Origin: Leucothrix pacifica | Lineage (GTDB): Bacteria; Pseudomonadota; Gammaproteobacteria; Thiotrichales; Thiotrichaceae | DNA: 64,000 nt | Reading direction: 5' to 3' | NCBI RefSeq assembly: GCF_003172875.1 | Contig: NZ_QGKM01000023.1 | Coordinates: 1-64,000, forward strand | Shown here: positions 1-64,000 of the stretch, in pieces | How positions within the stretch are numbered: position 1 is the stretch's first letter | Layout of the letters: each line of letters starts with the position of its first letter | The notes under the pieces: generated by a model | What the model was told of the DNA's origin: nothing | Database searches by the model: none | What the model saw: the letters and a program-made list of their open reading frames with translations, nothing else | Translations under genes and position numbers: made by a program

Positions 1-33
1 AAACGGCAACAGGCCCTAGTCTTTAGATACTGC

Positions 34-645
34 TTAATAATTATTAATTAAGCAATCCGCGTGAATAGATTTATTAATCACCAAACGTGCGTTGGGTAAA
101 TCATTTAATTCAGCACGAGCTAATGCGGCCTCTTCTGTCAAGCCATGATCCAACCAACGCTGCAATAAGCGTTGTTGCAGGATCTCTTCCGGCACACATA
201 ATGACACCGTTAGATCAAACAGTGGCTGTAGTTGTTGCCAGGGCGCTTGATCCAACAATAAGTAATTTCCTTCTGCCAGAATCACTTTAGTCTCAGGTGG
301 GATCTCAATCGCGGAAGCGCGGGACAGGTCTGCTTTGCGGTCAAATAGCGGGGCATAAATCGTATCATCGCCTCGTTTGATACGCTGAAGTAAGTGAGCA
401 TAAGCTGATGCATCAAATGTCTCAGGACTGCCTTTGCGCGGAAGAAGCCCTCTTCTTTCAAGAATTACATTATCAAGGTGAAAACCATCCATGGGGACGA
501 CCACCGCACCATCAAGTTGATCAGCTAATTGCGCGACAAAGGTGGATTTACCGGAAGCAGGTGGTCCCGCAATGCCAACAATGACACGTTCATTACTAAC
601 AGCTAACCCCTTCACCTGATCCAGCAATTCATGAATATCAGACAT
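34..645 (-). CDS. frcK: Fructose transport system kinase-like P-loop protein
   Basis: A 203-residue P-loop kinase of the uridine/pantothenate kinase-like family. The Walker A motif GPPASGKST lies near residues 27-35, and a PMDGFHLDN segment typical of these small-molecule kinases follows near residue 51. It is the last gene of a minus-strand run frcB-frcC-frcA-araC-frcK and starts 30 bp after the AraC gene. In rhizobial frc loci a kinase of this type, FrcK, accompanies the fructose ABC transporter, which is why I use the symbol. Its physiological substrate is not established by sequence. A dedicated PfkB fructokinase lies nearby, so a sugar or nucleoside role other than fructokinase is possible. 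The stop lies 34 bp inside the window, so the gene is complete. Confidence 0.75.
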   Translation of the reverse strand: MSDIHELLDQVKGLAVSNERVIVGIAGPPASGKSTFVAQLADQLDGAVVVPMDGFHLDNVILERRGLLPRKGSPETFDASAYAHLLQRIKRGDDTIYAPLFDRKADLSRASAIEIPPETKVILAEGNYLLLDQAPWQQLQPLFDLTVSLCVPEEILQQRLLQRWLDHGLTEEAALARAELNDLPNARLVINKSIHADCLINNY

Positions 646-675
646 ATAGCAAAATACCTCTATTTAAGAATCCTA

Positions 676-1641
676 TTACTTCATCACAAAAGACACCGGG
701 CCAGAATGTACCGCACGTTTCCGGCGAAACTCGCTGGGTGTTACACCTTTGATTTCCAAAAAGCGCCGGTTAAAGTTGGCGACATTATTAAATCCAACCT
801 TATAACAAATCGTACTGATGTAGTGTTCCGTGCTCATGAGTAGTTCGCAAGCATAACGCACACGAAGATGATTCATATAATCTGTAAACGTTTTGCCGGT
901 AGCACGGCGAAAATCACGAGAAAAGCTATTAGCAGTCATGCCAGCATACTCCGCGACCTGCTTCATAGTGAGCGGATTATCGTAATTTAATGCAATGTAC
1001 CCGATGGCCTTTTCGACTTTATGAACCTGACTGCCAGACTTTAAACGCTGGTAGTGAGCACTAGATAAGAGGCGATAATGTTGGTGTGAGGATAAGCGGT
1101 GTAGCAGTTGCAAAAACACACTGAGCCTTTCAACACCGGACATTTCCCGAATTTTATCAAGACTTTCTTCGACATCCCGACTTATGCGCTGAAATTCAAT
1201 ACCATATTTCGCGCGCTCAAGTAGTGGCATTAGCTCATGCAGCTCAGGGAAAATCAAACTGGTTCGGCGCAATGGTTTATCAGTAAACAAGAGCACTTTA
1301 TCAACTACCTTAGCCGGTCCTCCTTCAGGGAACTCTTTAGCAATCCACTTGTATGGCAGATATGGCCCTATCAGCACTAAATTACCGGGCCTAAACTGCC
1401 CGATATAGTCTCCGATAAATGCTCTGCCAGATGTTTCCGTTATCAGATGAAGCTCATAGTCCTGATGTTGCTGCCAACGCAAGGACTGTTCCAATTGCGC
1501 TTCGCCATCTAAAAAGTGCACATAGTCACAGTCATCTGCTGCATCAGAAGCAGTGTTCTGGCTTTGTTTCCAGTCATAACTGACATCTACGACGTCAGGA
1601 TACGTTATTATGTTACCTACTTCTTCATGAGAGACAGACAA
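676..1641 (-). CDS. AraC-family transcriptional regulator
   Basis: A 321-residue regulator with an N-terminal cupin-like sensing region and a C-terminal double helix-turn-helix of AraC/XylS type in about the last 100 residues (NPLTMKQVAEYAGM, then ISTICYKVGFNNVANFNRRF). The spacing and the FNRRF signature are characteristic of the family. It lies between frcA and frcK on the same strand, about 120 bp after frcA with a terminator-like hairpin in the gap, so it may be only partly co-transcribed with the transporter. Control of fructose or a related sugar is inferred from position alone. A ROK repressor across the divergent promoter is an equally good local regulator. Confidence 0.85.
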   Translation of the reverse strand: MSVSHEEVGNIITYPDVVDVSYDWKQSQNTASDAADDCDYVHFLDGEAQLEQSLRWQQHQDYELHLITETSGRAFIGDYIGQFRPGNLVLIGPYLPYKWIAKEFPEGGPAKVVDKVLLFTDKPLRRTSLIFPELHELMPLLERAKYGIEFQRISRDVEESLDKIREMSGVERLSVFLQLLHRLSSHQHYRLLSSAHYQRLKSGSQVHKVEKAIGYIALNYDNPLTMKQVAEYAGMTANSFSRDFRRATGKTFTDYMNHLRVRYACELLMSTEHYISTICYKVGFNNVANFNRRFLEIKGVTPSEFRRKRAVHSGPVSFVMK

Positions 1642-1690
1642 TTGTTCTAAACCTCAGGCAGTTGTGTCACCGATTAAAAATAAGTGAAAA

Positions 1691-1722
1691 GGCAGCAATC
1701 GCGAGTGCTCACGATTGCCACC
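1691..1722 (-). terminator. Hairpin after frcA (attenuator or weak terminator)
   Basis: Read on the minus strand, GGCAATCG and CGATTGC(T)GCC form a stem around a 10-nt loop, followed by TTTT. It falls between frcA and the AraC gene and probably reduces read-through into araC-frcK. The short T run makes it weak. Confidence 0.45.
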
Positions 1723-1760
1723 TGGTTTATAGCCAAACGCCTTATTTGAGCGGGGGTCAA

Positions 1761-2549
1761 TCAGGTGTATGGATTATAAACGTCATTGGGTGGATCCATC
1801 GCACCAGTCATGATTGCTACCGCATCTGACATACTGATTGTTTTTGGGTCTACCACGGCACAGCGTTTTCCCAAACGATGGATATGAATCCGGTCAGCTA
1901 CCTCAAACACATGCGGCATATTGTGACTAATCAAAACGATTGGCGTACCACGAGACTTAACATCCTGAATCAGCTCAAGGACCTTGCGTGATTCTTTCAC
2001 CCCCAACGCAGCGGTCGGCTCATCCATGATGATTACGCGACTACCAAATGCGGCGGCACGTGCTACAGCCACGCCTTGTCGTTGTCCACCTGATAAGGTT
2101 TCTACTGCCTGGTCAATATTCTGAATGGTCATCAAGCCGAGCTCGCTGAGTTTGTCGCGGGCGAACTGTTGCATCTTGGGACGATCCAACATACGGAACC
2201 ACTTACCCAGAACGCCTTCTTTGCGAATCTCACGACCCAGAAATAAGTTATCTGCGATAGACAGCGCCGGTGACAGTGCCAGATTCTGATACACTGTTTC
2301 GATACCACTATCCCGCGCCTCCATAGGGGAATGGAAATCGACTTTCTCACCATCCAGCCATACATCGCCGGAGTCCGGAATTGTCGCACCAGAAACAGCT
2401 TTAATCAGTGACGATTTACCTGCCCCATTATCGCCAATGACCGCCAATACCTCACCGGGATACAGTTCAAAATCAGCGTGGTCTAATGCCGTTACACGGC
2501 CGTATCGCTTGACTAATCCTTTGGCCGATAAAATAGGTTGAACACTCAT
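1761..2549 (-). CDS. frcA: Fructose ABC transporter ATP-binding protein
   Basis: ABC ATPase of the CUT2 sugar family with a single nucleotide-binding domain, about 262 residues. Walker A is GDNGAGKSSL, the signature is LSGGQRQGV, Walker B is IIMDEPTAALG, and the H-loop is in VLISHNMPHV. The ATG at 2549 is chosen over an upstream codon because it overlaps the frcC stop as ATGA and has a GGAAGG Shine-Dalgarno a few bases upstream. CUT2 importers often have a double-length ATPase (RbsA/XylG type). The single-domain form with FrcB and FrcC matches the fructose FrcBCA class. It energises uptake through FrcC at the inner face of the membrane. Confidence 0.9.
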   Translation of the reverse strand: MSVQPILSAKGLVKRYGRVTALDHADFELYPGEVLAVIGDNGAGKSSLIKAVSGATIPDSGDVWLDGEKVDFHSPMEARDSGIETVYQNLALSPALSIADNLFLGREIRKEGVLGKWFRMLDRPKMQQFARDKLSELGLMTIQNIDQAVETLSGGQRQGVAVARAAAFGSRVIIMDEPTAALGVKESRKVLELIQDVKSRGTPIVLISHNMPHVFEVADRIHIHRLGKRCAVVDPKTISMSDAVAIMTGAMDPPNDVYNPYT

Positions 2550-3604
2550 GACGACACCTTCCTTACCCACTGATCAAACGCAACTGCAATAATAATCAAC
2601 CAACCAATAGCGAATACCTGCCAAAGCACATCCACACCTGCCAGCGCCAAACCGTTACGGAATACACCTACAATTAATGCACCGATGATCGTACCAACCA
2701 CCGAACCACGGCCACCAAACAAACTGGTTCCACCAATAACGACCGCTGTGATTGCTTCGAGATTACCCTCATAAAAACTTTGTGGACTGATCGAACCAAT
2801 ACGTCCCACGGCAGCCCATGCCGCAATACCGCATAACAGACCAGCAACGATGTACACCGACATTAATATTCGTTTCGTTCTAATACCCGCTAACTCAGCC
2901 GCTTCCGGATCATCCCCTACTGCATAAACATGTTTTCCCCAGGCTGTGCGGTTTAGCAAATACCAAAACAAAATACACAAGAAAATCATTAAGAAGGAAC
3001 CATAGGTAAACTGTGTTCCAAACACATCTACCCGTTCACCAAAGAACTTTAAGGAGGGTGCCGCCTTGTCGATGGACTGGCTGCGAATAGACTGACTACC
3101 TGAATACCAAAGGTTTAAAGCGAAAAAGATATTCCAGGTTCCTAAGGTCGCTATAAACGGTGGAAGCTTAAAGCGGGTAATCAACAGCCCATTCACGGCA
3201 CCGCACACCATCCCCACAATAAACCCTAAAGGTATTGCTAAGAATGCAGGCACGCCTATGTTGACTGCAAAATTACCCATCACAACCGACGTCAATATCA
3301 TGATTGCCGCCACCGACAGGTCAATACCTGCCGTCAGAATAATGAGTGTCTGGGCAATCCCCAGAATACCGATAATAGTCACCTGCTGAATAATCAACGA
3401 CAGATTAAACGGTGTAAAAAAACGTTCTCCGGCAACGAAGCCAAAGCCCAGACAACTTAGTATTAATACAATCATTGGGACAATGGTAATGTTCCCATGA
3501 AGAATGTGCTGAATCTGCCCTAAAAAGCCACGCTTCTCAGTTTTAAACTCAGCAACACTCGTATCACTCTCATCCAACACAGTCTCAAAACTCTGTTTTG
3601 TCAT
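2546..3604 (-). CDS. frcC: Fructose ABC transporter permease
   Basis: Multi-spanning inner-membrane permease of the RbsC/BPD_transp_2 family, about 352 residues, with a cytoplasmic N-tail followed by many hydrophobic segments. The family motif region TAGIDLSVAAIMILTS and the EAITAVVIGGTSLFGGRGS loop are present. I choose the ATG at 3604, preceded by GGAG at proper spacing, rather than the GTG 12 bases upstream. It is translationally coupled to frcA by a 4-base ATGA overlap and separated from frcB by a terminator-like hairpin. With FrcA and FrcB it forms a high-affinity sugar importer. Fructose specificity is inferred from the adjacent fructokinase and kinase genes. Confidence 0.9.
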   Translation of the reverse strand: MTKQSFETVLDESDTSVAEFKTEKRGFLGQIQHILHGNITIVPMIVLILSCLGFGFVAGERFFTPFNLSLIIQQVTIIGILGIAQTLIILTAGIDLSVAAIMILTSVVMGNFAVNIGVPAFLAIPLGFIVGMVCGAVNGLLITRFKLPPFIATLGTWNIFFALNLWYSGSQSIRSQSIDKAAPSLKFFGERVDVFGTQFTYGSFLMIFLCILFWYLLNRTAWGKHVYAVGDDPEAAELAGIRTKRILMSVYIVAGLLCGIAAWAAVGRIGSISPQSFYEGNLEAITAVVIGGTSLFGGRGSVVGTIIGALIVGVFRNGLALAGVDVLWQVFAIGWLIIIAVAFDQWVRKVSS

Positions 3605-3628
3605 GTTGTTCTCCACTCTTTAAACAAA

Positions 3629-3665
3629 AATCCCGCAACAGCCTAAGTCTGCTATTGCGGGATTT
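3629..3665 (-). terminator. Intercistronic terminator-like hairpin between frcB and frcC
   Basis: On the minus strand AATCCCGCAA and TTGCGGGATT pair as a 10-bp stem followed by TTTTTG. It sits directly between the binding-protein gene and the permease gene. Such elements commonly let the periplasmic binding protein be made in excess by partial termination or 3' end protection. Confidence 0.8.
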
Positions 3666-3689
3666 ATTCCCTACTTTATAACGCTGACA

Positions 3690-4712
3690 TTAGCCCCAGC
3701 AGAGCTTCATGCCTTCCTCTGAGCTTGTAGACTCCACACCATCGACTGGCTTATCAGTGATCAACTTGACACCCGTGTTAAAGAAATCCAAACCTTCAGA
3801 ATTCTCAGGCTTCTTTCCGGACTTCGCGAACTCGGCAATCGCTTCAACACCCATAGAGGCCATCAATAACGGGAACTGCATTGACGTCGCACCAATCACA
3901 CCATCTTTGATGTTTTCAACACCCGGGCAACCACCATCAACAGAAACAATCAATACATCTTTCTCACGACCAACTGATTTTAAAGCCTCGTAAGCACCTG
4001 CTGCTGCCGGCTCATTAATGGTATACACAAGGTTAATTGATGGATCTTTCTGTAGCAGGTTCTCCATAGCCTTACGGCCCCCCTCTTCACTACCACTGGT
4101 CACGTCATTACCTACGATACGTGGGTCATCTTCATCACCCATCTTTTTAGGGTCTTTAATATCGATACCAAAGCCCTGTAAGAAACCATTGTCACGTTGG
4201 TAATCTACGGAAATACCCGCAACACTTAAGTCTAATAGGGCAATCTTAGCGTCTTTGGCAGAATCGCCCATGGCTGCTTTAGCCCACTCGCCAATGAGTA
4301 CGCCCGCTTTGAAGTTATCAGTAGCGAAGGTTGCATCGGCTGCATCCAAAGGCTCCAGTGGTGTATCTAATGCAATAACCAGCAGACCTGCTTTACGTGC
4401 AGCTTCAACAGAGGGAACGATTGCCGTTGAATCAGATGCTGTCAGCAAGATACCTTTAGCACCGGCTGATACGCAGTTTTCAATCGCCGCAACCTGAGTC
4501 TCACTGTCGCCGTCAGTTTTCCCCGCGAATGAACGAAGCTCCATGCCAAGCTCTTTTGCCTTAGCTTCAGCACCTTCTTTCATCTTTACGAAGAATGGGT
4601 TGGTATTTGTCTTGGTAACCAAGCAAGCAATATCTGCTGCTGAGGCTGGTGCAGCAAAGCCTGCTGCTAATAAAGAACCTGCGATTGCAATTTTTAGTGA
4701 ATGATTTTTCAT
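3690..4712 (-). CDS. frcB: Fructose ABC transporter periplasmic binding protein
   Basis: A 340-residue type I periplasmic binding protein of the RbsB/FrcB family. The N-terminus is a Sec signal peptide ending at an ASA-like cleavage site near residue 25 ([10 protein letters not shown]). The mature start [17 protein letters not shown] is the typical first strand and sugar-contact loop. VALDTPLEP-like and DGGCPG segments of the ligand cleft follow. A strong Shine-Dalgarno, GGAGGA, precedes the ATG. It is the first gene of the minus-strand operon, with a divergent promoter region shared with the fructokinase. It delivers substrate to FrcC in the periplasm. Specificity for fructose is inferred from context. 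Confidence 0.92.
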
Positions 4713-4850
4713 ACTTCCTCCAAAGAATAAACAGCGGTACGGCCACCTAAATCCTATACAGACCGACCATGGAAAACTTAAACAGTAACTTCAGGTTCAA
4801 AAACGCCCGTTCGCCACTGCCTATTATTAAAACCCTACAAGAGAGTATCT

Positions 4851-4885
4851 GTCAATTAATAATTCCAAATGATTTATTAATTGAC
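4851..4885. promoter_or_regulatory. Putative ROK-repressor operator, perfect inverted repeat
   Basis: GTCAATTAATAA at 4851-4862 is the exact inverse of TTATTAATTGAC at 4874-4885, with an 11-bp AT-rich centre. It lies in the divergent intergenic region between frcB and the fructokinase gene. The right arm contains TTGAC, which could serve as a -35 element for the fructokinase. AT-rich dyads of this size are typical ROK-family (NagC/Mlc/XylR-like) operators, and a ROK regulator is the second gene of the rightward operon. The assignment is an inference. Confidence 0.6.
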
Positions 4886-4968
4886 CTTGCAGACACCTAT
4901 AAGCTAACTTAGAATCCGAGGCCATTACTTTTATACTCTTCCAGAGTGTCTAATATAGGAAACGTTTT

Positions 4969-5922
4969 ATGTTTTTAGTTTGTGGCGAAGCACTGTTTGA
5001 TATTTTCGTTGATGGCTCTGTGGAGGCCAGCAGCACTGAGCTTCCTCTGGACGCAGTCGCCGGTGGCTCACCGTTTAATGTTGCTATCGGTTTAGCGCGT
5101 CTGGCACAACCCACTGCCCTGCTGACAGGTGTTTCTCAGGACTTTCTCGGCCAGCGACTTATGGCTGTTCTGAAAAGCGAAGGGGTTAACACAGACTACA
5201 TAGCCAGCAAAAATTTACCGACAACCCTCGGCTTTATTCAAAAAGATGAGCACGGTGTGCCTGACTACGCGTTCTATGGCAATGGCGCGGCTGACCGCTC
5301 GGTCTCTCTTGAAGATCTTCCGCAGTCTGCAGAGTTCTCAGGTATTCATGTGGGGTCTTATTCAATCGCAACCCCTCCGACCTCAGATTCATTACTGAGC
5401 CTGATTGAGAAGCACTCTGGTAAATGCCTGATCTCACTAGACCCCAATGTCAGACTCGGTGTAGAGCCAAATAAAGACATCTGGCGCGAGCGCGTGGCGT
5501 TGATTGCTAAGCATGCTGACTTATTGAAAATCAGTGATGAAGATTTCGAACACCTCTATCCTGAAGTCTCGTTTGAAGACAAAGCCAAGGAATGGTTAGC
5601 GCTCGGCATCAGCCTGGTGGTACTCACCAAAGGTGGTGATGGCGCACAGCTTTGGAGTCAGTCTTCAACAGCCAGTGTTGAAACACCTAAAATTACTGTT
5701 GCTGATACTGTCGGCGCGGGTGATACCTTCCAAACTGCACTGATTGATCAGCTACTTACCATGCGTGAAGCATCTACTGAGTGGTCATCAAAGCTAAGCG
5801 AGGAAAAACTCAAATCTATCGGTGAATTTGCAGCGGCCGCAGCAGCGATTACCTGTTCGCGCCAAGGCGCTGATCTGCCTAACCGTGATGAAATTTTAGC
5901 ATCTATGAAGGGTGAGGCTTAA
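4969..5922 (+). CDS. Fructokinase, PfkB carbohydrate kinase family
   Basis: A 317-residue ribokinase/PfkB-family sugar kinase. The N-terminal signature GGSPFNVAIGLARL near residue 32 and the C-terminal PfkB signature with catalytic aspartate, DTVGAGDTFQTAL near residue 245, are both present. It phosphorylates the imported sugar, most likely fructose to fructose 6-phosphate given the adjacent frc transporter. It starts the plus-strand unit, divergent from frcB, and its TAA overlaps the ATG of the ROK regulator by one base (TAATG), so the two are coupled. The inverted repeat at 4851-4885 lies about 85 bp upstream of the start. Other hexoses cannot be excluded. Confidence 0.88.
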   Translation: MFLVCGEALFDIFVDGSVEASSTELPLDAVAGGSPFNVAIGLARLAQPTALLTGVSQDFLGQRLMAVLKSEGVNTDYIASKNLPTTLGFIQKDEHGVPDYAFYGNGAADRSVSLEDLPQSAEFSGIHVGSYSIATPPTSDSLLSLIEKHSGKCLISLDPNVRLGVEPNKDIWRERVALIAKHADLLKISDEDFEHLYPEVSFEDKAKEWLALGISLVVLTKGGDGAQLWSQSSTASVETPKITVADTVGAGDTFQTALIDQLLTMREASTEWSSKLSEEKLKSIGEFAAAAAAITCSRQGADLPNRDEILASMKGEA

Positions 5923-7139
5923 TGCCTAAACTTCGTCAAAATCTAAGTCGCGGCACCAATCAAACGGGTGGTCGTATTTATAACGAGCGACTGGTTTTGT
6001 CGATAGTCCGTCATCAGGATGGACTGCCTAAGTCAGAAATTGCCCAACTTACCGGGCTTTCTGCACAGACTATTTCAGTGATTATGCAACAACTGGAAGC
6101 TGACCAACTGATTGTAAAAGGCCAACCACAACGTGGAAAAGTAGGACAACCCAGTGTCCCCTTTTCACTAAATCCGGAGGGTGCTTACTCCATCGGTTTA
6201 AAAATTGGTCGGCATAGCAGCGAATTAGTCCTGATGAACTTCGTCGGGAGTATTTTAGAGACCCGTGAAGTCAGTTATCGATACCCCGTTGTTGAGGCAT
6301 TATTGGCGTTTGTTGAGGATTATGTTCCTGAGCTAATTGAAGCAATTGATGAGCCACTGCGTGATCGCATGGTAGGTATCGGCATCGCTACCCCATTTGA
6401 GTTATGGAACTGGGGTGATGAGGTAGGCGCGCCAAAATCCGTTATGGACGCCTGGAATGGCTTCGACATCAAACAAGAAGTCAGTCACGCAGCCAGACTA
6501 CCGGCTTATATGCAAAACGATGCAACAGCAGCCTGTGCGGCAGAACTAACCTTTGGCAATGAAGACCAGCATGATAACTTTTTGTATATCTACATCGGCT
6601 ACTTCATTGGTGGCGGGGTCGTACTAAACGGCAGTATTTTTGAAGGACCGAACGGTAACGCCGGGTCTTTAGGTGCCTTACCCATCCGAATCAGAAACCA
6701 GGGCGAACACTCCAGCGGTGATGCCCACCAACTGATTCGCGACACCTCAAAAATAAGCTTACAGCGATTATTAGAAGCAGCCGGTGAAGATGCTGGGTCT
6801 ATTTGGGATAAAGAAAGTGACTGGTCGACACTAGGCGACACACTTGATACCTGGATTGATCGCTTAACCGATGATCTGGCCTATGCCATCGTATCTGCTA
6901 TTTCCGTTATCGACTTTCCGGCCATCGTCATCGATGGGGATTTACCCGCATTAATCAGAACGCGGATTACACAAGAAGTCTCGGTAAAAATCGCTACCAT
7001 CGATAAGCAAGGGCTATCCCCTGTGACCGTAGTCGAGGGCAGTCTTGGAAATAATGCGCGAGTGTTAGGTGGGGCATCGTTGCCATTACTGGCTAACTTC
7101 ACCCGCAATCGAGATGTTGCTTTTGGTGCTGACCAGTAA
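5922..7139 (+). CDS. ROK-family transcriptional regulator
   Basis: A 405-residue ROK regulator. It has an N-terminal winged helix-turn-helix (residues about 25-80, SEIAQLTGLSAQTISVIMQQLE) followed by a ROK sugar-binding/kinase-fold domain. That domain includes QNDATAACAAEL and GYFIGGGVVLNG, the usual glucokinase-like elements. The classical zinc-binding cysteine cluster is not obvious. It is coupled to the fructokinase gene by a TAATG overlap. It is probably an autoregulating repressor of the divergent frc transporter and kinase, acting at the inverted repeat upstream and released by sugar or sugar phosphate. Regulation is inferred from arrangement. Confidence 0.87.
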   Translation: MPKLRQNLSRGTNQTGGRIYNERLVLSIVRHQDGLPKSEIAQLTGLSAQTISVIMQQLEADQLIVKGQPQRGKVGQPSVPFSLNPEGAYSIGLKIGRHSSELVLMNFVGSILETREVSYRYPVVEALLAFVEDYVPELIEAIDEPLRDRMVGIGIATPFELWNWGDEVGAPKSVMDAWNGFDIKQEVSHAARLPAYMQNDATAACAAELTFGNEDQHDNFLYIYIGYFIGGGVVLNGSIFEGPNGNAGSLGALPIRIRNQGEHSSGDAHQLIRDTSKISLQRLLEAAGEDAGSIWDKESDWSTLGDTLDTWIDRLTDDLAYAIVSAISVIDFPAIVIDGDLPALIRTRITQEVSVKIATIDKQGLSPVTVVEGSLGNNARVLGGASLPLLANFTRNRDVAFGADQ

Positions 7140-7172
7140 GCACTGAGCCAACACCAATAAGCCTTTAAATGA

Positions 7173-7200
7173 AGCCTGAAGCAGACACTTCAGGCTATTT
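7173..7200. terminator. Terminator between convergent genes
   Basis: AGCCTGAAG and CTTCAGGCT form a 9-bp stem with a 6-nt loop, followed by ATTT. It sits in the 66-bp gap between the ROK gene and the convergent repeat-protein gene and could serve both directions. Confidence 0.65.
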
Positions 7201-7205
7201 CCATG

Positions 7206-9146
7206 TTAGTTGGATTGCTTAAAAGTAATCGTTCTGATCGCCAACTTTCCACGGCGAATCTTGACCTTTTGATTCGTCACCAAACCACCGTAATTAATGC
7301 GAATCACGAACTCGCGTGGTGGTAAGTTAAATCTCGCCTTAGATGTTTGATTAGAACGACGAATCTCAGTCCCGTCCGGACGGTGTACTGAGATATCAGC
7401 AATCAATCCCTGCCCTGTTTCAGCAGACACAATGTTCACCTGTAAACCACCACGACGATTCGCTTGGTTTTGAGCAGGTCTTGGAGCTGCTGGCGTTTGT
7501 GCTTGGGGTGCCTGAGGAGCCGGGGCCTGAGTCACTGGTGCAGTGGGTGCAGGTATGACCGGAATTGGTGGAGGTGTAGCCGCTGCCGCAGGAGCTGCCG
7601 CTCGCTTGGTACTCATCTTGAAGACTTCACGACGTACCTGACCTTCACGAACAATCACCTGAACCGACTTATCTTCATAGCCTGTCGCACGAACCGTCAC
7701 CTTATACTTTCCGGGTGGCAGCTTGTAGCCAATAGAGTCCACATAGGTTTTATTCGTGACGAGCTTGCCGTCAACCGTCTGTACATAAAAGTTAGACTTG
7801 ATTGCCGCGTTGTTAGACGCAGACTGAGCAAACAACTCAAGTTTACCGGTCTTGGCAGTATTACTGTCAGCAGCACCGGCAGGACGTGAAGGCGCTGCAA
7901 CTGCTGCTGGCGTGGCGGCAGGCTGAGTCTGAGCAGGACGTGGTGGTGTTTGTTGAGTAGCTGCAGTTGAAGTCGTCGCTGCCGCTGTTGTTGGTACCTC
8001 AGGAATATGGAATATCTCATGCATACCGCGGTTTGCAACAACCGTTACTTCAGTGACAACACGTGCTGTCCCCTTTCTAGCAGTAATACGATATTTACCA
8101 GCAGGAAGATTGAATTGCTGAGTGCTAACCCCTTTTACATTCTCAATATTCTCACCATTTAACTTCTGGATATAGAAGCTGGCATTGGTAGGTCGGTTAC
8201 CAACTTTCGTCAAAGCAGATACTCGCAGACCACCTAACGCTGTGCTTGTGCCTGTCGCGGCATTCGTCACTGTTACTTCAGTGCTGGCTTCTTTAGCAGG
8301 CTGATCTACGCCATCCGCAGCAGGGTCTTCACTAGCTAACTCTTCGGACTCAGCAGCCTCTGCACGACTCTGCTCATCACCACTTTGCTCAGTTGCAGCT
8401 TGTTGTGCCGTTTGCGTTGTTTGTTGTTGCGCCTGCTGTTGGGCCGTATCTTCACCAGTACTGACCGGAGCTGTTTGCGTGGGAGTAACGACCTGAATCA
8501 CCTCAGGCGCTTCTTCTTGCAATACAGGCACATCAAGCTCAAACACTTCCGAGCCATTCTGACCTTCAGACACTCCTAAGAAACGTACCAGTTTTGCATC
8601 ACCTTGTGACACTGTGATTTTGTAATCACCGGCCGGTAAACTCAGCGTGCTGCTTTCTGTATTTTTTACCTGAGCAATCGCTGCCCCGTCACTATTTTGA
8701 ATTAAGAAGTCAGCAGATGTTGCCTGACCATTCTCAGCGTTGACTGTGCTTAAGGTGAGTGTTCCAAACGCAGGAGACTGATTCGTTTCCTCGATTGCCA
8801 CATCGGTGTCAGCACTGTCTTCGCTACCAAGCGGCTTTATCTTTATTGGTGAAGCACTGGTCCCCTGACCTGTTTGAGTTGCTGTATTTTGAGCATTGCC
8901 AGCTTGGGTAGCATCAGTCTGAGAGGCAGCATCTTGATTGGTAGAAGTCACCTGAATAGCAGGCGGCGTGACTTCTACGGCAGGCGTAGCGAGTTCAGCG
9001 GGTGCCGGAGCAACAACAGGCGTTGAACGAGCCACCTCATCACCGGAATCATTCATCATGTTTACAATGCCGAAACCAGCAAAAAACAAAATGGCTCCAA
9101 TTATTACACCACTGATCAGGTACTTTAAGACCCGGGAAATATTCAT
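7206..9146 (-). CDS. Membrane-anchored Pro/Ala/Gln-rich protein with four beta-sandwich repeats
   Basis: A 646-residue protein not recognised by name. One transmembrane helix near residues 10-30 is followed by long low-complexity linkers rich in A, P, T and Q. Between them are four related domains of about 75-85 residues, each opening G-x-L-x-(V/L/F) and containing LPAG-(D/K)-Y or LPPGKY, as in LPAGDYKITV, LPAGKYRITA, LPPGKYKVTV and LPPREFVIRI. That motif resembles PEGA-like or carboxypeptidase-regulatory-like beta-sandwiches. The N-in topology predicts a periplasmic C-terminal region. Linker composition suggests a flexible spacer across the envelope. It is a single gene, convergent with the ROK gene and divergent from the DsrC-like gene. 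Function unknown. Confidence 0.8.
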   Translation of the reverse strand: MNISRVLKYLISGVIIGAILFFAGFGIVNMMNDSGDEVARSTPVVAPAPAELATPAVEVTPPAIQVTSTNQDAASQTDATQAGNAQNTATQTGQGTSASPIKIKPLGSEDSADTDVAIEETNQSPAFGTLTLSTVNAENGQATSADFLIQNSDGAAIAQVKNTESSTLSLPAGDYKITVSQGDAKLVRFLGVSEGQNGSEVFELDVPVLQEEAPEVIQVVTPTQTAPVSTGEDTAQQQAQQQTTQTAQQAATEQSGDEQSRAEAAESEELASEDPAADGVDQPAKEASTEVTVTNAATGTSTALGGLRVSALTKVGNRPTNASFYIQKLNGENIENVKGVSTQQFNLPAGKYRITARKGTARVVTEVTVVANRGMHEIFHIPEVPTTAAATTSTAATQQTPPRPAQTQPAATPAAVAAPSRPAGAADSNTAKTGKLELFAQSASNNAAIKSNFYVQTVDGKLVTNKTYVDSIGYKLPPGKYKVTVRATGYEDKSVQVIVREGQVRREVFKMSTKRAAAPAAAATPPPIPVIPAPTAPVTQAPAPQAPQAQTPAAPRPAQNQANRRGGLQVNIVSAETGQGLIADISVHRPDGTEIRRSNQTSKARFNLPPREFVIRINYGGLVTNQKVKIRRGKLAIRTITFKQSN

Positions 9147-9352
9147 CTAGCTACTCCAATAAAGCTGTCTATTTTTATGATGGCCTATAGTAGCAAGTGT
9201 TTGGGGCTGACCCAATGCCTTAATTGTTAATGTTTTGTGCAAATATTTCGGAGATTAATAGCAGCATTCGATGACACTACCCTATTAGAGCAGTAGACAG
9301 CGCCTGACGTATCACCATAATTAAGCATATTCTAATACTTGAAAGCTAACCC

Positions 9353-9694
9353 ATGACTCAAGCCGCCCCTGTTCAAACACTCGCTGTCGATAATGAAGGT
9401 TTCTTGCTGTATCCGGAGGACTGGGATCAGGAGGTCGCGTTAAGGCTCGCGGATTCAATCGATATTGAAATGAATGACGAGCGCTGGGAAGTGGTCAACT
9501 TTGTACGTGATTACTTTGAAGCCAACCAAACTGTGCCCGAAGCACGTCGTGCACTCAAAGCAATGACCCTTGCCTTTGGCAAAGAAAAAGCCACACGAAA
9601 ATACCTGTATCAGTTATTTCCCTATGGCTATGGGCAACAAGCCTGCAAAATCGCCGGTATGCGTAAACCACTCAAGCTAATGTTGGATATGTAA
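9353..9694 (+). CDS. DsrC/TusE-family sulfur-carrier-like protein lacking the penultimate cysteine
   Basis: A 113-residue member of the DsrC/TusE/DsvC family. Recognisable blocks are DNEGFL, WEVVNFVRDYF and the C-terminal arm QLFPYGYGQQACKIAGM. Canonical DsrC has two C-terminal cysteines and TusE keeps only the penultimate one. Here the upstream cysteine is kept (Cys98) and the position expected for the C-terminal cysteine is Leu109, with the chain ending KLMLDM. It therefore does not fit the TusE or the DsrC pattern. It may be a regulatory or partner-binding variant. The gene stands alone, convergent with marC, with no other dsr or tus gene in the window. Confidence 0.82.
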   Translation: MTQAAPVQTLAVDNEGFLLYPEDWDQEVALRLADSIDIEMNDERWEVVNFVRDYFEANQTVPEARRALKAMTLAFGKEKATRKYLYQLFPYGYGQQACKIAGMRKPLKLMLDM

Positions 9695-9724
9695 GATTAC
9701 CCAGCCAACCAAAAGCTGCGGCCA

Positions 9725-10366
9725 TCACCCGAATAAGGCTGTCGCGCCGTCCGCTACATACTGAACCGACAAAGCAGCCAACAACACACCTAACAAGCGC
9801 GTCAAAATCATCTTGCCCGTGCTACCGATATACTTATCTAATATCTCCGCCGCGATTAATGTCACTGCCGTCAGTGCCAACAGTACAAAGATTATCCCGA
9901 TCAATATCAATACACCGAACCAATGATTTTCAGTGGTAGCAGCCGATAACTCAGACGACAACAGAATAGTCGCTGAGATAGTGCCCGGCCCCGCCAGGAG
10001 TGGAATCGCCAGAGGGAAAACCGAAATATTGGCAATGTGATCTTTCATCATCGACATCGACACCTCTTCCTTGCGCTCCTGACGTTTCTCATAAATCATT
10101 TCAAATGCGGTGTAGAACAGCAACAAACCACCAGCGACGCGGAACGCATCAATGGTAATGCCCATCGCATCCAAAATAGCCGTACCGGTTACGGCAAATA
10201 AGGTCAGTATGGCAAAGGCAACCAACACACCTCGAATCGCCACCGTCCTGCGATCAATCGTTGATAAACCTACCGTTAAGCCCAAAAACAGCGGTGCATT
10301 ACCAATGGGGTCCACTGTCACAAACAGGGTCACAAAAGCATTTAGAATTAAGTCAAAAGATGGCAT
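9725..10366 (-). CDS. MarC family integral membrane protein
   Basis: A 213-residue MarC/UPF0056-family protein with about six hydrophobic helices. Family hallmarks are the N-terminal FVTVDPIGNAPLFLGLT segment and the central PLAIPLLAGPGTISATILL segment. Members are inner-membrane proteins of unknown transport role; the early link to multiple antibiotic resistance is not supported. The gene is convergent with the DsrC-like gene and divergent from the aldehyde dehydrogenase. The start ATG at 10366 gives the standard family length. Confidence 0.9.
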   Translation of the reverse strand: MPSFDLILNAFVTLFVTVDPIGNAPLFLGLTVGLSTIDRRTVAIRGVLVAFAILTLFAVTGTAILDAMGITIDAFRVAGGLLLFYTAFEMIYEKRQERKEEVSMSMMKDHIANISVFPLAIPLLAGPGTISATILLSSELSAATTENHWFGVLILIGIIFVLLALTAVTLIAAEILDKYIGSTGKMILTRLLGVLLAALSVQYVADGATALFG

Positions 10367-10557
10367 AAGCGATACACCTATTGCGCGGTTAAAATTGGCG
10401 AATATAACGCGATTAACCGGCTATTGATAGGCTAGTGATCTGTCATTTTCTGGCCTGCTACATTTACATTTAAATCAACCTTTTTGGTTGTCACTGCAAA
10501 GTTTATCCGCATAAAATGACGCTTTCGCACCACACGAATTCCTAACGAGGCAACACA

Positions 10558-11997
10558 ATGATAAACAAACGTGAGTTTTACATTAATGGCGAATGGGTTG
10601 CGCCCGCTCAGGCGAACGACCTTGATGTTATCGACCCTTCTACCGAAGAAGTCTGTGCTGTCATTTCACTAGGTAATCAGGCTGACACTGATGCCGCTGT
10701 TAGTGCCGCTAAACAGGCTTTCGACAGCTGGAGCCAAACACCCAAAGCCGAGCGTTTGGCTGTTTTGGAACGCATCGCGGATATTTATAAATCTCGTGAA
10801 GCTGAAATGGCACAAGCGATTTCAACTGAGATGGGTGCGCCAATCGACATGGCACTAAACTCACAAGCCAGTTCAGGCTCGTGGCACATCCGTAACTTTA
10901 TCAAAGCCTTTAAGGACTTTGACTTTGAGCAAGCACTCAATGACCACACGCCTAACGACCGCATACTTTATGAACCAATTGGTGTTTGCGGATTAATTAC
11001 ACCGTGGAACTGGCCAATGAATCAGGTCTCACTCAAAGTGATTCCGGCACTCGCCACGGGTAACACCATGGTGTTAAAGCCGTCAGAAATCGCGCCACTA
11101 TCCTCTTTATTATTCGCTGAGATCATTCATGAGGCGGGTGTACCTGCCGGTGTATTCAATCTGGTGAATGGTGATGGTGTAGGGGTAGGCTCACAACTCA
11201 CGCTGCACCCTGATGTTGATATGATTTCTTTCACTGGCTCTACCCGCGCTGGCACGGCAATCAGTAAAAATGCAGCCGATACCATCAAACGCGTCAGTCT
11301 TGAGTTGGGCGGTAAAGGGGCCAATATCGTGTTTGCAGATGCTGATGAAGCCGCTGTAAAACGTGGTGTTATGCATTGTTTTAGTAATACCGGTCAATCG
11401 TGTAATGCACCGACACGTATGTTGGTTGAGCGTTCTATCTACGATCAGGCGGTTGAAACGGCGATAGAAACAGCCGCTAACGCCTCGGTGGGACATTCAG
11501 CCGAACATGGTCGCCACATTGGCCCGGTGGTATCTCAAATGCAGTTCGATAAGATCCAACATTTAATTGGCGTCGGTATCGATGAAGGCGCTCGCCTGAT
11601 CGCAGGTGGATTAGGTCGCCCGGATGGATTGGACAAAGGCTATTTTATCAAGCCAACTATTTTCGCTGATGTGAACAACCAAATGCAGATTGCCCGTGAA
11701 GAAGTATTTGGCCCTGTGCTGACGATGATTCCATTCGACACTGAAGAAGAAGCTATTCAAATTGCCAACGACACACCTTATGGCCTGACTAACTACGTCC
11801 AGACACAGGATGGCGCTAAAGCGAATCGTGTGGCTCGCCGCTTACGTTCGGGTATGGTGGAGATGAATGGCAAGTCTCGCTCAGCTGGTTCGCCCTTTGG
11901 TGGTTATAAGCAGTCTGGTAATGGTCGCGAAGGCGGCATCTGGGGACTGGAAGATTTCTTAGAAGTTAAAGCGATCAGTGGCTGGACACCGGAATAA
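10558..11997 (+). CDS. NAD(P)-dependent aldehyde dehydrogenase
   Basis: A 479-residue ALDH-superfamily enzyme. Visible elements are the substrate/cofactor segment ITPWNWPMNQ (about residue 144), the glycine motif FTGSTRAGTAI, the general-base glutamate in LELGGKGAN, and the nucleophilic cysteine in NTGQSCNAPTRM. It oxidises an aldehyde to the acid; the substrate cannot be read from the sequence. It is monocistronic, divergent from marC, with AACGAGG as a probable ribosome site. Family length is normal. Its sequence resembles the broad 'aldehyde dehydrogenase family protein' group rather than betaine or succinate-semialdehyde forms that would be named by neighbours. Confidence 0.88.
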   Translation: MINKREFYINGEWVAPAQANDLDVIDPSTEEVCAVISLGNQADTDAAVSAAKQAFDSWSQTPKAERLAVLERIADIYKSREAEMAQAISTEMGAPIDMALNSQASSGSWHIRNFIKAFKDFDFEQALNDHTPNDRILYEPIGVCGLITPWNWPMNQVSLKVIPALATGNTMVLKPSEIAPLSSLLFAEIIHEAGVPAGVFNLVNGDGVGVGSQLTLHPDVDMISFTGSTRAGTAISKNAADTIKRVSLELGGKGANIVFADADEAAVKRGVMHCFSNTGQSCNAPTRMLVERSIYDQAVETAIETAANASVGHSAEHGRHIGPVVSQMQFDKIQHLIGVGIDEGARLIAGGLGRPDGLDKGYFIKPTIFADVNNQMQIAREEVFGPVLTMIPFDTEEEAIQIANDTPYGLTNYVQTQDGAKANRVARRLRSGMVEMNGKSRSAGSPFGGYKQSGNGREGGIWGLEDFLEVKAISGWTPE

Positions 11998-11999
11998 CC

Positions 12000-12527
12000 G
12001 GAACCACTCAATTGAATAAAGCCTTAAAATAATAAAACCGCTTGGTCGTAGGGGACCAAGCGGCTTGTGCGTACCAATTCTATCAAACAAGGGGTAAAGA
12101 CAGATTGGGTGGTTCACGCTTTGCATAGCTTGTTTTCATTATTGACTTGCTTGAACATAGTGTAACGCACTTTGTTCGCCTTTTGTATTAAAAAATATTT
12201 ATTTATCAAAAAAGCAAACAAAAGCCGATAGTAGGAATTTATTTGCTGAAGAAACACCCAGCCCAACCATTCATCATTTCAGATACTCCTTTAGTCACCT
12301 CTTACGGTTAATATTGCGATACTCTAAACCGCTCCGAGCCAGTGATAGCCGCCTTTTTCGCTTTTTTGTGACTATTAAAAAGTCACTAGTGCAATTGTCC
12401 AAATAGCCGATACGACCTACAAAAAAATATTAATTTACGTAAAAATGTAGAAACAATGACCCGATAAACGGTTGGCCTGCGCATTAGAGGGTGTAGACAC
12501 AATAATTTCAAATATCGGAGATACCCC
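12000..12527. other. 528-bp intergenic region with one strong hairpin
   Basis: No convincing gene. CCGCTTGGTC and GACCAAGCGG at 12038-12063 form a 10-bp stem that probably ends the aldehyde dehydrogenase transcript; the poly-U tract is better on the minus strand. A smaller dyad, GTGACT/AGTCAC, is at 12368-12386. The remainder is AT-rich and should hold the promoter of the secreted-protein gene that follows. Confidence 0.6.
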
Positions 12528-12962
12528 ATGAACAAGAAAATCGCAATGACCGTGTTATCAGCTTCTGCTCTCTTATTTACGTATCAGGCTAGTGCGCACA
12601 ACACCTCATCAGAAATCGATAAACAACAACACGAACAAGCCGTGATGATCGCTCAAGGCATGAAGACATGCCAACTTACCCCTGAAGAAGCGAAGTCACT
12701 AAAAGCGATGCAAAGCAGTATCGCAGCCCTTGAAAAGAAGTATCGCTACGGCGGACTGCAGAGTTGGGAATTAAACACCTTGGCCAGCAAGCTACACAAC
12801 GCACGGGTCGAGATTAACAAATTGACTAAAAACAGCACCACTTGCAACGGACGTGTCACTGACCGTGACTTGCAGCCTGGTGTGATCGGTCGCTCCGATG
12901 CCTCACGCATATCACGTACAATGGAAGGACGTGGTACCGAGAATGTGGTCATCGGTCGATAA
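12528..12962 (+). CDS. Small secreted protein of unknown function
   Basis: A 144-residue protein with a clear Sec signal peptide, cleaved near residue 23 (YQASAHNTS). The mature part is helical and charged in the middle (LKAMQSSIAALEKKYRYGG) and contains two cysteines (CQLTPEE and TTCNGR) that could form one disulfide. Its C-terminus is glycine/arginine-rich. An AT-rich upstream region, a GGAG Shine-Dalgarno and a strong terminator downstream mark a single-gene unit. I do not recognise the family. Confidence 0.75.
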   Translation: MNKKIAMTVLSASALLFTYQASAHNTSSEIDKQQHEQAVMIAQGMKTCQLTPEEAKSLKAMQSSIAALEKKYRYGGLQSWELNTLASKLHNARVEINKLTKNSTTCNGRVTDRDLQPGVIGRSDASRISRTMEGRGTENVVIGR

Positions 12963-12990
12963 ACAATCTCTCGCAGAGATGATTGTTGGA

Positions 12991-13016
12991 GGGCAGCTTT
13001 CGGGCTGCCCTTTTTC
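12991..13016 (+). terminator. Rho-independent terminator of the secreted-protein gene
   Basis: GGGCAGC, a short TTTCGG loop, GCTGCCC, then TTTTT. A second small dyad (ACAATC/GATTGT, 12964-12985) precedes it directly. Confidence 0.9.
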
Positions 13017-13068
13017 GTATTTACACCAAGACTTATGTCTCGATGCAAACACATGAAACACCCATTAG

Positions 13069-15528
13069 TTACTGAGTAGACTCAGCCTCATGGCTTTTCC
13101 AACGCTTCAATAATAAAGAATTACTCACCACACTCACCGATGACAAAGCCATCGCCGCCCCAGCCAGTGCCGGACTCAAGTACCCCAGCATCGCAATCGG
13201 AATACACACTGCATTGTAAGCAAAGGCCCAAAACAGGTTTTGACGTATTTTGCCAGCAGTTGCCTTCGCAATATCCAGTGCATCCGCCACCAGGGTCGGC
13301 TTCGAACGCATTAACGTCACCCCTGCCGTTTCCATAGCCACATCTGCACCACTGCCCATGGCAATACCCAGCTCAGCAGCTGCCAACGCTGGTGCATCAT
13401 TAATTCCATCACCAATCATAGCCACGTGTTTGCCCTGCTTTGTCAGCGCTTCAATTTCAGCAGCTTTTTCATCCGGTCTGACATTGGCTTTCACCGCATC
13501 GATACCTAACTCATCGGCAATTCGCGCTGCCGACGCTTCATTGTCACCGGTTAGCAACAGAGTTTGAATACCTCTGGTATGCAAAGCATCAATCGCAGCT
13601 TTTGCATCCGGACGCGCTTCATCGGCCAGTGCAATCAGTCCGACAGGCACAGCATCCTTAGTCACACAAACCACCGTTCGCCCACCGTCACTCATGGCCT
13701 GCATATCAGCACGAATGGTTTCTGCATGCTCAGTAACAGCCTCACCAACCGACACAGCGCTGGTGGTAGGATCATCAGTGACAAAATCGACTTTACCGAT
13801 ACGAATAAGGGCTCCCTGAATCGAAGCAGCAACACCCTGCCCGACTGTTGCTTTGAAATTATCCGCCGCTTGCAGATCCAATGATTTAGCACGGGCAGCT
13901 TCAACCATAGCTCGTCCCAGCGGGTGTTCGGAACCTTGCTGAACTGAGGCGGCAATACGCAACACCTCATCTTCGGTGCCATCAAATGCTTTCACCTCAA
14001 CCACCTCCGGCTTGCCCATGGTCAATGTACCGGTTTTATCAAACACTACCGTATCGATATGACTGGCGCGCTCCAGTGTTTCGATATCTTTAATTAATAT
14101 GCCTGACTTGGCTGCTGTACCTGTACCCGCCACCAAAGCCGTGGGCGTGGCCAGCCCCAAAGCACAGGGACAGGCAATCACTAATACACTCACCGCAACG
14201 GTTAGCGCTGTTTCAAAGTTGGGGCCGAATATCCACCAGCCGATAAAAGTCAGCAAAGCAAGCACCAACACCACCGGTACAAAAATACCACTAATACGAT
14301 CGACCAAACGTTGGATCGGTGCTTTACCCGCCTGCGCTTGCTCCACCAGGTTCCCAATTCTTGCCAGTGTCGTATCATCACCAATGCGTTCGGTACGAAT
14401 GCGCAAAGCCCCCTCACCATTCATGGCTCCGGCGACCACCTGATCGCCTTTCACCCGCAACACCGGCATTGGCTCCCCCGTCAGCAAACTCTCATCCAGC
14501 TCACTTTCACCGCGCATCACCACGCCATCCACCGGAATACGTTCGCCAGGGCGAACAGCAACCATATCACCTACAAACACCTCAGCGATTTTAACCTCTA
14601 CTTCCTCGCCACTACGCACCACTCTGGCCGTATCCGGACGCAAATTCATTAGCCCCCGAAGCGCGGATGATGCGGAACGCTTAGCACGTGACTCCAATAC
14701 CTTTCCGGCTAACACCAAGGTAATCACTACCGCCGCTGCTTCAAAATAAACATGTCCAGCCGCGCCACTGCCACGGGTCAACACCTGCCACAGACTGAAG
14801 AAGTACGCCGCAGATGTGCCCAAGGCCACCAAAATATCCATATTGCCGCTGCGTGCCTTAATCGCCCGCCACGCACCTTTGTAGAAACGTCGGCCAATCC
14901 AGAATTGCACTGGCGTTGCCAATGCCAGCTCCAGCCACACAGACATATGCGTACCCGGCCAGATCATCATTACAATCATCTGGATCACTAGCGGTAGGGT
15001 AAATAAGGCGGCAATGCCCAGCTCGATTAAATCCCGGCGGGACTCCTGTCTGGCTTCTTCATCCTGATCCACCGTTTGCATATCGGCATCGGTAGTGGCG
15101 GTATAGCCAGCCTCATTGACTGTTTTCAGAATGGTATCGAGGTCGCATTGACCGGGAATGACACTGATATTGGCGCGCTCAAGCGCTAAATTCACATCCG
15201 CTTTAATCACACCCGGCAAGGCTCGTAGCTTTTTCTCAACGCCACTACTGCAACCGCTGCAAGTCATACCTTTGATATGCACTAAGAATTGATGCTCGCG
15301 GACGCCATAGCCGCCCGCCTTAATCGCCTCGCTAAGATGAGTGGGGTTGATAACAGCAGTATCAAATTGAATATCCGCCTTTTCCAGTGCCAGATTGACA
15401 GTGGCGGATTCCACGCCGGAGGTTTTATTTAATAAGGTCTCTACACTGGAAGCACAGCCAGCGCAGGACATGCCGGTCACAGGCAAGGATATCTGGGACA
15501 AAGAGGGATTATTTAAGTCGGTGCTCAT
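13069..15528 (-). CDS. copA: Copper-translocating P1B-type ATPase
   Basis: About 819 residues, a Cu(I)-exporting P-type ATPase of the inner membrane. Two N-terminal heavy-metal domains carry GMSCAGC and GMTCSGC. The transmembrane metal site is CPC in [15 protein letters not shown]. The phosphorylation site is DKTGTLT and the hinge is [11 protein letters not shown] lone HP dipeptide in SEHPLGRA marks the nucleotide-binding domain. The ATG at 15528 is preferred over a start 30 bases upstream because family proteins begin just before the first metal domain. The promoter lies in the 83-bp gap after the upstream DUF1703 gene. No CueR-type regulator is in the window. Confidence 0.93.
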
Positions 15529-15611
15529 AGCGCAAGTCTCACGAAAGCTTTCTAACAATAAGAAAACTCTTATACACCTATCTATACTATCGGGTACAGA
15601 GAATTTTCTCG

Positions 15612-17300
15612 CTAGCTCAGCTTAGACAGTTCCACACGCTCACCATCTGTTACCAATAGCCAAGCACTCAGCTTTGGCAATGCAGCAATCGCGGGCAAAC
15701 TCAGGTATTCACTGACTTGTTGTTTACCCTCTTCTCGCTTCGATTGCCAACCGGCATCACCCGCACTTTTTTTGGTGTATTTCAGCTCGATTAAATGCTG
15801 ATGATCGACTTCATAAGGGCTGCGCTCCAATAACAGCACATCCGGATAACGGCGGTTCATTTCACGCTCACTCTGAATAAAATACACCGGCGACTGATAC
15901 AACAGAGTTAGTAAAATAGACTGAACATGCTTCTCATCAAAACGAATCGCATCACGATTAGACAGCAGCTGCAACACCTGTTCCAACTCATCAACCAAGG
16001 GCTGAATATCATCACGCAATGCCAATGCTTCAATCGCTACCAGCAAGTTGCGGCTGGAAATAGTAATTTGATTACGGCGCTCTAGCTCAACCTTAAAGTA
16101 CTGAAAGTAAAGCTCATTAATGACGTGATTAGGCACTTTAAACACCGTACCAGTCAGCGTTTCATCAATCACCGTAATAAAGCCCATATAAGCCAGCAGA
16201 CTAATGAAGTCATCGCGGTCAAAGCCTTTATCAAAATCAAATTTGCGGCGTTGGGTTGCTATGACAGAACCATGATTAATTAACTCTTCGAGCACTGCAA
16301 AGTTTTGGTCGCGATCCCCAATACTAAATAAGCCCATCAACTTGCCATAATCCGAAGCAATATTTTCATCCAACATCAACTTAGGATAGGCACACTTTTC
16401 TAGCTGGTAGTTCTTAATAAAATACAGCACCATATTAGCGTTATAGACTGATTCATTAGCTTCAGCGTGAAAACGATAGCCGTTATACCAAGCTGCCAAG
16501 TCAGTCAGCAATGCGTCTTCTTGCAGTCCACACTGCTTTATGAGCGGCTGTAGTAAGCCTTTCACCTCACTACGGGTAAAGCCCACTGCCTCATTAAATG
16601 AGGTTGTAAGTGATAGGTTCTCACCAATATTGAAACCACTGGTCATACTATCCAGCATTAACGGGGTGACGCCAGTGACGAATAAGCGATCTAAAGCACC
16701 ACGCTGGGTTGCTGTTTTCAGCGTTTCATAAAAGCTTCGGACAAACCCACCCTTACCCACAATGCGCTTAAATTGCTGCAAGTCCTCAGCAAGAATGGCA
16801 TTGGCAAAATGATCATACTCATCAATCAGGAATAAGATGTTTTGTTGATACATCGCCTCAAAAAACACCTTCATTTTTTCATGAGGTGAATCCTTTGAGG
16901 CCAGTTGATCAAGCAGCTTCTGGTCATGACCGTATCGTTGTATAAAACTATGCAAGCCAACTTCTACCGCAGTGGTAAATCCAGAATAGACCTGCTCATA
17001 ACTGGTAGTCGTAATGCCACTAAACTCCATAAACAACACTTGATAGCTGTTTTTGAGTGGTGTGGGGCTTTGACCAATATACAAATCACCAAACAAAGCA
17101 TCAAACTCATCAGCATGATTCTGATCGTAGTAATACTCCATTGTGGAAATAAGCAGGCTCTTACCAAAACGGCGCGGGCGCAGTAGAAATAAATGACTAC
17201 CTTGCGCTTCTAAATCAGCGATGTAAGCCGTTTTGTCTACATAGGCATAGCCTTGCTCTCGCACTTTTTTGAAATTACTCAGGCCGTAAGGGATTTTCAT
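15612..17300 (-). CDS. AAA-ATPase-like protein with DUF1703 PD-(D/E)XK nuclease domain (copy 1)
   Basis: About 562 residues. The N-terminal AAA-ATPase-like domain begins with the family opening [11 protein letters not shown] and has YVDKTAYI, then a degenerate P-loop [11 protein letters not shown], and a Walker-B-like [11 protein letters not shown]. The C-terminal DUF1703 nuclease-like domain has a PD...ELK core (RYPDVLLLE, then [10 protein letters not shown]). The ATG at 17300 matches the family start; an upstream extension is unlikely. Such proteins are widespread, multicopy and of unproven function; roles in mobile-element biology or defence have been suggested only by inference. A second divergent copy lies at 47181-48725. 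Confidence 0.85.
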
Positions 17301-17393
17301 GACGATTTCTGCCGGATCACAATGCGACAAGCATAACACTGCTTTGAATAAGCAACAAAGGCCGAAGAATTCCGTCCTTTTTCATTAACTGGC

Positions 17394-18698
17394 TTAACTT
17401 CTCTGCCGCAAATCCACCACCCGCTGCGCCTTCCCCAATGACCTCACAACCTCACCAACACCGCGCACATTCACCTCAGCACTTACACCAATAATCGTCT
17501 TCACCTGATGCTGCAGTATCCTCGCTGCCTCATCACGCACGCCATCATTCACATCATTACCACGCACTTCAACATTCACGGTCAGGCTGTCCAAATTCCC
17601 CTCCCGACTAATCTCAATCTGATAATGCGGAGACAAATCATCAATCTTCAGGATCTGTTCTTCAATCTGTGTCGGGAACACATTCACCCCGCGAATAATC
17701 ATCATGTCATCGCTGCGACCGGTGATTTTTTCCATGCGGCGCATAACCGATTCACTGCCCGGTAATAGCTTGGTTAAGTCCCGGGTACGATAGCGAATCA
17801 CGGGCATGGCTTCTTTAACTAAGGAGGTAAATACCAATTCACCCTCTTCGCCGTCGTCTATCGGCATGAGTAATTCACGATCAACGATTTCAGGATAAAA
17901 ACAATCTTCCCAGATGGTCGGGCCATCTTTGGTACTGACGAATTCCTGTGCCACACCCGGCCCCATAATCTCTGACAGGCCGTATATATCCACCGCATCC
18001 ATGCCCATGCGCTCTTCGATTTCTGTACGCATGGCATTGGTCCACGGCTCAGCGCCAAAGATACCAACCCGCAGTGAAGAAGTGCGCGGGTCTATCCCTT
18101 GACGCTCGAATTCATCCGCAATATTCAGGCAATAAGACGGTGTTACCATGATGATATCGGGCTTAAAGTCCTGAATCAGTTGTACCTGCTTTTCGGTTTG
18201 ACCGCCTGACATTGGAATCACTGTGCAACCCAACTTTTCTGCACCATAGTGCGCACCCAAGCCACCAGTAAATAAGCCATAACCATAAGCCACATGCACG
18301 ATATCTTTGGCACTGCCGCCAGCCGCCCAAATTGAACGCGCTACCACATCAGCCCAACGGTCGATATCGCCTTTGGTATAACCCACAACCGTTGGCTTTC
18401 CGGTGGTGCCACTAGAGGCGTGAATACGCACCACCTGTTCCATCGGCACGGCAAACGTCCCGTAAGGATAGTTGTCACGCAGGTCTTGCTTAGTGGTATA
18501 GGGAAATTTACTCAGGTCAGATAAGTCCTGTAAGTCACTGGGATGGACACCGGCATCATCAAACTTTTTGGTATACATCGGCACATTGTTATAAGCGTGA
18601 TCCAGCGTCCATTTCAGGCGTTTTAACTGCAAAGCCTGCAACTCATCCTGACTGGCATCAGTTACCGAACTTAAACGTCCTTCCGGAAATGTACTCAT
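17394..18698 (-). CDS. paaK: Phenylacetate-CoA ligase
   Basis: A 434-residue adenylate-forming enzyme activating phenylacetate with ATP and CoA, the entry step of aerobic phenylacetate degradation. The AMP-binding P-loop is HASSGTTGKPTVVGYT near residue 92. YGLSEIMGPG and the C-terminal RSDDMMIIRGVNVFPTQIE are PaaK hallmarks. Length is normal. A strong AGGAGG Shine-Dalgarno precedes the ATG. It is the last of four minus-strand genes paaG-paaH-pcaF-paaK. The ring-epoxidase genes (paaABCDE), paaZ and paaR are not in the window, so the pathway must be completed elsewhere. Confidence 0.93.
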   Translation of the reverse strand: MSTFPEGRLSSVTDASQDELQALQLKRLKWTLDHAYNNVPMYTKKFDDAGVHPSDLQDLSDLSKFPYTTKQDLRDNYPYGTFAVPMEQVVRIHASSGTTGKPTVVGYTKGDIDRWADVVARSIWAAGGSAKDIVHVAYGYGLFTGGLGAHYGAEKLGCTVIPMSGGQTEKQVQLIQDFKPDIIMVTPSYCLNIADEFERQGIDPRTSSLRVGIFGAEPWTNAMRTEIEERMGMDAVDIYGLSEIMGPGVAQEFVSTKDGPTIWEDCFYPEIVDRELLMPIDDGEEGELVFTSLVKEAMPVIRYRTRDLTKLLPGSESVMRRMEKITGRSDDMMIIRGVNVFPTQIEEQILKIDDLSPHYQIEISREGNLDSLTVNVEVRGNDVNDGVRDEAARILQHQVKTIIGVSAEVNVRGVGEVVRSLGKAQRVVDLRQRS

Positions 18699-18777
18699 AA
18701 ATTCCTCCTGTCTATTCCTTCACCTACTACAAGTGTAGCGAGTCAGCTAAACCACCAGATGCATCTGATCCCTATGA

Positions 18778-19983
18778 TTAAACACTCTCGATTATCATTG
18801 CGATACCCTGTCCGACACCAATGCACATAGTGCACAGTGCATAACGCCCGCCGACCCGCTGCAATTGATACGCCGCTGTCGTGACCAAACGCGCACCACT
18901 CATACCCAAGGGATGACCCAATGAAATCGCTCCACCGTTCGGATTCACATGACAAGCGTCATCCGGTAAGTCTAAATCACGCATCACCGCCAAACCTTGT
19001 GCAGCGAATGCTTCATTAAGCTCAATCACATCCATATCATCCAATGACAAACCGGTTTGAGCTAATACTTTGCGTGTGGCAGGCGCAGGGCCAAAGCCCA
19101 TAATGCGCGGCTCTACACCAGCCGTTGCCATACCGACAATCCGTGCGATCGGCTGCAAACTGTGCTGAGTCAGTGCTTCCTCTGAGGCCACCAACATGGC
19201 ACAAGCCCCATCATTCACACCAGAAGCGTTACCCGCGGTCACCGTACCACCCTCACGAAATGGCGTACCCAGTTTTGCCAAAGCTTCCATCGTCGTTGAA
19301 GCACGGGCATGTTCATCTGTATCAAACACCAGATCATCACCCTTACGCTGCGGAATCATCACCGGAATAATTTCTGACGCCAAAACACCATTGGCCTGTG
19401 CCTTAGCCGTTCGCTTTTGAGAGCGCAATGCAAACGCATCCTGATCTTCGCGGGAAATATTAAACTGCTCCGCCACATTCTCAGCGGTTTCCGGCATAGA
19501 CTCTGTGCCATACAACTGCTTCATTAATGGGTTTGGAAAACGCCAACCAATAGTCGTGTCATAAATCTCAGCATTACGACTCCAGGCACTGCCCGCTTTG
19601 GGCATAACAAACGGCGCTCGTGACATCGACTCAGCCCCTGCTGCAATCATAATTTCAGCCTCACCGGACTTGATGGTACGCGCAGCCATACCGACTGCAT
19701 CCATGCCCGAGCCACAAAGACGATTAATCGTCGTGCCCGGCACTGATACCGGTAGCCCCGCCAATAAAGACGCCATACGCGCTAAGTTGCGATTACACTC
19801 ACCCGCCTGATTTGCATTCCCCATAATCACATCATCAATGCGCTCCCAATCTACACCGGGATTACGATCGATAAGCGCTTTAAGTGGTTTCGCCGCCAAG
19901 TCATCCGTACGAACACTGGCCAAACTCCCGCCGAAGCGACCAATCGCGGTGCGAAGAGGACTACAAATAAACGCTTGCTTCAT
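18778..19983 (-). CDS. pcaF: 3-oxoadipyl-CoA/3-oxo-5,6-dehydrosuberyl-CoA thiolase
   Basis: A 401-residue thiolase that splits beta-ketoacyl-CoA, releasing acetyl-CoA and succinyl-CoA at the end of the phenylacetate or beta-ketoadipate route. The nucleophilic cysteine is in [13 protein letters not shown] (about residue 90), the active-site histidine in [17 protein letters not shown], and the acid/base cysteine in [10 protein letters not shown]. It lies between paaH and paaK on the same strand, so paaJ would be an equally valid name. The start ATG has only a weak ribosome site. Confidence 0.9.
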
Positions 19984-20031
19984 ACTACTGTTGTTCCATT
20001 ATAAGTTTGTTGTGATGTTTAATCGTCGTGA

Positions 20032-21630
20032 CTAAGAGTCGTCACCCAGAAATGGACGCTGCGTCATCGCCTTGCGCACTAACAAGGGCGACGCGCGGTA
20101 ACGATCCTCACCATAAGTCGAGAGTAAATTATCGAGGATGGTAGCTACATTCACTGTACCAATCGCATCCGCCCACGCCATAGGCCCTTTGGGGTAATTC
20201 ACACCAAACTGCATCGCTGTATCCACCGCCTCAGCACTACATACCTGCTGATTCACCGCATCGCTACCCTCATTGGCCAACATGCACACCGTGCGCATCA
20301 CACACAAACCGGGAATATCATCAATCACCGACACCGTTTTGCCCAAGGCCTGCCAGAAGCCAATCGCCTCCTCCAGTGCAGATTCTGAGGTTTGATCAGC
20401 CGCAGCAATCGCAATGCGGGTCGCCTTGGCATAGTCCAGCGCCAAATCAAACACCACCAGATCCGACACACCATCTTCAGCCACCGCCTGTGTCGCCAAA
20501 CGGCCATCGGTCCGTGCCAATATCGCTTCACCACACACAATCAAAAAATCATCCGGTTGATCCGCCGTTTCACGCTCCACCGCGATACCGGCCTTATTCA
20601 TCAGATCAATCAATACCGGCGCATAAGGCGCATCACCCACCAATGTCACCATCGGCGGTGGCTCGCACGGTGGTGCCAGCAAAATTTCAGCGTTTGCATC
20701 ACTGTACCTAACGCCTACATTGCTTGGGGCCTCCGGGCTTTGTCCGCTATCACCCGCAATGTCCTCACGATAATCATAAAAACCACGACCTGATTTACGC
20801 CCCAGATATCCCGCATCCACCAACTCTTTTTGAATTAATGACGGAGTAAACCGTTGATCACCGTAATAAGCAGCATGCACCGAGCAGGTCACCGCGTAAT
20901 TCACATCCAGACCAATCAGATCCATCAGCTCAAACGGCCCCATACGAAAACCAGCGCAATCACGCATCAACGCATCGATGGTAGCCACATTTGCACCACC
21001 CACCTCAAGCACACGCAACGCCTCAGCATAAAATGGTCTGGCCACACGGTTCACAATAAATCCCGGTGTCGAGCGGGTGTGAACAGCCTTTTTGCCCCAC
21101 TGCGTAGCCGTATCAAACACCGCCTCAGCGACACTGCGCTCAGTCGCTAAACCACGCACCACCTCTACCAGTTTCATCACCGGTGCCGGGTTAAAAAAGT
21201 GCATGCCCACCAAGCGCTCAGGACGCTCCAATGCCGCACCAATCTCAGTGATCGACAATGACGAGGTGTTACTGGCAAAAATCGTTTGCTGACTACATAA
21301 ACCTTCAAGCTCTCTAAACAGCGATTGCTTGATATCCAGCCTTTCAGCTACGGCCTCAATCACCAAATCCGCTGCCGCCAGATCAGTCATTTGATTCACA
21401 GGAATAATCCGGGCAATCAACGACTGCTGCTCCTCATCACTCATGCGCCCGCGAGCAACTAACTGATTTAGCCCTTTAGTAATCTGCTGCACACCTTTGA
21501 GTGCCACACCTTCAGCCACGTCAAACAACAAAACCGGATGACCCGCTTTAGCTGCTACCTGAGCAATACCCGCGCCCATCGTGCCCGCCCCGATGACTGC
21601 AACAATGTTATCGGTATCCAATGCTGCCAT
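20032..21630 (-). CDS. paaH: 3-hydroxyadipyl-CoA dehydrogenase
   Basis: A 532-residue NAD-dependent 3-hydroxyacyl-CoA dehydrogenase. The Rossmann motif VAVIGAGTMGAGIAQVAA occupies residues about 12-30, NTSSLSI and GMHFFNPAPVMKLVE give the catalytic core, and TPGFIVNRVARPFY opens the C-terminal domain. A second 3HCDH-type C-terminal domain follows (ALGKTVSVIDDIPGLCVMR). It oxidises 3-hydroxyadipyl-CoA in the phenylacetate pathway. It starts 3 bp after paaG, so the two are co-transcribed and probably coupled. Slightly longer than the common 475-510-residue PaaH. Confidence 0.92.
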   Translation of the reverse strand: MAALDTDNIVAVIGAGTMGAGIAQVAAKAGHPVLLFDVAEGVALKGVQQITKGLNQLVARGRMSDEEQQSLIARIIPVNQMTDLAAADLVIEAVAERLDIKQSLFRELEGLCSQQTIFASNTSSLSITEIGAALERPERLVGMHFFNPAPVMKLVEVVRGLATERSVAEAVFDTATQWGKKAVHTRSTPGFIVNRVARPFYAEALRVLEVGGANVATIDALMRDCAGFRMGPFELMDLIGLDVNYAVTCSVHAAYYGDQRFTPSLIQKELVDAGYLGRKSGRGFYDYREDIAGDSGQSPEAPSNVGVRYSDANAEILLAPPCEPPPMVTLVGDAPYAPVLIDLMNKAGIAVERETADQPDDFLIVCGEAILARTDGRLATQAVAEDGVSDLVVFDLALDYAKATRIAIAAADQTSESALEEAIGFWQALGKTVSVIDDIPGLCVMRTVCMLANEGSDAVNQQVCSAEAVDTAMQFGVNYPKGPMAWADAIGTVNVATILDNLLSTYGEDRYRASPLLVRKAMTQRPFLGDDS

Positions 21631-21633
21631 AGT

Positions 21634-22422
21634 TTAGAATCCTTTAAATTCTGGCGCTCGTTTGTTAATGAAGGCTTGCACGCCCTCACGATAATCTTCC
21701 GTAGCACTCGCCAGACTCTGCAAGTCACGCTCCATATCCAGCTGCGTATCCAGATCATTACTCTGAGATGCATTAATCGCCTGCTTGATATACGCCAAAC
21801 CTTGCGTTGGCTGTGTTGCTAAATGTAAGGCTAACTTATTCACCTCTGGCATCAGTTGATCATCATCAACCATTTGCCAAATCATGCCCCACTGTGCCGC
21901 TTGCTCAGCGCTGACTTTGTCGCCCATCATCGCCAGGCCCATCGCTCTGGCGCGCCCGACCAACCGTGGCAATGTCCAGGTACCACCTGCGTCCGGCACT
22001 AAGCCCAAACGACAAAACGCCTGAATAAACGAGGCAGACTTTGCTGCAATAACAATGTCGCAAGCCAAGGCAATATTAGCGCCCGCCCCCGCTGCCACAC
22101 CATTCACAGCACAAATCACCGGCATTTCCAGCGTCATAATATTGCGCACGAAAGGATTGTAATTTTTCTCCAGTGACTCACCCAGATCCACAGGCTTATC
22201 TCCGCTCACATCACGATCCGCCAAATCCTGACCGGCACAAAAACCACGACCATTACCTGTCAAAACCATGCAACGAACTGACTTATCAGCACGAATCACC
22301 TCAAATGCAGCACGGATTTCAGCATGCATCTCACCATTAAAACTGTTCAGGCGATCCGGCCGGTTTAAAGTCAGGGTCGCTACACCATCACCGATGCTCA
22401 GTTCAATCGTGTTATAACTCAT
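21634..22422 (-). CDS. paaG: 2-(1,2-epoxy-1,2-dihydrophenyl)acetyl-CoA isomerase
   Basis: A 262-residue crotonase-fold enzyme. The oxyanion-hole segment GRGFCAGQDLADRDV and the second loop AAGAGANIALACDIVIAA are present, with the aspartate typical of isomerases in LVPDAGGTW. PaaG converts the ring epoxide to the oxepin and also isomerises later double bonds. It is the first gene of the minus-strand paa group; the upstream 230-bp region contains the gltX terminator and presumably the operon promoter. Paralogy with PaaF (hydratase) is the main alternative, but the QDLADRDV segment is PaaG-like. Confidence 0.9.
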   Translation of the reverse strand: MSYNTIELSIGDGVATLTLNRPDRLNSFNGEMHAEIRAAFEVIRADKSVRCMVLTGNGRGFCAGQDLADRDVSGDKPVDLGESLEKNYNPFVRNIMTLEMPVICAVNGVAAGAGANIALACDIVIAAKSASFIQAFCRLGLVPDAGGTWTLPRLVGRARAMGLAMMGDKVSAEQAAQWGMIWQMVDDDQLMPEVNKLALHLATQPTQGLAYIKQAINASQSNDLDTQLDMERDLQSLASATEDYREGVQAFINKRAPEFKGF

Positions 22423-22577
22423 AGTCTAGTCCTTAATTTCCTAGTATTCACGCGTACCGTATCGATAAGTACGCGCCTGCTCCTCAAGATAATTTCAATA
22501 TACATCAGGGGGATAAAGAGATACAGAATTATTATGTAAATACAATATTGCGTATCACAAAACACCAATCCCTAATA

Positions 22578-22610
22578 AAAAGCCCCTGCACTAACCGATG
22601 CAGAGGCTTT
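22578..22610 (-). terminator. gltX terminator
   Basis: On the minus strand, AGCCTCTGCA and TGCAGGGGCT pair as a stem with one wobble or mismatch and are followed by TTTTTATT. It lies about 50 bp after the gltX stop codon and upstream of paaG. Confidence 0.85.
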
Positions 22611-22655
22611 CTGACTAATCGCAATGCAAATACTGCACCGCCTTAGCGTGAATGA

Positions 22656-24062
22656 TTACGCAGTGGTCTCAGCAATAAATGCAATCGCCTTCTCAATACG
22701 CTGCAAAGTGCGCTCGCGTCCCACCAAATTCAGAGTGACATCCAGGCCCGGTGACATCGGCGTACCCGCAACGGCCAAACGCAGTGGTGGCCCCACCTTA
22801 CCCATGCCCAGCTCCAGAGCTTCACAGGTCGCGTTAATCGCTGACTGAATCGACTCAGGGTTCCAATCGTCCAATGCTGCCAAACGGTCATGCGTTGCCT
22901 GTAATGTCGCATCCACACCTGCTTTGAACTGCTTCTTCTGCGCTTTGGCATCGTAGCTATCAAAATCTTCAAAGAAATAGCGTGAAGTCTCAACAAAATC
23001 TACCAGATTCTTCGCGCGCTCACGCTGCCCCTCAATCACATCCGCCAGTGCCGGGCCATTGCTGATATCCAGCTTTTGATTCTCCAGATGCCACTGCAAA
23101 TGCCCTTCAATTACCTCAACTGGCAAACTCTTAAAATACTGCTGATTCATCCAGTTCAGCTTTTCCGTATTAAACGCAGACGCTGCACCGTGAATATCTT
23201 CTAACTCAAAAAACTCCAGCATTTCCTCACGCGAGAAAATCTCCTGATCACCATGTGACCAACCCAAACGAATCAGGTAATTCAGCACCGCCTCCGGCAA
23301 ATAACCATCATCGCGATACTGCATAACGCCTACTGCACCGTGACGCTTCGACAAACGCTTGCCATCATCACCCAGAATCATTGGGACATGCGCAAACGCC
23401 GGCACAGTGGCGCCCAAGGCTTTCATAATATTGATCTGTCGCGGCGTGTTGTTAATGTGGTCATCACCACGGATAACGTGCGTCATGCCCATATCGATAT
23501 CATCAACCACCACCGTCAGGTTATAAGTCGGCGTACCGTCGGAACGTGCAATGATCAAATCATCCAGCTCACGGTTATTGATGACGATGTCACCTTTCAC
23601 CAAATCTTTGATGACAACATCACCTTCCAGTGGGTTGCGGAAACGGATAACCGGCTCAACACCCTCAACCGGCTCAGTACGGGCACGGCAACGGCCGTCG
23701 TAACGTGGCTTCTCTTTATTCGCACGCTGTTGCTCACGCATCTCTTCCAGCTCTTCTCTGGAACAATAGCAATGATAGGCATGACCCTCATCCATTAGCT
23801 GCTGAATCACCTCAGCATAGCGATCAAAACGCTGAGTCTGAAACACCGGGCCTTCATCATAATCCAGCCCCAGCCATTCCATCCCTTCTAAAATGGCATC
23901 CACAGAAGCCTGTATCGAACGCTCACGATCCGTATCTTCAATACGCAGTGCAAATGAACCACCCGTCTTGCGGGCATACAACCAACTATATAAGGCAGTG
24001 CGGGCACCACCAATGTGTAAATAACCCGTAGGGCTAGGGGCGAAACGTGTCTTAACGGTCAT
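22656..24062 (-). CDS. gltX: Glutamate--tRNA ligase
   Basis: A 468-residue class I aminoacyl-tRNA synthetase charging tRNA-Glu. The HIGH-type motif is [18 protein letters not shown] and the KMSKS-type motif is [16 protein letters not shown] cysteine-containing insert ([14 protein letters not shown], then GRCRAR) is the zinc-binding region seen in many proteobacterial GluRS. Length is standard for GluRS rather than the shorter GluQRS. It is a housekeeping gene with its own terminator downstream. To its right the sequence becomes decayed and then enters the CRISPR island. Confidence 0.95.
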
Positions 24063-24171
24063 AGGTCGGGTCTGGATATAAAAAATAAAGGATGAAGGGT
24101 ATCATTTTGTCCGTTACATCAAAAGCCGTCTATTCCATATTAAGGAATGGTAAAGGCGATAATTTCTAACA

Positions 24172-24510
24172 TTGTCTAAACAACAATTCAAAACACATCA
24201 TAGCTGGGCGAAAGAGCCTGAAACATTCACCGGCCCATTGTTAGAAGATGTTGTCAAAATCGCCTGTGGTGGTGCTACAAAGATCAATATGAAAGCGTTG
24301 AATGATTACGCCATTGACGTTGACTTCGCCTATGCAAAATCCCTCAAGCCTATCGTAGCGCACAGCGTTAACGGCAAACGCATGTCGGTTCGTGACAAAG
24401 GACCACTATGGATTATGGTGCCTTCGGATAAGCTAAAGTCAAAACCAAAAGAACTAGATGGCATGCTGATCTGGCAGCTAAGTGACATCATCGTTATGGA
24501 AAATAGCTAA
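24172..24510 (+). pseudogene. 5'-truncated molybdopterin-domain-like protein
   Basis: The readable 112 residues match the C-terminal part of small secreted oxidoreductase molybdopterin-binding-like proteins: FTGPLLEDVVKIAC, ALNDYAIDVDF and VNGKRMSVRDKGPLWIMVP. The signal peptide and first strands expected for the family are absent, and only a TTG is available as start. Proteins of this kind often precede a GGDEF protein, as here. I therefore read it as a decayed 5'-truncated gene at the CRISPR-island border; expression from TTG cannot be excluded. Confidence 0.6.
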
Positions 24511-24522
24511 TACGCTGACTCG

Positions 24523-25482
24523 ATGAAACTTCCTCAAACCTACCAATTACACAACATCTTTCTAATGTTGCTTGGACCACTGTTGATTATTTGCATACTC
24601 ATCAGTGGTAGCTACATCGTCGAGACGTTTAAGGATGTCGCTTACACCAAGCAAAAGTCGTTCTGGTCGATTGTGCAACTAGACAGAGAACTCGCCCACA
24701 CACAGGTGAAAGTAAATGAGTACATCCACGACTTGACCACTGCCAAGTCTTTGGAAATGTCCTACAACATCCTGTGGAGCCGTATTCCTATTGCCATGAA
24801 TACACTCAGTAAGGATGTCTCACTTGCCCGAATAGAAAACAGCTCTAATATCACCGTCCTGATCGATGACTTATTCGTCGATGTGAAACGTTTTGAATCC
24901 GTTATTGTGGGGCAGGATAAAATCAGCAAGGTGGCATTGGCTGTCTGGAAAGACGTGCTCAGAGAGCATGAAGAAGCCATTCGTGGCAACCTCATACACA
25001 ATCTGGCATCAAGCAATAGCATCTACGCGAAACAAACCACGACGACGATCTTAAAAGCAGCGACTATTCCACTGTTCTTTGTGATTTGCTTTTTCCTCTA
25101 CCTCAGTTATTTGCTATCCGCACTGTGGAATGAGCAACAAATCAACCAGAAAATGCTGGACCATGACAGTATGACTAAACTGCATAGTCGTGACTTCATG
25201 ATGAACACCCTGAAAACACTGTCTAAAACTAACGAGCCCTTTATTCTTCTGGCGATGAAAAAGCCTTGTAGGATTGGTGAGGACAGCATATAGGCGAGTA
25301 CCAGTACGGGTGGCGTGGTTTCGACACTCTGTGACAACCACACTCAGTGCATTTTAGAGCTGGCGGACAATGCGATGTATGAAGCTAAGCGCAATAAGCT
25401 TAAAACGATTTATTGGGCCAGTCAGGAGCAAAAGCCCAACGAAAATGCGCCTAAGCCCATAGAAGTGCCTTTACCCGTATGA
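24523..25482 (+). pseudogene. GGDEF protein remnant with internal deletion and stop
   Basis: The N-terminal two-helix sensor part looks intact (membrane helix near residues 10-32, a periplasmic region, second helix near 180-205) and enters the GGDEF domain at DHDSMTKLHSRDFMM. About 80 residues including the GG(D/E)EF site are then missing. The frame stops at 25291-25293, and the same frame resumes with the GGDEF C-terminus ELADNAMYEAKRNKLKTIYW. The protein cannot be a diguanylate cyclase. The last ~60 bp run antisense to the 3' end of cas6, placing the CRISPR-island junction near 25425-25440. Confidence 0.8.
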
Positions 25483-26363
25483 GTAAACTGGCCGAGAAAT
25501 AAAATCGGCCAGAATGCCTGCAAGGAATCACCTGACAAGGTTATCTGTCCCATCAGCCCACCCATTTTAACCGGCGTTTTCTGACGTGAGGAATAGCGCG
25601 TCCAGTCTTGCCAGTACAACTCCCGCTTTAACACCGGCACCTCGCGAGCCTGAGCCGACAAAGCCTTAAAATCCAGCTCTAAAGACTGATCCGTATGAAA
25701 TGACTGCAATAAAGAAATACGCCGCATTAACACACTAAACAGCGCATAAAAATCCAACTCTGCCGCTTTAATCTCACGCCCCTTTAAGCGAAGTCTCAGT
25801 GGCGTGTTAAAACTCACCACCACCTCGCCCGAAGGACACGGCGGTACCTCCGGCATCAGCGGTGGCAACAACTGTAACGATTCACCGGGCGTATAAACAC
25901 GTTGCCACAGATCACTACGCTGTGACAAACCAGTCACCTCAAATTGCCCCTGAGCAGAACCCAAGCCACGCTCCCCTGCTTTTTCAAAGGCATATAGCAT
26001 ATAAGGGACATGTTGATTTCCCGCACCAAACACCGTGAAGTACACCTGTAAATCTTCACCGGCCTCTACTGTCGTTTTTTGTGCCGGGTCAGGAATAATG
26101 ACGAACGGATGAGGCGCTGCAGTATACTTGCGCATGACCGTTGTATCAGCCGGTGGCGGCGTTTCAAACACATAACTATAAACACAGTTGCGATACAGCA
26201 AGCAACCACCACACTCCGGCTTGCCAGTGACACACACAACCGATTTTAACGAATGACCAAACAAGCCACGCCAGGCCGACCCCGTGTAAGCAGGCAGTTG
26301 AATCGTACTTAAGGCACGCGCATGTACCCGATACTGAGCCAGTGGCAACTTCAGAGTCTCCAT
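25422..26363 (-). CDS. cas6: CRISPR pre-crRNA endoribonuclease Cas6
   Basis: A 313-residue Cas6 of the long, cysteine-containing type. The N-terminal YTGSAWRGLFGHSLK and a CxxC...C cluster (PECGGCLLYRNCVY) are typical of this Cas6 branch, and the C-terminal glycine-rich loop TGKGTSMGLGAF lies near residues 294-305. It cleaves the repeat transcript to release crRNAs with an 8-nt 5' handle, loaded into the Csm complex. It sits directly after csx16 (2-bp gap), forming a two-gene unit separated from the csm operon by array 1. Catalytic residues cannot be assigned with certainty from sequence alone. Confidence 0.9.
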   Translation of the reverse strand: METLKLPLAQYRVHARALSTIQLPAYTGSAWRGLFGHSLKSVVCVTGKPECGGCLLYRNCVYSYVFETPPPADTTVMRKYTAAPHPFVIIPDPAQKTTVEAGEDLQVYFTVFGAGNQHVPYMLYAFEKAGERGLGSAQGQFEVTGLSQRSDLWQRVYTPGESLQLLPPLMPEVPPCPSGEVVVSFNTPLRLRLKGREIKAAELDFYALFSVLMRRISLLQSFHTDQSLELDFKALSAQAREVPVLKRELYWQDWTRYSSRQKTPVKMGGLMGQITLSGDSLQAFWPILFLGQFTHTGKGTSMGLGAFSLGFCS

Positions 26364-26365
26364 GG

Positions 26366-26665
26366 TTATGATCCTGATAATTTTGTTGCCTGATACGGCT
26401 CCAAGCGCGCGCCAAACTCACGCATATCCTGCGCGGTTAACTCCTTGCCCCTGCGGTCAGACGGAAGCTCCAGCGTTAGATGTAAGTACTGACCACCCCG
26501 TGCATTTACCTCAGCAACCAGATTAATCGGCAATGTACCTAATACACGATCCCCCTGCTGCACGATTGTCACATCAAAATGCGCTAAACGCTCATCAACA
26601 TGAAAGCCCTCGGACTCTGCCCACTCAACTGCACCGGGGTGTCGGGAAATGAAATACGTTGTCAT
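26366..26665 (-). CDS. csx16: Csx16 (VVA1548 family), probable ring nuclease
   Basis: About 99 residues from ATG 26665; an upstream in-frame codon at 26716 adds 17 unconserved residues. The whole chain follows the Csx16 pattern: TTYFISRHPGAVEWA, then GDRVLGTLPINLVAEVNARGGQYLHLTLELP, then RGKELTAQDM. Csx16 proteins accompany type III systems and are thought to act on cyclic oligoadenylate as CARF-like ring nucleases. Here it would shut down signalling started by Cas10. It is co-transcribed with cas6. A degraded copy of the ACAAGCTTG palindrome lies 69 bp upstream. Confidence 0.88.
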   Translation of the reverse strand: MTTYFISRHPGAVEWAESEGFHVDERLAHFDVTIVQQGDRVLGTLPINLVAEVNARGGQYLHLTLELPSDRRGKELTAQDMREFGARLEPYQATKLSGS

Positions 26666-26734
26666 GAAAAATCTCGCTTGTTGAATGATTCGATATTGGG
26701 AGCGTAACGATATCACCTTACGTTGTCACGGTTC

Positions 26735-26743
26735 ACAAGCTTG
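26735..26743. promoter_or_regulatory. Half-conserved ACAAGCTTG operator-like site upstream of csx16
   Basis: ACAAGCTTG matches the centre of the TTACAAGCTTGTAA palindromes upstream of cas10 and cas2. It is 69 bp before the csx16 start, compared with 71 bp for cas10, and it abuts the distal end of array 1. Confidence 0.4.
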
Positions 26744-27617
26744 CGGGAATCCCTTCTTCATCAGGGCATCATTTTCACAGAGCTGGCAGAAGGATTAAGC
26801 ACAATCCCGTTAACGTCTTAATCCCTTCTTCATCAGGGCATCATTTTCACCTAGACCTACTCGATAAAGGTTTTGGCGCACAGGTCTTAACCCCTTCTTC
26901 ATCAGGGCATCATTTTCACATCAGCTAAAGAAAAAGAGACGGCGGCGGCGGCGGTCTTAATCCCTTCTTCATCAGGGCATCATTTTCACGGATTCTCTGC
27001 CTGCTATTCCCCTGAAGTCATCAGTCTTAATCCCTTCTTCATCAGGGCATCATTTTCACCAAAAACAATTTTTATTTCTGAAGAAGGTAGAGGGTCTTAA
27101 TCCCTTCTTCATCAGGGCACCGTTTTCACAATCTACGACTGCGAAATCATCAAAGCCATCCCCGTCTTAATCCCTTCTTCATCAGGGCACCGTTTTCACG
27201 TACAGGGCAGCGTAATCTTGAATCATGAGGGGTCTTAATCCCTTCTTCATCAGGGCATCGTTTTCACGCACTAATAGACCATATAAACCCATTAGGGGAT
27301 AATGTCTTAATCCCTTCTTCATCAGGGCATCGTTTTCACAATCTTGACTTCGGTTAAACCTCTAAGCCCTAAAGGTCTTAATCCCTTCTTCATCAGGGCA
27401 TCGTTTTCACCCAGGCTAGGTTGAGTCATCGGATACCACTACGTGTCTTAATCCCTTCTTCATCAGGGCATCGTTTTCACACAGAGTAATTGAATACAAG
27501 GAAATGTTTCACGTCTTAATCCCTTCTTCATCAGGGCATCATTTTCACTTCGACAATGAAGGAACAAAAGAACTATGCAACGTCTTAATCCCTTCTTCAT
27601 CAGGGCATCATTTTCAC
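26743..27617 (-). CRISPR. CRISPR array 1: 13 repeats, 12 spacers
   Basis: Repeats are 36 nt. On the transcribed minus strand they begin GTGAAAACGATGCC and end GGGATTAAGAC, so the crRNA handle would be ATTAAGAC. Spacers are 32-36 nt. The leader is on the right (27618 onward) and the array is read leftward. Repeat 1 (26743-26778) has a decayed distal end and is therefore the oldest. Variants form blocks: repeats 1-5 and 12-13 carry CATCATT on the plus strand, 6-7 carry CACCGTT, 8-11 carry CATCGTT. The third spacer ends in a run of GGC triplets. Confidence 0.98.
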
Positions 27618-27702
27618 TGCAAGCATCAATTCCAGCCTTTGCAATCAACCACTTACAAAGGGGCTTAGCGGGATTTTGCGTTCCCAAAAAGCTAGGTTTC
27701 AC
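27618..27702 (-). promoter_or_regulatory. Leader of CRISPR array 1
   Basis: About 80 bp nearly identical to the sequence right of array 2 (40602 onward). The first ~60 bp differ by a single base, and GAAACCTAGCTTTTTG is shared near the far end on the minus strand. It lies between the array and the stop codon of the small membrane protein, so it must hold any array-specific promoter and the integration signals. Confidence 0.85.
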
Positions 27703-28125
27703 TCATTTCACCTCCTGATTCAACACGCAAACTTGCGCTAAACGTGTTTGGTTAAATTGTTGCAAATCTTCTGGTTCACAGTCTATCACAACTTCATGAA
27801 TATCCCGATCCACCTGCGCCAGCATCAAGCCATCAAAAAACGCCGGATCATTCAATGCCGGGATTTGGTAACGCTTACCAGCCTCCTGCATGGGCAACAT
27901 CCCCAGCAAGCCCTGAAGCTCCGCGCGGGTAAGGTTTTTACGGCGGATTTTGCCCGGTAGTGTGGCACTAAAATTGTTCTCTGGTACATGCAGGGTAATC
28001 GCAATCAGATCGTTGTCGCGCTTTTCATTGCGTAGCAGGTATACCCAGATCATCAGAGAAATTAATCCGGTAAAAATACCGACGACAATGCCGATTTTGT
28101 CGAGCGTGTCCCAAGTGCTTGCCAT
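27703..28125 (-). CDS. Small membrane protein, candidate type III CRISPR effector (Csx23-like?)
   Basis: A 140-residue protein with one N-terminal membrane helix (residues about 11-31, IGIVVGIFTGLISLMIWVYLL) followed by a positively charged RNEKR stop and a ~105-residue cytoplasmic domain. That domain contains ATLPGKIRRKNLTRAELQG and has no recognised catalytic motif. It is the last gene of the cas10-csm operon, 28 bp after the CARF-HEPN gene, and abuts the array 1 leader. The organisation (short helix-plus-soluble domain, type III context) resembles membrane effectors such as Csx23 or Cam1 that respond to cyclic tetra-adenylate. That parallel is architectural; I cannot show homology by eye. 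Confidence 0.7.
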   Translation of the reverse strand: MASTWDTLDKIGIVVGIFTGLISLMIWVYLLRNEKRDNDLIAITLHVPENNFSATLPGKIRRKNLTRAELQGLLGMLPMQEAGKRYQIPALNDPAFFDGLMLAQVDRDIHEVVIDCEPEDLQQFNQTRLAQVCVLNQEVK

Positions 28126-28153
28126 TCCTTACCTCTCAATATTCCCATTAATC

Positions 28154-29350
28154 CTAGTTTGGAATCAGAACTTTAAATGCACGTCGAAGTGCCAAACTTA
28201 GTGACGTACGGTTAGCTAAAGCTTTTTTGACAGACTCATGTGACTGAGAACTACTATGAGCAAGGTTATTCCGAATACCTCGTAACATTAAATACTCATT
28301 CCAGCTGTCACTGGGCTGCTCTTTTTCATAATCACCTTTCGCTTGGCTACGAACATTGTAACTCTCCAAACCATTTGGATATTCTTCAGCGAGCTTGGTA
28401 ATAAATGCTTCAAATCCATACAGCGTAGCTCGAAGCAAATTATCGTTTTCCAAAGCTTGCCACGCCACCGCTGACTGGCGCTGATGCGGTTGGTTCTTTT
28501 CTACCCATGAAAAACGTTGCTTTAATGCAGGTAGAAACAAAGCGGCATGGGGAGAACAAACCTCCTCTTCCTTTTTCAACAACGTGAGAAAATTTTTCAA
28601 TTTGACCTGTGCTTTTTGGACGCTGTTTGTCTGTTCGTAAAAGGATGCATCTCGCAAACTATCCAGTGCATTTTTACTAAAACCTGACTGCTCCAGAAGT
28701 GGAACAAAGCTACCGTAGTCTCCACTCTCATCGTAAATAGCCAATGCCTGGTTCCAGCGATCTAACTCTAATAAACCACCGAGCTGCATAACTGGCGTAA
28801 TATTGTCTGAAGTTAACTCCAATGCACCGTAATGAATCCCTGAAATAGTCACCTCTTTCAGGCTTTGTAACACCAAAGCACTTTGTTGAACCAACATTGG
28901 AAGGTGGCGCAATCCATGGGTAACATCCAGTATTGCTGTGTCTTTGTGATTAAAGCAGTTAACCAATATCTCCAGTGTTTTTGTTTGTTCTTCGTAATTT
29001 CGTCCATACGGAATCAATTTCAATACGCAGGGAATTCCGAGCACACCCTGTAGGTGAGCGGCCAGTTGATTCAAAGTTTCCTGTGTGACCTGGTCGTTTT
29101 GTGCTGCCTCACCCAGCTTTAGTAATTCCTCCTCCAAATCAGCATGTTCAGATAACTCTGTCTCTAGTAATAAGTTATCCCACATGCTGCCGGTCGTTCC
29201 GAGAATCACTAACTCATCTGGCGATACCTGTTTACAGAGTTCCAACCCAAAAAAGCGAGATGTTCTACGGCTTTTATCTTCAAACTCGTAGGTTGCTTGA
29301 CGGTAGTTGCTACTGGCCTTTCCCAGCATTGTGACAAGTTTATGTGGCAA
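28154..29350 (-). CDS. CARF-HEPN ribonuclease, TM1812/Csx2 (Csx1-like) family
   Basis: A 398-residue protein. The N-terminal CARF-type domain has the TM1812 features LGTTGSMWDNL (50-60) and the DxTHG motif DVTHG (142-146). The C-terminal helical domain ends with a HEPN RNase motif RNNLAH, R360 to H365. Members bind cyclic oligoadenylate made by Cas10 and then cleave RNA. It lies between csm5 and the small membrane protein on the operon strand, with 34- and 28-bp gaps. Both conserved motifs are intact, so activity is expected; the preferred ring size cannot be read. Confidence 0.88.
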   Translation of the reverse strand: MPHKLVTMLGKASSNYRQATYEFEDKSRRTSRFFGLELCKQVSPDELVILGTTGSMWDNLLLETELSEHADLEEELLKLGEAAQNDQVTQETLNQLAAHLQGVLGIPCVLKLIPYGRNYEEQTKTLEILVNCFNHKDTAILDVTHGLRHLPMLVQQSALVLQSLKEVTISGIHYGALELTSDNITPVMQLGGLLELDRWNQALAIYDESGDYGSFVPLLEQSGFSKNALDSLRDASFYEQTNSVQKAQVKLKNFLTLLKKEEEVCSPHAALFLPALKQRFSWVEKNQPHQRQSAVAWQALENDNLLRATLYGFEAFITKLAEEYPNGLESYNVRSQAKGDYEKEQPSDSWNEYLMLRGIRNNLAHSSSQSHESVKKALANRTSLSLALRRAFKVLIPN

Positions 29351-29384
29351 AGCGGTCTCCGATATTTGTATGGATTAGTAGTTC

Positions 29385-31058
29385 TTATTTCAAAAAACCA
29401 AGAACAATTTGAGTTCTGGCAAAGGGTTTGTCTTTTGCCGGATTTTTCTTGCTGGACTTCTCCCGCCAGATTTTCTCAGCTTTCATTCTGTCCCGGATGA
29501 ACTCGGCAGCCTCTTTTTGAGAATCACCTTCCCAGTTACCCGAGGTTAACGCAGTAATTGCATCCCAGTACGTTTCAAACTCAGCAATTTCGCGCTCAAT
29601 CGGGCTTAATTTGGAAAGCTCTAACTCACGCTGCGCATCTTCTGCCGCTGATCGCTCCATTTCGAGCCGCTCTTGCTCAGCCTCTTCAGCCCGTTTCTTA
29701 TCGAGAAGCATCTGGCGCTCCTGTTCTTCTTGTTGCTTTTTATCGAGCGCATCTTTCAATGAATTTTTATAATCTTGATTCTGCCGTAACCAATCCGCCT
29801 TGCCTTCATTAAAGCGGTGCATCTCATCAACACCACTAAATAACTCAGCAGGATCGGTATCAATTTCTACTAATATCCAACCGAATGGCATCATCCCAAG
29901 TGCATTGTTTTTGTCAGTACTTGCCAACCACCACGTTTGAGGCGCATCTTTATACTTTGGCGCATTACCCTTTCCCGTCATAATCTTTATGTTACGAACA
30001 CCTTCCAGAGTTAGCGCTTCTGCCCCACTATGGCGACCGACACGCAATAAAAATGCTTCATTGTTATCCAGTTTTCTCTGCATATTTTCAGAAAGAACCA
30101 TTGAAACAAGCCGCACCCAATTAGCATCCAGATAGCCCAACTTCTGCATTGCCGATGACTCTTCTCTGAAGAGCTTCGTATAAAAACGATTACACAAAGC
30201 AGCAATATCCCTAACAGACCATTGCAGCTCTGACTTAGGCACTTTCCCATGTGTCTGCCGAATCTCGCTAACATCCTGAATATTTAGAGAGCCAGTAATA
30301 CAGCGTGGCTGCATCGCACTAACACATTCAAGTGTTTGCGACAGGCCTTTCTCCTCAGCCATAGACTGTTGTAGGCGCTCTCCCTCTTGCAAACGACGCT
30401 TTCGATTAACCGCAAAACGGATTTCATTTCCCGGTATATCACCATCTGTTACCCAATGAGCATCACCAACAGAGATTAACCTCATTGGGTCTGTATGAAA
30501 CTTTCCTTCAAATAAGCTTTCCTGAAAGCCTCTATTCTGGGCAGCACCGCGTTTTTGTTTCAAGTTATGAGATAAGGGCTGTCCTTTGTTTAGGCTATCT
30601 AATAATGCGGTTCGAATTGCACCTTTAATACTGCTACCAGGAAACATTGGTTTACGGTTTGCTTGGTTGTAACTGGTTCGCTCAATCTCCAGATTATTAA
30701 TGACTTGTCTGCCACGCCCCTCATATTGAGCCGCTTTACCGACTCGCTTTTTATACTGCTCTGCAACGCCATCACCCACCGGAAAAAAGTGTTCAGCACC
30801 GCCAATCAGAGACTCACGATTCTGGTAGAACAGTGCCTGCACCTGTTTAAGCATTTCTTTAGTTGGCTTTCCCGTTACGATCTTGAGCAGTTCTTTGCGA
30901 GCAATATCCGGCAAGTTCCGAATGGCCGTATCAGGATTAAATTCATAGAGTGCCGTGCCTTCAATGACATAATTCGTTGGCTCATAAGTTTCGTTACAAC
31001 CAATATGCACAGGTGTTAATGGTGTGAAGTGAAGAGTGTGACTCGATAAAAAACTCAT
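29385..31058 (-). CDS. csm5: Type III-A RAMP protein Csm5 with C-terminal charged extension
   Basis: A 557-residue Csm5, longer than the usual 350-400. The RAMP core begins HTLHFTPLTPVHIGC and contains MFPGSSIKGAIRTALLDSL, the glycine-rich loop seen in Csm3 and Csm5. Residues about 435-485 form a highly charged, probably coiled-coil segment (DKKQQEEQERQ, KKRAEEAEQERLEMER), followed by ~70 residues rich in lysine. Csm5 caps the crRNA 3' side of the complex. The 5' end overlaps csm4 by 4 bp (ATGA). The extension could recruit a 3'-trimming nuclease or another partner. Confidence 0.9.
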   Translation of the reverse strand: MSFLSSHTLHFTPLTPVHIGCNETYEPTNYVIEGTALYEFNPDTAIRNLPDIARKELLKIVTGKPTKEMLKQVQALFYQNRESLIGGAEHFFPVGDGVAEQYKKRVGKAAQYEGRGRQVINNLEIERTSYNQANRKPMFPGSSIKGAIRTALLDSLNKGQPLSHNLKQKRGAAQNRGFQESLFEGKFHTDPMRLISVGDAHWVTDGDIPGNEIRFAVNRKRRLQEGERLQQSMAEEKGLSQTLECVSAMQPRCITGSLNIQDVSEIRQTHGKVPKSELQWSVRDIAALCNRFYTKLFREESSAMQKLGYLDANWVRLVSMVLSENMQRKLDNNEAFLLRVGRHSGAEALTLEGVRNIKIMTGKGNAPKYKDAPQTWWLASTDKNNALGMMPFGWILVEIDTDPAELFSGVDEMHRFNEGKADWLRQNQDYKNSLKDALDKKQQEEQERQMLLDKKRAEEAEQERLEMERSAAEDAQRELELSKLSPIEREIAEFETYWDAITALTSGNWEGDSQKEAAEFIRDRMKAEKIWREKSSKKNPAKDKPFARTQIVLGFLK

Positions 31059-32044
31059 AAATCAGCCTCCAACGACTTAATCTTATTGACCAGATCATCA
31101 GGAATTCTCAAAGGAACAACCGGACTGTAGCCCTGTTGAACGGTCTCCGGAATGGCACTGGACAACTTTTGCTTCGCCGCTCCTAGCCCTTGTCCAATAA
31201 AGCCTGCCTCAGTGTTAACGCCAAAAATTGAACCTGTTTTTGCCATCAATACGGGGCTTTTAAAGGGCTTTCCCGACTGATGAACCGCAATATCCCCATG
31301 CCGTCCGAAACGAGTAAATGGCTGATAAAAGCTAAGTGCTGAATCGTAGCCAAGCCCTTGAGGTGCGCAAGGAGCCAGTGTTAGTGATGCATTCGCGCCA
31401 TCGACGTTTGGAACATCGAATGCACGTTGCTCACCGACGACTTCAAACTTTCCCGCACCTATCGTTGCATCTTTACCAAACCCAAAATGCCCAATGTTCT
31501 GTAATGTCTCACGCAAGTCAGTGATATCGAAACGCGTTTCATCCAGCACAATATGGCAGTCAAAATGTGCTTGCCCGGAATAATGGGTCAGCTCAACACT
31601 GTAAGGCGCAAACTCACCCGTACCGGTCGTACCACTCAGGCGGTTAATAGTATTATGTGGTTGCGCATCTTCTTTTGACCAAGCGGCACCCTCTGCACCT
31701 AGCAACTCTGAGGGAGACTTGCATTGGCCCTGCCACTTGCTTAAGTCCATATCTATCTTATCAAGCGGCATCCAGACCTTCTTTTTTAGTAGCTTCCTTA
31801 ATTCAGGGTTAGCGTCCTCAAAAAACCAAGCCGGGACACTTGGCTTAGGAATATGTCCAGATGGAAAAGCATCAGAGACCACCATAAAGGGGCGTCCGTC
31901 TGTATAGCCATCCAATAACTCTGTTAAACGCCCCTCACCAAGATGATTCCTGATTGCCCAACAAAGCTGACCAAACAAAGTATCACCCAATATTTCCGTC
32001 GAGAATGCGGATAACGGTTTTAATGTAAAAGTATAGGTCTGCAT
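31055..32044 (-). CDS. csm4: Type III-A RAMP protein Csm4
   Basis: A 329-residue Csm4, the subunit that binds the crRNA 5' handle next to Cas10. The start TFTLKPLSAFSTEILGDTLFGQLCWAI and the following VSDAFPSGHIPKP are strong family signatures. HFGFGKDATIGAGKFEV is the glycine-rich RAMP loop near residue 190, and PLRIP lies at the C-terminus. The stop overlaps the csm5 start by 4 bp and there are 9 bp to csm3, consistent with one transcript. Confidence 0.93.
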   Translation of the reverse strand: MQTYTFTLKPLSAFSTEILGDTLFGQLCWAIRNHLGEGRLTELLDGYTDGRPFMVVSDAFPSGHIPKPSVPAWFFEDANPELRKLLKKKVWMPLDKIDMDLSKWQGQCKSPSELLGAEGAAWSKEDAQPHNTINRLSGTTGTGEFAPYSVELTHYSGQAHFDCHIVLDETRFDITDLRETLQNIGHFGFGKDATIGAGKFEVVGEQRAFDVPNVDGANASLTLAPCAPQGLGYDSALSFYQPFTRFGRHGDIAVHQSGKPFKSPVLMAKTGSIFGVNTEAGFIGQGLGAAKQKLSSAIPETVQQGYSPVVPLRIPDDLVNKIKSLEADL

Positions 32045-32053
32045 CTCAACGCC

Positions 32054-32767
32054 TTATGCTGCCTGAAGGTCAAAGTCTGCCAATCTTTGCTGCAACTCAG
32101 GGTCATCTAATGAAATACTAACTTTTCCGTACCCACGCGAACCCGAGCCTCCAAGCCCTGTCAGTTCGAGGAGCTTTAATCCTCTGAGCAGAGTATGCTC
32201 CAGCGCTTCATCATCATGCACCCGCATGGACACATTAAATTCAAAGATGGCACCTGCAGGGACCCGCTCAGTGTTGCGCAAACTACCATTCGCTGCCGTT
32301 CCAGAAATTCTATCGATAGACGTTTCCATTTTTACTTCGGTCATCAAAAGATTCCTTTTCCCCATCTCAGATACCCACTCACGATCTAAGCCGCAGTCCC
32401 AGAATGCAAGGCGGGTTGGCCCAATCTCTTTTAGAACGTCGTCCGACAAATTCGGCTGTGGTGCACCACCGAACAATTTAAGAATATTTTTAGCGCCTTC
32501 TAACTGGGCATTGTGGACTTTTTCTAAATGCTCAAATGTCAGAGGTTTACCATCGGTGGTACCAACAACACCTAGCTCCCACTCAAGTAAGCTGCGCATT
32601 TTGCCTTTAATACTTGATCCGGGAATGTACGGCTCTTGAGTAAACGGATTCTTGATCACCGGGCTATCAGTTCCACCAATGTGCATTTCAGCATCACCAC
32701 TACCAATGTGAAGCCCGGTTAATAGCTTAATTTTTCCAGAGATTTTGTTGACTGCATTCAGTTTCAT
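32054..32767 (-). CDS. csm3: Type III-A backbone RNase Csm3
   Basis: A 237-residue Csm3, the repeated backbone subunit that cuts target RNA every six nucleotides. LLTGLHIGSGDAEMHIGGTD leads to the predicted catalytic aspartate Asp34 in GGTDSPV, followed by PYIPGSSIKGKMRSLLE, a near-perfect family motif. A glycine loop GLGGSGSRGYGKV occurs near the C-terminus. Because Asp34 is present, target-RNA cleavage is expected, which would time-limit Cas10 signalling. Gaps are 21 bp from csm2 and 9 bp to csm4. Confidence 0.95.
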   Translation of the reverse strand: MKLNAVNKISGKIKLLTGLHIGSGDAEMHIGGTDSPVIKNPFTQEPYIPGSSIKGKMRSLLEWELGVVGTTDGKPLTFEHLEKVHNAQLEGAKNILKLFGGAPQPNLSDDVLKEIGPTRLAFWDCGLDREWVSEMGKRNLLMTEVKMETSIDRISGTAANGSLRNTERVPAGAIFEFNVSMRVHDDEALEHTLLRGLKLLELTGLGGSGSRGYGKVSISLDDPELQQRLADFDLQAA

Positions 32768-32788
32768 TTTATATTCCTTTTAAACCTT

Positions 32789-33214
32789 TTAACCTGATGG
32801 ACGTTCGACTTTGTAAAAACCCATAAACGCTTCAATGAATAGTTTGAAGACCCTCATATCTTGCGCAGTATTCACTTGCGATAAACAATGGCTGAGCAAA
32901 GTTACGTAGTTATCGTCAACAAGGTCACGGCCTTTCGCATAGGCCACTTTTGCGTTCAGCATACGAATAAAAGGTAGGTACTCGGAAAATTTATCCGGAT
33001 AAGTATTCACCTTGTTTTCCCACATCACCACTTCATCGTAGAAACGTCGCAGCTGAGTTGGCTTATTGTGTTTGCTTTTAGCAGCAGCAACAGACTTCGC
33101 ACAACGCTCTGCAATTGAGTCAAAGAGTTCCTTAGTAATTTCTGAAAAATTGATCCCACTGGTATCAATTCTAGGCGTGTCATTTTGACGCCTACCTTTG
33201 TGTTGGTAACTCAT
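32789..33214 (-). CDS. csm2: Type III-A small subunit Csm2
   Basis: A 141-residue helical small subunit. The C-terminal two thirds carry the Csm2 pattern TQLRRFYDEVVMWENKV, LPFIRMLNAKVAYAKGR and FIEAFMGFYK. The N-terminal ~25 residues are polar and probably disordered. Csm2 lines the target RNA opposite Csm3. It starts 5 bp after cas10 in the same operon. Presence of Csm2 together with Csm3-4-5 supports subtype III-A rather than III-B. Confidence 0.92.
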   Translation of the reverse strand: MSYQHKGRRQNDTPRIDTSGINFSEITKELFDSIAERCAKSVAAAKSKHNKPTQLRRFYDEVVMWENKVNTYPDKFSEYLPFIRMLNAKVAYAKGRDLVDDNYVTLLSHCLSQVNTAQDMRVFKLFIEAFMGFYKVERPSG

Positions 33215-33219
33215 AATGG

Positions 33220-35946
33220 TTAATCCCGCTGCTGATATAAATGTGAAAATAAAGCGACTTTGTAGTCACCCTTGTGTAGCTCAATGCCATTAGCGGCAAT
33301 GTCTTGTGCTAATTGCGCATGTCTTTCTTTTCTTTCATCCCCACTCAAGTTGCGTTGCCTCTCAAGCAACCGATAGGTGCGGTATGAAAAATATGAACGC
33401 CAAATTGCATTTTCTGGTTTTCCTTGATCCATTGCTTCGCGCATATCAACCAAGTTCAACAAACCATAAACGTAGCCTGTACTCAGTGACTGACTACTTT
33501 TGTGATGTTCCAAGCTTTCCCCGAGCTGCATTAATTCTTTGTAGCTTTTCCATGGGACAACTCTGGAAAAACAACTCACTGCATTCTTAGTGGGATCGCC
33601 ACCCGTTGACGAATAAGCTTTCGCGTTATCTAGCGCTTCTTCGCCCCTCTCTGCAAGATATCGAATCGGTAGTCCTGGTTTTGTCATACTCAGCCCAGAT
33701 GAAAAATGCACTTCATTGTTCATTGCGGCATACCGCTCAAAGTCTTGCTGCATTTCAAGTGACAACTTCATCATGGAATGCCAAGGACCAATGAGGAAGA
33801 AATCATCACCACCCGCAAAAACCGTGTAAGCACTTGGATACTTTGCATGACAAAGTTGAGGTAGGTGAATTGCAAAAAATGCATTCATCTGTCGTGACAG
33901 TGCGGCCATTTTCGCAAACGTTGGAGCACCTAACCCTTTCTGAAATATTGAACCCAAATCATCAACATCTCCTTTTAGGGTCATCAACGCAGTTTGCCCT
34001 TTCCACTTCCCTGACGTGTCAACCTTCCGATCATCACAGGCAATATGATTGAGTGTTTTCAAATCGCCAAATGAGAGGTCATCCGAGACTTTTTGGTATT
34101 TGTGGTGATCACGCTCTGTAAGGTCTCGCTCGGATACAATCGGCACATACGCGTTAATATAACGTCGTGCATAGCCGTTCCATAACACCTCGGATTCAGA
34201 ATTTGGAATAGAAAAATCAATCGCTCTAAGTAGGCTGCGCTTGTCAACTAGTGGTTTGAATTTCCCGGTGGATTGCTCAGGCTTTGTAAACGCTAACCTG
34301 AACCCGAAAATGTCCAAGCCCAACGGCCTCAACTCCTGAGTTGACAACAGCTGTGCGTCCTTTCGACAAATTAGAAATCGATTGAACTTTGTGAGATACC
34401 CACCCACATCAATCTGATCTTTAGCCAGTTGGCAAATATACCGTTCAGTGTCTTTAAGCTTCACAACACCAGCGGAGTGGCCATCGATAGCACACACGCC
34501 CTGCTCATTGTTAAAGCTATCCAAAAATTCCTCAAAAACCGGAGCAGGAGCGGCCTGATCAACCATCTGCATACGCTTATGCTTTTTTAGCTCAAGCGCT
34601 TCAAATAAACGCTTTACCAGCTTCTGAAATGGTGGTTCTTGCGTTTGACCATCTGATTTTCTAAAGTCATTTGAGCTTGCGGGTAACCATGCAAGTCCAA
34701 CGCCTGATTGGCCGTAACTATGCTTTAAAAACCAATCATCCAAGACGCCCTGGACTGTCTTAAGCTTTTCAGTGACCTCCGGGGTATTCGGGGCCACTAT
34801 CAAAAACTTCCCTGCCGCATTGATTACCTGACTCGTTGAAGGCAAATCCAAAGCATCTAGTACTTTAAGTGCCGCACATTCTGTGAGTAATGAGATGTAA
34901 AATGAGCGCCCTCTCAGTAACTTTGCTGCTCGTTTTTGAGTTTCGCTACCTGCTGAAAAAATGAAGTTTTGGATTCCAAAGAAGTCGCCTTGTATCAGAA
35001 GAAATTTCTTATCTGACCAGGCAGTTTGGCTTAGTGGAACATCTTGTCTCTTAACATCCCATTGCGCCGTTAATTCTTCTCGGGCAGCCTCAGTATCATC
35101 ATGTTGATGGTATCGCCACAGCGCTACCGCAAGCGCAGCTGTCGTTCTGGAGTGGTCATACAGTGAAACATCGGGCAGCGTTTTTCCGACGGTTGCCGAA
35201 GGTATCGCATAAGTATACGTTCCCCATAACGTCTCAAAGTGATCCAACCATAGGGACAGGTCACGGCGGTGACTCTCCGGAATCAGTGCCAGTCCAGAAA
35301 CAAAGCCATTCCAAAGCTCACGATATTCAGCTTGTGAGTTGGTATTGCTATTCGCTTCATAGCCTTTTCTCTCAACCGGGAACAACGCAGAAGAGCTCAA
35401 TGGTTTTAGCTTGTAACACCACTCAAGATCTTCCGCTGATGGCTCAGGCCTAGGCTCTTCCAAAGTAATTTGCTCAACCAATGTTAGCTGGCGGGTGTTG
35501 TAGTGATTCCGCTTTTCTTCGGACTCGTTATATTCTGCGAACTCCTGACGTTCAAAACCAGAAGCGACACGATCCGCAGTTGCAATGACCCATTGTAAGA
35601 ATGTTTCAGGCTTATGGTGCATTGCGGCAGCATTGATTAAAGAATCATCTGCATCCCGATCTTTCCAAGGTTTAAACGGATACATATCACTACCAATAAT
35701 TTCTGGTAGGTGCTTTTCGATCACGTCAAAACCAATGGCTGTGTAAGCTGCATGCACATGGGTGTAATGATCCTTAAACTTTGGGCAATACAATTGTTTA
35801 TTCAGATCAGACCGTCTATTACCTTCCAAATCCATTGAGTCAGCTTCTTCAATTCGTGCGCGCTCTGCAAACTTTCCCAAGTCATGGAGAAAAGCGGCTA
35901 AAGCAACACGGCTGGAGGCATCAAGTAGTGATTTCGGATCAGACAT
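33220..35946 (-). CDS. cas10: Cas10/Csm1, HD nuclease and cyclic oligoadenylate synthase
   Basis: A 908-residue Cas10. The N-terminal HD domain is intact (AAFLHDLGKFAERA, His21-Asp22). The second Palm domain has the GGDD cyclase motif at residues 712-715 (FAGGDDFFLIG). Both single-stranded DNase and cyclic oligoadenylate synthesis are therefore expected on target RNA binding. A GDFFGIQNFIFS segment marks the first Palm region. It is first of the csm operon; the 187-bp upstream gap holds the palindrome at 36018-36031 and an ATTATCAA/TTGATAAT dyad. The signalling arm is matched by one CARF-HEPN effector and two ring-nuclease-type proteins. Confidence 0.95.
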   Translation of the reverse strand: MSDPKSLLDASSRVALAAFLHDLGKFAERARIEEADSMDLEGNRRSDLNKQLYCPKFKDHYTHVHAAYTAIGFDVIEKHLPEIIGSDMYPFKPWKDRDADDSLINAAAMHHKPETFLQWVIATADRVASGFERQEFAEYNESEEKRNHYNTRQLTLVEQITLEEPRPEPSAEDLEWCYKLKPLSSSALFPVERKGYEANSNTNSQAEYRELWNGFVSGLALIPESHRRDLSLWLDHFETLWGTYTYAIPSATVGKTLPDVSLYDHSRTTAALAVALWRYHQHDDTEAAREELTAQWDVKRQDVPLSQTAWSDKKFLLIQGDFFGIQNFIFSAGSETQKRAAKLLRGRSFYISLLTECAALKVLDALDLPSTSQVINAAGKFLIVAPNTPEVTEKLKTVQGVLDDWFLKHSYGQSGVGLAWLPASSNDFRKSDGQTQEPPFQKLVKRLFEALELKKHKRMQMVDQAAPAPVFEEFLDSFNNEQGVCAIDGHSAGVVKLKDTERYICQLAKDQIDVGGYLTKFNRFLICRKDAQLLSTQELRPLGLDIFGFRLAFTKPEQSTGKFKPLVDKRSLLRAIDFSIPNSESEVLWNGYARRYINAYVPIVSERDLTERDHHKYQKVSDDLSFGDLKTLNHIACDDRKVDTSGKWKGQTALMTLKGDVDDLGSIFQKGLGAPTFAKMAALSRQMNAFFAIHLPQLCHAKYPSAYTVFAGGDDFFLIGPWHSMMKLSLEMQQDFERYAAMNNEVHFSSGLSMTKPGLPIRYLAERGEEALDNAKAYSSTGGDPTKNAVSCFSRVVPWKSYKELMQLGESLEHHKSSQSLSTGYVYGLLNLVDMREAMDQGKPENAIWRSYFSYRTYRLLERQRNLSGDERKERHAQLAQDIAANGIELHKGDYKVALFSHLYQQRD

Positions 35947-36017
35947 ATAAAGCCCTTTGAAATAAGATTAAGATTCTGTGATAGAGATTAAGCCGACAGC
36001 CGGCACACTGTCACGCT

Positions 36018-36031
36018 TTACAAGCTTGTAA
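36018..36031. promoter_or_regulatory. Perfect 14-bp palindrome upstream of cas10
   Basis: TTACAAGCTTGTAA, 71 bp before the cas10 start. The identical 14-mer occurs at 40842-40855 upstream of cas2. An adjacent dyad ATTATCAA (36035-36042) and TTGATAAT (36053-36060) lies just outside it. It is a likely operator for a locus regulator. Confidence 0.65.
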
Positions 36032-36133
36032 GCCATTATCAAGTGGGAGAGTTTGATAATAAGAACAACAGTTTTGCACAAGTAAAGACAAACGGTCAAT
36101 TTGTTTACTTATTAGCGAATAATTCCACAAAAA

Positions 36134-37255
36134 TCAGGTCAATGAAATCGCCGCATCAGGTAAAGTAAGGCCAAACCGCGTATTCGGTCTTTTACCATGA
36201 GAATCAATCAGATAGCTTTGTGCAACACGCTTGCCCAGTGCCTTTCTTAACTGACTGTTCACGCGGGATTTTCGCTGTTCGAAGTATTCTTTGGTCATAC
36301 CGTTGGTCAGTGTTTTTCTGGCACGTTCATAGGCGCCGCTTTCACCATGTAAGTCCCGATATACCGCTAAAAACTCATCCGCAAGCTTAGCGTCCGTCCA
36401 ACGTATCGGTGGGGCTGACCGGGCAGCACGCTGTAACAACATCACATAAAAGCTAAGTTCCACCGCATTCATTTTTACCGATTTTCCGCTGCAGCTCAGT
36501 TGCAGGCTTGTCACATCAAACCCCACTTGCACAGGGGCAAATTCTGCTTGTGCCGCGTCTACCGTATCGCTAAAGCTGGTCTGTCCGCTGAGCAAACGGG
36601 ATGGCAAGCCCTCGCGCAGGCGCACAAATGGAATATCAGCCAGCGTTACTTCTACTTTGCTGGCGTCAAAGCCAGTATTGTCTGGCCGTACAACCCAGGT
36701 TTCTTTGGGCGGTGGGTAGAAAAACTCTTCATTAAAAAAGTACTCATCCTCGACTAATACGTGACTCAATCGATCCTGCGGACGACCAAATAATGACAGC
36801 GCATAGCCGATGTAAAATGTCATGGTGCGTCGCCCGCCAGATAAGGACACATACAAGCTACTATCAGCGTCTGCGGTTAGCTCCTGCACGACTCGCGTAA
36901 TGAAGTCAGCGGCATGTGTATTATCATCGCGGGTGCGTACATCTTCTAAGGCTACGCCGTTGGCATCGGCGATGAGGTGGATATGCGTTGACTCGCAGCT
37001 TGGTACAGGCAGCTGGTAGTCCTTGCACAAAGCCCCGATCCACCCCGGACTTGAGTCACTGGGCAACAGCTTCTCTACAAATGGCTGCCCTTTTTTAGTC
37101 GTGATGATATGCACCTCAGTCGGCATGCAGGCGTCATCGTCTAACTGAGTCAGTGCATAAATAGTCTCGGTCACAATCTGGGGTGACCGGGCGGCGACTG
37201 CCAGCAAAATGCGGCGGGGGTATTGATTTGGCTTCGACAATTTTAGTGGATTCAT
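36134..37255 (-). CDS. NE0113-family CRISPR ring nuclease with C-terminal extension
   Basis: A 373-residue protein of the NE0113 family, named 'CRISPR-associated ring nuclease Csm6' in current nomenclature although it lacks a HEPN RNase domain. RRILLAVAARSPQIVTETIYAL at the N-terminus and YVSLSGGRRTMTFYIGYALSLFGRPQDRLSHVLV are diagnostic. The C-terminal ~130 residues (KSVKMNAVELSFYVMLLQRAA, then a basic SQLRKALGKRV) look like a helical or winged-helix module. The CARF-like core probably binds or degrades cyclic oligoadenylate. It precedes cas10 on the same strand by 187 bp and is divergent from the NYN gene. Confidence 0.88.
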   Translation of the reverse strand: MNPLKLSKPNQYPRRILLAVAARSPQIVTETIYALTQLDDDACMPTEVHIITTKKGQPFVEKLLPSDSSPGWIGALCKDYQLPVPSCESTHIHLIADANGVALEDVRTRDDNTHAADFITRVVQELTADADSSLYVSLSGGRRTMTFYIGYALSLFGRPQDRLSHVLVEDEYFFNEEFFYPPPKETWVVRPDNTGFDASKVEVTLADIPFVRLREGLPSRLLSGQTSFSDTVDAAQAEFAPVQVGFDVTSLQLSCSGKSVKMNAVELSFYVMLLQRAARSAPPIRWTDAKLADEFLAVYRDLHGESGAYERARKTLTNGMTKEYFEQRKSRVNSQLRKALGKRVAQSYLIDSHGKRPNTRFGLTLPDAAISLT

Positions 37256-37398
37256 GACCGGATTATAGGCAGATCATTGTGATTTATAAAAGCAATCATG
37301 AAGCCGGTATATTGTTTATTTGTTTAACTATTTGTCATCTAGGCGCTAGTAATGTATAACAAATAGCCATAACTCTAATTCTAAGCAACGAGGATTCC

Positions 37399-38766
37399 AT
37401 GCAGTTTGATACAGCGATTTTCTATGACATAGAAAACCTGATTGGCGGATACTCAAAAGCAGAGATGCTACCCTCACTCTCATTAGTCAATGTTCACCGC
37501 TTGGTAAATGAGCTGGATATTGGCAATATCGCCATACAACGGGCCTACGCTAACTGGAATACTCCCCGCCTGAATGTACTCAGAGATGATATTGTTACCT
37601 TAGGCATTAACCCGGTGCAGATGTTTGGATTTGGTCGTGGTGCTGATAAAAACGCCAGCGACATTCAAATGGTGATTGATGCAATCGACATCGCCTGCCA
37701 CCGGCAAAATATTACCAACTTTGTGATTGTATCCGGCGACGGTGGTTTCTCCCCGTTGGCCATTAAACTGCATGAATACGGAAGGCGTGTAATTGGTGTC
37801 GCCTACCAGCGCATTACCAACCGCGTGTTAGAAAGCGTCTGCGATGACTTTATTTGGCTGCCCGACCCAATCGCAGAAAAGTCTGTCACGATTACGCCCC
37901 AACCTATCAAGCCCGTTCCCGCAACAGCACCACAGCAGTACACCGACCCGATTCTGATTAGCTACACCAGCCAGTTTCAGCCGCTGCATGAGCCGACTAA
38001 GGATCAGATTATGTCGGAGGGTGTGGCGATTGTTGAGTATCTGGCTACACATAAACCCATAGCCCGCAAACTTAGAAAGACCGGGCTGAATATCTCCGTG
38101 CTCGCACAGTTGATAAAGTACCGTTTGGGTGAGCTGAAGTACCCGCCGCTTGGCTTTGTTAAACAAATCGAGTTTATCAATTACATCGTCAACGCATCAC
38201 CTTGCAAACTGGTGCTTAAAGCGCCTAGTGAATATCGCCTCGCCTTAGAGGGCTTCAGTATTTCCGGGTATTCTGATGTTGCCCCGGTTGAACAGCGGCA
38301 CAATATGCACACGCCAGCGTGTTATGCCGATTTTCTGCGCAAAGGCCCAAAGCCACACATACGCTTGCCAGAGAAAATTGTTGTGCATGATATCGCCCGA
38401 TATATGCTGAGCCATCCGACTTTTTTTCGGAATATCTGCTTTGCGGAGATTTGCCATCACTTACAAGAAAACCTGACCTATCAACTCTCCGATCTGGAAC
38501 GTGGTGCAAGCGCGCTAATGCTTACCCCAGCTTTTACTGATGACGGCACTCGTCCTGATTTTGATGGTTGTCGGTTTACTTTGGCGGCTACTGAGTACGC
38601 TGAGATGTTGCAGCACTTGGAAGACACGATGTATGAAAAGCTGTTTCAAATACTCGGTGAAGTCAACGAGGATGCATTTACCGCGCTGTTGTCGTTAGAC
38701 GCAGAATACGTCAGCCATGAAGCGCCAGACATCTCCCCGCAAGCGCCCGCTACTGATCACGAGTGA
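37399..38766 (+). CDS. NYN-domain (PIN-like) RNase with OST-HTH/LOTUS domain
   Basis: A 455-residue protein. Residues 1-155 form a NYN/LabA-type domain with acidic active-site positions Asp10 (AIFYDIEN), Asp88, Asp94 and Asp114 in VSGDGGFSPLA. Residues about 205-283 resemble an OST-HTH/LOTUS RNA-binding domain (IVEYLATHKPIARK, then LGFVKQIEFINYIV). A further ~150-residue helical region follows. NYN-LOTUS proteins are putative RNases. It is inside the CRISPR island, divergent from the ring nuclease, and its stop is only 22 bp from array 2, towards which it is transcribed. A CRISPR role is inferred from position. Confidence 0.85.
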   Translation: MQFDTAIFYDIENLIGGYSKAEMLPSLSLVNVHRLVNELDIGNIAIQRAYANWNTPRLNVLRDDIVTLGINPVQMFGFGRGADKNASDIQMVIDAIDIACHRQNITNFVIVSGDGGFSPLAIKLHEYGRRVIGVAYQRITNRVLESVCDDFIWLPDPIAEKSVTITPQPIKPVPATAPQQYTDPILISYTSQFQPLHEPTKDQIMSEGVAIVEYLATHKPIARKLRKTGLNISVLAQLIKYRLGELKYPPLGFVKQIEFINYIVNASPCKLVLKAPSEYRLALEGFSISGYSDVAPVEQRHNMHTPACYADFLRKGPKPHIRLPEKIVVHDIARYMLSHPTFFRNICFAEICHHLQENLTYQLSDLERGASALMLTPAFTDDGTRPDFDGCRFTLAATEYAEMLQHLEDTMYEKLFQILGEVNEDAFTALLSLDAEYVSHEAPDISPQAPATDHE

Positions 38767-38788
38767 ACCCCTTGAGACATCACCGAGA

Positions 38789-40601
38789 GTCTTAATCCCT
38801 TCTTCATCAGGGTATCGTTTTCACGTATATACCTGAAGATATTGAAAACATCCTAAGGTCTTAATCCCTTCTTCATCAGGGCATCGTTTTCACTGTAGTT
38901 GGCAATAAGTCTGTAAGCGCATAACGTCTTAATCCCTTCTTCATCAGGGCATCGTTTTCACGGTAGAGAAGTGGGAAAGCCTAATGGCTGGCAAGTCTTA
39001 ATCCCTTCTTCATCAGGGCATCGTTTTCACCTTATGTAAAGAAAGGTTTGATTACCGCAGTGTCTTAATCCCTTCTTCATCAGGGCATCGTTTTCACGAA
39101 TGGTTAGAAGAAACAGGTAAGCTTGACGTCTTAATCCCTTCTTCATCAGGGCATCGTTTTCACAAGGTAGTACACAGAACGATAATGCGTTCAACATGTC
39201 TTAATCCCTTCTTCATCAGGGCATCGTTTTCACTGCTGCCTTTACATTCTAAACACTTTCCAACTTGTCTTAATCCCTTCTTCATCAGGGCATCGTTTTC
39301 ACCCTAACCCATGCGGTATCTACACCGTCGAGCCAGTCTTAATCCCTTCTTCATCAGGGCATCGTTTTCACACTCGCGCACGCGGAAGTGCTGGGGGCTA
39401 AACTGTCTTAATCCCTTCTTCATCAGGGCATCGTTTTCACCCCTTCGGTAGGCGATGTGATTATGAAGTCAGGTCTTAATCCCTTCTTCATCAGGGCATC
39501 GTTTTCACTTATGATCCTGACGTAGAGGTATGGCAGCTAAGTCTTAATCCCTTCTTCATCAGGGCATCGTTTTCACCCGTGTTTTACCTGAAAAGTGTTT
39601 AAACTTCTGGGTCTTAATCCCTTCTTCATCAGGGCATCGTTTTCACCCAGAGCAAAGGCTGAAGCTGCTGCAGAGGAAAAGTCTTAATCCCTTCTTCATC
39701 AGGGCATCGTTTTCACAAAATAGGAGAAAGTTATGAGTTTTGTAATATAGTCTTAATCCCTTCTTCATCAGGGCATCGTTTTCACAATACTCTGTCAGAA
39801 AAGAATAATTTGACAGTGGTCTTAATCCCTTCTTCATCAGGGCATCGTTTTCACCCTAATGCAGGCAGCATTGGTTTCTGACAATGTCTTAATCCCTTCT
39901 TCATCAGGGCATCGTTTTCACCTGTCACTTGGATGGATAACGATCATGTAGTTTGGTCTTAATCCCTTCTTCATCAGGGCATCGTTTTCACTTTAACAAA
40001 TGCACGAAGATGGTGGTACCACGTCTTAATCCCTTCTTCATCAGGGCATCGTTTTCACGCTCCAGCGACGGCTCCGGCGACGGCTCCGGGTCTTAATCCC
40101 TTCTTCATCAGGGCATCGTTTTCACCTGAGCTTCTTAAGTATTGGTTACACGTAGCGTCTTAATCCCTTCTTCATCAGGGCATCGTTTTCACCCAACCGT
40201 CAAGACTACGCTGCAAATGTTCAGGTCTTAATCCCTTCTTCATCAGGGCATCGTTTTCACCTTAAGTATTGGTTACACGTAGCGGAATAAGTAGTCTTAA
40301 TCCCTTCTTCATCAGGGCATCGTTTTCACAAGCAATATAGTGACATACTGCAAGCTAAGGGTCTTAATCCCTTCTTCATCAGGGCATCGTTTTCACAATC
40401 GGCAATGGCGGCTTTTGGTCTTAGTAGCGTCTTAATCCCTTCTTCATCAGGGCATCGTTTTCACGCAAAGCGACCGAGAATATTTATGATCTTAGTCGTC
40501 TTAATCCCTTCTTCATCAGGGCATCGTTTTCACCAGCACCGCGCGGATGGATTAAAGAACAAATGGTCTTAATCCCTTCTTCATCAGGGCATCGTTTTCA
40601 C
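38789..40601 (-). CRISPR. CRISPR array 2: 27 repeats, 26 spacers
   Basis: Same 36-nt repeat as array 1, almost invariant (CATCGTT form throughout). Only the distal repeat 38789-38824 differs, by one base (GTATCG). Spacers are 30-34 nt. The leader lies on the right at 40602 and the array is read on the minus strand. Spacers at 40126-40156 and 40261-40293 share 23 identical bases, offset by 8. The spacer at 40059-40089 is built of a repeated CGACGGCTCCGG unit. The conserved repeats and intact leader suggest this is the more active array. Confidence 0.98.
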
Positions 40602-40690
40602 TGCAAGCATCAATTCCAGCCTTTGCAATCAAGCACTTACAAAGGGGCTTAGCGGGATTTCTCACTTTCAAAAAGCTAGGTTTCACCAAA
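40602..40690 (-). promoter_or_regulatory. Leader of CRISPR array 2
   Basis: Begins with the same TGCAAGCATCAATTCCAGCC as array 1's leader. It is identical over about 60 bp except one base, then diverges through a few bases and converges again at AAAAAGCTAGGTTTCAC. It is followed by ~200 bp without a gene that holds the palindromes and repeat element before cas2. Confidence 0.85.
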
Positions 40691-40782
40691 TACTCACCAA
40701 AACGTTGTATCTGCAGACCACAAATACCAAGCCCTCATTATCACCAACAAACCACCGTTTGTCACTCCCCACAAGCTTGTCA

Positions 40783-40835
40783 GTGAATCATTTCAAGCGA
40801 AGCTTGTGTGAGCACATAAACACCACGGCTGAACG
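40783..40835. repeat. Structured repeat element, copy 1 (left of cas2)
   Basis: Contains the core TTTCAAGCGAAGCTTGTGTG, whose CAAGC-GAA-GCTTG makes a triloop hairpin, followed by GAGCACATAAACACCACGG. The same core occurs at 43208-43263 and 43279-43348, on the other side of the four-gene adaptation module. Here the outer stem is not evident. Confidence 0.7.
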
Positions 40836-40841
40836 CCCCAC

Positions 40842-40855
40842 TTACAAGCTTGTAA
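40842..40855. promoter_or_regulatory. Perfect 14-bp palindrome upstream of cas2
   Basis: TTACAAGCTTGTAA, 40 bp before the cas2 ATG and identical to the site upstream of cas10. A shorter ACAAGCTTGT copy is at 40771-40780. Confidence 0.65.
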
Positions 40856-40895
40856 ACCTCCCCTTATCCCGTCGTTCGTGCCTACACTAACGCAC

Positions 40896-41180
40896 ATGAA
40901 AAATCGCAACCTCTACCTCATTGCCTATGATATCCGCCAACCAAAGCGCCTGAGGGCAGCGCTTAAAGCGACCCGAAGCTTTGCCACCGGCGGACAAAAA
41001 TCCGTACACGAGTGCTGGATGACCGACGCCGAACGCGGCGACTTACTGGCAACATTATCCATGATCATTAATGAATCAGAGGACAGCCTCATCTGCATTC
41101 ACCTCGACCCGCGACAATCCGTCATTCCATTAGGCAAAGCGCTATCACCTGCCGATAGCGACTGGTTTTACATAGGCTAA
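40896..41180 (+). CDS. cas2: CRISPR adaptation protein Cas2 (copy A)
   Basis: A 94-residue Cas2. LYLIAYDIRQPKRLRAAL carries the conserved aspartate after the first strand, and FATGGQKSVHECWMT is the dimer-interface strand region. I use ATG 40896 rather than the upstream GTG because the conserved part begins at once. It is first in the operon cas2-cas1-cas1'-cas2', 5 bp before cas1. The sequence differs markedly from the second Cas2 at 42866, so the two are not a recent duplication. Expected role: central dimer of the spacer integrase. Confidence 0.92.
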   Translation: MKNRNLYLIAYDIRQPKRLRAALKATRSFATGGQKSVHECWMTDAERGDLLATLSMIINESEDSLICIHLDPRQSVIPLGKALSPADSDWFYIG

Positions 41181-41185
41181 GTATT

Positions 41186-42118
41186 ATGACAACCCTTTAT
41201 ATTGACCGCCGCAACACCCGACTAACCATCGAATCCAACACACTCGTGTGCTTCATAGAAGACAAGCGCCAACGCCCTGTGCCACTGCTGCTGCTTGATC
41301 AACTCATCATCAGCAGTATGATTGAGTTAAGCAGCACCGTATTGCTCAAACTGGCAGAGGCTCAGGTCATGGTGGTGTTTTTAAACCCCAGAAACAGCAA
41401 GCAACGCGCCAGCGTACATGGCCGTTTGGGCAAGAACCCACACATTCGACTGGCACAGTATCAGGCACAACAAGATACACTGCTAAGCTGCGAAATCGCA
41501 CAGCAATGGGTGGTGGCTAAAGTAAAAAATCAGCGTCGCCTACTATTTCGCTACCAAGACAGCCGCAAAGATCTACGCTACCCACTGAGTAAGTCCATCG
41601 AACAGCTGACGCAAGCCCTTCAGACACTGGATACCCCCGTCGCAAATCTTGATAGCTTGCGGGGAGTCGAAGGCAGTGCTGCACGAGCAAGCTTTGCAGC
41701 CTACAAGGAGATTTTACCCAATTCACTCGGCTTTACCGGTCGTAAGCGCCGCCCTCCGCCCGATCCGGTCAATGCCTGTTTGTCACTTGCTTATACTTTG
41801 TTGCATGCGCGCGCAGTACAAGCCGCCGTCGCACAAGGCTTTGATCCAATGATTGGCTTCTTGCACGAACCAAAATACAGCAGGGACTCTCTGGCCGCTG
41901 ACATCATCGAGCCATGGCGACCGCATGTGGACGCGTGGGTACTGGAACAATTTACCACTCAGGCGTTGCGTAAAGACGATTTCACTAACGATCAGGATTC
42001 CTGCTTATTGGGTAAAGCCGGTCGATACAAGTTTTACGCCGCCTACGAACCAGTACTCAAAACCCTGACGCGTGGCATGCGGCTGCAACTGTTTCAACTA
42101 CGCAAAAAACTGTTATGA
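41186..42118 (+). CDS. cas1: CRISPR integrase Cas1 (catalytic copy)
   Basis: A 310-residue Cas1 with a complete active site. The metal-binding glutamate is in LRGVEGSAARASF, the histidine in GFLHEPKYSRDSLA and the downstream acidic residue in ADIIEPWRPHVD. The RKRRPPPDPVNACLS loop typical of active Cas1 is present. It cuts and joins prespacers at the leader-repeat junction. Its TGA overlaps the next ATG (ATGA), coupling it to the degenerate Cas1 paralogue. No reverse transcriptase domain is fused. Confidence 0.95.
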   Translation: MTTLYIDRRNTRLTIESNTLVCFIEDKRQRPVPLLLLDQLIISSMIELSSTVLLKLAEAQVMVVFLNPRNSKQRASVHGRLGKNPHIRLAQYQAQQDTLLSCEIAQQWVVAKVKNQRRLLFRYQDSRKDLRYPLSKSIEQLTQALQTLDTPVANLDSLRGVEGSAARASFAAYKEILPNSLGFTGRKRRPPPDPVNACLSLAYTLLHARAVQAAVAQGFDPMIGFLHEPKYSRDSLAADIIEPWRPHVDAWVLEQFTTQALRKDDFTNDQDSCLLGKAGRYKFYAAYEPVLKTLTRGMRLQLFQLRKKLL

Positions 42119-42879
42119 AGCCACTTTACTTACACGGCGCAGCAGTCAGTGGCATTCGTTTAGAGCACGATGCACTGCGGGTTGTGACCGAGCACCGGGC
42201 CGATACTTGGTTTCCACTCAAGCGTATTTCACGGATTATTCTTAGTGGCGATATACAACTCTCTTCCAAAGTACTTGCCGCGTGTTTAAGTGAGAATATC
42301 CCGGTTGTGGTCGCTGGTCAGCAAGGTGAGTTTGTCGGTGTCTGCTTTGGCACTAACTTTAAGCAACAGTCCTTACAGTCACACATTCTCGAACTGTACG
42401 AATCCCGTGCACAACTTTACATCCTCGACAACTGGTTTTTGGGGCAACAGCGCCAGCAGATTCTGCATTTACAAAAGCGCTTTCGACTGCCGCAAGACGT
42501 GTTTGAAGCTAATGAAATCAAAGCCAGACTGGATGAACTGATTTGTCTTGAGCATCGCTTTTACGACTGGCAAAGCTGCCTGCAAAAAATGATCCCCATG
42601 TTAGCCGCTCAGCTCACGGTATTACTGAGGCATTTTGGCTTTGATAGCGAAGTGCTAAGACCTGCCCCTGCCAGTATTGGCTTATTGCAACACTTTATTG
42701 ATTTGCTGGAATGGAAACTCTGGGCACTGGCAGCCAACGGTCACTTACCCAGCGGCACACTGCGCAATCAGCTGATTCATTATTACCAATCACATAGTCA
42801 CGACATCGAGCAATTTACCCGCTTACAAATAGACAAACTCTGGCACCGCTTTTACGAGGCACAACATGAGCAAGCGTAA
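42115..42879 (+). CDS. Degenerate Cas1 paralogue (Cas1')
   Basis: A 254-residue protein with a Cas1-like N-terminal beta domain (LRVVTEHRADTWFPLKRISRIILSG) and a shortened helical domain. A glutamate is retained (ICLEHRFYDW), but the RRPPPDPVN loop is missing. The GFLH...R...D site is replaced by a segment GFDSEVLRPAPASIG without the histidine. It is therefore predicted to be catalytically dead. The gene is fused into the operon by overlaps on both sides (4 bp with cas1, 14 bp with cas2'), so it is made in step with both. It is most simply a non-catalytic subunit of a mixed Cas1 complex. Confidence 0.8.
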   Translation: MKPLYLHGAAVSGIRLEHDALRVVTEHRADTWFPLKRISRIILSGDIQLSSKVLAACLSENIPVVVAGQQGEFVGVCFGTNFKQQSLQSHILELYESRAQLYILDNWFLGQQRQQILHLQKRFRLPQDVFEANEIKARLDELICLEHRFYDWQSCLQKMIPMLAAQLTVLLRHFGFDSEVLRPAPASIGLLQHFIDLLEWKLWALAANGHLPSGTLRNQLIHYYQSHSHDIEQFTRLQIDKLWHRFYEAQHEQA

Positions 42880-43174
42880 ATCTAAACCGTATTTAATCAC
42901 CTATGACATCAGCGATAAGCGCCGCTTGCAGCGCGTACACCGCCAGCTAAAAAGCTGCGCCATCGCCATGCAATACTCGGTGTTTATCGCGGTAATGAAT
43001 GAAAGTGATCGTGATGAGTTAATCGAAAAACTCAAGCAGCTGATTGATGAAAAGCAGGATGATATCCGGCTTTATCCACTGCCGCAGCAACCAAAATGGT
43101 ATGCCTGGGGCGAGGCGCTCTGGCCTGATGGCTTAACGCTGACCGGAGATACACCGCTGCCGAAAGTGGAGTGA
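42866..43174 (+). CDS. cas2: CRISPR adaptation protein Cas2 (copy B, Cas2')
   Basis: A 102-residue Cas2 with KPYLITYDISDKRRLQRVHR at the start (conserved aspartate in TYDI) and AMQYSVFIAVMNESDRDEL as the second strand. It is closer to the ordinary type I/III Cas2 pattern (QYSVF) than copy A (QKSVH). A C-terminal tail LTGDTPLPKVE extends the fold. The start lies 14 bp inside cas1'. Two dissimilar Cas2 proteins in one operon suggest a heterodimeric or two-state bridge between the two Cas1 types. Confidence 0.9.
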   Translation: MSKRKSKPYLITYDISDKRRLQRVHRQLKSCAIAMQYSVFIAVMNESDRDELIEKLKQLIDEKQDDIRLYPLPQQPKWYAWGEALWPDGLTLTGDTPLPKVE

Positions 43175-43207
43175 GCTCATTAAAAAAACCAGCAGTAGTG
43201 AAACAGT

Positions 43208-43263
43208 GTGTTATTTCATTCAGCGAATCGTTTCAAGCGAAGCTTGTGTGAGCACATGAACAC
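43208..43263. repeat. Structured repeat element, copy 2
   Basis: Core TTTCAAGCGAAGCTTGTGTG with inner CAAGC-GAA-GCTTG hairpin. The flanks GTGTT...TCAT and ATGAACAC can pair as an outer stem. It lies 34 bp after the cas2' stop. Confidence 0.7.
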
Positions 43264-43278
43264 CGCCGCAGTAGTGAA

Positions 43279-43348
43279 GCCGTGTGGTATTCAATTCGGC
43301 GAATCGTTTCAAGCGAAGCTTGTGTGAGCGAATTGAATACCACACGGC
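43279..43348. repeat. Structured repeat element, copy 3, with perfect 19-bp outer stem
   Basis: GCCGTGTGGTATTCAATTC at 43279-43297 is the exact inverse of 43330-43348. Inside it lies the same core with CAAGC-GAA-GCTTG. Total 70 bp. It could also terminate transcription from the adaptation operon. Confidence 0.85.
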
Positions 43349-43402
43349 TGAACGGAAAATGTACTACACTCAAAACTCAACAAACTACCCAGAGAACATT
43401 CA

Positions 43403-43999
43403 ATGAAACGCCCAATAAAACAACTTATAAGCGCTCTCTCAGTCTCTTTATTATGCAGCGCCAGTATCGCCGAGGAAGTCGCCGAATCCCACCGCATTAA
43501 CCCCGCCAATGTCCTCAGCGTCATCAGCAATGACTGGAACAACGACGGCGGCATGGATCGCGCAGTACTTGTTGCCCCCACTGACATGGACGACGACGCC
43601 GGTTTATACATCTACCTCAGTGATGCCGCGTCGCCACCGCCACAACTGAATATATTCAAACCCAATCTGGCCTGGTCAGGCATTCTATGGGGCACTATTC
43701 CCCGGTTGGCGCTGGGTAAATCAGGCTCGATTGAGGTGCACAGCATGAACGAGGCCATTGGCCGTAACCGCTGGACACAGAAGCTGACCATTGCCTATCG
43801 CGACGGTGCCTTTGTGGTTGCAGGTTACACTTATGAGTCCTACGACACGCTGGATCTGAACTATGCATTTAGCTGTGATATCAATTTGTTATCGGGTAAC
43901 GGCTTTAAGAACAAAAAGCCCGTGAAAGTCAGTCAACCAGTGGTGAAGCTGGCTGACTGGTCTGATCAATCAGTGCCCGAGGTTTGTCGCGCGGAGTAA
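43403..43999 (+). CDS. Secreted protein of unknown function with one FG-GAP-like segment
   Basis: A 198-residue protein with a Sec signal peptide cleaved near residue 23 (ASIAEEVAE). ISNDWNNDGGMDRAVLVAP resembles a calcium-binding FG-GAP/VCBS-like DxDxDG loop, though with altered spacing. Two cysteines near the C-terminus (FSCDIN and EVCRAE) may form a disulfide. It lies just outside the CRISPR island, 54 bp after the last structured repeat, with a separate promoter likely. No family name recognised. Confidence 0.7.
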   Translation: MKRPIKQLISALSVSLLCSASIAEEVAESHRINPANVLSVISNDWNNDGGMDRAVLVAPTDMDDDAGLYIYLSDAASPPPQLNIFKPNLAWSGILWGTIPRLALGKSGSIEVHSMNEAIGRNRWTQKLTIAYRDGAFVVAGYTYESYDTLDLNYAFSCDINLLSGNGFKNKKPVKVSQPVVKLADWSDQSVPEVCRAE

Positions 44000-44002
44000 G
44001 CA

Positions 44003-44194
44003 TTAACGCATGGCGCGGACGTTTTCATAACGTGGGCAAGCGATACATGCGGTTGCATCTTTCGCTATCTGTTTCTGGCAATTCTCCGCGATAAACTCAA
44101 TGAGTTGCGGGAAGATAGCAGGTGCTGATGCATCGCGGTGTCTGTTATTGCAGGAGGATTCCTGACTGCAACATAGCGTATCGGTGAAGCGCAT
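44003..44194 (-). CDS. Small cysteine-containing hypothetical protein
   Basis: From ATG 44194 this gives 63 residues: a short CC...C stretch at the start (DTLCCSQESSCNN), then a helical and acidic middle, and a CIACPRYENVRAM ending with a CxxC. The composition of the C-terminal half looks like a real protein. It is convergent with the gene at 43403 and head-to-head with the one at 44214. I do not recognise it. Confidence 0.4.
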   Translation of the reverse strand: MRFTDTLCCSQESSCNNRHRDASAPAIFPQLIEFIAENCQKQIAKDATACIACPRYENVRAMR

Positions 44195-44213
44195 TATTAC
44201 GCTACCCAAAGCC

Positions 44214-44507
44214 ATGACGCAGGATGAGTCTCTGGCGGGTGACTTTAAACAGTTGCTGGATAAGGCGCGAGAGCTTATCGACATGGGCAGCGACATTCGC
44301 TTTGTGTTTGTCGAGAACTGGATAGCCTCGACGAAAAACCGTCTGCCGGAGTGCTTTGCGGTCGTGGATGATGAGTATGTCTACCTCAAAAGTGGCGAGA
44401 CACACTCTCGGCTGATGCAGCAGAATGATGATATTGCCAATTATCAAAAAGCGTTTAGTGTGAACTGGGATCGTGCGTTGTCTCTGGAAGACTTAGCAAA
44501 TAATTAA
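44214..44507 (+). CDS. Small hypothetical protein
   Basis: About 97 residues from ATG 44214; a GTG at 44184 would overlap the opposite gene's start. The chain is soluble and well folded in appearance: DFKQLLDKARELIDMGSDIRF, then STKNRLPECFAVVDDEYVYLK, and ends SVNWDRALSLEDLANN. The second half (FAVVDDEYVYLK) resembles the sensor-like strands of nuclease-type or regulator fragments, but no family is certain. It could be a truncated remnant of a longer protein. Confidence 0.5.
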   Translation: MTQDESLAGDFKQLLDKARELIDMGSDIRFVFVENWIASTKNRLPECFAVVDDEYVYLKSGETHSRLMQQNDDIANYQKAFSVNWDRALSLEDLANN

Positions 44508-44684
44508 CATCCGCGCCATAATAAACAATTATAAATAACAAATATTTCATAAATTATAAGCCATATTTCAACTATCTTAATAGTGTAGTCATTCCGACAT
44601 CGCCGGGATGATTACGCTATAACGCTGAAATAAATAAAATTATTACAGGTTCCATATCAATAATAACGAAAGGAGCTTATCAAC

Positions 44685-46145
44685 ATGGATGTTAATAATA
44701 AGCTATATCCCTTACTGTTGTGCGCCATTATTGCAGGATGCAATGGCGGTAAAGACACCGATCCCAAGGACCCCAAAGACCCACCGCCCACTAAAGATGA
44801 ACAACTGTCGGCACTGATCAAACAAAACGGCCTGACAGGCAACCCGATGACCGGAAAAACACTGCCGGATATTAATGACCCGATCGCCGCTTTAGGAAAG
44901 CGATTGTTCTTTTCAAAGTCACTGAGCGGCAATCGCGATACCGCCTGCGTGACCTGCCATCACCCCCAACTTGGTGGCGGCGACAACCTTAGCCTGCCGA
45001 TCGGCGTGGATGCCGTGGTGTCTGACTTACTCGGCCCCGGTCGCGCACATGACAGCAAAGCACATGGCTATGACGGTGGCCCGACTGTGCCGCGCAATGC
45101 GCCGACCACATTTAATATTGCCGCATGGAATACTTTTTTATTCCATGACGGGCGTCTCGAACGGCTTCAGGATGACGGTATTCGCACGCCTGACACACCG
45201 TTTAACCAAGGTGACCCACTGGCCGGCAGTAATCTGACTCATGCACAAGCCCGCTTCCCTGTGACCTCTCCTGAGGAGATGAAAGGTTTTGCGCATGAGG
45301 ATAAAGACAATACACAGATTCGCCAGTTTTTGTCAGAGCGCTTAGGCGGCTATGGCTCGGGTGTCGGTGTATTGCCAAACACTGCTTACTGGCTGGATCA
45401 CTTTCGCACGGCGTTTAATCAACCCGCTGCATCCGCTGAAGCGCTGATTACTGAGCAGAATATTTCTTTTGCTATCGGTGAATATCAACGCTCCCAAGTG
45501 TTTACTGCCTCGCCCTGGCAGCAATACGTACAAGGTAATAACGCTGCCCTGTCCACCTCCGCTAAACGCGGTGCATTGCTATTCTTCACCAGTGAAAAAG
45601 AGGGTGGAGTCGGCTGCTCTGCTTGTCACTCCGGCGACTCTTTTACCGATGAAGGTTTCCACAATATCGCGATACCACAGTTTGGTCGCGGCAAAGGTGA
45701 TGGTGACGGCAGTGAAGATTTCGGACGTTTTCGCGAAACGGGTGATGACGCGGATAAATTCGCTTTTCGCACGCCCGGTTTGTTGAATGTTGAGGTGACC
45801 GGCCCGTGGGGACATTCCGGCGCGTACACCACGCTGGAAGGGATTGTCCGCCACCATTTACAACCGTATGACGCGGTCAGCAATTATAATAGCGGTCAAC
45901 TCAGTCAGGCAGGTGTGCAAAATTTAGATAAACTGCAAAGCAATACACAAGCTGCGCTGAATCATTCCAATTTCGCCTTGCCAAATCTGAATTATACCGA
46001 GCAGGAAGTAACGGATCTGGTGAATTTCCTGAAGGCGCTGACCGATACTTGCACCAAGGATGCGACGTGTTTAGCCCCGTGGATATTAGATGAAACAGAT
46101 GATCCCGACCCGAATGGCGATCAGCTCAGCCCACTGGGTTTGTAA
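44685..46145 (+). CDS. Dihaem cytochrome c peroxidase-family lipoprotein
   Basis: A 486-residue protein. The N-terminus has a short hydrophobic stretch and a lipobox-like IIAGC (Cys19), then a charged Asp/Pro linker (KDPKDPPP). Two haem c sites follow: CVTCH at residues 88-92 and CSACH at 311-315. Sequence around them (LGKRLFFSKSLSGNRDTACVTCHHP, GAYTTLEGIVRHHL) is of the bacterial di-haem peroxidase/MauG superfamily. It probably acts in the periplasm on peroxide or as a MauG-like modifying enzyme; the exact partner is unknown. An AAAGGAG ribosome site precedes the ATG. Confidence 0.85.
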   Translation: MDVNNKLYPLLLCAIIAGCNGGKDTDPKDPKDPPPTKDEQLSALIKQNGLTGNPMTGKTLPDINDPIAALGKRLFFSKSLSGNRDTACVTCHHPQLGGGDNLSLPIGVDAVVSDLLGPGRAHDSKAHGYDGGPTVPRNAPTTFNIAAWNTFLFHDGRLERLQDDGIRTPDTPFNQGDPLAGSNLTHAQARFPVTSPEEMKGFAHEDKDNTQIRQFLSERLGGYGSGVGVLPNTAYWLDHFRTAFNQPAASAEALITEQNISFAIGEYQRSQVFTASPWQQYVQGNNAALSTSAKRGALLFFTSEKEGGVGCSACHSGDSFTDEGFHNIAIPQFGRGKGDGDGSEDFGRFRETGDDADKFAFRTPGLLNVEVTGPWGHSGAYTTLEGIVRHHLQPYDAVSNYNSGQLSQAGVQNLDKLQSNTQAALNHSNFALPNLNYTEQEVTDLVNFLKALTDTCTKDATCLAPWILDETDDPDPNGDQLSPLGL

Positions 46146-46185
46146 AGATCCCACTGGGTTTGGCAGCTGGCATCATCAGCTAAAA

Positions 46186-46222
46186 CAATGCCGGAGATGC
46201 TTTGACACGGTCTCCGGCATTG
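46186..46222. terminator. Bidirectional-type terminator between convergent genes
   Basis: CAATGCCGGAGA and TCTCCGGCATTG form a perfect 12-bp stem. On the minus strand it is followed by TTTTAG, on the plus strand by TTATG. It separates the peroxidase gene from tatD. Confidence 0.8.
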
Positions 46223-46281
46223 TTATGTGACTGGTTTCACTGAACTCACGCCTCGCGGCATTACGGAGTCAGGATGTAAAA

Positions 46282-47094
46282 TTACGCCGCAGGCTTAAAA
46301 AACACATCCAAACTATTCTGGTACACCTTTGGCAATAACTCATCCAGCGGAATGTTTTTCACCACGCCAATGTGCTCGGCAATAAACGGCAGGTACTTCG
46401 GCTCGTTCGGTTTGCCCCGGTAAGGCACTGGGGTTAAATACGGTGCGTCGGTTTCAAATAAAATCTGCTCCATCGGCGTCAGCTCGACAATCTCGCGCAC
46501 ATTTTCCGCGGTTTTAAAGGTACTAATGCCATTAAAACCCAGATGAAAACCTTCTCCCAGACAATACTCCGCCAGTGCCCTGCCAGAGGTAAAGCTGTGA
46601 ATCACACCGCGTTTGGGCATCTGCCCGACAAAGTTCTGTAAAATCGCCTGCATGTCTTCATCCGCTTCACGCGTGTGCACCACAATCGGCATCTCCAGAT
46701 CAATCGCAATCTGTAACTGCTGCTCAAAGGCATTGCGCTGCTTGGTGCGGTCGGAGTGATCGTAGTAATAATCCAATCCAATTTCACCGATGGCGAGAAT
46801 CTTTTTATCCACTGCATTTTCACGGATTTTTTGGCCAACGTCATCGGTGTAATCGTTGGCATCGTGTGGGTGAATGCCCTGTGTGCCGTAAACAATCTCA
46901 TGCTCGCGGGTAATGCCCATCACGGTATCCAGATTATCCGGTGACACACCGATGGTGATAATACGTTCGATATTTACCGCTTGTGCGTTGGCAATGGTAT
47001 CGGCCAGTGCGTCGCCCTCTAAATAATCGAGGTGGCAGTGGGTTTCGATAATGGGATGATCGAAAACGGGGATGTTGCGCTTTTTACTGGCCAT
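46282..47094 (-). CDS. TatD-family metal-dependent DNase
   Basis: A 270-residue TIM-barrel hydrolase. The HxH metal site is in ETHCHLDYLEGD. The remaining family motifs are GIHPHDAND, GEIGLDYYY, VVHTREADED, GVIHSFTSG and LFETDAPYLTP. This is the YcfH/YabD branch of TatD, a cytoplasmic 3'-5' exonuclease/deoxyribonuclease-like family. Length is normal. It is followed downstream by a strong terminator and preceded by the DUF1703 gene on the same strand, 86 bp away. Confidence 0.92.
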   Translation of the reverse strand: MASKKRNIPVFDHPIIETHCHLDYLEGDALADTIANAQAVNIERIITIGVSPDNLDTVMGITREHEIVYGTQGIHPHDANDYTDDVGQKIRENAVDKKILAIGEIGLDYYYDHSDRTKQRNAFEQQLQIAIDLEMPIVVHTREADEDMQAILQNFVGQMPKRGVIHSFTSGRALAEYCLGEGFHLGFNGISTFKTAENVREIVELTPMEQILFETDAPYLTPVPYRGKPNEPKYLPFIAEHIGVVKNIPLDELLPKVYQNSLDVFFKPAA

Positions 47095-47180
47095 GATGTG
47101 TATTTGCTGAGTGTGATTATGTTGTGGGGATTGTCGTTAATCCTGAGCGGCACTGCAAGGGTTTGACTGCATTTGATGCT

Positions 47181-48725
47181 TTAGCGCTGCTCAACCTCAA
47201 AAGTCACAATATTGCGATCTTCCTTACTAAACTCCACGCCAATTAGGTGAATCGGTTGGTTCAGGCCGCGATATTTATCCGCGTATTGCTTGTCTTTAAT
47301 CTGCTGCAAAGCCTTACCATTGGGCGCTAACTCAACCACTTTAAATTCAAATAAATAGACCTGCTGATTGAATTTCAGCGTCATATCCAAGCGACCGTGA
47401 TTAGTGCAGTCCTCAACAATCACATCTAACCCCAAAGCCGCAAAATAAGAATAGAACACGCTGGAGTAAAAACCTTCAAAGGACTGAATATTGTTACTGG
47501 TATACCAATGGTGTGGAATGCTGGCAAAGAAGGAATGGAACAAGGTTTTAAGGCCGTCAAAGTCATTACTCATCAGCAAGTCATACAACCGAATACTCTG
47601 ATCTGACTGTGCACTTTTATTTTGCGTAAAGGTGTTTAGCAACAACTCATTCAGGCTTTGGTATACCTCCTGATTGGGATAACCCAAGGTGTAATAAATC
47701 TGTCCGCCAACCTGGCGCTGACCTTTAATCGTGAGATAGCCCGTTTGAAACAGCAACGCCTCTGTTGTCATATCGTCCACATCAAAACTGGATAACATAC
47801 TGCTGCTACTATGCATACTATCCAGTGCCAACGACGGTACATGCCGCTTAAATAACAAATCGATTAAAAACGTAGGTGTGCCCGTTGCAAACCAGTAATT
47901 TTGGAAAGTGCGTTTTTTGAAGAGATTTAACACATCATAAGGGTTATAGACATGCTCACCCAACCAGTTATAGCCGTTATACCACGCTTTAATTTGCTCA
48001 CGGTCTAAGCCTGCTAACTCAGGTGCAAACACAGTATCAATATCATCATCGGTATAACCACACAGGCTGGAGTATTCAGCATCCAGAGTAATATCGAAAA
48101 GATTGTTCAGGCCGGAAAATAAGCTGACTTGAGAGAACTTACTGACACCGGTTAAAAACGTGAACTTGATGTGTGCGTCATGATCCTTGATCGTGCCATA
48201 AAATCCACGCAGCAGGTCACGGTTGTTACGTGCAAGCTCGGAGTCTTGCAGCGCATCTAAAATCGGCTTGTCATACTCATCAATTAACACAACAACAGAC
48301 TGACCGCTGCACTTTTCTGCCTGAGTGATCAGGGCTTTAAACCGTCCTGAAAAAGTCTCATAAATCGTCGGTACCCCGTAAGCCTGCTCTAAGACATGCA
48401 ACTGCTCTGAAAGCACCTTGTCGGCTTCCCCTTGTTGCGCGTAATGACCACCGCTAAAGGTAAAGCGCAAGACCGGATACTTCACCGACCAATCCCACTG
48501 ATCATACGCGAATAAGCCCTGAAACAACGGCTCATTACCTTCGAACATTTCTTTTAATGTGTCTAAAAAAAGGCTCTTACCAAAACGACGGGGGCGTGAG
48601 AGGAAGTAGCTCTTGCCTTCATTAATCAGTTTTAATGCTAACGCGGTTTTATCCACGTAGTAATAATCACCCGTACGAATTTCGCGGAAGTTTTGAATAC
48701 CAAGGGGTAATTTACGTCGTTTCAT
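47181..48725 (-). CDS. AAA-ATPase-like protein with DUF1703 nuclease domain (copy 2)
   Basis: A 514-residue protein. The family opening is LPLGIQNFREIRTGDYYYVDKT, the P-loop-like segment [15 protein letters not shown], and the Walker-B-like segment VVVLIDEYDKPILD. The C-terminal nuclease-like core is GRLDMTLKF followed by YLFEFKVVEL (D...E-x-K). It resembles the protein at 15612 in architecture but is shorter and clearly diverged, so the two are old paralogues. It is transcribed toward tatD. Function unproven; the presence of several such genes per genome is usual. Confidence 0.88.
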   Translation of the reverse strand: MKRRKLPLGIQNFREIRTGDYYYVDKTALALKLINEGKSYFLSRPRRFGKSLFLDTLKEMFEGNEPLFQGLFAYDQWDWSVKYPVLRFTFSGGHYAQQGEADKVLSEQLHVLEQAYGVPTIYETFSGRFKALITQAEKCSGQSVVVLIDEYDKPILDALQDSELARNNRDLLRGFYGTIKDHDAHIKFTFLTGVSKFSQVSLFSGLNNLFDITLDAEYSSLCGYTDDDIDTVFAPELAGLDREQIKAWYNGYNWLGEHVYNPYDVLNLFKKRTFQNYWFATGTPTFLIDLLFKRHVPSLALDSMHSSSSMLSSFDVDDMTTEALLFQTGYLTIKGQRQVGGQIYYTLGYPNQEVYQSLNELLLNTFTQNKSAQSDQSIRLYDLLMSNDFDGLKTLFHSFFASIPHHWYTSNNIQSFEGFYSSVFYSYFAALGLDVIVEDCTNHGRLDMTLKFNQQVYLFEFKVVELAPNGKALQQIKDKQYADKYRGLNQPIHLIGVEFSKEDRNIVTFEVEQR

Positions 48726-48841
48726 ACTGTGTCAGATAGTGGGTGATCAGAGCATTGAGTTTAGCATGAAATAAACCAGTCCGAACGCTATGCTGCGACT
48801 GTTGCTATCTGCACGGCAACCTAATGCTGTGAAACGAATAA

Positions 48842-48870
48842 AAGGCCCGGTAGCGTTCACTACCGAGCCT
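48842..48870 (-). terminator. Terminator of the DUF3316-like gene
   Basis: On the minus strand, GGCTCGGTAG and CTACCGGGCC pair with a 6-nt loop (one mismatch or wobble) and are followed by TTTTATT. It lies 40 bp after the stop codon at 48911. Confidence 0.85.
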
Positions 48871-48910
48871 CTGAGTTTATAACCGAAGGGTTATTTTTTG
48901 TGCTGATCTG

Positions 48911-49258
48911 TTAGTTGTCGCTTTCGTGCTCTTCGTAGCTCAGACCAACGTTAACGATACCAACATAACCTTTCTGGCCATTTGCGCTGACACGCTCTTC
49001 AGCGACTACAAAGCTGTCATCTGTTACTTTCAATGTACCTGACTCAACGATACCCAGAGGCGCTTCAACCTGATACTCCAGTACATTTGATGGAACACTT
49101 TTCAGCTGGTTCAGCTTGGTGATACCGGCGTTATAAGCTGCTGCTTTAGTTGGTTCGAAACCAGTCACTAATGTGTCTGAAGTGCTACGTGTGGTTGCGT
49201 TTGCACCCATGCTAGCGATTAAAAGTGTAGTTGCGATGGTTGCTGTTAGTGCTTTCAT
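48911..49258 (-). CDS. Small secreted protein, DUF3316-like
   Basis: A 115-residue protein with a signal peptide cleaved near residue 21 (GANATTRS). The mature part TGFEPTKAAAYNAGITKLNQL, then YQVEAPLGIVESGTLKVTDDSFVVAEERVSANG..GYVGIVNVGLSYEEH is reminiscent of the DUF3316 family of small periplasmic proteins known from Vibrio and relatives. Function unknown. It is monocistronic with a good terminator, divergent from the aldo/keto reductase. Confidence 0.7.
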   Translation of the reverse strand: MKALTATIATTLLIASMGANATTRSTSDTLVTGFEPTKAAAYNAGITKLNQLKSVPSNVLEYQVEAPLGIVESGTLKVTDDSFVVAEERVSANGQKGYVGIVNVGLSYEEHESDN

Positions 49259-49334
49259 AATTAATTCCTAAGTCATTGTTTGTTTAAGTGGGTTTACTAT
49301 GCAATATCAGCACTGACATCAACCTTTCAAAAAA

Positions 49335-50234
49335 ATGACATTATTGCCATTTGCGGAGTCGATCAAAGCAATTCACGCAGCGCTGGATAATGGCATTGCC
49401 TTGTTTGATACGGCTGCAGCGTATAGTGCGGGGCATTCAGAGCGGCTATTAGGCAAGGCTTTGAAGCACCATCCTGAGGCAGTGGTGGTGACTAAAATCG
49501 GTATTGGTATCAATGAGCAAAGCAAAGTATTGAGCTTTGATGAGTTTGAAGCGTCGTCTGTGATTTCGGCGATTGAGGCGAGTTTAAAACGGCTGGATCG
49601 GGACTGTGTTGATGTGGTGATGCTGCATTTAAATAGTCTGTCAGCAACGCAAGCTGCGCCATTGTTTGATGAGATGGAGAAGGCGCAACATGCCGGCAAG
49701 ATCAAGTCCTTTGGTTGGAGCACCGATTTTACCGCCAACGCCAAAGCAATGGCATCACACCCCGGTTTTGTTGCCATCGAGCACGCCATGCATGTGTTAA
49801 TGGATGCACCTAACATGCAACAGGTCGTTCATGACCATGATTTGTATGCACTGATCCGTTCCCCGCTGGCGATGGGCTTGCTGTCTGGTAAATACACAGT
49901 GGATTCCACGCTGCCAAGCGGTGACATCCGCACCAATAATCAGGAATGGACGAAATATTATATCGACGGCAAACCTAACCCTGATTATATCGAACGGTTC
50001 GATGCTGTGAGGGAGTTAATTCAAAGCGATGGCCGCACTGCGGTGCAAGGTGCATTGGCATGGTTGTGGGCTAAACATCCACGCAATATTCCGATACCGG
50101 GGGCACGCACAGTTAAGCAAATTGAGGGCTTGGCAACGGCTTTGCGCTTTGGCCCATTACCCACCTCAGTGATGCAGGAAGTCGATGCGCTGGTGGGTGA
50201 TGCCTTTATCAGCGACGGGGAAAGTGAGCGTTGA
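49335..50234 (+). CDS. Aldo/keto reductase, N-terminus apparently shortened
   Basis: A 299-residue NADPH-type aldo/keto reductase with the catalytic tetrad visible: Asp and Tyr in LFDTAAAYSAGHSE, Lys in VVTKIG, His in VVMLHLNS. The C-terminal GARTVKQIEG contacts the cofactor. The chain begins at ESIKAIHAALDNGI, so the usual first ~35 residues with strand 1 (GLGCMG type) are missing, and no Shine-Dalgarno precedes the ATG at 49335. Either the gene lost its 5' end or an upstream non-ATG start was disrupted. The barrel may be incomplete. Confidence 0.75.
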   Translation: MTLLPFAESIKAIHAALDNGIALFDTAAAYSAGHSERLLGKALKHHPEAVVVTKIGIGINEQSKVLSFDEFEASSVISAIEASLKRLDRDCVDVVMLHLNSLSATQAAPLFDEMEKAQHAGKIKSFGWSTDFTANAKAMASHPGFVAIEHAMHVLMDAPNMQQVVHDHDLYALIRSPLAMGLLSGKYTVDSTLPSGDIRTNNQEWTKYYIDGKPNPDYIERFDAVRELIQSDGRTAVQGALAWLWAKHPRNIPIPGARTVKQIEGLATALRFGPLPTSVMQEVDALVGDAFISDGESER

Positions 50235-50340
50235 TTGTGCGATAGGACGGATTCGTCGTCATACACGTGGCAAACCTTAGTGATAATTACTATACTCCTA
50301 CCCCTGAATCATCAATTAAAATAAACCAAAGGTAGCCCGT

Positions 50341-51279
50341 ATGACTTTCTCCGCGACAGAGCAATTTGCAGGTAAACCCGTAAAGCAATGGACGGTTGGT
50401 TCACCCTTGCCTGACCCTGCACAGTACGCCATTAAGCTGGTGGTTGAGCCTTATGAAGATGGCCCGACTTATCCAGAGTATTTTGCGCAGTTTATTGAGT
50501 TGTCAGGTCTGGAAACGATCGACACACTCATTATCGGTGCCTGGGGAGAGGCATACGAGGAAAACAGTAGTCTACCCATAAAACTTCTGGTGGAGCACAA
50601 AGATAAATTCGCCGCACTTACGGCCTTATTTATTGGTGACTTAATGCTGGAGGAAGCCGAGGTATCGTGGATTCAGCAATCCGATATTTCATCGGTTTAC
50701 TCAGCCTTTCCACGGTTGGAGCAATTAAAAATTCGCGGTGGTGAAGGCTTGTCATTAGGCAATCTGAGTCATGACCGCATTCAGTCGCTGATTATCGAGA
50801 CCGGCGGCCTTAGCAAGACAATACTGGAACAAGCACGGCTGGCGAATCTGCCTTCACTCACGCATCTGGAGCTTTGGTTGGGTGATGAAAACTACGGCTG
50901 TGATATTGGTGCCGATGACTTGCGTGCCTTCTTAAACGGTCTGGCAGCTCAGTTCCCAAAACTCGATTATCTCGGCTTGAGAAATTACAGTCTTGCGGAT
51001 GATCTGGCCGCGGTAATTAGCCAAGCCGATATTCCGGCTAGCTTGAGCACGCTGGACTTATCGCTGGGAGCACTCAGCGACAAAGGCGGTGAAAGCTTAT
51101 TAGCCAGTGACAAGTTTGGTGGACTGAGCACACTGGATTTGCATTACCACTTCTTGTCTGACGAAATGATGGCTAAGTTAGCCGCTGCAGAGCTCGCGCC
51201 AACCGTTCTATTGGGTGATCAAAATCAGGCGGATGAGTACGACGGTGAAATCTACCGGTATATCTTCGTTTCCGAGTGA
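50341..51279 (+). CDS. STM4015-family leucine-rich-repeat-like protein
   Basis: A 312-residue soluble protein with repeated leucine-spaced segments in the C-terminal half: SLTHLELWLGDENYG, LDYLGLRNYSL, LSTLDLSLGALSD and LSTLDLHYHFLSD. It is the first of five overlapping genes in the order STM4015-4014-4013-4012-4011, which is how I recognise it. Its TGA overlaps the GTG of the next gene. The repeats suggest a binding or scaffold partner for the operon's enzymes, or for a peptide substrate; this is not demonstrated. Confidence 0.82.
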   Translation: MTFSATEQFAGKPVKQWTVGSPLPDPAQYAIKLVVEPYEDGPTYPEYFAQFIELSGLETIDTLIIGAWGEAYEENSSLPIKLLVEHKDKFAALTALFIGDLMLEEAEVSWIQQSDISSVYSAFPRLEQLKIRGGEGLSLGNLSHDRIQSLIIETGGLSKTILEQARLANLPSLTHLELWLGDENYGCDIGADDLRAFLNGLAAQFPKLDYLGLRNYSLADDLAAVISQADIPASLSTLDLSLGALSDKGGESLLASDKFGGLSTLDLHYHFLSDEMMAKLAAAELAPTVLLGDQNQADEYDGEIYRYIFVSE

Positions 51280-52454
51280 TTAGCTCACCGCCAGACATTG
51301 GTTCGCAATGCATAATCCTTGGCAATAAATCAGACCCGCGCGTGCAAGGCTTTCTGCAGGCCCTGCAGCAGCGCGGTGTTAATGATGCCTCGGTAATCGA
51401 CTACACCGCGGACTGGTCGCAGTTACTGCCCTCATTAGTTAAGCCGGACACCCTGCTACGCATTGAGTCACCGGGTTTTGATCTGGCCGCGGTACGTCAG
51501 CTCATGCAGCGCGGTAATTCGCAACTTGAGGCAGAGGGATTGACGCCTATGTCTTCGCAGGAAATGACGGGTCTACCAGCCGAGAACGGGGCATTTATAC
51601 CTCCACATGCCGTGTACTTTGGCTTGCGACAGCGCTTGCTTGAATTGCAAGATTTACTGGCCGACACCTCCCATATTAGCTGTATGAATCACGTACCGGA
51701 TATTCTGACCTTTTATGATAAGCAAGCCTGTCACCAACAGCTGGCGCAGCATGATATCCCACAAGCCAGACCGCTTTATAATATCCAAAGTTACGATGCA
51801 CTGCGTGATGCGATGCAGCAACAAGGTTTAGCCAATGTGTTTATTAAAACCCGCTATGGCTCGGGGGCCAGTGGCATTATTGCGCTGAAAACAGCAGGAT
51901 CAAAGCTTCATGCTTACACCACTTTGGAACAGGCTGATGGCAGCCTACACAAGGCACGCCTCTATAACCGCCGCAAGCTCATTACCCTTACTGACGAATC
52001 TCGACTCAAACAACTGGTGAATCAGCTGTGCCAATGGGGTGTGCATTGTGAAGCGTGGATTCCTAAAGCGAGTCTTGACGGGCAAAGTTGTGATTGCCGG
52101 CTCGTGGTAGTCAATGGCGAACCGGAGTTTGCGGTACTTCGCAAAAGCCACACGCCAATGACTAATTTACACCTGCTAAATGATCGCGCGGATATCGCTA
52201 CCCTGCGCGATATTATGGATCAGCAGGATTGGGAGTCCTTACTCAATACTGCTCGTAAGCTGGCCGCTATCTTTCCTAAATCCTTTCACTTTTCACCGGA
52301 TATTGCCGTGCATCAAAACAAACAGCGTCATAGTGTGTTGGAGGTGAATGCCTTTGGCGACTACATTCGTCATTGCCAAGTCAATGGCATGAATTCTTAT
52401 GAATGGGAGCTGGAGCAATGGAGCAAGCGCAATGGAACCGGAGGCCATTCATGA
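51276..52454 (+). CDS. STM4014-family protein, ATP-grasp-like
   Basis: A 392-residue protein from a GTG start (GTGA overlap with the previous stop). The C-terminal two thirds look like an ATP-grasp ligase: DKQACHQQLAQHDIPQARPLY, the VFIKTRYGSGASGIIAL nucleotide-binding loop, CDCRLVVVNGEPEFAVLR, and VLEVNAFGDY as the acidic metal site. It may join an amino acid or small molecule to a carboxylate. It is coupled to STM4013 by an ATGA overlap. Substrate unknown. Confidence 0.85.
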   Translation: MISSPPDIGSQCIILGNKSDPRVQGFLQALQQRGVNDASVIDYTADWSQLLPSLVKPDTLLRIESPGFDLAAVRQLMQRGNSQLEAEGLTPMSSQEMTGLPAENGAFIPPHAVYFGLRQRLLELQDLLADTSHISCMNHVPDILTFYDKQACHQQLAQHDIPQARPLYNIQSYDALRDAMQQQGLANVFIKTRYGSGASGIIALKTAGSKLHAYTTLEQADGSLHKARLYNRRKLITLTDESRLKQLVNQLCQWGVHCEAWIPKASLDGQSCDCRLVVVNGEPEFAVLRKSHTPMTNLHLLNDRADIATLRDIMDQQDWESLLNTARKLAAIFPKSFHFSPDIAVHQNKQRHSVLEVNAFGDYIRHCQVNGMNSYEWELEQWSKRNGTGGHS

Positions 52455-53281
52455 TTAATGCGGCAGCGGCCATCGGTTCGCACAATCTGGTGTTTATCAC
52501 TTTTGATACGCTGCGATACGATGTGGCTGAGCGAGCGATGCAAGAGAACCGCACCCCTTTTCTGGCATCACTCTTACCAGAGGGACAATGGGAAAAGCGC
52601 CAGACACCGGCGACTTTTACCTATGCTGCGCATCATGCGTTTTTCGCTGGCTATTTACCAACGCCCGTGCCCAAACCGTTGGATTATCAGCGTTTATTCG
52701 CCTGTAGTTTCGAAGGCAGTGCAACGACCGGACAGTCCACATGGGTGACGCAGCATAGCAACATTATTGAAGGCTTGGCTGCGGTCGGCTATCACACCCT
52801 GTGTATTGGTGGGGTAGGATTTTTCAATCAGCAAAATGCGCTGGGGCGGGTATTACCGGATCTGTTTATGGAAAGTCATTGGTCGCGTGAGCTTGGGGTG
52901 ACGGATGCGCACTCTACACAACATCAGGTAGCGCTGGCTTGCCAACGTTTAAAGGCATTGCCAGTCGATCAGCGTTATATGCTGTTTATTAATCTCTCTG
53001 CCATGCATCAGCCCAATTGCATTTTCAGCCCGCCAGACACTGGTGGCAAACGCCCGCAAGGTGATTCACCACAAACACAGCTGGATGCGTTGGCGTATGT
53101 GGACACTCAGCTTGCGCCGCTGTTTTATACGGTACGCACCCGAGGTGACAGTTTGTGTATTTTATCCAGTGATCACGGCACGAGTTATGGTGATGATGGA
53201 GTGTGGGGACATGGTGTAGCACATCCTAGTGTGTGGGAAGTGCCTTATCGTGAGTTTATTTTAAAGGCTGGGGCTTCATGA
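52451..53281 (+). CDS. STM4013/SEN3800-family sulfatase-fold protein
   Basis: About 276 residues from ATG 52451 (ATGA overlap with the upstream stop). It belongs to the alkaline-phosphatase/sulfatase superfamily: FITFDTLRYDVAE opens with the metal-binding aspartate, LFINLSAMHQPN follows, and LSSDHGTSYGDDGVWGHGVAH supplies the DH/H metal ligands. The position of the classical cysteine/threonine nucleophile is replaced by a TPATFTYAAHHA segment. It probably hydrolyses a phosphate or sulfate ester or transfers a group. The stop overlaps STM4012. Confidence 0.85.
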   Translation: MINAAAAIGSHNLVFITFDTLRYDVAERAMQENRTPFLASLLPEGQWEKRQTPATFTYAAHHAFFAGYLPTPVPKPLDYQRLFACSFEGSATTGQSTWVTQHSNIIEGLAAVGYHTLCIGGVGFFNQQNALGRVLPDLFMESHWSRELGVTDAHSTQHQVALACQRLKALPVDQRYMLFINLSAMHQPNCIFSPPDTGGKRPQGDSPQTQLDALAYVDTQLAPLFYTVRTRGDSLCILSSDHGTSYGDDGVWGHGVAHPSVWEVPYREFILKAGAS

Positions 53282-54696
53282 CGAATCGAGATGTGACCGA
53301 TACAACTACAACTGACCCTAACGTGACGAATCCGGGCATGATTAATGCAAAGTTTGCTGACACTTTTATGACTGAACAAGCCACGCGTTTATCCGACTAC
53401 TTAGCGGGCAAGCCGTATCTTAATTATGTGTATTCCTACCCACATAAAACCAGCTATCGCGACTTTGAGACACCACGTTCACTGCGCGACTACTGGGCGG
53501 ATGAGGACAAACGTTCGTTGTTTTTGTATCTGCATATTCCGTTTTGTGAGATGCGCTGCGGCTATTGCAATTTATTCACCACAACCAATCCAGAACAGGA
53601 TTTGGTGACGGATTACCTCGCAGCACTGGAACGTCAGGTGCAGGTTACTGCAGAATTTTTGCAGCATGACTTTCACTTTGAGCAACTCGCCTTTGGGGGC
53701 GGTACACCCAGTTATTTATTGCCAGAGCAGCTACAGAGCTGCTTTGATTTATTGGAACAGCATTTACAGGTAAAACAATTACCAGCATCCGTAGAAGTCT
53801 CCCCTGCTACTGCCGACCATGAGCGTTTAGCGGTACTAAAAGCAGCAGGAGTTGAGCGCATCAGTATGGGTGTGGAAAGTTTTGATGCCGCCGACTTAAA
53901 AGCGCTAGGTCGACCACAAACGCCTGCACTGGTGGATAGCGCTTTGCACGCGATTAAAGACAGCGGTATTCCCCGTCTGAATATTGATCTGATTTACGGT
54001 AGTGCGAATCAGTCCTTACAAAGCTGGTTATATAGTGTGGATCAGGCACTGGCTTGGTCACCGGAGGAGATTTTTATCTATCCGCTATATATTCGCCCAT
54101 TGACCGGGCTAGGCCGCAAAGCCCGACAAGAAACAGAGGATCAACGCCTCACCGCTTATTTTGCGGCACGAGAGCGTTTACTGGATGCAGGTTACGAGCA
54201 GTCATCCATGCGTATGTTTACCCGCTCTGATGCACCGGCTCAGACTGGCCGTTATCGCTGTCAGGAAGAGGGCATGATCGGCCTTGGTGCGGGTGCGCGT
54301 TCTTACACCCGCTCGCTGCATTACTCCGGACATTATGCGGTGACTAAACCACAAATCCGGCAAATTATTCAGGATTACATCAACACGCCGTCAGCTAATT
54401 TTGCACAGGCTCATTACGGCATTGAAATTGGCAGTGAGGATCAGCGACGTCGTTATGTGTTGCTGGGTTTATTACAAGTATCAGGCATCGCCTTTGATGA
54501 GTACCAGCAGCAATTTCAACGCAAGCTGCTGGAGGATATACCTCAGCTCACTTTATTGGTTGATCAGGGTTTGGCAGTGATCCGTGAGCACGATATACGC
54601 CTGACAGAGAAAGGCATCGCTTATTCGGATCTGATCGGTAGTTGGTTGTTTACCAATACTATCCGTGATCGCATGCAAGCCTGGGAATGGCAGTGA
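53278..54696 (+). CDS. STM4012-family radical SAM protein (HemN-like)
   Basis: A 472-residue radical SAM enzyme. The cluster motif is CEMRCGYCNLF (CxxxCxxC) near residue 92, followed by FGGGTPSYLL, VEVSPATAD and ERISMGVESFD. This is the HemN-like layout, but the protein is not coproporphyrinogen oxidase by context. An Asp/Thr-rich N-terminal tail precedes the barrel. ATGA overlap with STM4013 and TGATG with STM4011 show tight coupling. It generates a 5'-deoxyadenosyl radical; the substrate is unknown. Confidence 0.9.
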   Translation: MTNRDVTDTTTTDPNVTNPGMINAKFADTFMTEQATRLSDYLAGKPYLNYVYSYPHKTSYRDFETPRSLRDYWADEDKRSLFLYLHIPFCEMRCGYCNLFTTTNPEQDLVTDYLAALERQVQVTAEFLQHDFHFEQLAFGGGTPSYLLPEQLQSCFDLLEQHLQVKQLPASVEVSPATADHERLAVLKAAGVERISMGVESFDAADLKALGRPQTPALVDSALHAIKDSGIPRLNIDLIYGSANQSLQSWLYSVDQALAWSPEEIFIYPLYIRPLTGLGRKARQETEDQRLTAYFAARERLLDAGYEQSSMRMFTRSDAPAQTGRYRCQEEGMIGLGAGARSYTRSLHYSGHYAVTKPQIRQIIQDYINTPSANFAQAHYGIEIGSEDQRRRYVLLGLLQVSGIAFDEYQQQFQRKLLEDIPQLTLLVDQGLAVIREHDIRLTEKGIAYSDLIGSWLFTNTIRDRMQAWEWQ

Positions 54697-55592
54697 TGAC
54701 AACAGAACAAGCAGAACACCACACACGCGATCAGCCGCTGAGTATTTTATATCGAGGCTCTTTGCTGAGTTGTAATTATGACTGTGGCTATTGTCCTTTT
54801 GCCAAAGCGCAGGACAGCCGCGAGTCACTGGCGCGGGATGCGGTGGAGTTGCAGCGCTTTGTGGACTGGGTCAGTCAGCAGACTCGCCCTATTCGAATCT
54901 TATTCACACCGTGGGGCGAGGCCTATATTCGTCGTTATTATCAGCAAGCTATGGCGCAACTGGGTAACATGCCGCAGGTACGGCGCGTTGCTATTCAGAC
55001 TAATTTATCACTCACCACTGACGCCATTGAGCGATCTTATAGTGAGACATTAGCGCTATGGTGTACCTATCATCCCAGCCAAACCACTGCCGAGGCATTT
55101 CTGGAAAAGTGTGCCTTCTTAAAAGGGAGAGGCATTCGTTTTAGCGTGGGCATGGTGGGCAATCGTGATGAACTGGGGCAGATTGAAACGATGCGCAAGG
55201 CGCTCCCTGATGATGTGTATTTGTGGGTGAATGCCAACCGTGATGAACAGGCAGATTATCAGGCGCAAGAATTGGCGATGCTGAAGCAGATTGATCCCTT
55301 GTTTGAGCAAAATCTTCATCATTACCCGAGTTTAGGAAAAACCTGTCACACCGGCTCTGAGGTGATTTCAGTGGATGGCTCCGGCAATGTTCAACGCTGT
55401 CATTTCATTAAACAGTCACTGGGAAACCTGTACGACGGAACGTTTCAGCCGACATTAGCCCCTTGCACTAATCAGACTTGTGACTGTCATATCGGCTACA
55501 TTCACTTGCCACACTTGGACCTTAAAAAACACTATGGTGAAGGTTTACTGGAGCGAGTGCCAGAGACGATGACTCCACACCAGCACACCTAA
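54696..55592 (+). CDS. STM4011-family radical SAM protein
   Basis: About 298 residues from ATG 54696, which overlaps the STM4012 stop (TGATG); an ATG nine bases earlier is less likely. The radical SAM cluster site is SCNYDCGYCPFAK. Residues around TGSEVISVDGSGNVQRCHF and a C-terminal CTNQTCDCHIGY cluster suggest an auxiliary iron-sulfur centre like that of SPASM-type maturases. It is the last gene of the five-gene operon. Two radical SAM enzymes plus an ATP-grasp protein suggest a natural-product or modification pathway. Confidence 0.9.
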   Translation: MTTEQAEHHTRDQPLSILYRGSLLSCNYDCGYCPFAKAQDSRESLARDAVELQRFVDWVSQQTRPIRILFTPWGEAYIRRYYQQAMAQLGNMPQVRRVAIQTNLSLTTDAIERSYSETLALWCTYHPSQTTAEAFLEKCAFLKGRGIRFSVGMVGNRDELGQIETMRKALPDDVYLWVNANRDEQADYQAQELAMLKQIDPLFEQNLHHYPSLGKTCHTGSEVISVDGSGNVQRCHFIKQSLGNLYDGTFQPTLAPCTNQTCDCHIGYIHLPHLDLKKHYGEGLLERVPETMTPHQHT

Positions 55593-55727
55593 ATAATTAA
55601 TTTTCATTCGATTGATTTAATAATTTATCTGCAATTATCTGATTTTCTACTATTGTTGATTGAGTGAGCTTTGTTTATACAAAAAATATAACTAACACAG
55701 CTTGTTCAATAAACAGGGAGAAAACCA

Positions 55728-56432
55728 ATGAAACAAAGAAAATTACTTATATTATCCACCATGCTTGGCGGGGTACTGTTGCCGTTATCCGGACTGACAC
55801 ATCACTACACCGTGACGCCGGGCTATTTTGGTACTGTAAACTGGGCGAATAGTTTAAATGGCGTCAGCTTTAACGATCCCCGCTTCAACCCTTACTGCAG
55901 CAACTATGCCCAAACGGCGGTAAAACAAGCTCAGCGCCGCATATCTCAACAATGCACCAGCAAGATTCCTACTCATACTCAGCCACTAAAAGATCGCTGG
56001 AATACCAATCAATGGGGGCATAAAGGTTGGTGTATGAGCGTGTCTTCGCATGCATCAAGAAATGAACTGATGCAGCGTGAGAATGGTTTGAAACACTGCA
56101 TGACCAACCACGCGCCAAGTAATGCGCAGATCCGACAGGCTTGTTTAGCCAATGACAACATGCACAAGAAAGCCGCTGCGGGTGATTATAACTACGTCAA
56201 AAAATGTCTGGATGCTGGCGTACACGCGAATATTCGTGAAGGTAATAACTGGACGCCTCTGCATTCTGCGGCGCGTAATGGTCGACTGAATGTTGTGCAG
56301 CTATTGATGCAACGTGGTGCGCAGGTGAATGCTCGTGATGTGACTAATCGCACACCGCTGGATCAGGCGATTGCGGGTAGTCACTGGGCTGTGCAGAATT
56401 ATCTGACTAGCATGGGCGGTGTGACGCGTTAA
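55728..56432 (+). CDS. Secreted ankyrin-repeat protein
   Basis: A 234-residue protein with an N-terminal signal peptide cleaved near residue 25 (GLTHHYTV). A cysteine-containing region of ~100 residues follows (Cys pairs in YCSNYAQ, QQCTSK, WCMSV and KHCMTN). Two to three ankyrin repeats end the chain: NIREGNNWTPLHSAARNGRLNVVQLLMQRGAQVNARD and NRTPLDQAI. Periplasmic ankyrin proteins usually mediate protein binding. The gene stands alone with its own terminator. Confidence 0.8.
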   Translation: MKQRKLLILSTMLGGVLLPLSGLTHHYTVTPGYFGTVNWANSLNGVSFNDPRFNPYCSNYAQTAVKQAQRRISQQCTSKIPTHTQPLKDRWNTNQWGHKGWCMSVSSHASRNELMQRENGLKHCMTNHAPSNAQIRQACLANDNMHKKAAAGDYNYVKKCLDAGVHANIREGNNWTPLHSAARNGRLNVVQLLMQRGAQVNARDVTNRTPLDQAIAGSHWAVQNYLTSMGGVTR

Positions 56433-56463
56433 AAAATTACTTTTGTGTGATTATGTTATGAAG

Positions 56464-56496
56464 AATGCCACCTTCTTGGTTGAGGGTGGCATTTTA
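56464..56496 (+). terminator. Terminator after the ankyrin-repeat gene
   Basis: AATGCCACC and GGGTGGCATT pair around a ~10-nt loop and are followed by TTAT. The convergent tcuB gene ends about 50 bp further right. Confidence 0.75.
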
Positions 56497-56542
56497 TTGA
56501 CACCAATCATTGCCCTGTATCAATTTATTCAAAAATCATCAT

Positions 56543-57625
56543 TTATAGTTTGGCTTTTATCTGTGCATCCCTAAGCAATGACGCCAAACGATAAAATCCA
56601 TGAATCATTTTAGAAAATGGCGTGAGCAAAAAGAACGCTAATACACTGGCCAAATGAATCGCTAACAAAGCCGGCATTGCCCCCGTGGAGCCGAGCATAT
56701 ACAGGGCCAAACCGGTAGTACTGACAACAAACAGCAGCAACACAAAACCCATTTCACCACCCCAGACACGCGCATCGCCAAGGTTTTTATCCGCTCTTAA
56801 CTTAAGGCTAGCCATACTTAATGTGCCCAGGCTCAGTATCACGCCACCAGTAATACCTAACAATTTGGGTAATGAAAACAATGGGTACGGTGCTGGCATA
56901 TTGAAGAAATAATGCATGATCGTTGCCACACTGGTAGACGCAAAACACAGCAGGAAACCGTACATAATCGCCTGATGTGACCAGCGACGGGCATTGCTAA
57001 ACCGGTCCTCGTCTTCAAAGTTACAACCTTCACCCTGCCCGCCAGACAGGTCTTTAAGCTTAGCGACCGATCCAAGGGCATTTGTAAAATGCGCAAGTCT
57101 CAAACGCTCGCCACCAATGCTTTTCCAGTAGCGCCGCAGACTAATAGCGATACTAATAATGGGTAAGAAGAATGCAGGAATAAATACAGCAATCATTGCG
57201 TTATGAGGCAGTACACCATAGAAGCCAGCGGCCTGAGCCTCACCAGCAGCGGGTGCTGCGTTTTGAAACAGCAGAAGGATAAACGCCAGCGCTGCTATCA
57301 CAGCCAGCGCCATTAATACGCCGCTTTTATGAAAGGTTTTCGCGGCCATTGCGGGCACCGCGTAATCTTGCCAGCTTTCCTGACGCACTTCGGCCATAGC
57401 TTTGGGAATATTTACTTTAAACTCATGAGGTTCGGTGTATTGACAGGCGTAATAACAGCCCCGGCAGTTATGGCAAAGATTGGCCAGTTGGGTAATATCG
57501 CCATCTGAAAAATGACGTTCGCGATTGATCGCCGGAAATACTGAGCAAAAGCTTTCGCAATACCGGCAGGCATTACAGATTTCGACCTGACGACGCGCTT
57601 CTTCGATAGTTTTAGTGATTTGCAT
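56543..57625 (-). CDS. tcuB: Tricarballylate utilisation iron-sulfur/membrane protein TcuB (CitB)
   Basis: A 360-residue protein. Two cysteine clusters bind [4Fe-4S] centres at the N-terminus (CNACRYCESFC near residue 18 and CHNCRGCYYACQY near residue 52). Six or so membrane helices follow from residue ~100. TcuB carries electrons from the reduced flavin of TcuA to the quinone pool. The start overlaps the tcuA stop by 14 bp. No tcuC transporter gene is in the window. Confidence 0.9.
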   Translation of the reverse strand: MQITKTIEEARRQVEICNACRYCESFCSVFPAINRERHFSDGDITQLANLCHNCRGCYYACQYTEPHEFKVNIPKAMAEVRQESWQDYAVPAMAAKTFHKSGVLMALAVIAALAFILLLFQNAAPAAGEAQAAGFYGVLPHNAMIAVFIPAFFLPIISIAISLRRYWKSIGGERLRLAHFTNALGSVAKLKDLSGGQGEGCNFEDEDRFSNARRWSHQAIMYGFLLCFASTSVATIMHYFFNMPAPYPLFSLPKLLGITGGVILSLGTLSMASLKLRADKNLGDARVWGGEMGFVLLLFVVSTTGLALYMLGSTGAMPALLAIHLASVLAFFLLTPFSKMIHGFYRLASLLRDAQIKAKL

Positions 57626-59003
57626 ACTGTGCTGCCTCTTTTCCTGCGATACGACCGAAAACGGTGCCGATTGTCATGCCAAATCCGGCTAAATAGCCTT
57701 GCCCCAAAATGGAGCCCGCCATAATTTCACCAGCCGCCCAAAGATTTTCAACAGCGCCCTGTGGCCCCTGCACTTGGGCGGTTTTATCAACCTTTAACCC
57801 CAGATAAGTAAACGTAACGCCAGTTCGCAGGCTATAACCATAAAACGGTGCTTCCGTAATCGGACGAGCCCAGTTGGTTTTTGGCGGGGTCAGGCCTTGC
57901 GTCGCCAGACCATCCAGCTCAGTTGGGTGAAAATCACCGTCGGTACAGGCAGCATTGAACTCATTAATCGTGCTCTCCAGTTTCTCCGCGGGAATGCCCA
58001 TTTTTTCAGCCAGCTCTGCAATGCTGTCAGCTTTTATCGGCGGAAAGACCGACGGCATAAACAGGTTCAGTGATTTGGCATCGATAATGACATAGCCGAT
58101 CTGATCCGGTTGGGCGGCGACTAATCGTCCCCAAATAGCGTAACGCTTGGGCCAGACATCCTCACCTTCATCGTAGAAGCGTTCGGCATTTTTATTTACC
58201 ACCACCGAAAACGGCACGCAGTCCAAACGCGTGACAATCCCGCCATCAAATTTCGGTGCACGACCATCTATGGCTACCGCGTGACATTGCGTCGGGTCAC
58301 CCACTGACTGAATCCCCTGATCCAGCAAATCTTTTAATACCACGCCACGGTTATAAGGCGTACCGCGAATCAGGAAGTTTTTCGCCGCTGGCCCCCAAGC
58401 CTCTGCCAGCCAATCGGTATCCGCCTGAAAACCGCCAGATGCTGCAATCACAGCCTTGGGGTGTAAGATATGCGACTCACCTTGGTAGCTAAATTCAACG
58501 GCAGTAACACGATTTTGCTCCAAGCTTAAATGCGTCACCTTCGCCTCATACAGTACCTCAACACCCAATGCCTGAGCGGTGCGGTAATAAGCATTCACCA
58601 ACGCTTTACCACCACCGGCAAAAAATGCATTCGTACGCGCCAGCGACAATGTCCCGGATAGCGACGGCTGAAACCGCACTCCGTTCGCTTCCATCCAAGG
58701 CTGGCATTCTTCAGAAGCATTAATCGCTAATTTCGCCAGCTCAGGATCGGTTTTCCCGCCTGTCACTTTTAACAAATCCTCGTAATACTCATCAGCATCA
58801 TAGCGATCCACTAAAACCGACATCGGCTTTTGGTGCATGCAGCGGAAATTGCGCGTATGGCGAGAATTTCCACCCCGATATGCTTTAGGCGCACCCTCTA
58901 AAATCAACACCTTCGCCCCAGCCTCAGCCGCCGTAATCGCAGCACACAAGGCCGCATTGCCACCGCCGATAATGACGATATCCGCATCACTTTGGACTGC
59001 CAT
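57612..59003 (-). CDS. tcuA: FAD-dependent tricarballylate dehydrogenase TcuA
   Basis: A 463-residue flavoprotein of the fumarate-reductase/succinate-dehydrogenase flavin family. The FAD dinucleotide-binding motif is VIIGGGNAALCAAITAAEAG at residues ~10-30. RGGNSRHTRNFR and the C-terminal AAGEIMAGSILGQGYLAGFG are typical of TcuA. It oxidises tricarballylate to cis-aconitate. It is upstream of and overlaps tcuB, and is divergent from a LysR gene that is the likely regulator. Confidence 0.9.
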   Translation of the reverse strand: MAVQSDADIVIIGGGNAALCAAITAAEAGAKVLILEGAPKAYRGGNSRHTRNFRCMHQKPMSVLVDRYDADEYYEDLLKVTGGKTDPELAKLAINASEECQPWMEANGVRFQPSLSGTLSLARTNAFFAGGGKALVNAYYRTAQALGVEVLYEAKVTHLSLEQNRVTAVEFSYQGESHILHPKAVIAASGGFQADTDWLAEAWGPAAKNFLIRGTPYNRGVVLKDLLDQGIQSVGDPTQCHAVAIDGRAPKFDGGIVTRLDCVPFSVVVNKNAERFYDEGEDVWPKRYAIWGRLVAAQPDQIGYVIIDAKSLNLFMPSVFPPIKADSIAELAEKMGIPAEKLESTINEFNAACTDGDFHPTELDGLATQGLTPPKTNWARPITEAPFYGYSLRTGVTFTYLGLKVDKTAQVQGPQGAVENLWAAGEIMAGSILGQGYLAGFGMTIGTVFGRIAGKEAAQYANH

Positions 59004-59221
59004 CAGAGCAAGCTCTTGAACATGGTAATAACACTTTCTGGCTTTTTCATCACAAACACTTTATTGCTCCTAAATTAACATCCACTTGGCGATACCTCGA
59101 CCTTCACTTGCTGGTCTTTTCTTGGTCTATTACGGTTCTTTACCGTTCTCTTCCTTACCTACTGCTGGTTGCATACTGATCCCCTATTGATCATTCAACA
59201 ACGCACCACATTAAGGGCTAA

Positions 59222-59297
59222 GGGAGCTCTGGGATTAACTTCACGCCGCGTTTTCAAACGAAGTTTGAGGGCAAGTGAAGTGAATACCAGAGCTCCC
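59222..59297. repeat. Structured repeat element, copy 4, with compensatory changes
   Basis: The outer arms GGGAGCTCTGG...ACTTCAC and GTGAAGT...CCAGAGCTCCC pair at 21 of 23 positions. The inner loop reads CAAAC-GAA-GTTTG, in place of CAAGC-GAA-GCTTG in the copies around 43.2 kb, so base pairing is kept while sequence changes. It lies between tcuA and the LysR gene. Confidence 0.8.
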
Positions 59298-59369
59298 GCC
59301 ACCACACCCAAAATACTACCTACCCCTGATTTATTTGTTAAATGCTCATTAAATAACTATTATTGCACT

Positions 59370-60278
59370 ATGCGCATAAATTTCGATTTCACTGATTTGA
59401 GCACTTTTCTGGCCGTTGCTGAGCTAGGTTCTTTCCAACGCGCTGCCGAGTCGCTTCACCTCTCCCAATCCGCCGTCACACGACGCATTCAAAAGCTGGA
59501 AGATAGTCTGGGCGTGACACTGTTCGAACGCACCACTCGCTCGCTGAAGCTCACACTGGCAGCCCGATTATTTCAGGGTCGCGCCAAAGCTATTCTGGAC
59601 AATGCAGAGGAAGCGATTATTGCTGTGGGCGATGATGTCGCGCAGTTCGAATATCACCGCAATACCGTTATTACTATCGCCACGATACAAACCGCTACGC
59701 ACGCGGTTTTGCCGAAGATGATCAAGCTATTTCGGTATGCCGGTTACACCTCGCGCATTCGTATTTTGGATTTATTTGCCAATGACGTAGTGGATGCGGT
59801 GTCACAAGGTGATGCAGATTTTGGCATTAGCTTTATGGGGGCGCAGGAACCGGGGCTGGAGTTTCAGCATCTGCAGGATGATCATTTTGTAGTAGCGATG
59901 CACCCGGAGAATCCACTGAGTCAACACACAGAAATCAACTGGTCAGATTTGCAAGATCAATCCGTCGCAATTCCATGGAAAGGCACCGGCAATCGTATGT
60001 TGATTGATAACGCCCTGTCACATAGCCATGCCCCTTTGGAATGGGCATATCAGGTGCGGCACTCTGCCACCCTATTAGGATTGGCAGAGTCCGGTGTTGG
60101 GGTAGCGATTTTGCCATTCTCGGCGATTCCGCAATACAGTCCTGCCAGAGTCATTGCACGACCATTGGTGGGGCCTGCAGTAACGCGGGTGATCGGCAGT
60201 GTGCGACGTTCAGGACATACGCTGACTTCAGCTGCTGAAGCGTTTTATAAGCTGTTTGATAAGATTAGAACGGATTAA
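59370..60278 (+). CDS. LysR-family regulator, probable TcuR
   Basis: About 302 residues from ATG 59370. The winged HTH (FLAVAELGSFQRAAESLHLSQSAVTRRIQKLE) begins at once; a longer reading upstream would translate the structured repeat and is rejected. The C-terminal effector domain has IGSVRR. It is divergent from tcuA-tcuB, the usual LysR placement, so it probably controls tricarballylate use. An effector such as tricarballylate is expected but not shown. Confidence 0.88.
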   Translation: MRINFDFTDLSTFLAVAELGSFQRAAESLHLSQSAVTRRIQKLEDSLGVTLFERTTRSLKLTLAARLFQGRAKAILDNAEEAIIAVGDDVAQFEYHRNTVITIATIQTATHAVLPKMIKLFRYAGYTSRIRILDLFANDVVDAVSQGDADFGISFMGAQEPGLEFQHLQDDHFVVAMHPENPLSQHTEINWSDLQDQSVAIPWKGTGNRMLIDNALSHSHAPLEWAYQVRHSATLLGLAESGVGVAILPFSAIPQYSPARVIARPLVGPAVTRVIGSVRRSGHTLTSAAEAFYKLFDKIRTD

Positions 60279-60304
60279 ATATCGCTCACCTGTTGGAATA
60301 TCGT

Positions 60305-60490
60305 TTATTGGCTTGTAGCCGCTTTGCTCAAAGCACCTAATACAGTGGTGACTTTAGCGAATACTGCATCACAGCCCTCGACACTGTGACGACGTTTCAG
60401 ATACTCCGGGTTGTTATAACCCAACCATACTTTGCCTGCCTCATCTTGCCAGATCAGCTGTATATTTTTTGCCTGATGGATTGCGATTTT
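60305..60490 (-). pseudogene. DUF302 domain, 3' remnant
   Basis: Read on the minus strand, 61 codons give AKNIQLIWQDEAGKVWLGYN, then PEYLKRRHSVEGCDAVFAKV, the C-terminal part of DUF302 proteins, ending in TAA. A stop codon sits directly upstream in frame (60491-60493) and the first ~90 residues of the family are absent. It is a decayed fragment between the LysR gene and the cystathionine gamma-synthase-family gene. Confidence 0.75.
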
Positions 60491-60607
60491 TTATTGCCGG
60501 TGTATGATCAAACCATCAAGATAAAGGCTCTTTGAAGCGCTGCCTTGAAATTAACGCGAGTATTTTGCTATTCGTTTTTTTCTCAAATCAGTTATCAAGG
60601 AGTTATT

Positions 60608-61822
60608 ATGACTGATAAAACCATCTTAGATTCATCCACCCCAAACGCACCTGTCGGCCAATCTACCCTTAGTATTTGGGGCGGCGAGCAGGAACACGAG
60701 CTTTACGAGCGCTCCACACAGGTTCCGGTGGTTCACAGTGTTTCATTTGCTTATAAAGACATCGATACCTGGCACGCCGTTGCACTGGAAAAAGAACCCG
60801 GGCACATCTATTCACGCAATACCAATCCCACGGTTCGCGCGTTTGAAGATAAAGTCAAAGAGCTGGAAGGGGCTGAAGCTGCGACTAGTTTTTCCAGTGG
60901 CATGGCTGCCATCAGTAATATTTTTGGCACGTTCCTACGCCCCGGTGACCGTGTAGTGTCGATTAAAGACAGCTACGGCGGTACCAATAAAATATTCACT
61001 TCGTTTCTACCACCCCTGAATATTGACGTGACACTGTGCGATACCGTTGCCTATGATGAAATCGAAGCGGAAATCGCCAAAGGCTGCACTATGTTGTATC
61101 TGGAAACGCCCACTAATCCGACGGTGAAAATCATCGATATCAAACGTCTGGCTGCAGCAGCCAAAAACGTCGGTGCATTGGTCGTGGTAGACAATACATT
61201 TGCCACCCCGATTAACCAAAACCCATTGTTACTCGGTGCTGATTTAGTCCTGCATTCGGCGTCCAAATACCTCGGCGGACATGCCGATGCCTTAGGCGGC
61301 GTGGCTTGCGGCAATAAAGATCTGATCAAAATGGTCTACCACTACCGTGAAATTAACGGTGCAACACTGGCCCCAATGGACGCTTACAGCTTTATTCGCG
61401 GTATGAAAACCCTCAGCCTGCGCGTAAAACAACAAAACCAAAGCGCCTTAACCATCGCTCGCTGGTTAGAACAGCACCCTGCCGTTGAGCAAGTCAATTA
61501 TCCCGGTCTTGAGTCACACCCGCACCACGACATTGCTAAATCACAAATGCGTGGATACGGTGGCATGCTGAGCTTCTCGGTAAAAGGTGGATTAGATGCC
61601 ATTAAAACCTTCCTGCCAAAACTTAAATACGCGCACATGGCTGCCAATCTCGGCTGTGTTGAAACTGTCGTCGGTCCACCGGTCACCACCAGCCACGTCG
61701 AATGCACCGCTGAAGAACGCGCCGCTGCCGGCATTCCCGAAGGCTTGGTTCGCTACTCCACTGGTATCGAAGACGTTGAAGACCTACTAGCCGACCTGGA
61801 GCAAGCCCTAAGCCACCTATAA
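60608..61822 (+). CDS. Cystathionine gamma-synthase-family PLP enzyme
   Basis: About 404 residues from ATG 60608, which has a strong AAGGAG ribosome site; the upstream in-frame ATG adds a hydrophobic, unconserved tail. The PLP lysine is in LVLHSASKYLGGHADALGG; SGMAAISN and EGLVRYSTGIEDVEDL are standard for the Met/Cys-metabolism transsulfuration family. It may be cystathionine gamma-synthase, O-acetylhomoserine sulfhydrylase or methionine gamma-lyase; sequence by eye does not separate these. It is followed by the 70-bp hairpin and doeA. Confidence 0.85.
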   Translation: MTDKTILDSSTPNAPVGQSTLSIWGGEQEHELYERSTQVPVVHSVSFAYKDIDTWHAVALEKEPGHIYSRNTNPTVRAFEDKVKELEGAEAATSFSSGMAAISNIFGTFLRPGDRVVSIKDSYGGTNKIFTSFLPPLNIDVTLCDTVAYDEIEAEIAKGCTMLYLETPTNPTVKIIDIKRLAAAAKNVGALVVVDNTFATPINQNPLLLGADLVLHSASKYLGGHADALGGVACGNKDLIKMVYHYREINGATLAPMDAYSFIRGMKTLSLRVKQQNQSALTIARWLEQHPAVEQVNYPGLESHPHHDIAKSQMRGYGGMLSFSVKGGLDAIKTFLPKLKYAHMAANLGCVETVVGPPVTTSHVECTAEERAAAGIPEGLVRYSTGIEDVEDLLADLEQALSHL

Positions 61823-61837
61823 CTCACCACCAACATA

Positions 61838-61907
61838 GCTGGTCGAGTGTTTACGAAAAAAATGTTCCCATCAAAGATGGCATTTTTGTAGTAAATACTC
61901 GACCAGC
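61838..61907. repeat. 70-bp near-perfect hairpin upstream of doeA
   Basis: GCTGGTCGAGTGTTTAC at 61838-61854 pairs with GTAAATACTCGACCAGC (61891-61907) with one G-T wobble. Inside, AAAAAATG pairs with CATTTTT and CCATC with GATGG. Its end lies 18 bp before the doeA ATG. It is the same length as the structured repeat at 43279-43348 but has a different loop. It could be a transcription terminator or an RNA control element. Confidence 0.8.
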
Positions 61908-61925
61908 GGCCCACAGGAGACCAAG

Positions 61926-63107
61926 ATGAAAGAGGCAAGACGCAGATTCACCCAATCCGAATACTCTGAAAGGCAACACAAAACCCGCCAAGCCATGCAA
62001 ACAGCAGGTCTTGATCTGCTCATCGTCTACGACCCCGCCAATATGAACTGGCTAACTGGTTACGACGCATGGTCCTTCTATACCCACCAATGCGTCGTCA
62101 TCGGTAGCGACGATACACTGTTTTGGTATGGTCGTGGCATTGACCGCGTCGGCGCCGGATTAACCACTGACCTGCCTGACACCGACATCATTGCCTACCC
62201 TGACCACTACGTGCAATCCCCCGATATTCACCCCATGGAATATCTCGCTGACATCCTCAAACAGAAACAACTTCACACTAAGCAAATCGGTATTGAGAAA
62301 GACAATTACTACTTCTCAGCGCGCGCTGCAGAGTCTTTATATAACACCTTACCCGATGCGACTTTCAGCGATGCAACCGCACTGGTGAATTGGCAACGTG
62401 CGGTTAAATCGTCTCAGGAGCTGTCGTACATGCGCACTGCCGGCAGCATTATTGGCAAGGTTTATGAGCATATTCTGGATGTGGTCACGCCTGACATGCG
62501 CAAGAATGAATTAGCCGCTGAAATCTCTCACGCAGCCATTACCGGTACGCCGGATGCCTACGGAGATTACACCTCAATCGTGCCGTTAATTGGTTTGCGC
62601 GAGGAAGCCGCTACCAGCCATATGACCTGGGATAATGAAGTGCTGGGTCATGATTCCGGTATGTTTATCGAGATCGCCGCGGCACATGCACGTTACCACT
62701 GCCCCTGCTCGCGCACGTTGTATTTGGGCACACCGACACCGCAATACCGCGACGTAGAAAAAGTCATTAATGAATGCATCGAAGTCTCTTTGGAAAAATT
62801 CAAGCCCGGTGTGACCTGCGGTGAAGTGGCCAGTACGTTTTTCAACACCTTAAAAAAACACGGCTATGAAAAAGAGAATCGCTGCGGTTATCCCATCGGT
62901 CTCTCCTACCCACCGGATTGGGGTGAGCGGACGATGTCACTTCGCACCAGCGATACCACGGTTCTGGAAGAGAATATGACGCTGCACTTTATGCCTGCGC
63001 TATGGCTGGAAGGCTGGGGATTTGAAACGACCGAAAGTATTGTCGTCACCGAATCAGGTGGGGAATGTTTATCGCATGTGCCGCGAGAGTTATTGGTTAA
63101 AGATTAA
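61926..63107 (+). CDS. doeA: Ectoine hydrolase DoeA
   Basis: A 393-residue M24-type peptidase-fold protein that opens the ectoine ring to N-alpha-acetyl-diaminobutyrate. Matching features are YDPANMNWLTGYDAWSFYTHQCVV near residue 34, the GHDSGMFIEIAAAHARYHCPCSRT block, and the C-terminal GGECLSHVPRELLVKD. Adjacent doeB, 9 bp downstream, confirms the pathway. AGGAGA precedes the ATG. It allows growth on ectoine as carbon, nitrogen or energy source. Confidence 0.92.
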   Translation: MKEARRRFTQSEYSERQHKTRQAMQTAGLDLLIVYDPANMNWLTGYDAWSFYTHQCVVIGSDDTLFWYGRGIDRVGAGLTTDLPDTDIIAYPDHYVQSPDIHPMEYLADILKQKQLHTKQIGIEKDNYYFSARAAESLYNTLPDATFSDATALVNWQRAVKSSQELSYMRTAGSIIGKVYEHILDVVTPDMRKNELAAEISHAAITGTPDAYGDYTSIVPLIGLREEAATSHMTWDNEVLGHDSGMFIEIAAAHARYHCPCSRTLYLGTPTPQYRDVEKVINECIEVSLEKFKPGVTCGEVASTFFNTLKKHGYEKENRCGYPIGLSYPPDWGERTMSLRTSDTTVLEENMTLHFMPALWLEGWGFETTESIVVTESGGECLSHVPRELLVKD

Positions 63108-63116
63108 GGAGCAGTT

Positions 63117-64000
63117 ATGAGCACTAACCCCATCTCAGCAACCATTGATTTTGATAAAGATGGTATTCAACACGGCTTTTTACGCCTGCCACACTCCACT
63201 AATGAATCGGCGTGGGGCTCGATTATGATTCCCATTACCCAATTTAAAAATGGCGACGGCCCGACAGCTTTGCTCAGTGGTGCGAATCATGGTGATGAGT
63301 ATGAGGGACCGATTGCACTGTATAGCTTTGCTGCGCGTGAGCGATTCGATGATCTTCAGGGGCGGGTAATTATTGTGCCAGCTATGAACTACCCAGCCTT
63401 TTGTGCCGGCACACGCGTCTCTCCGATTGATGGTTTGAATATGAATCGAATTTATCCCGGTCAAGCTAAAGGCACGGTGACGCCGGTGATTGCAGACTAC
63501 TTTTCTCAGACCTTACTACCGATGGCAGACTATGTGTTGGATATTCATTCCGGTGGTAAAACATTGGACTTTGTGCCGTTTGCTGCCTGCCATGTGCTGG
63601 AGGATAAAGCTAAGAAAGCCCGATGCATCGCAGCTATGAGAGCCTTTGGCGCACCTTATGAATTGAAAATGGTGGAGATCGATACAGCGGGTTTGTATGA
63701 CACGCAGGTGGAATCAATGGGCAAAGTATTCGTCACCACCGAGCTGGGGGGGTGGCGGTACAAGCTCACCGGAGACCATCGCTATTGCTAAGCGCGGGGT
63801 GAATAATTTTCTGATTCATGCGGGCATTTTACAGGGGGCACTGACACCCTCACCAACTGACGCGATCGGAATCGATATGACAGGCGATGACTGCTTTGTC
63901 TTCTCACAGCATAAGGGTGTATTAGAGCCATTAGTGAATTTAGGCGATCAGGTGAAGAAAGGACAACTGCTGGCACGGATTCATGAAATTGAACGCACCG
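63117..64000 (+). pseudogene. doeB: N-alpha-acetyl-L-2,4-diaminobutyrate deacetylase DoeB, frameshifted and cut by window end
   Basis: The first 210 codons are a typical DoeB of the M14/AstE-like deacetylase family: SGANHGDEYEGP holds the His and Glu zinc ligands, and DIHSGGKTLDF the second His. At a run of seven G (63746-63752) the frame shifts, giving an early stop at 63789-63791. With one G fewer it continues LGGGGTSSPETIAIAKRGV and IHAGIL to the window edge, where the expected C-terminal domain is still open. This is either a sequencing indel or true slippage. If real, DoeB would be inactive or phase-variable. Confidence 0.85.

Follow-up and report, generated by a model that had tools for sequence, protein, structure and literature searches.

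The window, a stretch of 64,000 nt of Leucothrix pacifica DNA, holds at 40896-43174 a four-gene adaptation module in which cas2, cas1, cas1' and cas2' follow one another on the plus strand. The first gene, cas2 (40896..41180, +), encodes a Cas2 of 94 aa with the motif GGQKSVH (Pfam PF09827, 48.1 bits); its ATG start is at 40896, the mechanical open reading frame beginning at a GTG at 40878. It is followed by cas1 (41186..42118, +; 310 aa, E162, H227, D239 and E242 intact, PF01867 at 255.6 bits over residues 4-288), by cas1' (42115..42879, +; 254 aa, Cas1-like without the active site, PF01867 at 47.8 bits and over residues 14-128 only) and by cas2' (42866..43174, +; 102 aa, a Cas2 with the motif QYSVF, PF09827 at 67.8 bits, also placed by tree). 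With cut-offs of 22.3 bits for PF01867 and 23.8 bits for PF09827, the two Cas1-like and the two Cas2 proteins all lie above the mark for their families. There is a gap of 5 bp between cas2 and cas1, cas1 and cas1' overlap by 4 bp and cas1' and cas2' by 14 bp, and the ORF coordinates thus agree with the order and the two overlaps given in the original prediction.

The surroundings are those of a type III-A locus, Cas10/Csm1, Csm2-5, Cas6 and CRISPR arrays all being present. Encoded on the minus strand are cas10/csm1 of the III-A kind (33220..35946; PADLOC Cas10a, 461.9 bits), csm2 (32789..33214), csm3 (32054..32767), csm4 (31055..32044), csm5 (29385..31058), a Csx1/Csm6-like CARF-HEPN effector (28154..29350), a csx23-like gene (27703..28125), csx16 (26366..26716), cas6 (25422..26363) and a CARF protein of the NE0113 family (36134..37255). 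A gene for a NYN-domain protein (37399..38766, +; PF01936, 99 bits) adjoins array 2. That array (38789..40601, minus) has 27 repeats of 36 nt with spacers of 30-34 nt, and array 1 (26743..27617, minus), with 13 repeats, is of the same family; repeats are regular and spacers varied. For array 2 we infer a minus crRNA strand with the tag ATTAAGAC, and in phages its spacers found one protospacer match, from a low-complexity spacer, which we set aside. The stretch between array 2 and cas2 (40602..40895, strand not assigned) is, from its sequence, likely to serve both as the leader of the array and as the site of the cas2 operon promoter; a copy of its first ~60 nt, with a single difference, follows array 1.

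What sets the two Cas1-like proteins apart is the active site. In the alignment Cas1 has Glu162, His227, Asp239 and Glu242 in every one of 31 loci, as expected from the claim that its signatures are intact, and we take the Glu, His and Asp positions scored to be catalytic. The corresponding E. coli Cas1 residues are listed as E141/H208/D218/D221 (PMC9939771). The complete Glu, His and Asp set, present in Cas1 in 31/31, is missing from Cas1': the Glu position is a gap in 31/31, as is the segment around it in every sequence, His is kept in 1/31 and Asp in 23/31. Loss of the RRPPPDPVN loop and the histidine from Cas1' had been noted before, and indeed the loop is not conserved and His is absent in 30/31; the refinement is that the Glu segment is gone as well, with Asp often retained. 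By its sequence, Cas1' would thus be a relative of Cas1 and not a Cas1 integrase by itself.

The fold appears to have outlived the chemistry. Conservation in Cas1' is stronger in the N-terminal half (median identity 28%, vs 18% for the C-terminal half; the figures for Cas1 are 37% and 49%), and the A2 profile, which bears on the fold of Cas1', matches PDB Cas1 chains at E 7e-7. The structure model of Cas1' is of modest confidence (pLDDT 60, pTM 0.44). Searched with Foldseek, all 50 matches listed are Cas1-family chains, a casposase included; with VIA-align, Z is 7.7-9.8 among the 50 entries listed, mostly over residues ~85-251, in a range (below ~13) that for helical proteins can arise by chance. 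Failure to find a Cas1 fold had been named beforehand as grounds for abandoning the idea, and neither the two structure searches nor the profile gave such grounds: Cas1' appears to keep both Cas1 domains, the first by sequence and the remainder by the modest model.

The module is no peculiarity of Leucothrix. Cas1' scoring above 50 bits was found in 37 distinct sampled genomes of 16 families by the scan labels, and cas1' co-occurrence stood at 12/63 for genomes of the order, 20/370 for those of the class and 8/397 for those of the phylum, 6 of them outside the class; matches to RT-Cas1 and ordinary Cas1 (including L081-L085, L159-L162 and L168-L170) were dropped as not Cas1'. The same four genes stand in identical strand and order in all 35 loci not broken by a contig end, and a cas1 adjoins cas1' in 37/37, so Cas1' standing without cas1, which would have told against the original prediction, was not seen. 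Its surmise that the arrangement would occur in further proteobacterial type III loci proved right in the sampled genomes. The association with type III has exceptions: G059 and G285 carry the four genes and gave no match to Cas10. In tblastn searches, which distant copies could escape, P0001 was unmatched among plasmids and phages and the G280 Cas1' among plasmids; in viral contigs no Cas1' copy was confirmed.

Selection has evidently been at work on the second Cas1. For close pairs, mostly from Thiothrix and not independent, median dN/dS is 0.12 for cas1' (27 pairs) and 0.10 for cas1 (21 pairs), and no stop codon lies within any of 31 translated Cas1'; at the sequence level cas1' in these pairs thus looks to be under purifying selection, with no sign of decay. 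On the strength of the 37 genomes and of dN/dS we rejected decay or misassembly as the cause of the arrangement. At the cas1/cas1' junction the genes overlap in 25/30 cases, by 4 nt in 10, with starts chosen by script. Gene-tree distances across 34 loci correlate with r 0.66-0.87, as high in 0/500 permutations, a correlation that already follows from linkage alone. The genes are co-inherited, as the heteromeric integrase of the original prediction would have it; the defined stoichiometry it drew from the overlaps does not follow from them, gene overlap alone not fixing it.

The two Cas2 proteins of the window are 31.6% identical over 79 aa, and the window cas2 clusters with the first Cas2 of other two-Cas2 loci (SH-aLRT 88). 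The nearest relatives are seven loci, one of them in the L. pacifica genome itself, in which cas2-cas2'-cas1 is followed by a stand-alone reverse transcriptase (RT) and there is no Cas1'. Their Cas1 falls in a neighbouring clade and both their Cas2 come from the same two groups as in the four-gene loci, with their Cas2' nested inside the four-gene Cas2' (SH-aLRT 83, from few columns), unlike the Cas1 tree. That the module is 'not a simple duplication' was accordingly a sound judgement for Cas2, the pair being found also without Cas1', beside an RT. No RT was detected by RT profile in the flanks, of unequal length, of the 37 four-gene modules save in G055, where a separate cas2-cas2'-cas1-RT set lies ~8-10 kb from the four-gene module. 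Since the nearest relatives carry an RT and are without Cas1', the unlike Cas2 pair would seem, on sequence grounds, to take either the one or the other as its partner.

How does this compare with what is familiar? With the canonical Cas1-Cas2 integrases (E. coli I-E, P. aeruginosa I-F Cas1-2/3) the module shares the Cas1 active-site residues, the Cas2 family and an adjoining array. It differs from them in that a single Cas1 gene there supplies active and inactive subunits around a Cas2 homodimer, while here there are two genes of each, with Cas1' devoid of the active site. In the I-F complex some Cas1 subunits are described as active and the inactive ones as channel walls (PMC12259127). The modules with a stand-alone RT are alike in their neighbouring Cas1 clade and their Cas2 of the same two groups, and different in their cas2-cas2'-cas1-RT order and want of Cas1'. 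The arrangement has been noticed already, by curators and, probably, in one paper. The PADLOC model PDLC01185, 'Cas1, diverged variant, second in the loci', matches the window Cas1' at 43.1 bits, ranking third by E-value. Of 7 further Cas1' tested, 6 have it as their top model, and in 14 control genomes it has 0 matches; its label fits the position of cas1' after cas1, but is a label only, silent on Cas2', active-site loss, distribution and function. A type III-A locus with csx1, csx16 and 'two copies of cas1/cas2', described for Methylobacter KS41 and Acidithiobacillus ferrivorans YL15 (PMC6119699), probably holds the same module, the likeness being one of description; the accessible part of that paper makes no mention of unlike copies or an inactive Cas1. 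In the open-licence literature we found no functional study of the cas2-cas1-cas1'-cas2' arrangement.

We consider it rather probable that the module encodes a heteromeric type III-A integrase, with Cas1 catalytic and Cas1' in the place of the non-catalytic Cas1, around Cas2:Cas2'. Cas2 and Cas2' would form a central heterodimer, with Cas1 paired with Cas1' on each side; both strand transfers would fall to Cas1, and Cas1' would fill the place of the ordinary non-catalytic Cas1 copy, shaping the DNA channel without an active site. The unlike Cas2 subunits would abolish the two-fold symmetry of the ordinary complex, and with that symmetry lost the enzyme could distinguish prespacer ends, or the leader side, without a PAM. 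Several observations tell against this reading: the weakness of the Cas1' model, the want of cas1' in one genome (G406) and the decayed cas1 in another (G029), the occurrence of the Cas2 pair without Cas1' in the seven RT loci, the nested place of their Cas2', the two genomes without a Cas10 match, and a spacer asymmetry in four-gene arrays whose interval spans zero. New spacers must enter an array in one orientation, for which a PAM can serve type I systems, and solved spacer integrases other than that of type I-F are, to our knowledge, two-fold symmetric. The I-F integrase is described as likewise two-fold symmetric (PMC12259127), and type III systems as not requiring a PAM (PMC7515739). Recurrence of the four genes in the same order in many bacteria suggests that a spacer-recording enzyme can consist of unlike, specialised subunits. 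If so, each place, be it that of the active Cas1, of the inactive one or of either Cas2, has a gene of its own and could be mutated alone, and the role of the non-catalytic Cas1 and the setting of orientation would therefore be open to direct test. The module would furthermore offer a plain example of a pseudoenzyme turned dedicated integrase subunit.

Cas1' might instead be an accessory DNA-binding or regulatory factor (for prespacer protection, leader recognition or Cas1 inhibition) and no structural subunit. Its rate of evolution is roughly double that of Cas1 (median tree distances of 3.89 and 2.05). Among 22 class genomes whose Cas1 belongs to this clade (334 bits or more, the next best having 242), cas1' is present in 20, a relic inside a 160-bp gap in one (G195) and absent from another (G406) whose remaining three genes are apparently whole; in G029 cas1' and cas2' are open beside a decayed cas1, so that cas1' has there outlasted an intact cas1. 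The faster change, the two genomes with no intact cas1' and the state of G029 are congenial to an accessory role, which we nevertheless judge unlikely, as both Cas1 domains are apparently kept and cas1' is nearly always linked to cas1.

A division of labour by ends is also conceivable, with a Cas1:Cas1 dimer on one Cas2 and Cas1':Cas1' on the other; Cas1' would only hold one prespacer end while Cas1 joined the other, the second joining being left to repair or a second Cas1 dimer. Two Cas2 and two Cas1 genes, in an order that groups cas2-cas1 and cas1'-cas2', suit such a scheme. Tree distances, weak evidence to be sure, pair otherwise (the correlation is highest for cas1-cas2' at 0.87 and cas1-cas1' at 0.83, and lowest for cas1'-cas2 at 0.66), and the regular repeats and varied spacers fit normal two-sided joining, so that we hold it to be improbable. 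An operon encoding two independent integrases, one of Cas1-Cas2 and one, non-canonical and of other chemistry, of Cas1'-Cas2', would suit Cas2 copies from different lineages; with Glu wanting in 31/31 Cas1' and His in 30/31, and all 37 beside cas1, this seems very improbable. The idea that Cas1' is a copy of Cas1 in decay, in favour of which the lost active site, the relic in L151 and a partial second cas2' in L073 might be cited, is scarcely credible given uninterrupted frames in 31 Cas1', purifying selection, a conserved N-domain and presence in 16 families.

Returning to the heteromeric integrase, a tentative extension, which we think rather unlikely, is that the asymmetric Cas2:Cas2' integrase arose once, one branch keeping a stand-alone RT for strand-asymmetric RNA-derived prespacers and the other having in its place the pseudoenzyme Cas1', now giving asymmetry (choice of end, strand or orientation) in DNA capture for RNA-targeting type III immunity.

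An asymmetric integrase may have left its trace in the spacers. Just left of the spacer centre A is enriched (ratio 1.38), and purines are in excess on the guide-complementary strand (0.547), the pattern of A being first noticed by eye in the window and then tested on the remaining arrays. By spacer (593), A has p 8e-11 at +15 and p 1e-6 at +16, and the observed maximum z of 7.3 compares with a null maximum of 4.2 from 500 circular shifts. Other results tell against an asymmetric reading. T is enriched too on the mirror side of the centre (1.15), and of 17 loci with 15 spacers or more, those of RT type among them, only 13 have A in excess of T (p 0.049). In the four-gene arrays, a set into which also fall 9 spacers from L152, a three-gene locus, and those of G055, where an RT module is present too, the asymmetry difference is 0.17 (-0.02 to 0.37, bootstrap over loci), an interval that spans zero; RT-type arrays alone are clearly asymmetric (0.87, 0.54-1.16; 49 spacers of 2 loci, bootstrap over spacers only). 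As to whether the A signal is anchored on the centre or on one end, 12 bootstrap slopes range over 0.1-0.9 and favour neither.

Strands of the control arrays were assigned by the ends of their repeats, on poor grounds in the case of the L167 repeat. Type I-F arrays show a difference of -0.01 (-0.16 to 0.14) and neither A nor purine excess, and I-E arrays -0.04 (-0.28 to 0.19); those of I-E in the L. pacifica genome have no such A or purine excess but a mid-spacer T excess of their own, T in I-E being 41% at +15 (p 1e-3, one of 32 positions). RT-Cas1 arrays (124 spacers) give 0.18 (-0.11 to 0.49) with A at 1.21 (0.99-1.43), and I-C and other arrays (104 spacers) -0.25 (-0.54 to 0.11) with T at 1.27 (1.01-1.45). 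As A and T signals thus occur in controls also, some central A/T preference may be general across arrays. The purine skew may stem from effector selection; for Thermus, a strand bias in type III is reported to have arisen from selection, with protospacers showing no nucleotide preference (PMC7515739). After removal of the window, two Thiothrix loci and both RT-type loci the A enrichment is still 1.38 (1.23-1.56).

The four genes cas2, cas1, cas1' and cas2' stand in that order on the plus strand at 40896-43174 (open reading frames and Pfam), and such modules recur well beyond this genome. Searching the order with Cas1' gave 13 matches among 63 genomes, of which 12 are four-gene loci; the other, in G015, was rejected as a reverse transcriptase-Cas1 (RT-Cas1) protein. 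A profile built from the order loci matched 30 genomes in a class sample of 370 (at least 90% complete), and reading of the neighbourhoods found Cas1' in 20; nine of the remaining ten were rejected, their places coinciding with ordinary Cas1 or RT-Cas1 proteins matched by the Cas1 profile, and the tenth (G115) was left out. With a wider profile 42 of 397 genomes of the phylum matched and, the neighbourhoods of the best and some weaker ones being read, a four-gene locus was found in eight: the window's genome and G180, both already counted, and six outside the class. The total of 37 distinct genomes with a Cas1' locus, in 16 families by the labels of the scans, comes from samples rather than a census and is a lower bound, because the scans score just a handful of first-look candidates per genome.

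The original prediction looked to joint occurrence of all four genes, and this is what the Cas1' loci have: in 35 of the 37 they lie on one strand in the same order, and in the other two (L070 and L158) a contig end falls inside the module. One of the 35, L073 (8028-10550), has a decayed cas1 that CRISPR repeats separate from cas1', as well as a second, partial cas2' copy at 4472-4678. In the reverse direction, a Cas1 profile run over the same 370 class genomes gave 22 scoring at least 334 bits before a drop to 242, and 20 of these are Cas1' genomes. One exception, G195 (locus L151), retains a relic at 7470-7630: a cas1' reading frame begins in the 160-bp gap between cas1 and cas2' and then runs into a deletion; the other, G406 (L152), has the order cas2-cas1-cas2' and no Cas1' match. 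In G191 (L166), whose Cas1 falls in the same clade of the tree, the contig stops within cas1.

What is Cas1'? Pfam matches it, at 47.8 bits, over residues 14-128 only, which is its first half. When 31 Cas1 and 31 Cas1' sequences are aligned, every Cas1 has Glu at position 162, His at 227, Asp at 239 and Glu at 242; all 31 Cas1' are gapped at the Glu column, the His is present in one of them (by this single alignment) and the Asp in 23. Judged from its sequence, Cas1' is a Cas1 relative without an active site. It is also more divergent, with a median pairwise identity of 23% versus 44% for Cas1, and its second half is the less conserved (18%, first half 28%), the reverse of what Cas1 shows (second half 49%, first half 37%). 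A structure model from five input sequences is of modest confidence (pLDDT 60, pTM 0.44). The best 50 Foldseek rows listed for it are all Cas1-family chains, a casposase among them, assigned by title except 2yzs, which was assigned by profile search. VIA-align superposes mostly residues 85-251 of the model on the helical domain of Cas1 at Z 7.7-9.8, in a range (below about 13) that may be chance for helical proteins, and the best 50 entries listed are again Cas1-family only; this uniform identity of the matches is a stronger point than Z. With the first domain Cas1-like by sequence and the second by the fold of that model, both domains look like Cas1, and the Cas1 fold originally predicted for Cas1' stands on that footing.

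All four genes appear constrained in close relatives, with median dN/dS of 0.12 for cas2, 0.10 for cas1, 0.12 for cas1' and 0.17 for cas2' (23, 21, 27 and 32 pairs respectively, which are non-independent). Tree distances among the four proteins correlate (r 0.66-0.87) over 34 loci, a set without the incomplete L070 and L158 and without L073, and no permutation out of 500 reached such values, which shows that the genes are inherited together but not that their products touch. With start codons chosen by script, cas1 and cas1' overlap in 25 of 30 loci, and the overlap is 4 nt in 10 of them.

The I-F integrase is described as a C2-symmetric heterohexamer whose active Cas1 subunits occupy the ends, the channel for the repeat being walled by inactive ones (PMC12259127). 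To have one Cas1 gene serve both the active and the inactive places is a compromise. The four-gene module differs in having two Cas1 genes, only one of which encodes an active site, together with two Cas2 genes, and we lean towards the view that it encodes a heteromeric integrase. On the simplest reading a Cas1:Cas1' pair would sit on either side of a Cas2:Cas2' dimer, an exact arrangement that we hold with less assurance than the heteromeric integrase itself; less likely alternatives put a Cas1 dimer on one side and a Cas1' dimer on the opposite one, or give Cas1' an accessory role. That the arrangement had already been noticed is evident from a PADLOC profile label which fits cas1' and its position, and from the mention, in a genome paper, of a III-A locus with two copies of cas1/cas2 (PMC6119699); in the open-licence literature we found no paper on the inactive Cas1, the paired Cas2 or the function of the arrangement.

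In a Cas1 tree of 69 sequences (quick method, three duplicate loci removed), all Cas1 with two unlike Cas2 genes form one group of 46 rows, the truncated L166 included (SH-aLRT 99), which splits into 40 rows (37 four-gene loci, L151, L152 and L166; SH-aLRT 95) and six from cas2-cas2'-cas1 loci; L152 is a long branch whose placement is unsure. The Cas2 tree, of 91 of 101 rows after removal of ten near copies, has few columns and weak support. In it a branch with SH-aLRT 88 sets apart the first Cas2 of two-Cas2 loci (41 rows), and the 38 rows of second Cas2 cluster with one long-branched outsider, a grouping by which the two Cas2 lineages probably predate Cas1', by duplication or separate recruitment. 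The nesting of the Cas2' of L151, L152 and the RT loci inside the four-gene Cas2' (SH-aLRT 83) speaks against a tidy history. In all six cas2-cas2'-cas1 loci of the tree a stand-alone reverse transcriptase follows. Such sets are found in the window's own genome (L088, contig C57, 5342-7881; PADLOC RT model, 295.6 bits), at L210 (15643-18220) and at L146, L149, L163, L164 and L165, the reverse transcriptases of the other loci having been located with a profile grown from that of C57; the seventh of these sets, in G055 of the Thiothrix group, is about 8-10 kb from a four-gene module. An RT profile found no reverse transcriptase adjoining any four-gene module within the fetched flanks, and it looks as if a single Cas2 pair had either Cas1' or the reverse transcriptase for a partner. 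The main text of a CRISPR-RT survey (PMC5541045), searched by term, did not contain 'two cas2'.

CRISPR array 2 (38789-40601), with 27 repeats each 36 nt long, is upstream of the module; the 294 nt that separate it from cas2 would contain both leader and operon promoter. Array 1 (26743-27617, 13 repeats) is followed by some 60 nt the same, bar one difference, as those after array 2, and is flanked by a III-A effector set: Cas10a, Csm2, Csm3, Csm4, Csm5, Csx1 and Csx23 on one side, Csx16 and Cas6 on the other. We infer that crRNAs of both arrays are transcribed from the minus strand, because the repeat ends in ATTAAGAC, a type III tag, and altered repeats are at the low-coordinate array ends (five differences in array 1, one in array 2). 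A protein with an NYN domain (37399-38766) sits between a CARF protein and array 2. The module is flanked by copies of a 23-nt direct repeat that belongs to a longer stretch of similarity, one copy upstream of cas2 (40791-40813) and two downstream (43231-43253 and 43307-43329); the genome has only two other near copies (one mismatch), and none was found in stretches fetched from two relatives in the same genus.

In 21 four-gene loci a general repeat finder picked up an array, and in all of these except L064 the repeat starts with GTCTTAATCCC or a close variant. Spacers of four-gene loci, of the RT-type loci L088 and L163 and of L152 were pooled (639 distinct ones, 24 loci) and read on the strand that would pair with the inferred crRNA. 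A is enriched there in the three positions to the left of the centre (ratio 1.38; 1.26-1.52 by bootstrap over loci), and the strand is purine-rich (0.547). Neither excess is present in I-F controls (304 spacers from six genomes, 122 of them from the window's own; A ratio 0.98, purine 0.505) or in I-E controls (128 spacers, own genome; 0.90 and 0.497); the I-E arrays have a mid-spacer T excess of their own, and RT-Cas1 and I-C-like controls a weak central A or T excess. Unlike subunits would predict an asymmetric signal; the asymmetry difference in four-gene arrays is 0.17, with an interval (-0.02 to 0.37) that spans zero, and asymmetry is clear only in the two RT-type arrays. Selection by the type III effector can account for the purine skew (compare PMC7515739), less easily for the mid-spacer signal, which is offered as a lead, a possible trace of the module.

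In 21 of the 37 genomes Cas10 (PF22335, at least 48 bits) lies no more than 45 kb away on the same contig, and 12 of the remaining 16 have their matches on other contigs; G029 and G052 have weaker matches nearby, perhaps to other palm domains (E. coli also yields matches to the model), and in this check G059 and G285 gave no PF22335 match. The Cas10a model reaches at least 276 bits in 12 of 43 genomes scanned with it, suggesting that the module also serves type III systems of other kinds. The window's own genome (5.02 Mb, 146 contigs) has five Cas1-bearing contigs, C78, C81, C104, C57 and C63; its arrays include an I-F repeat (124 pattern matches), an I-E-like one (130), an I-C-like one (35) and two repeat variants of the GTCTTAAT kind.
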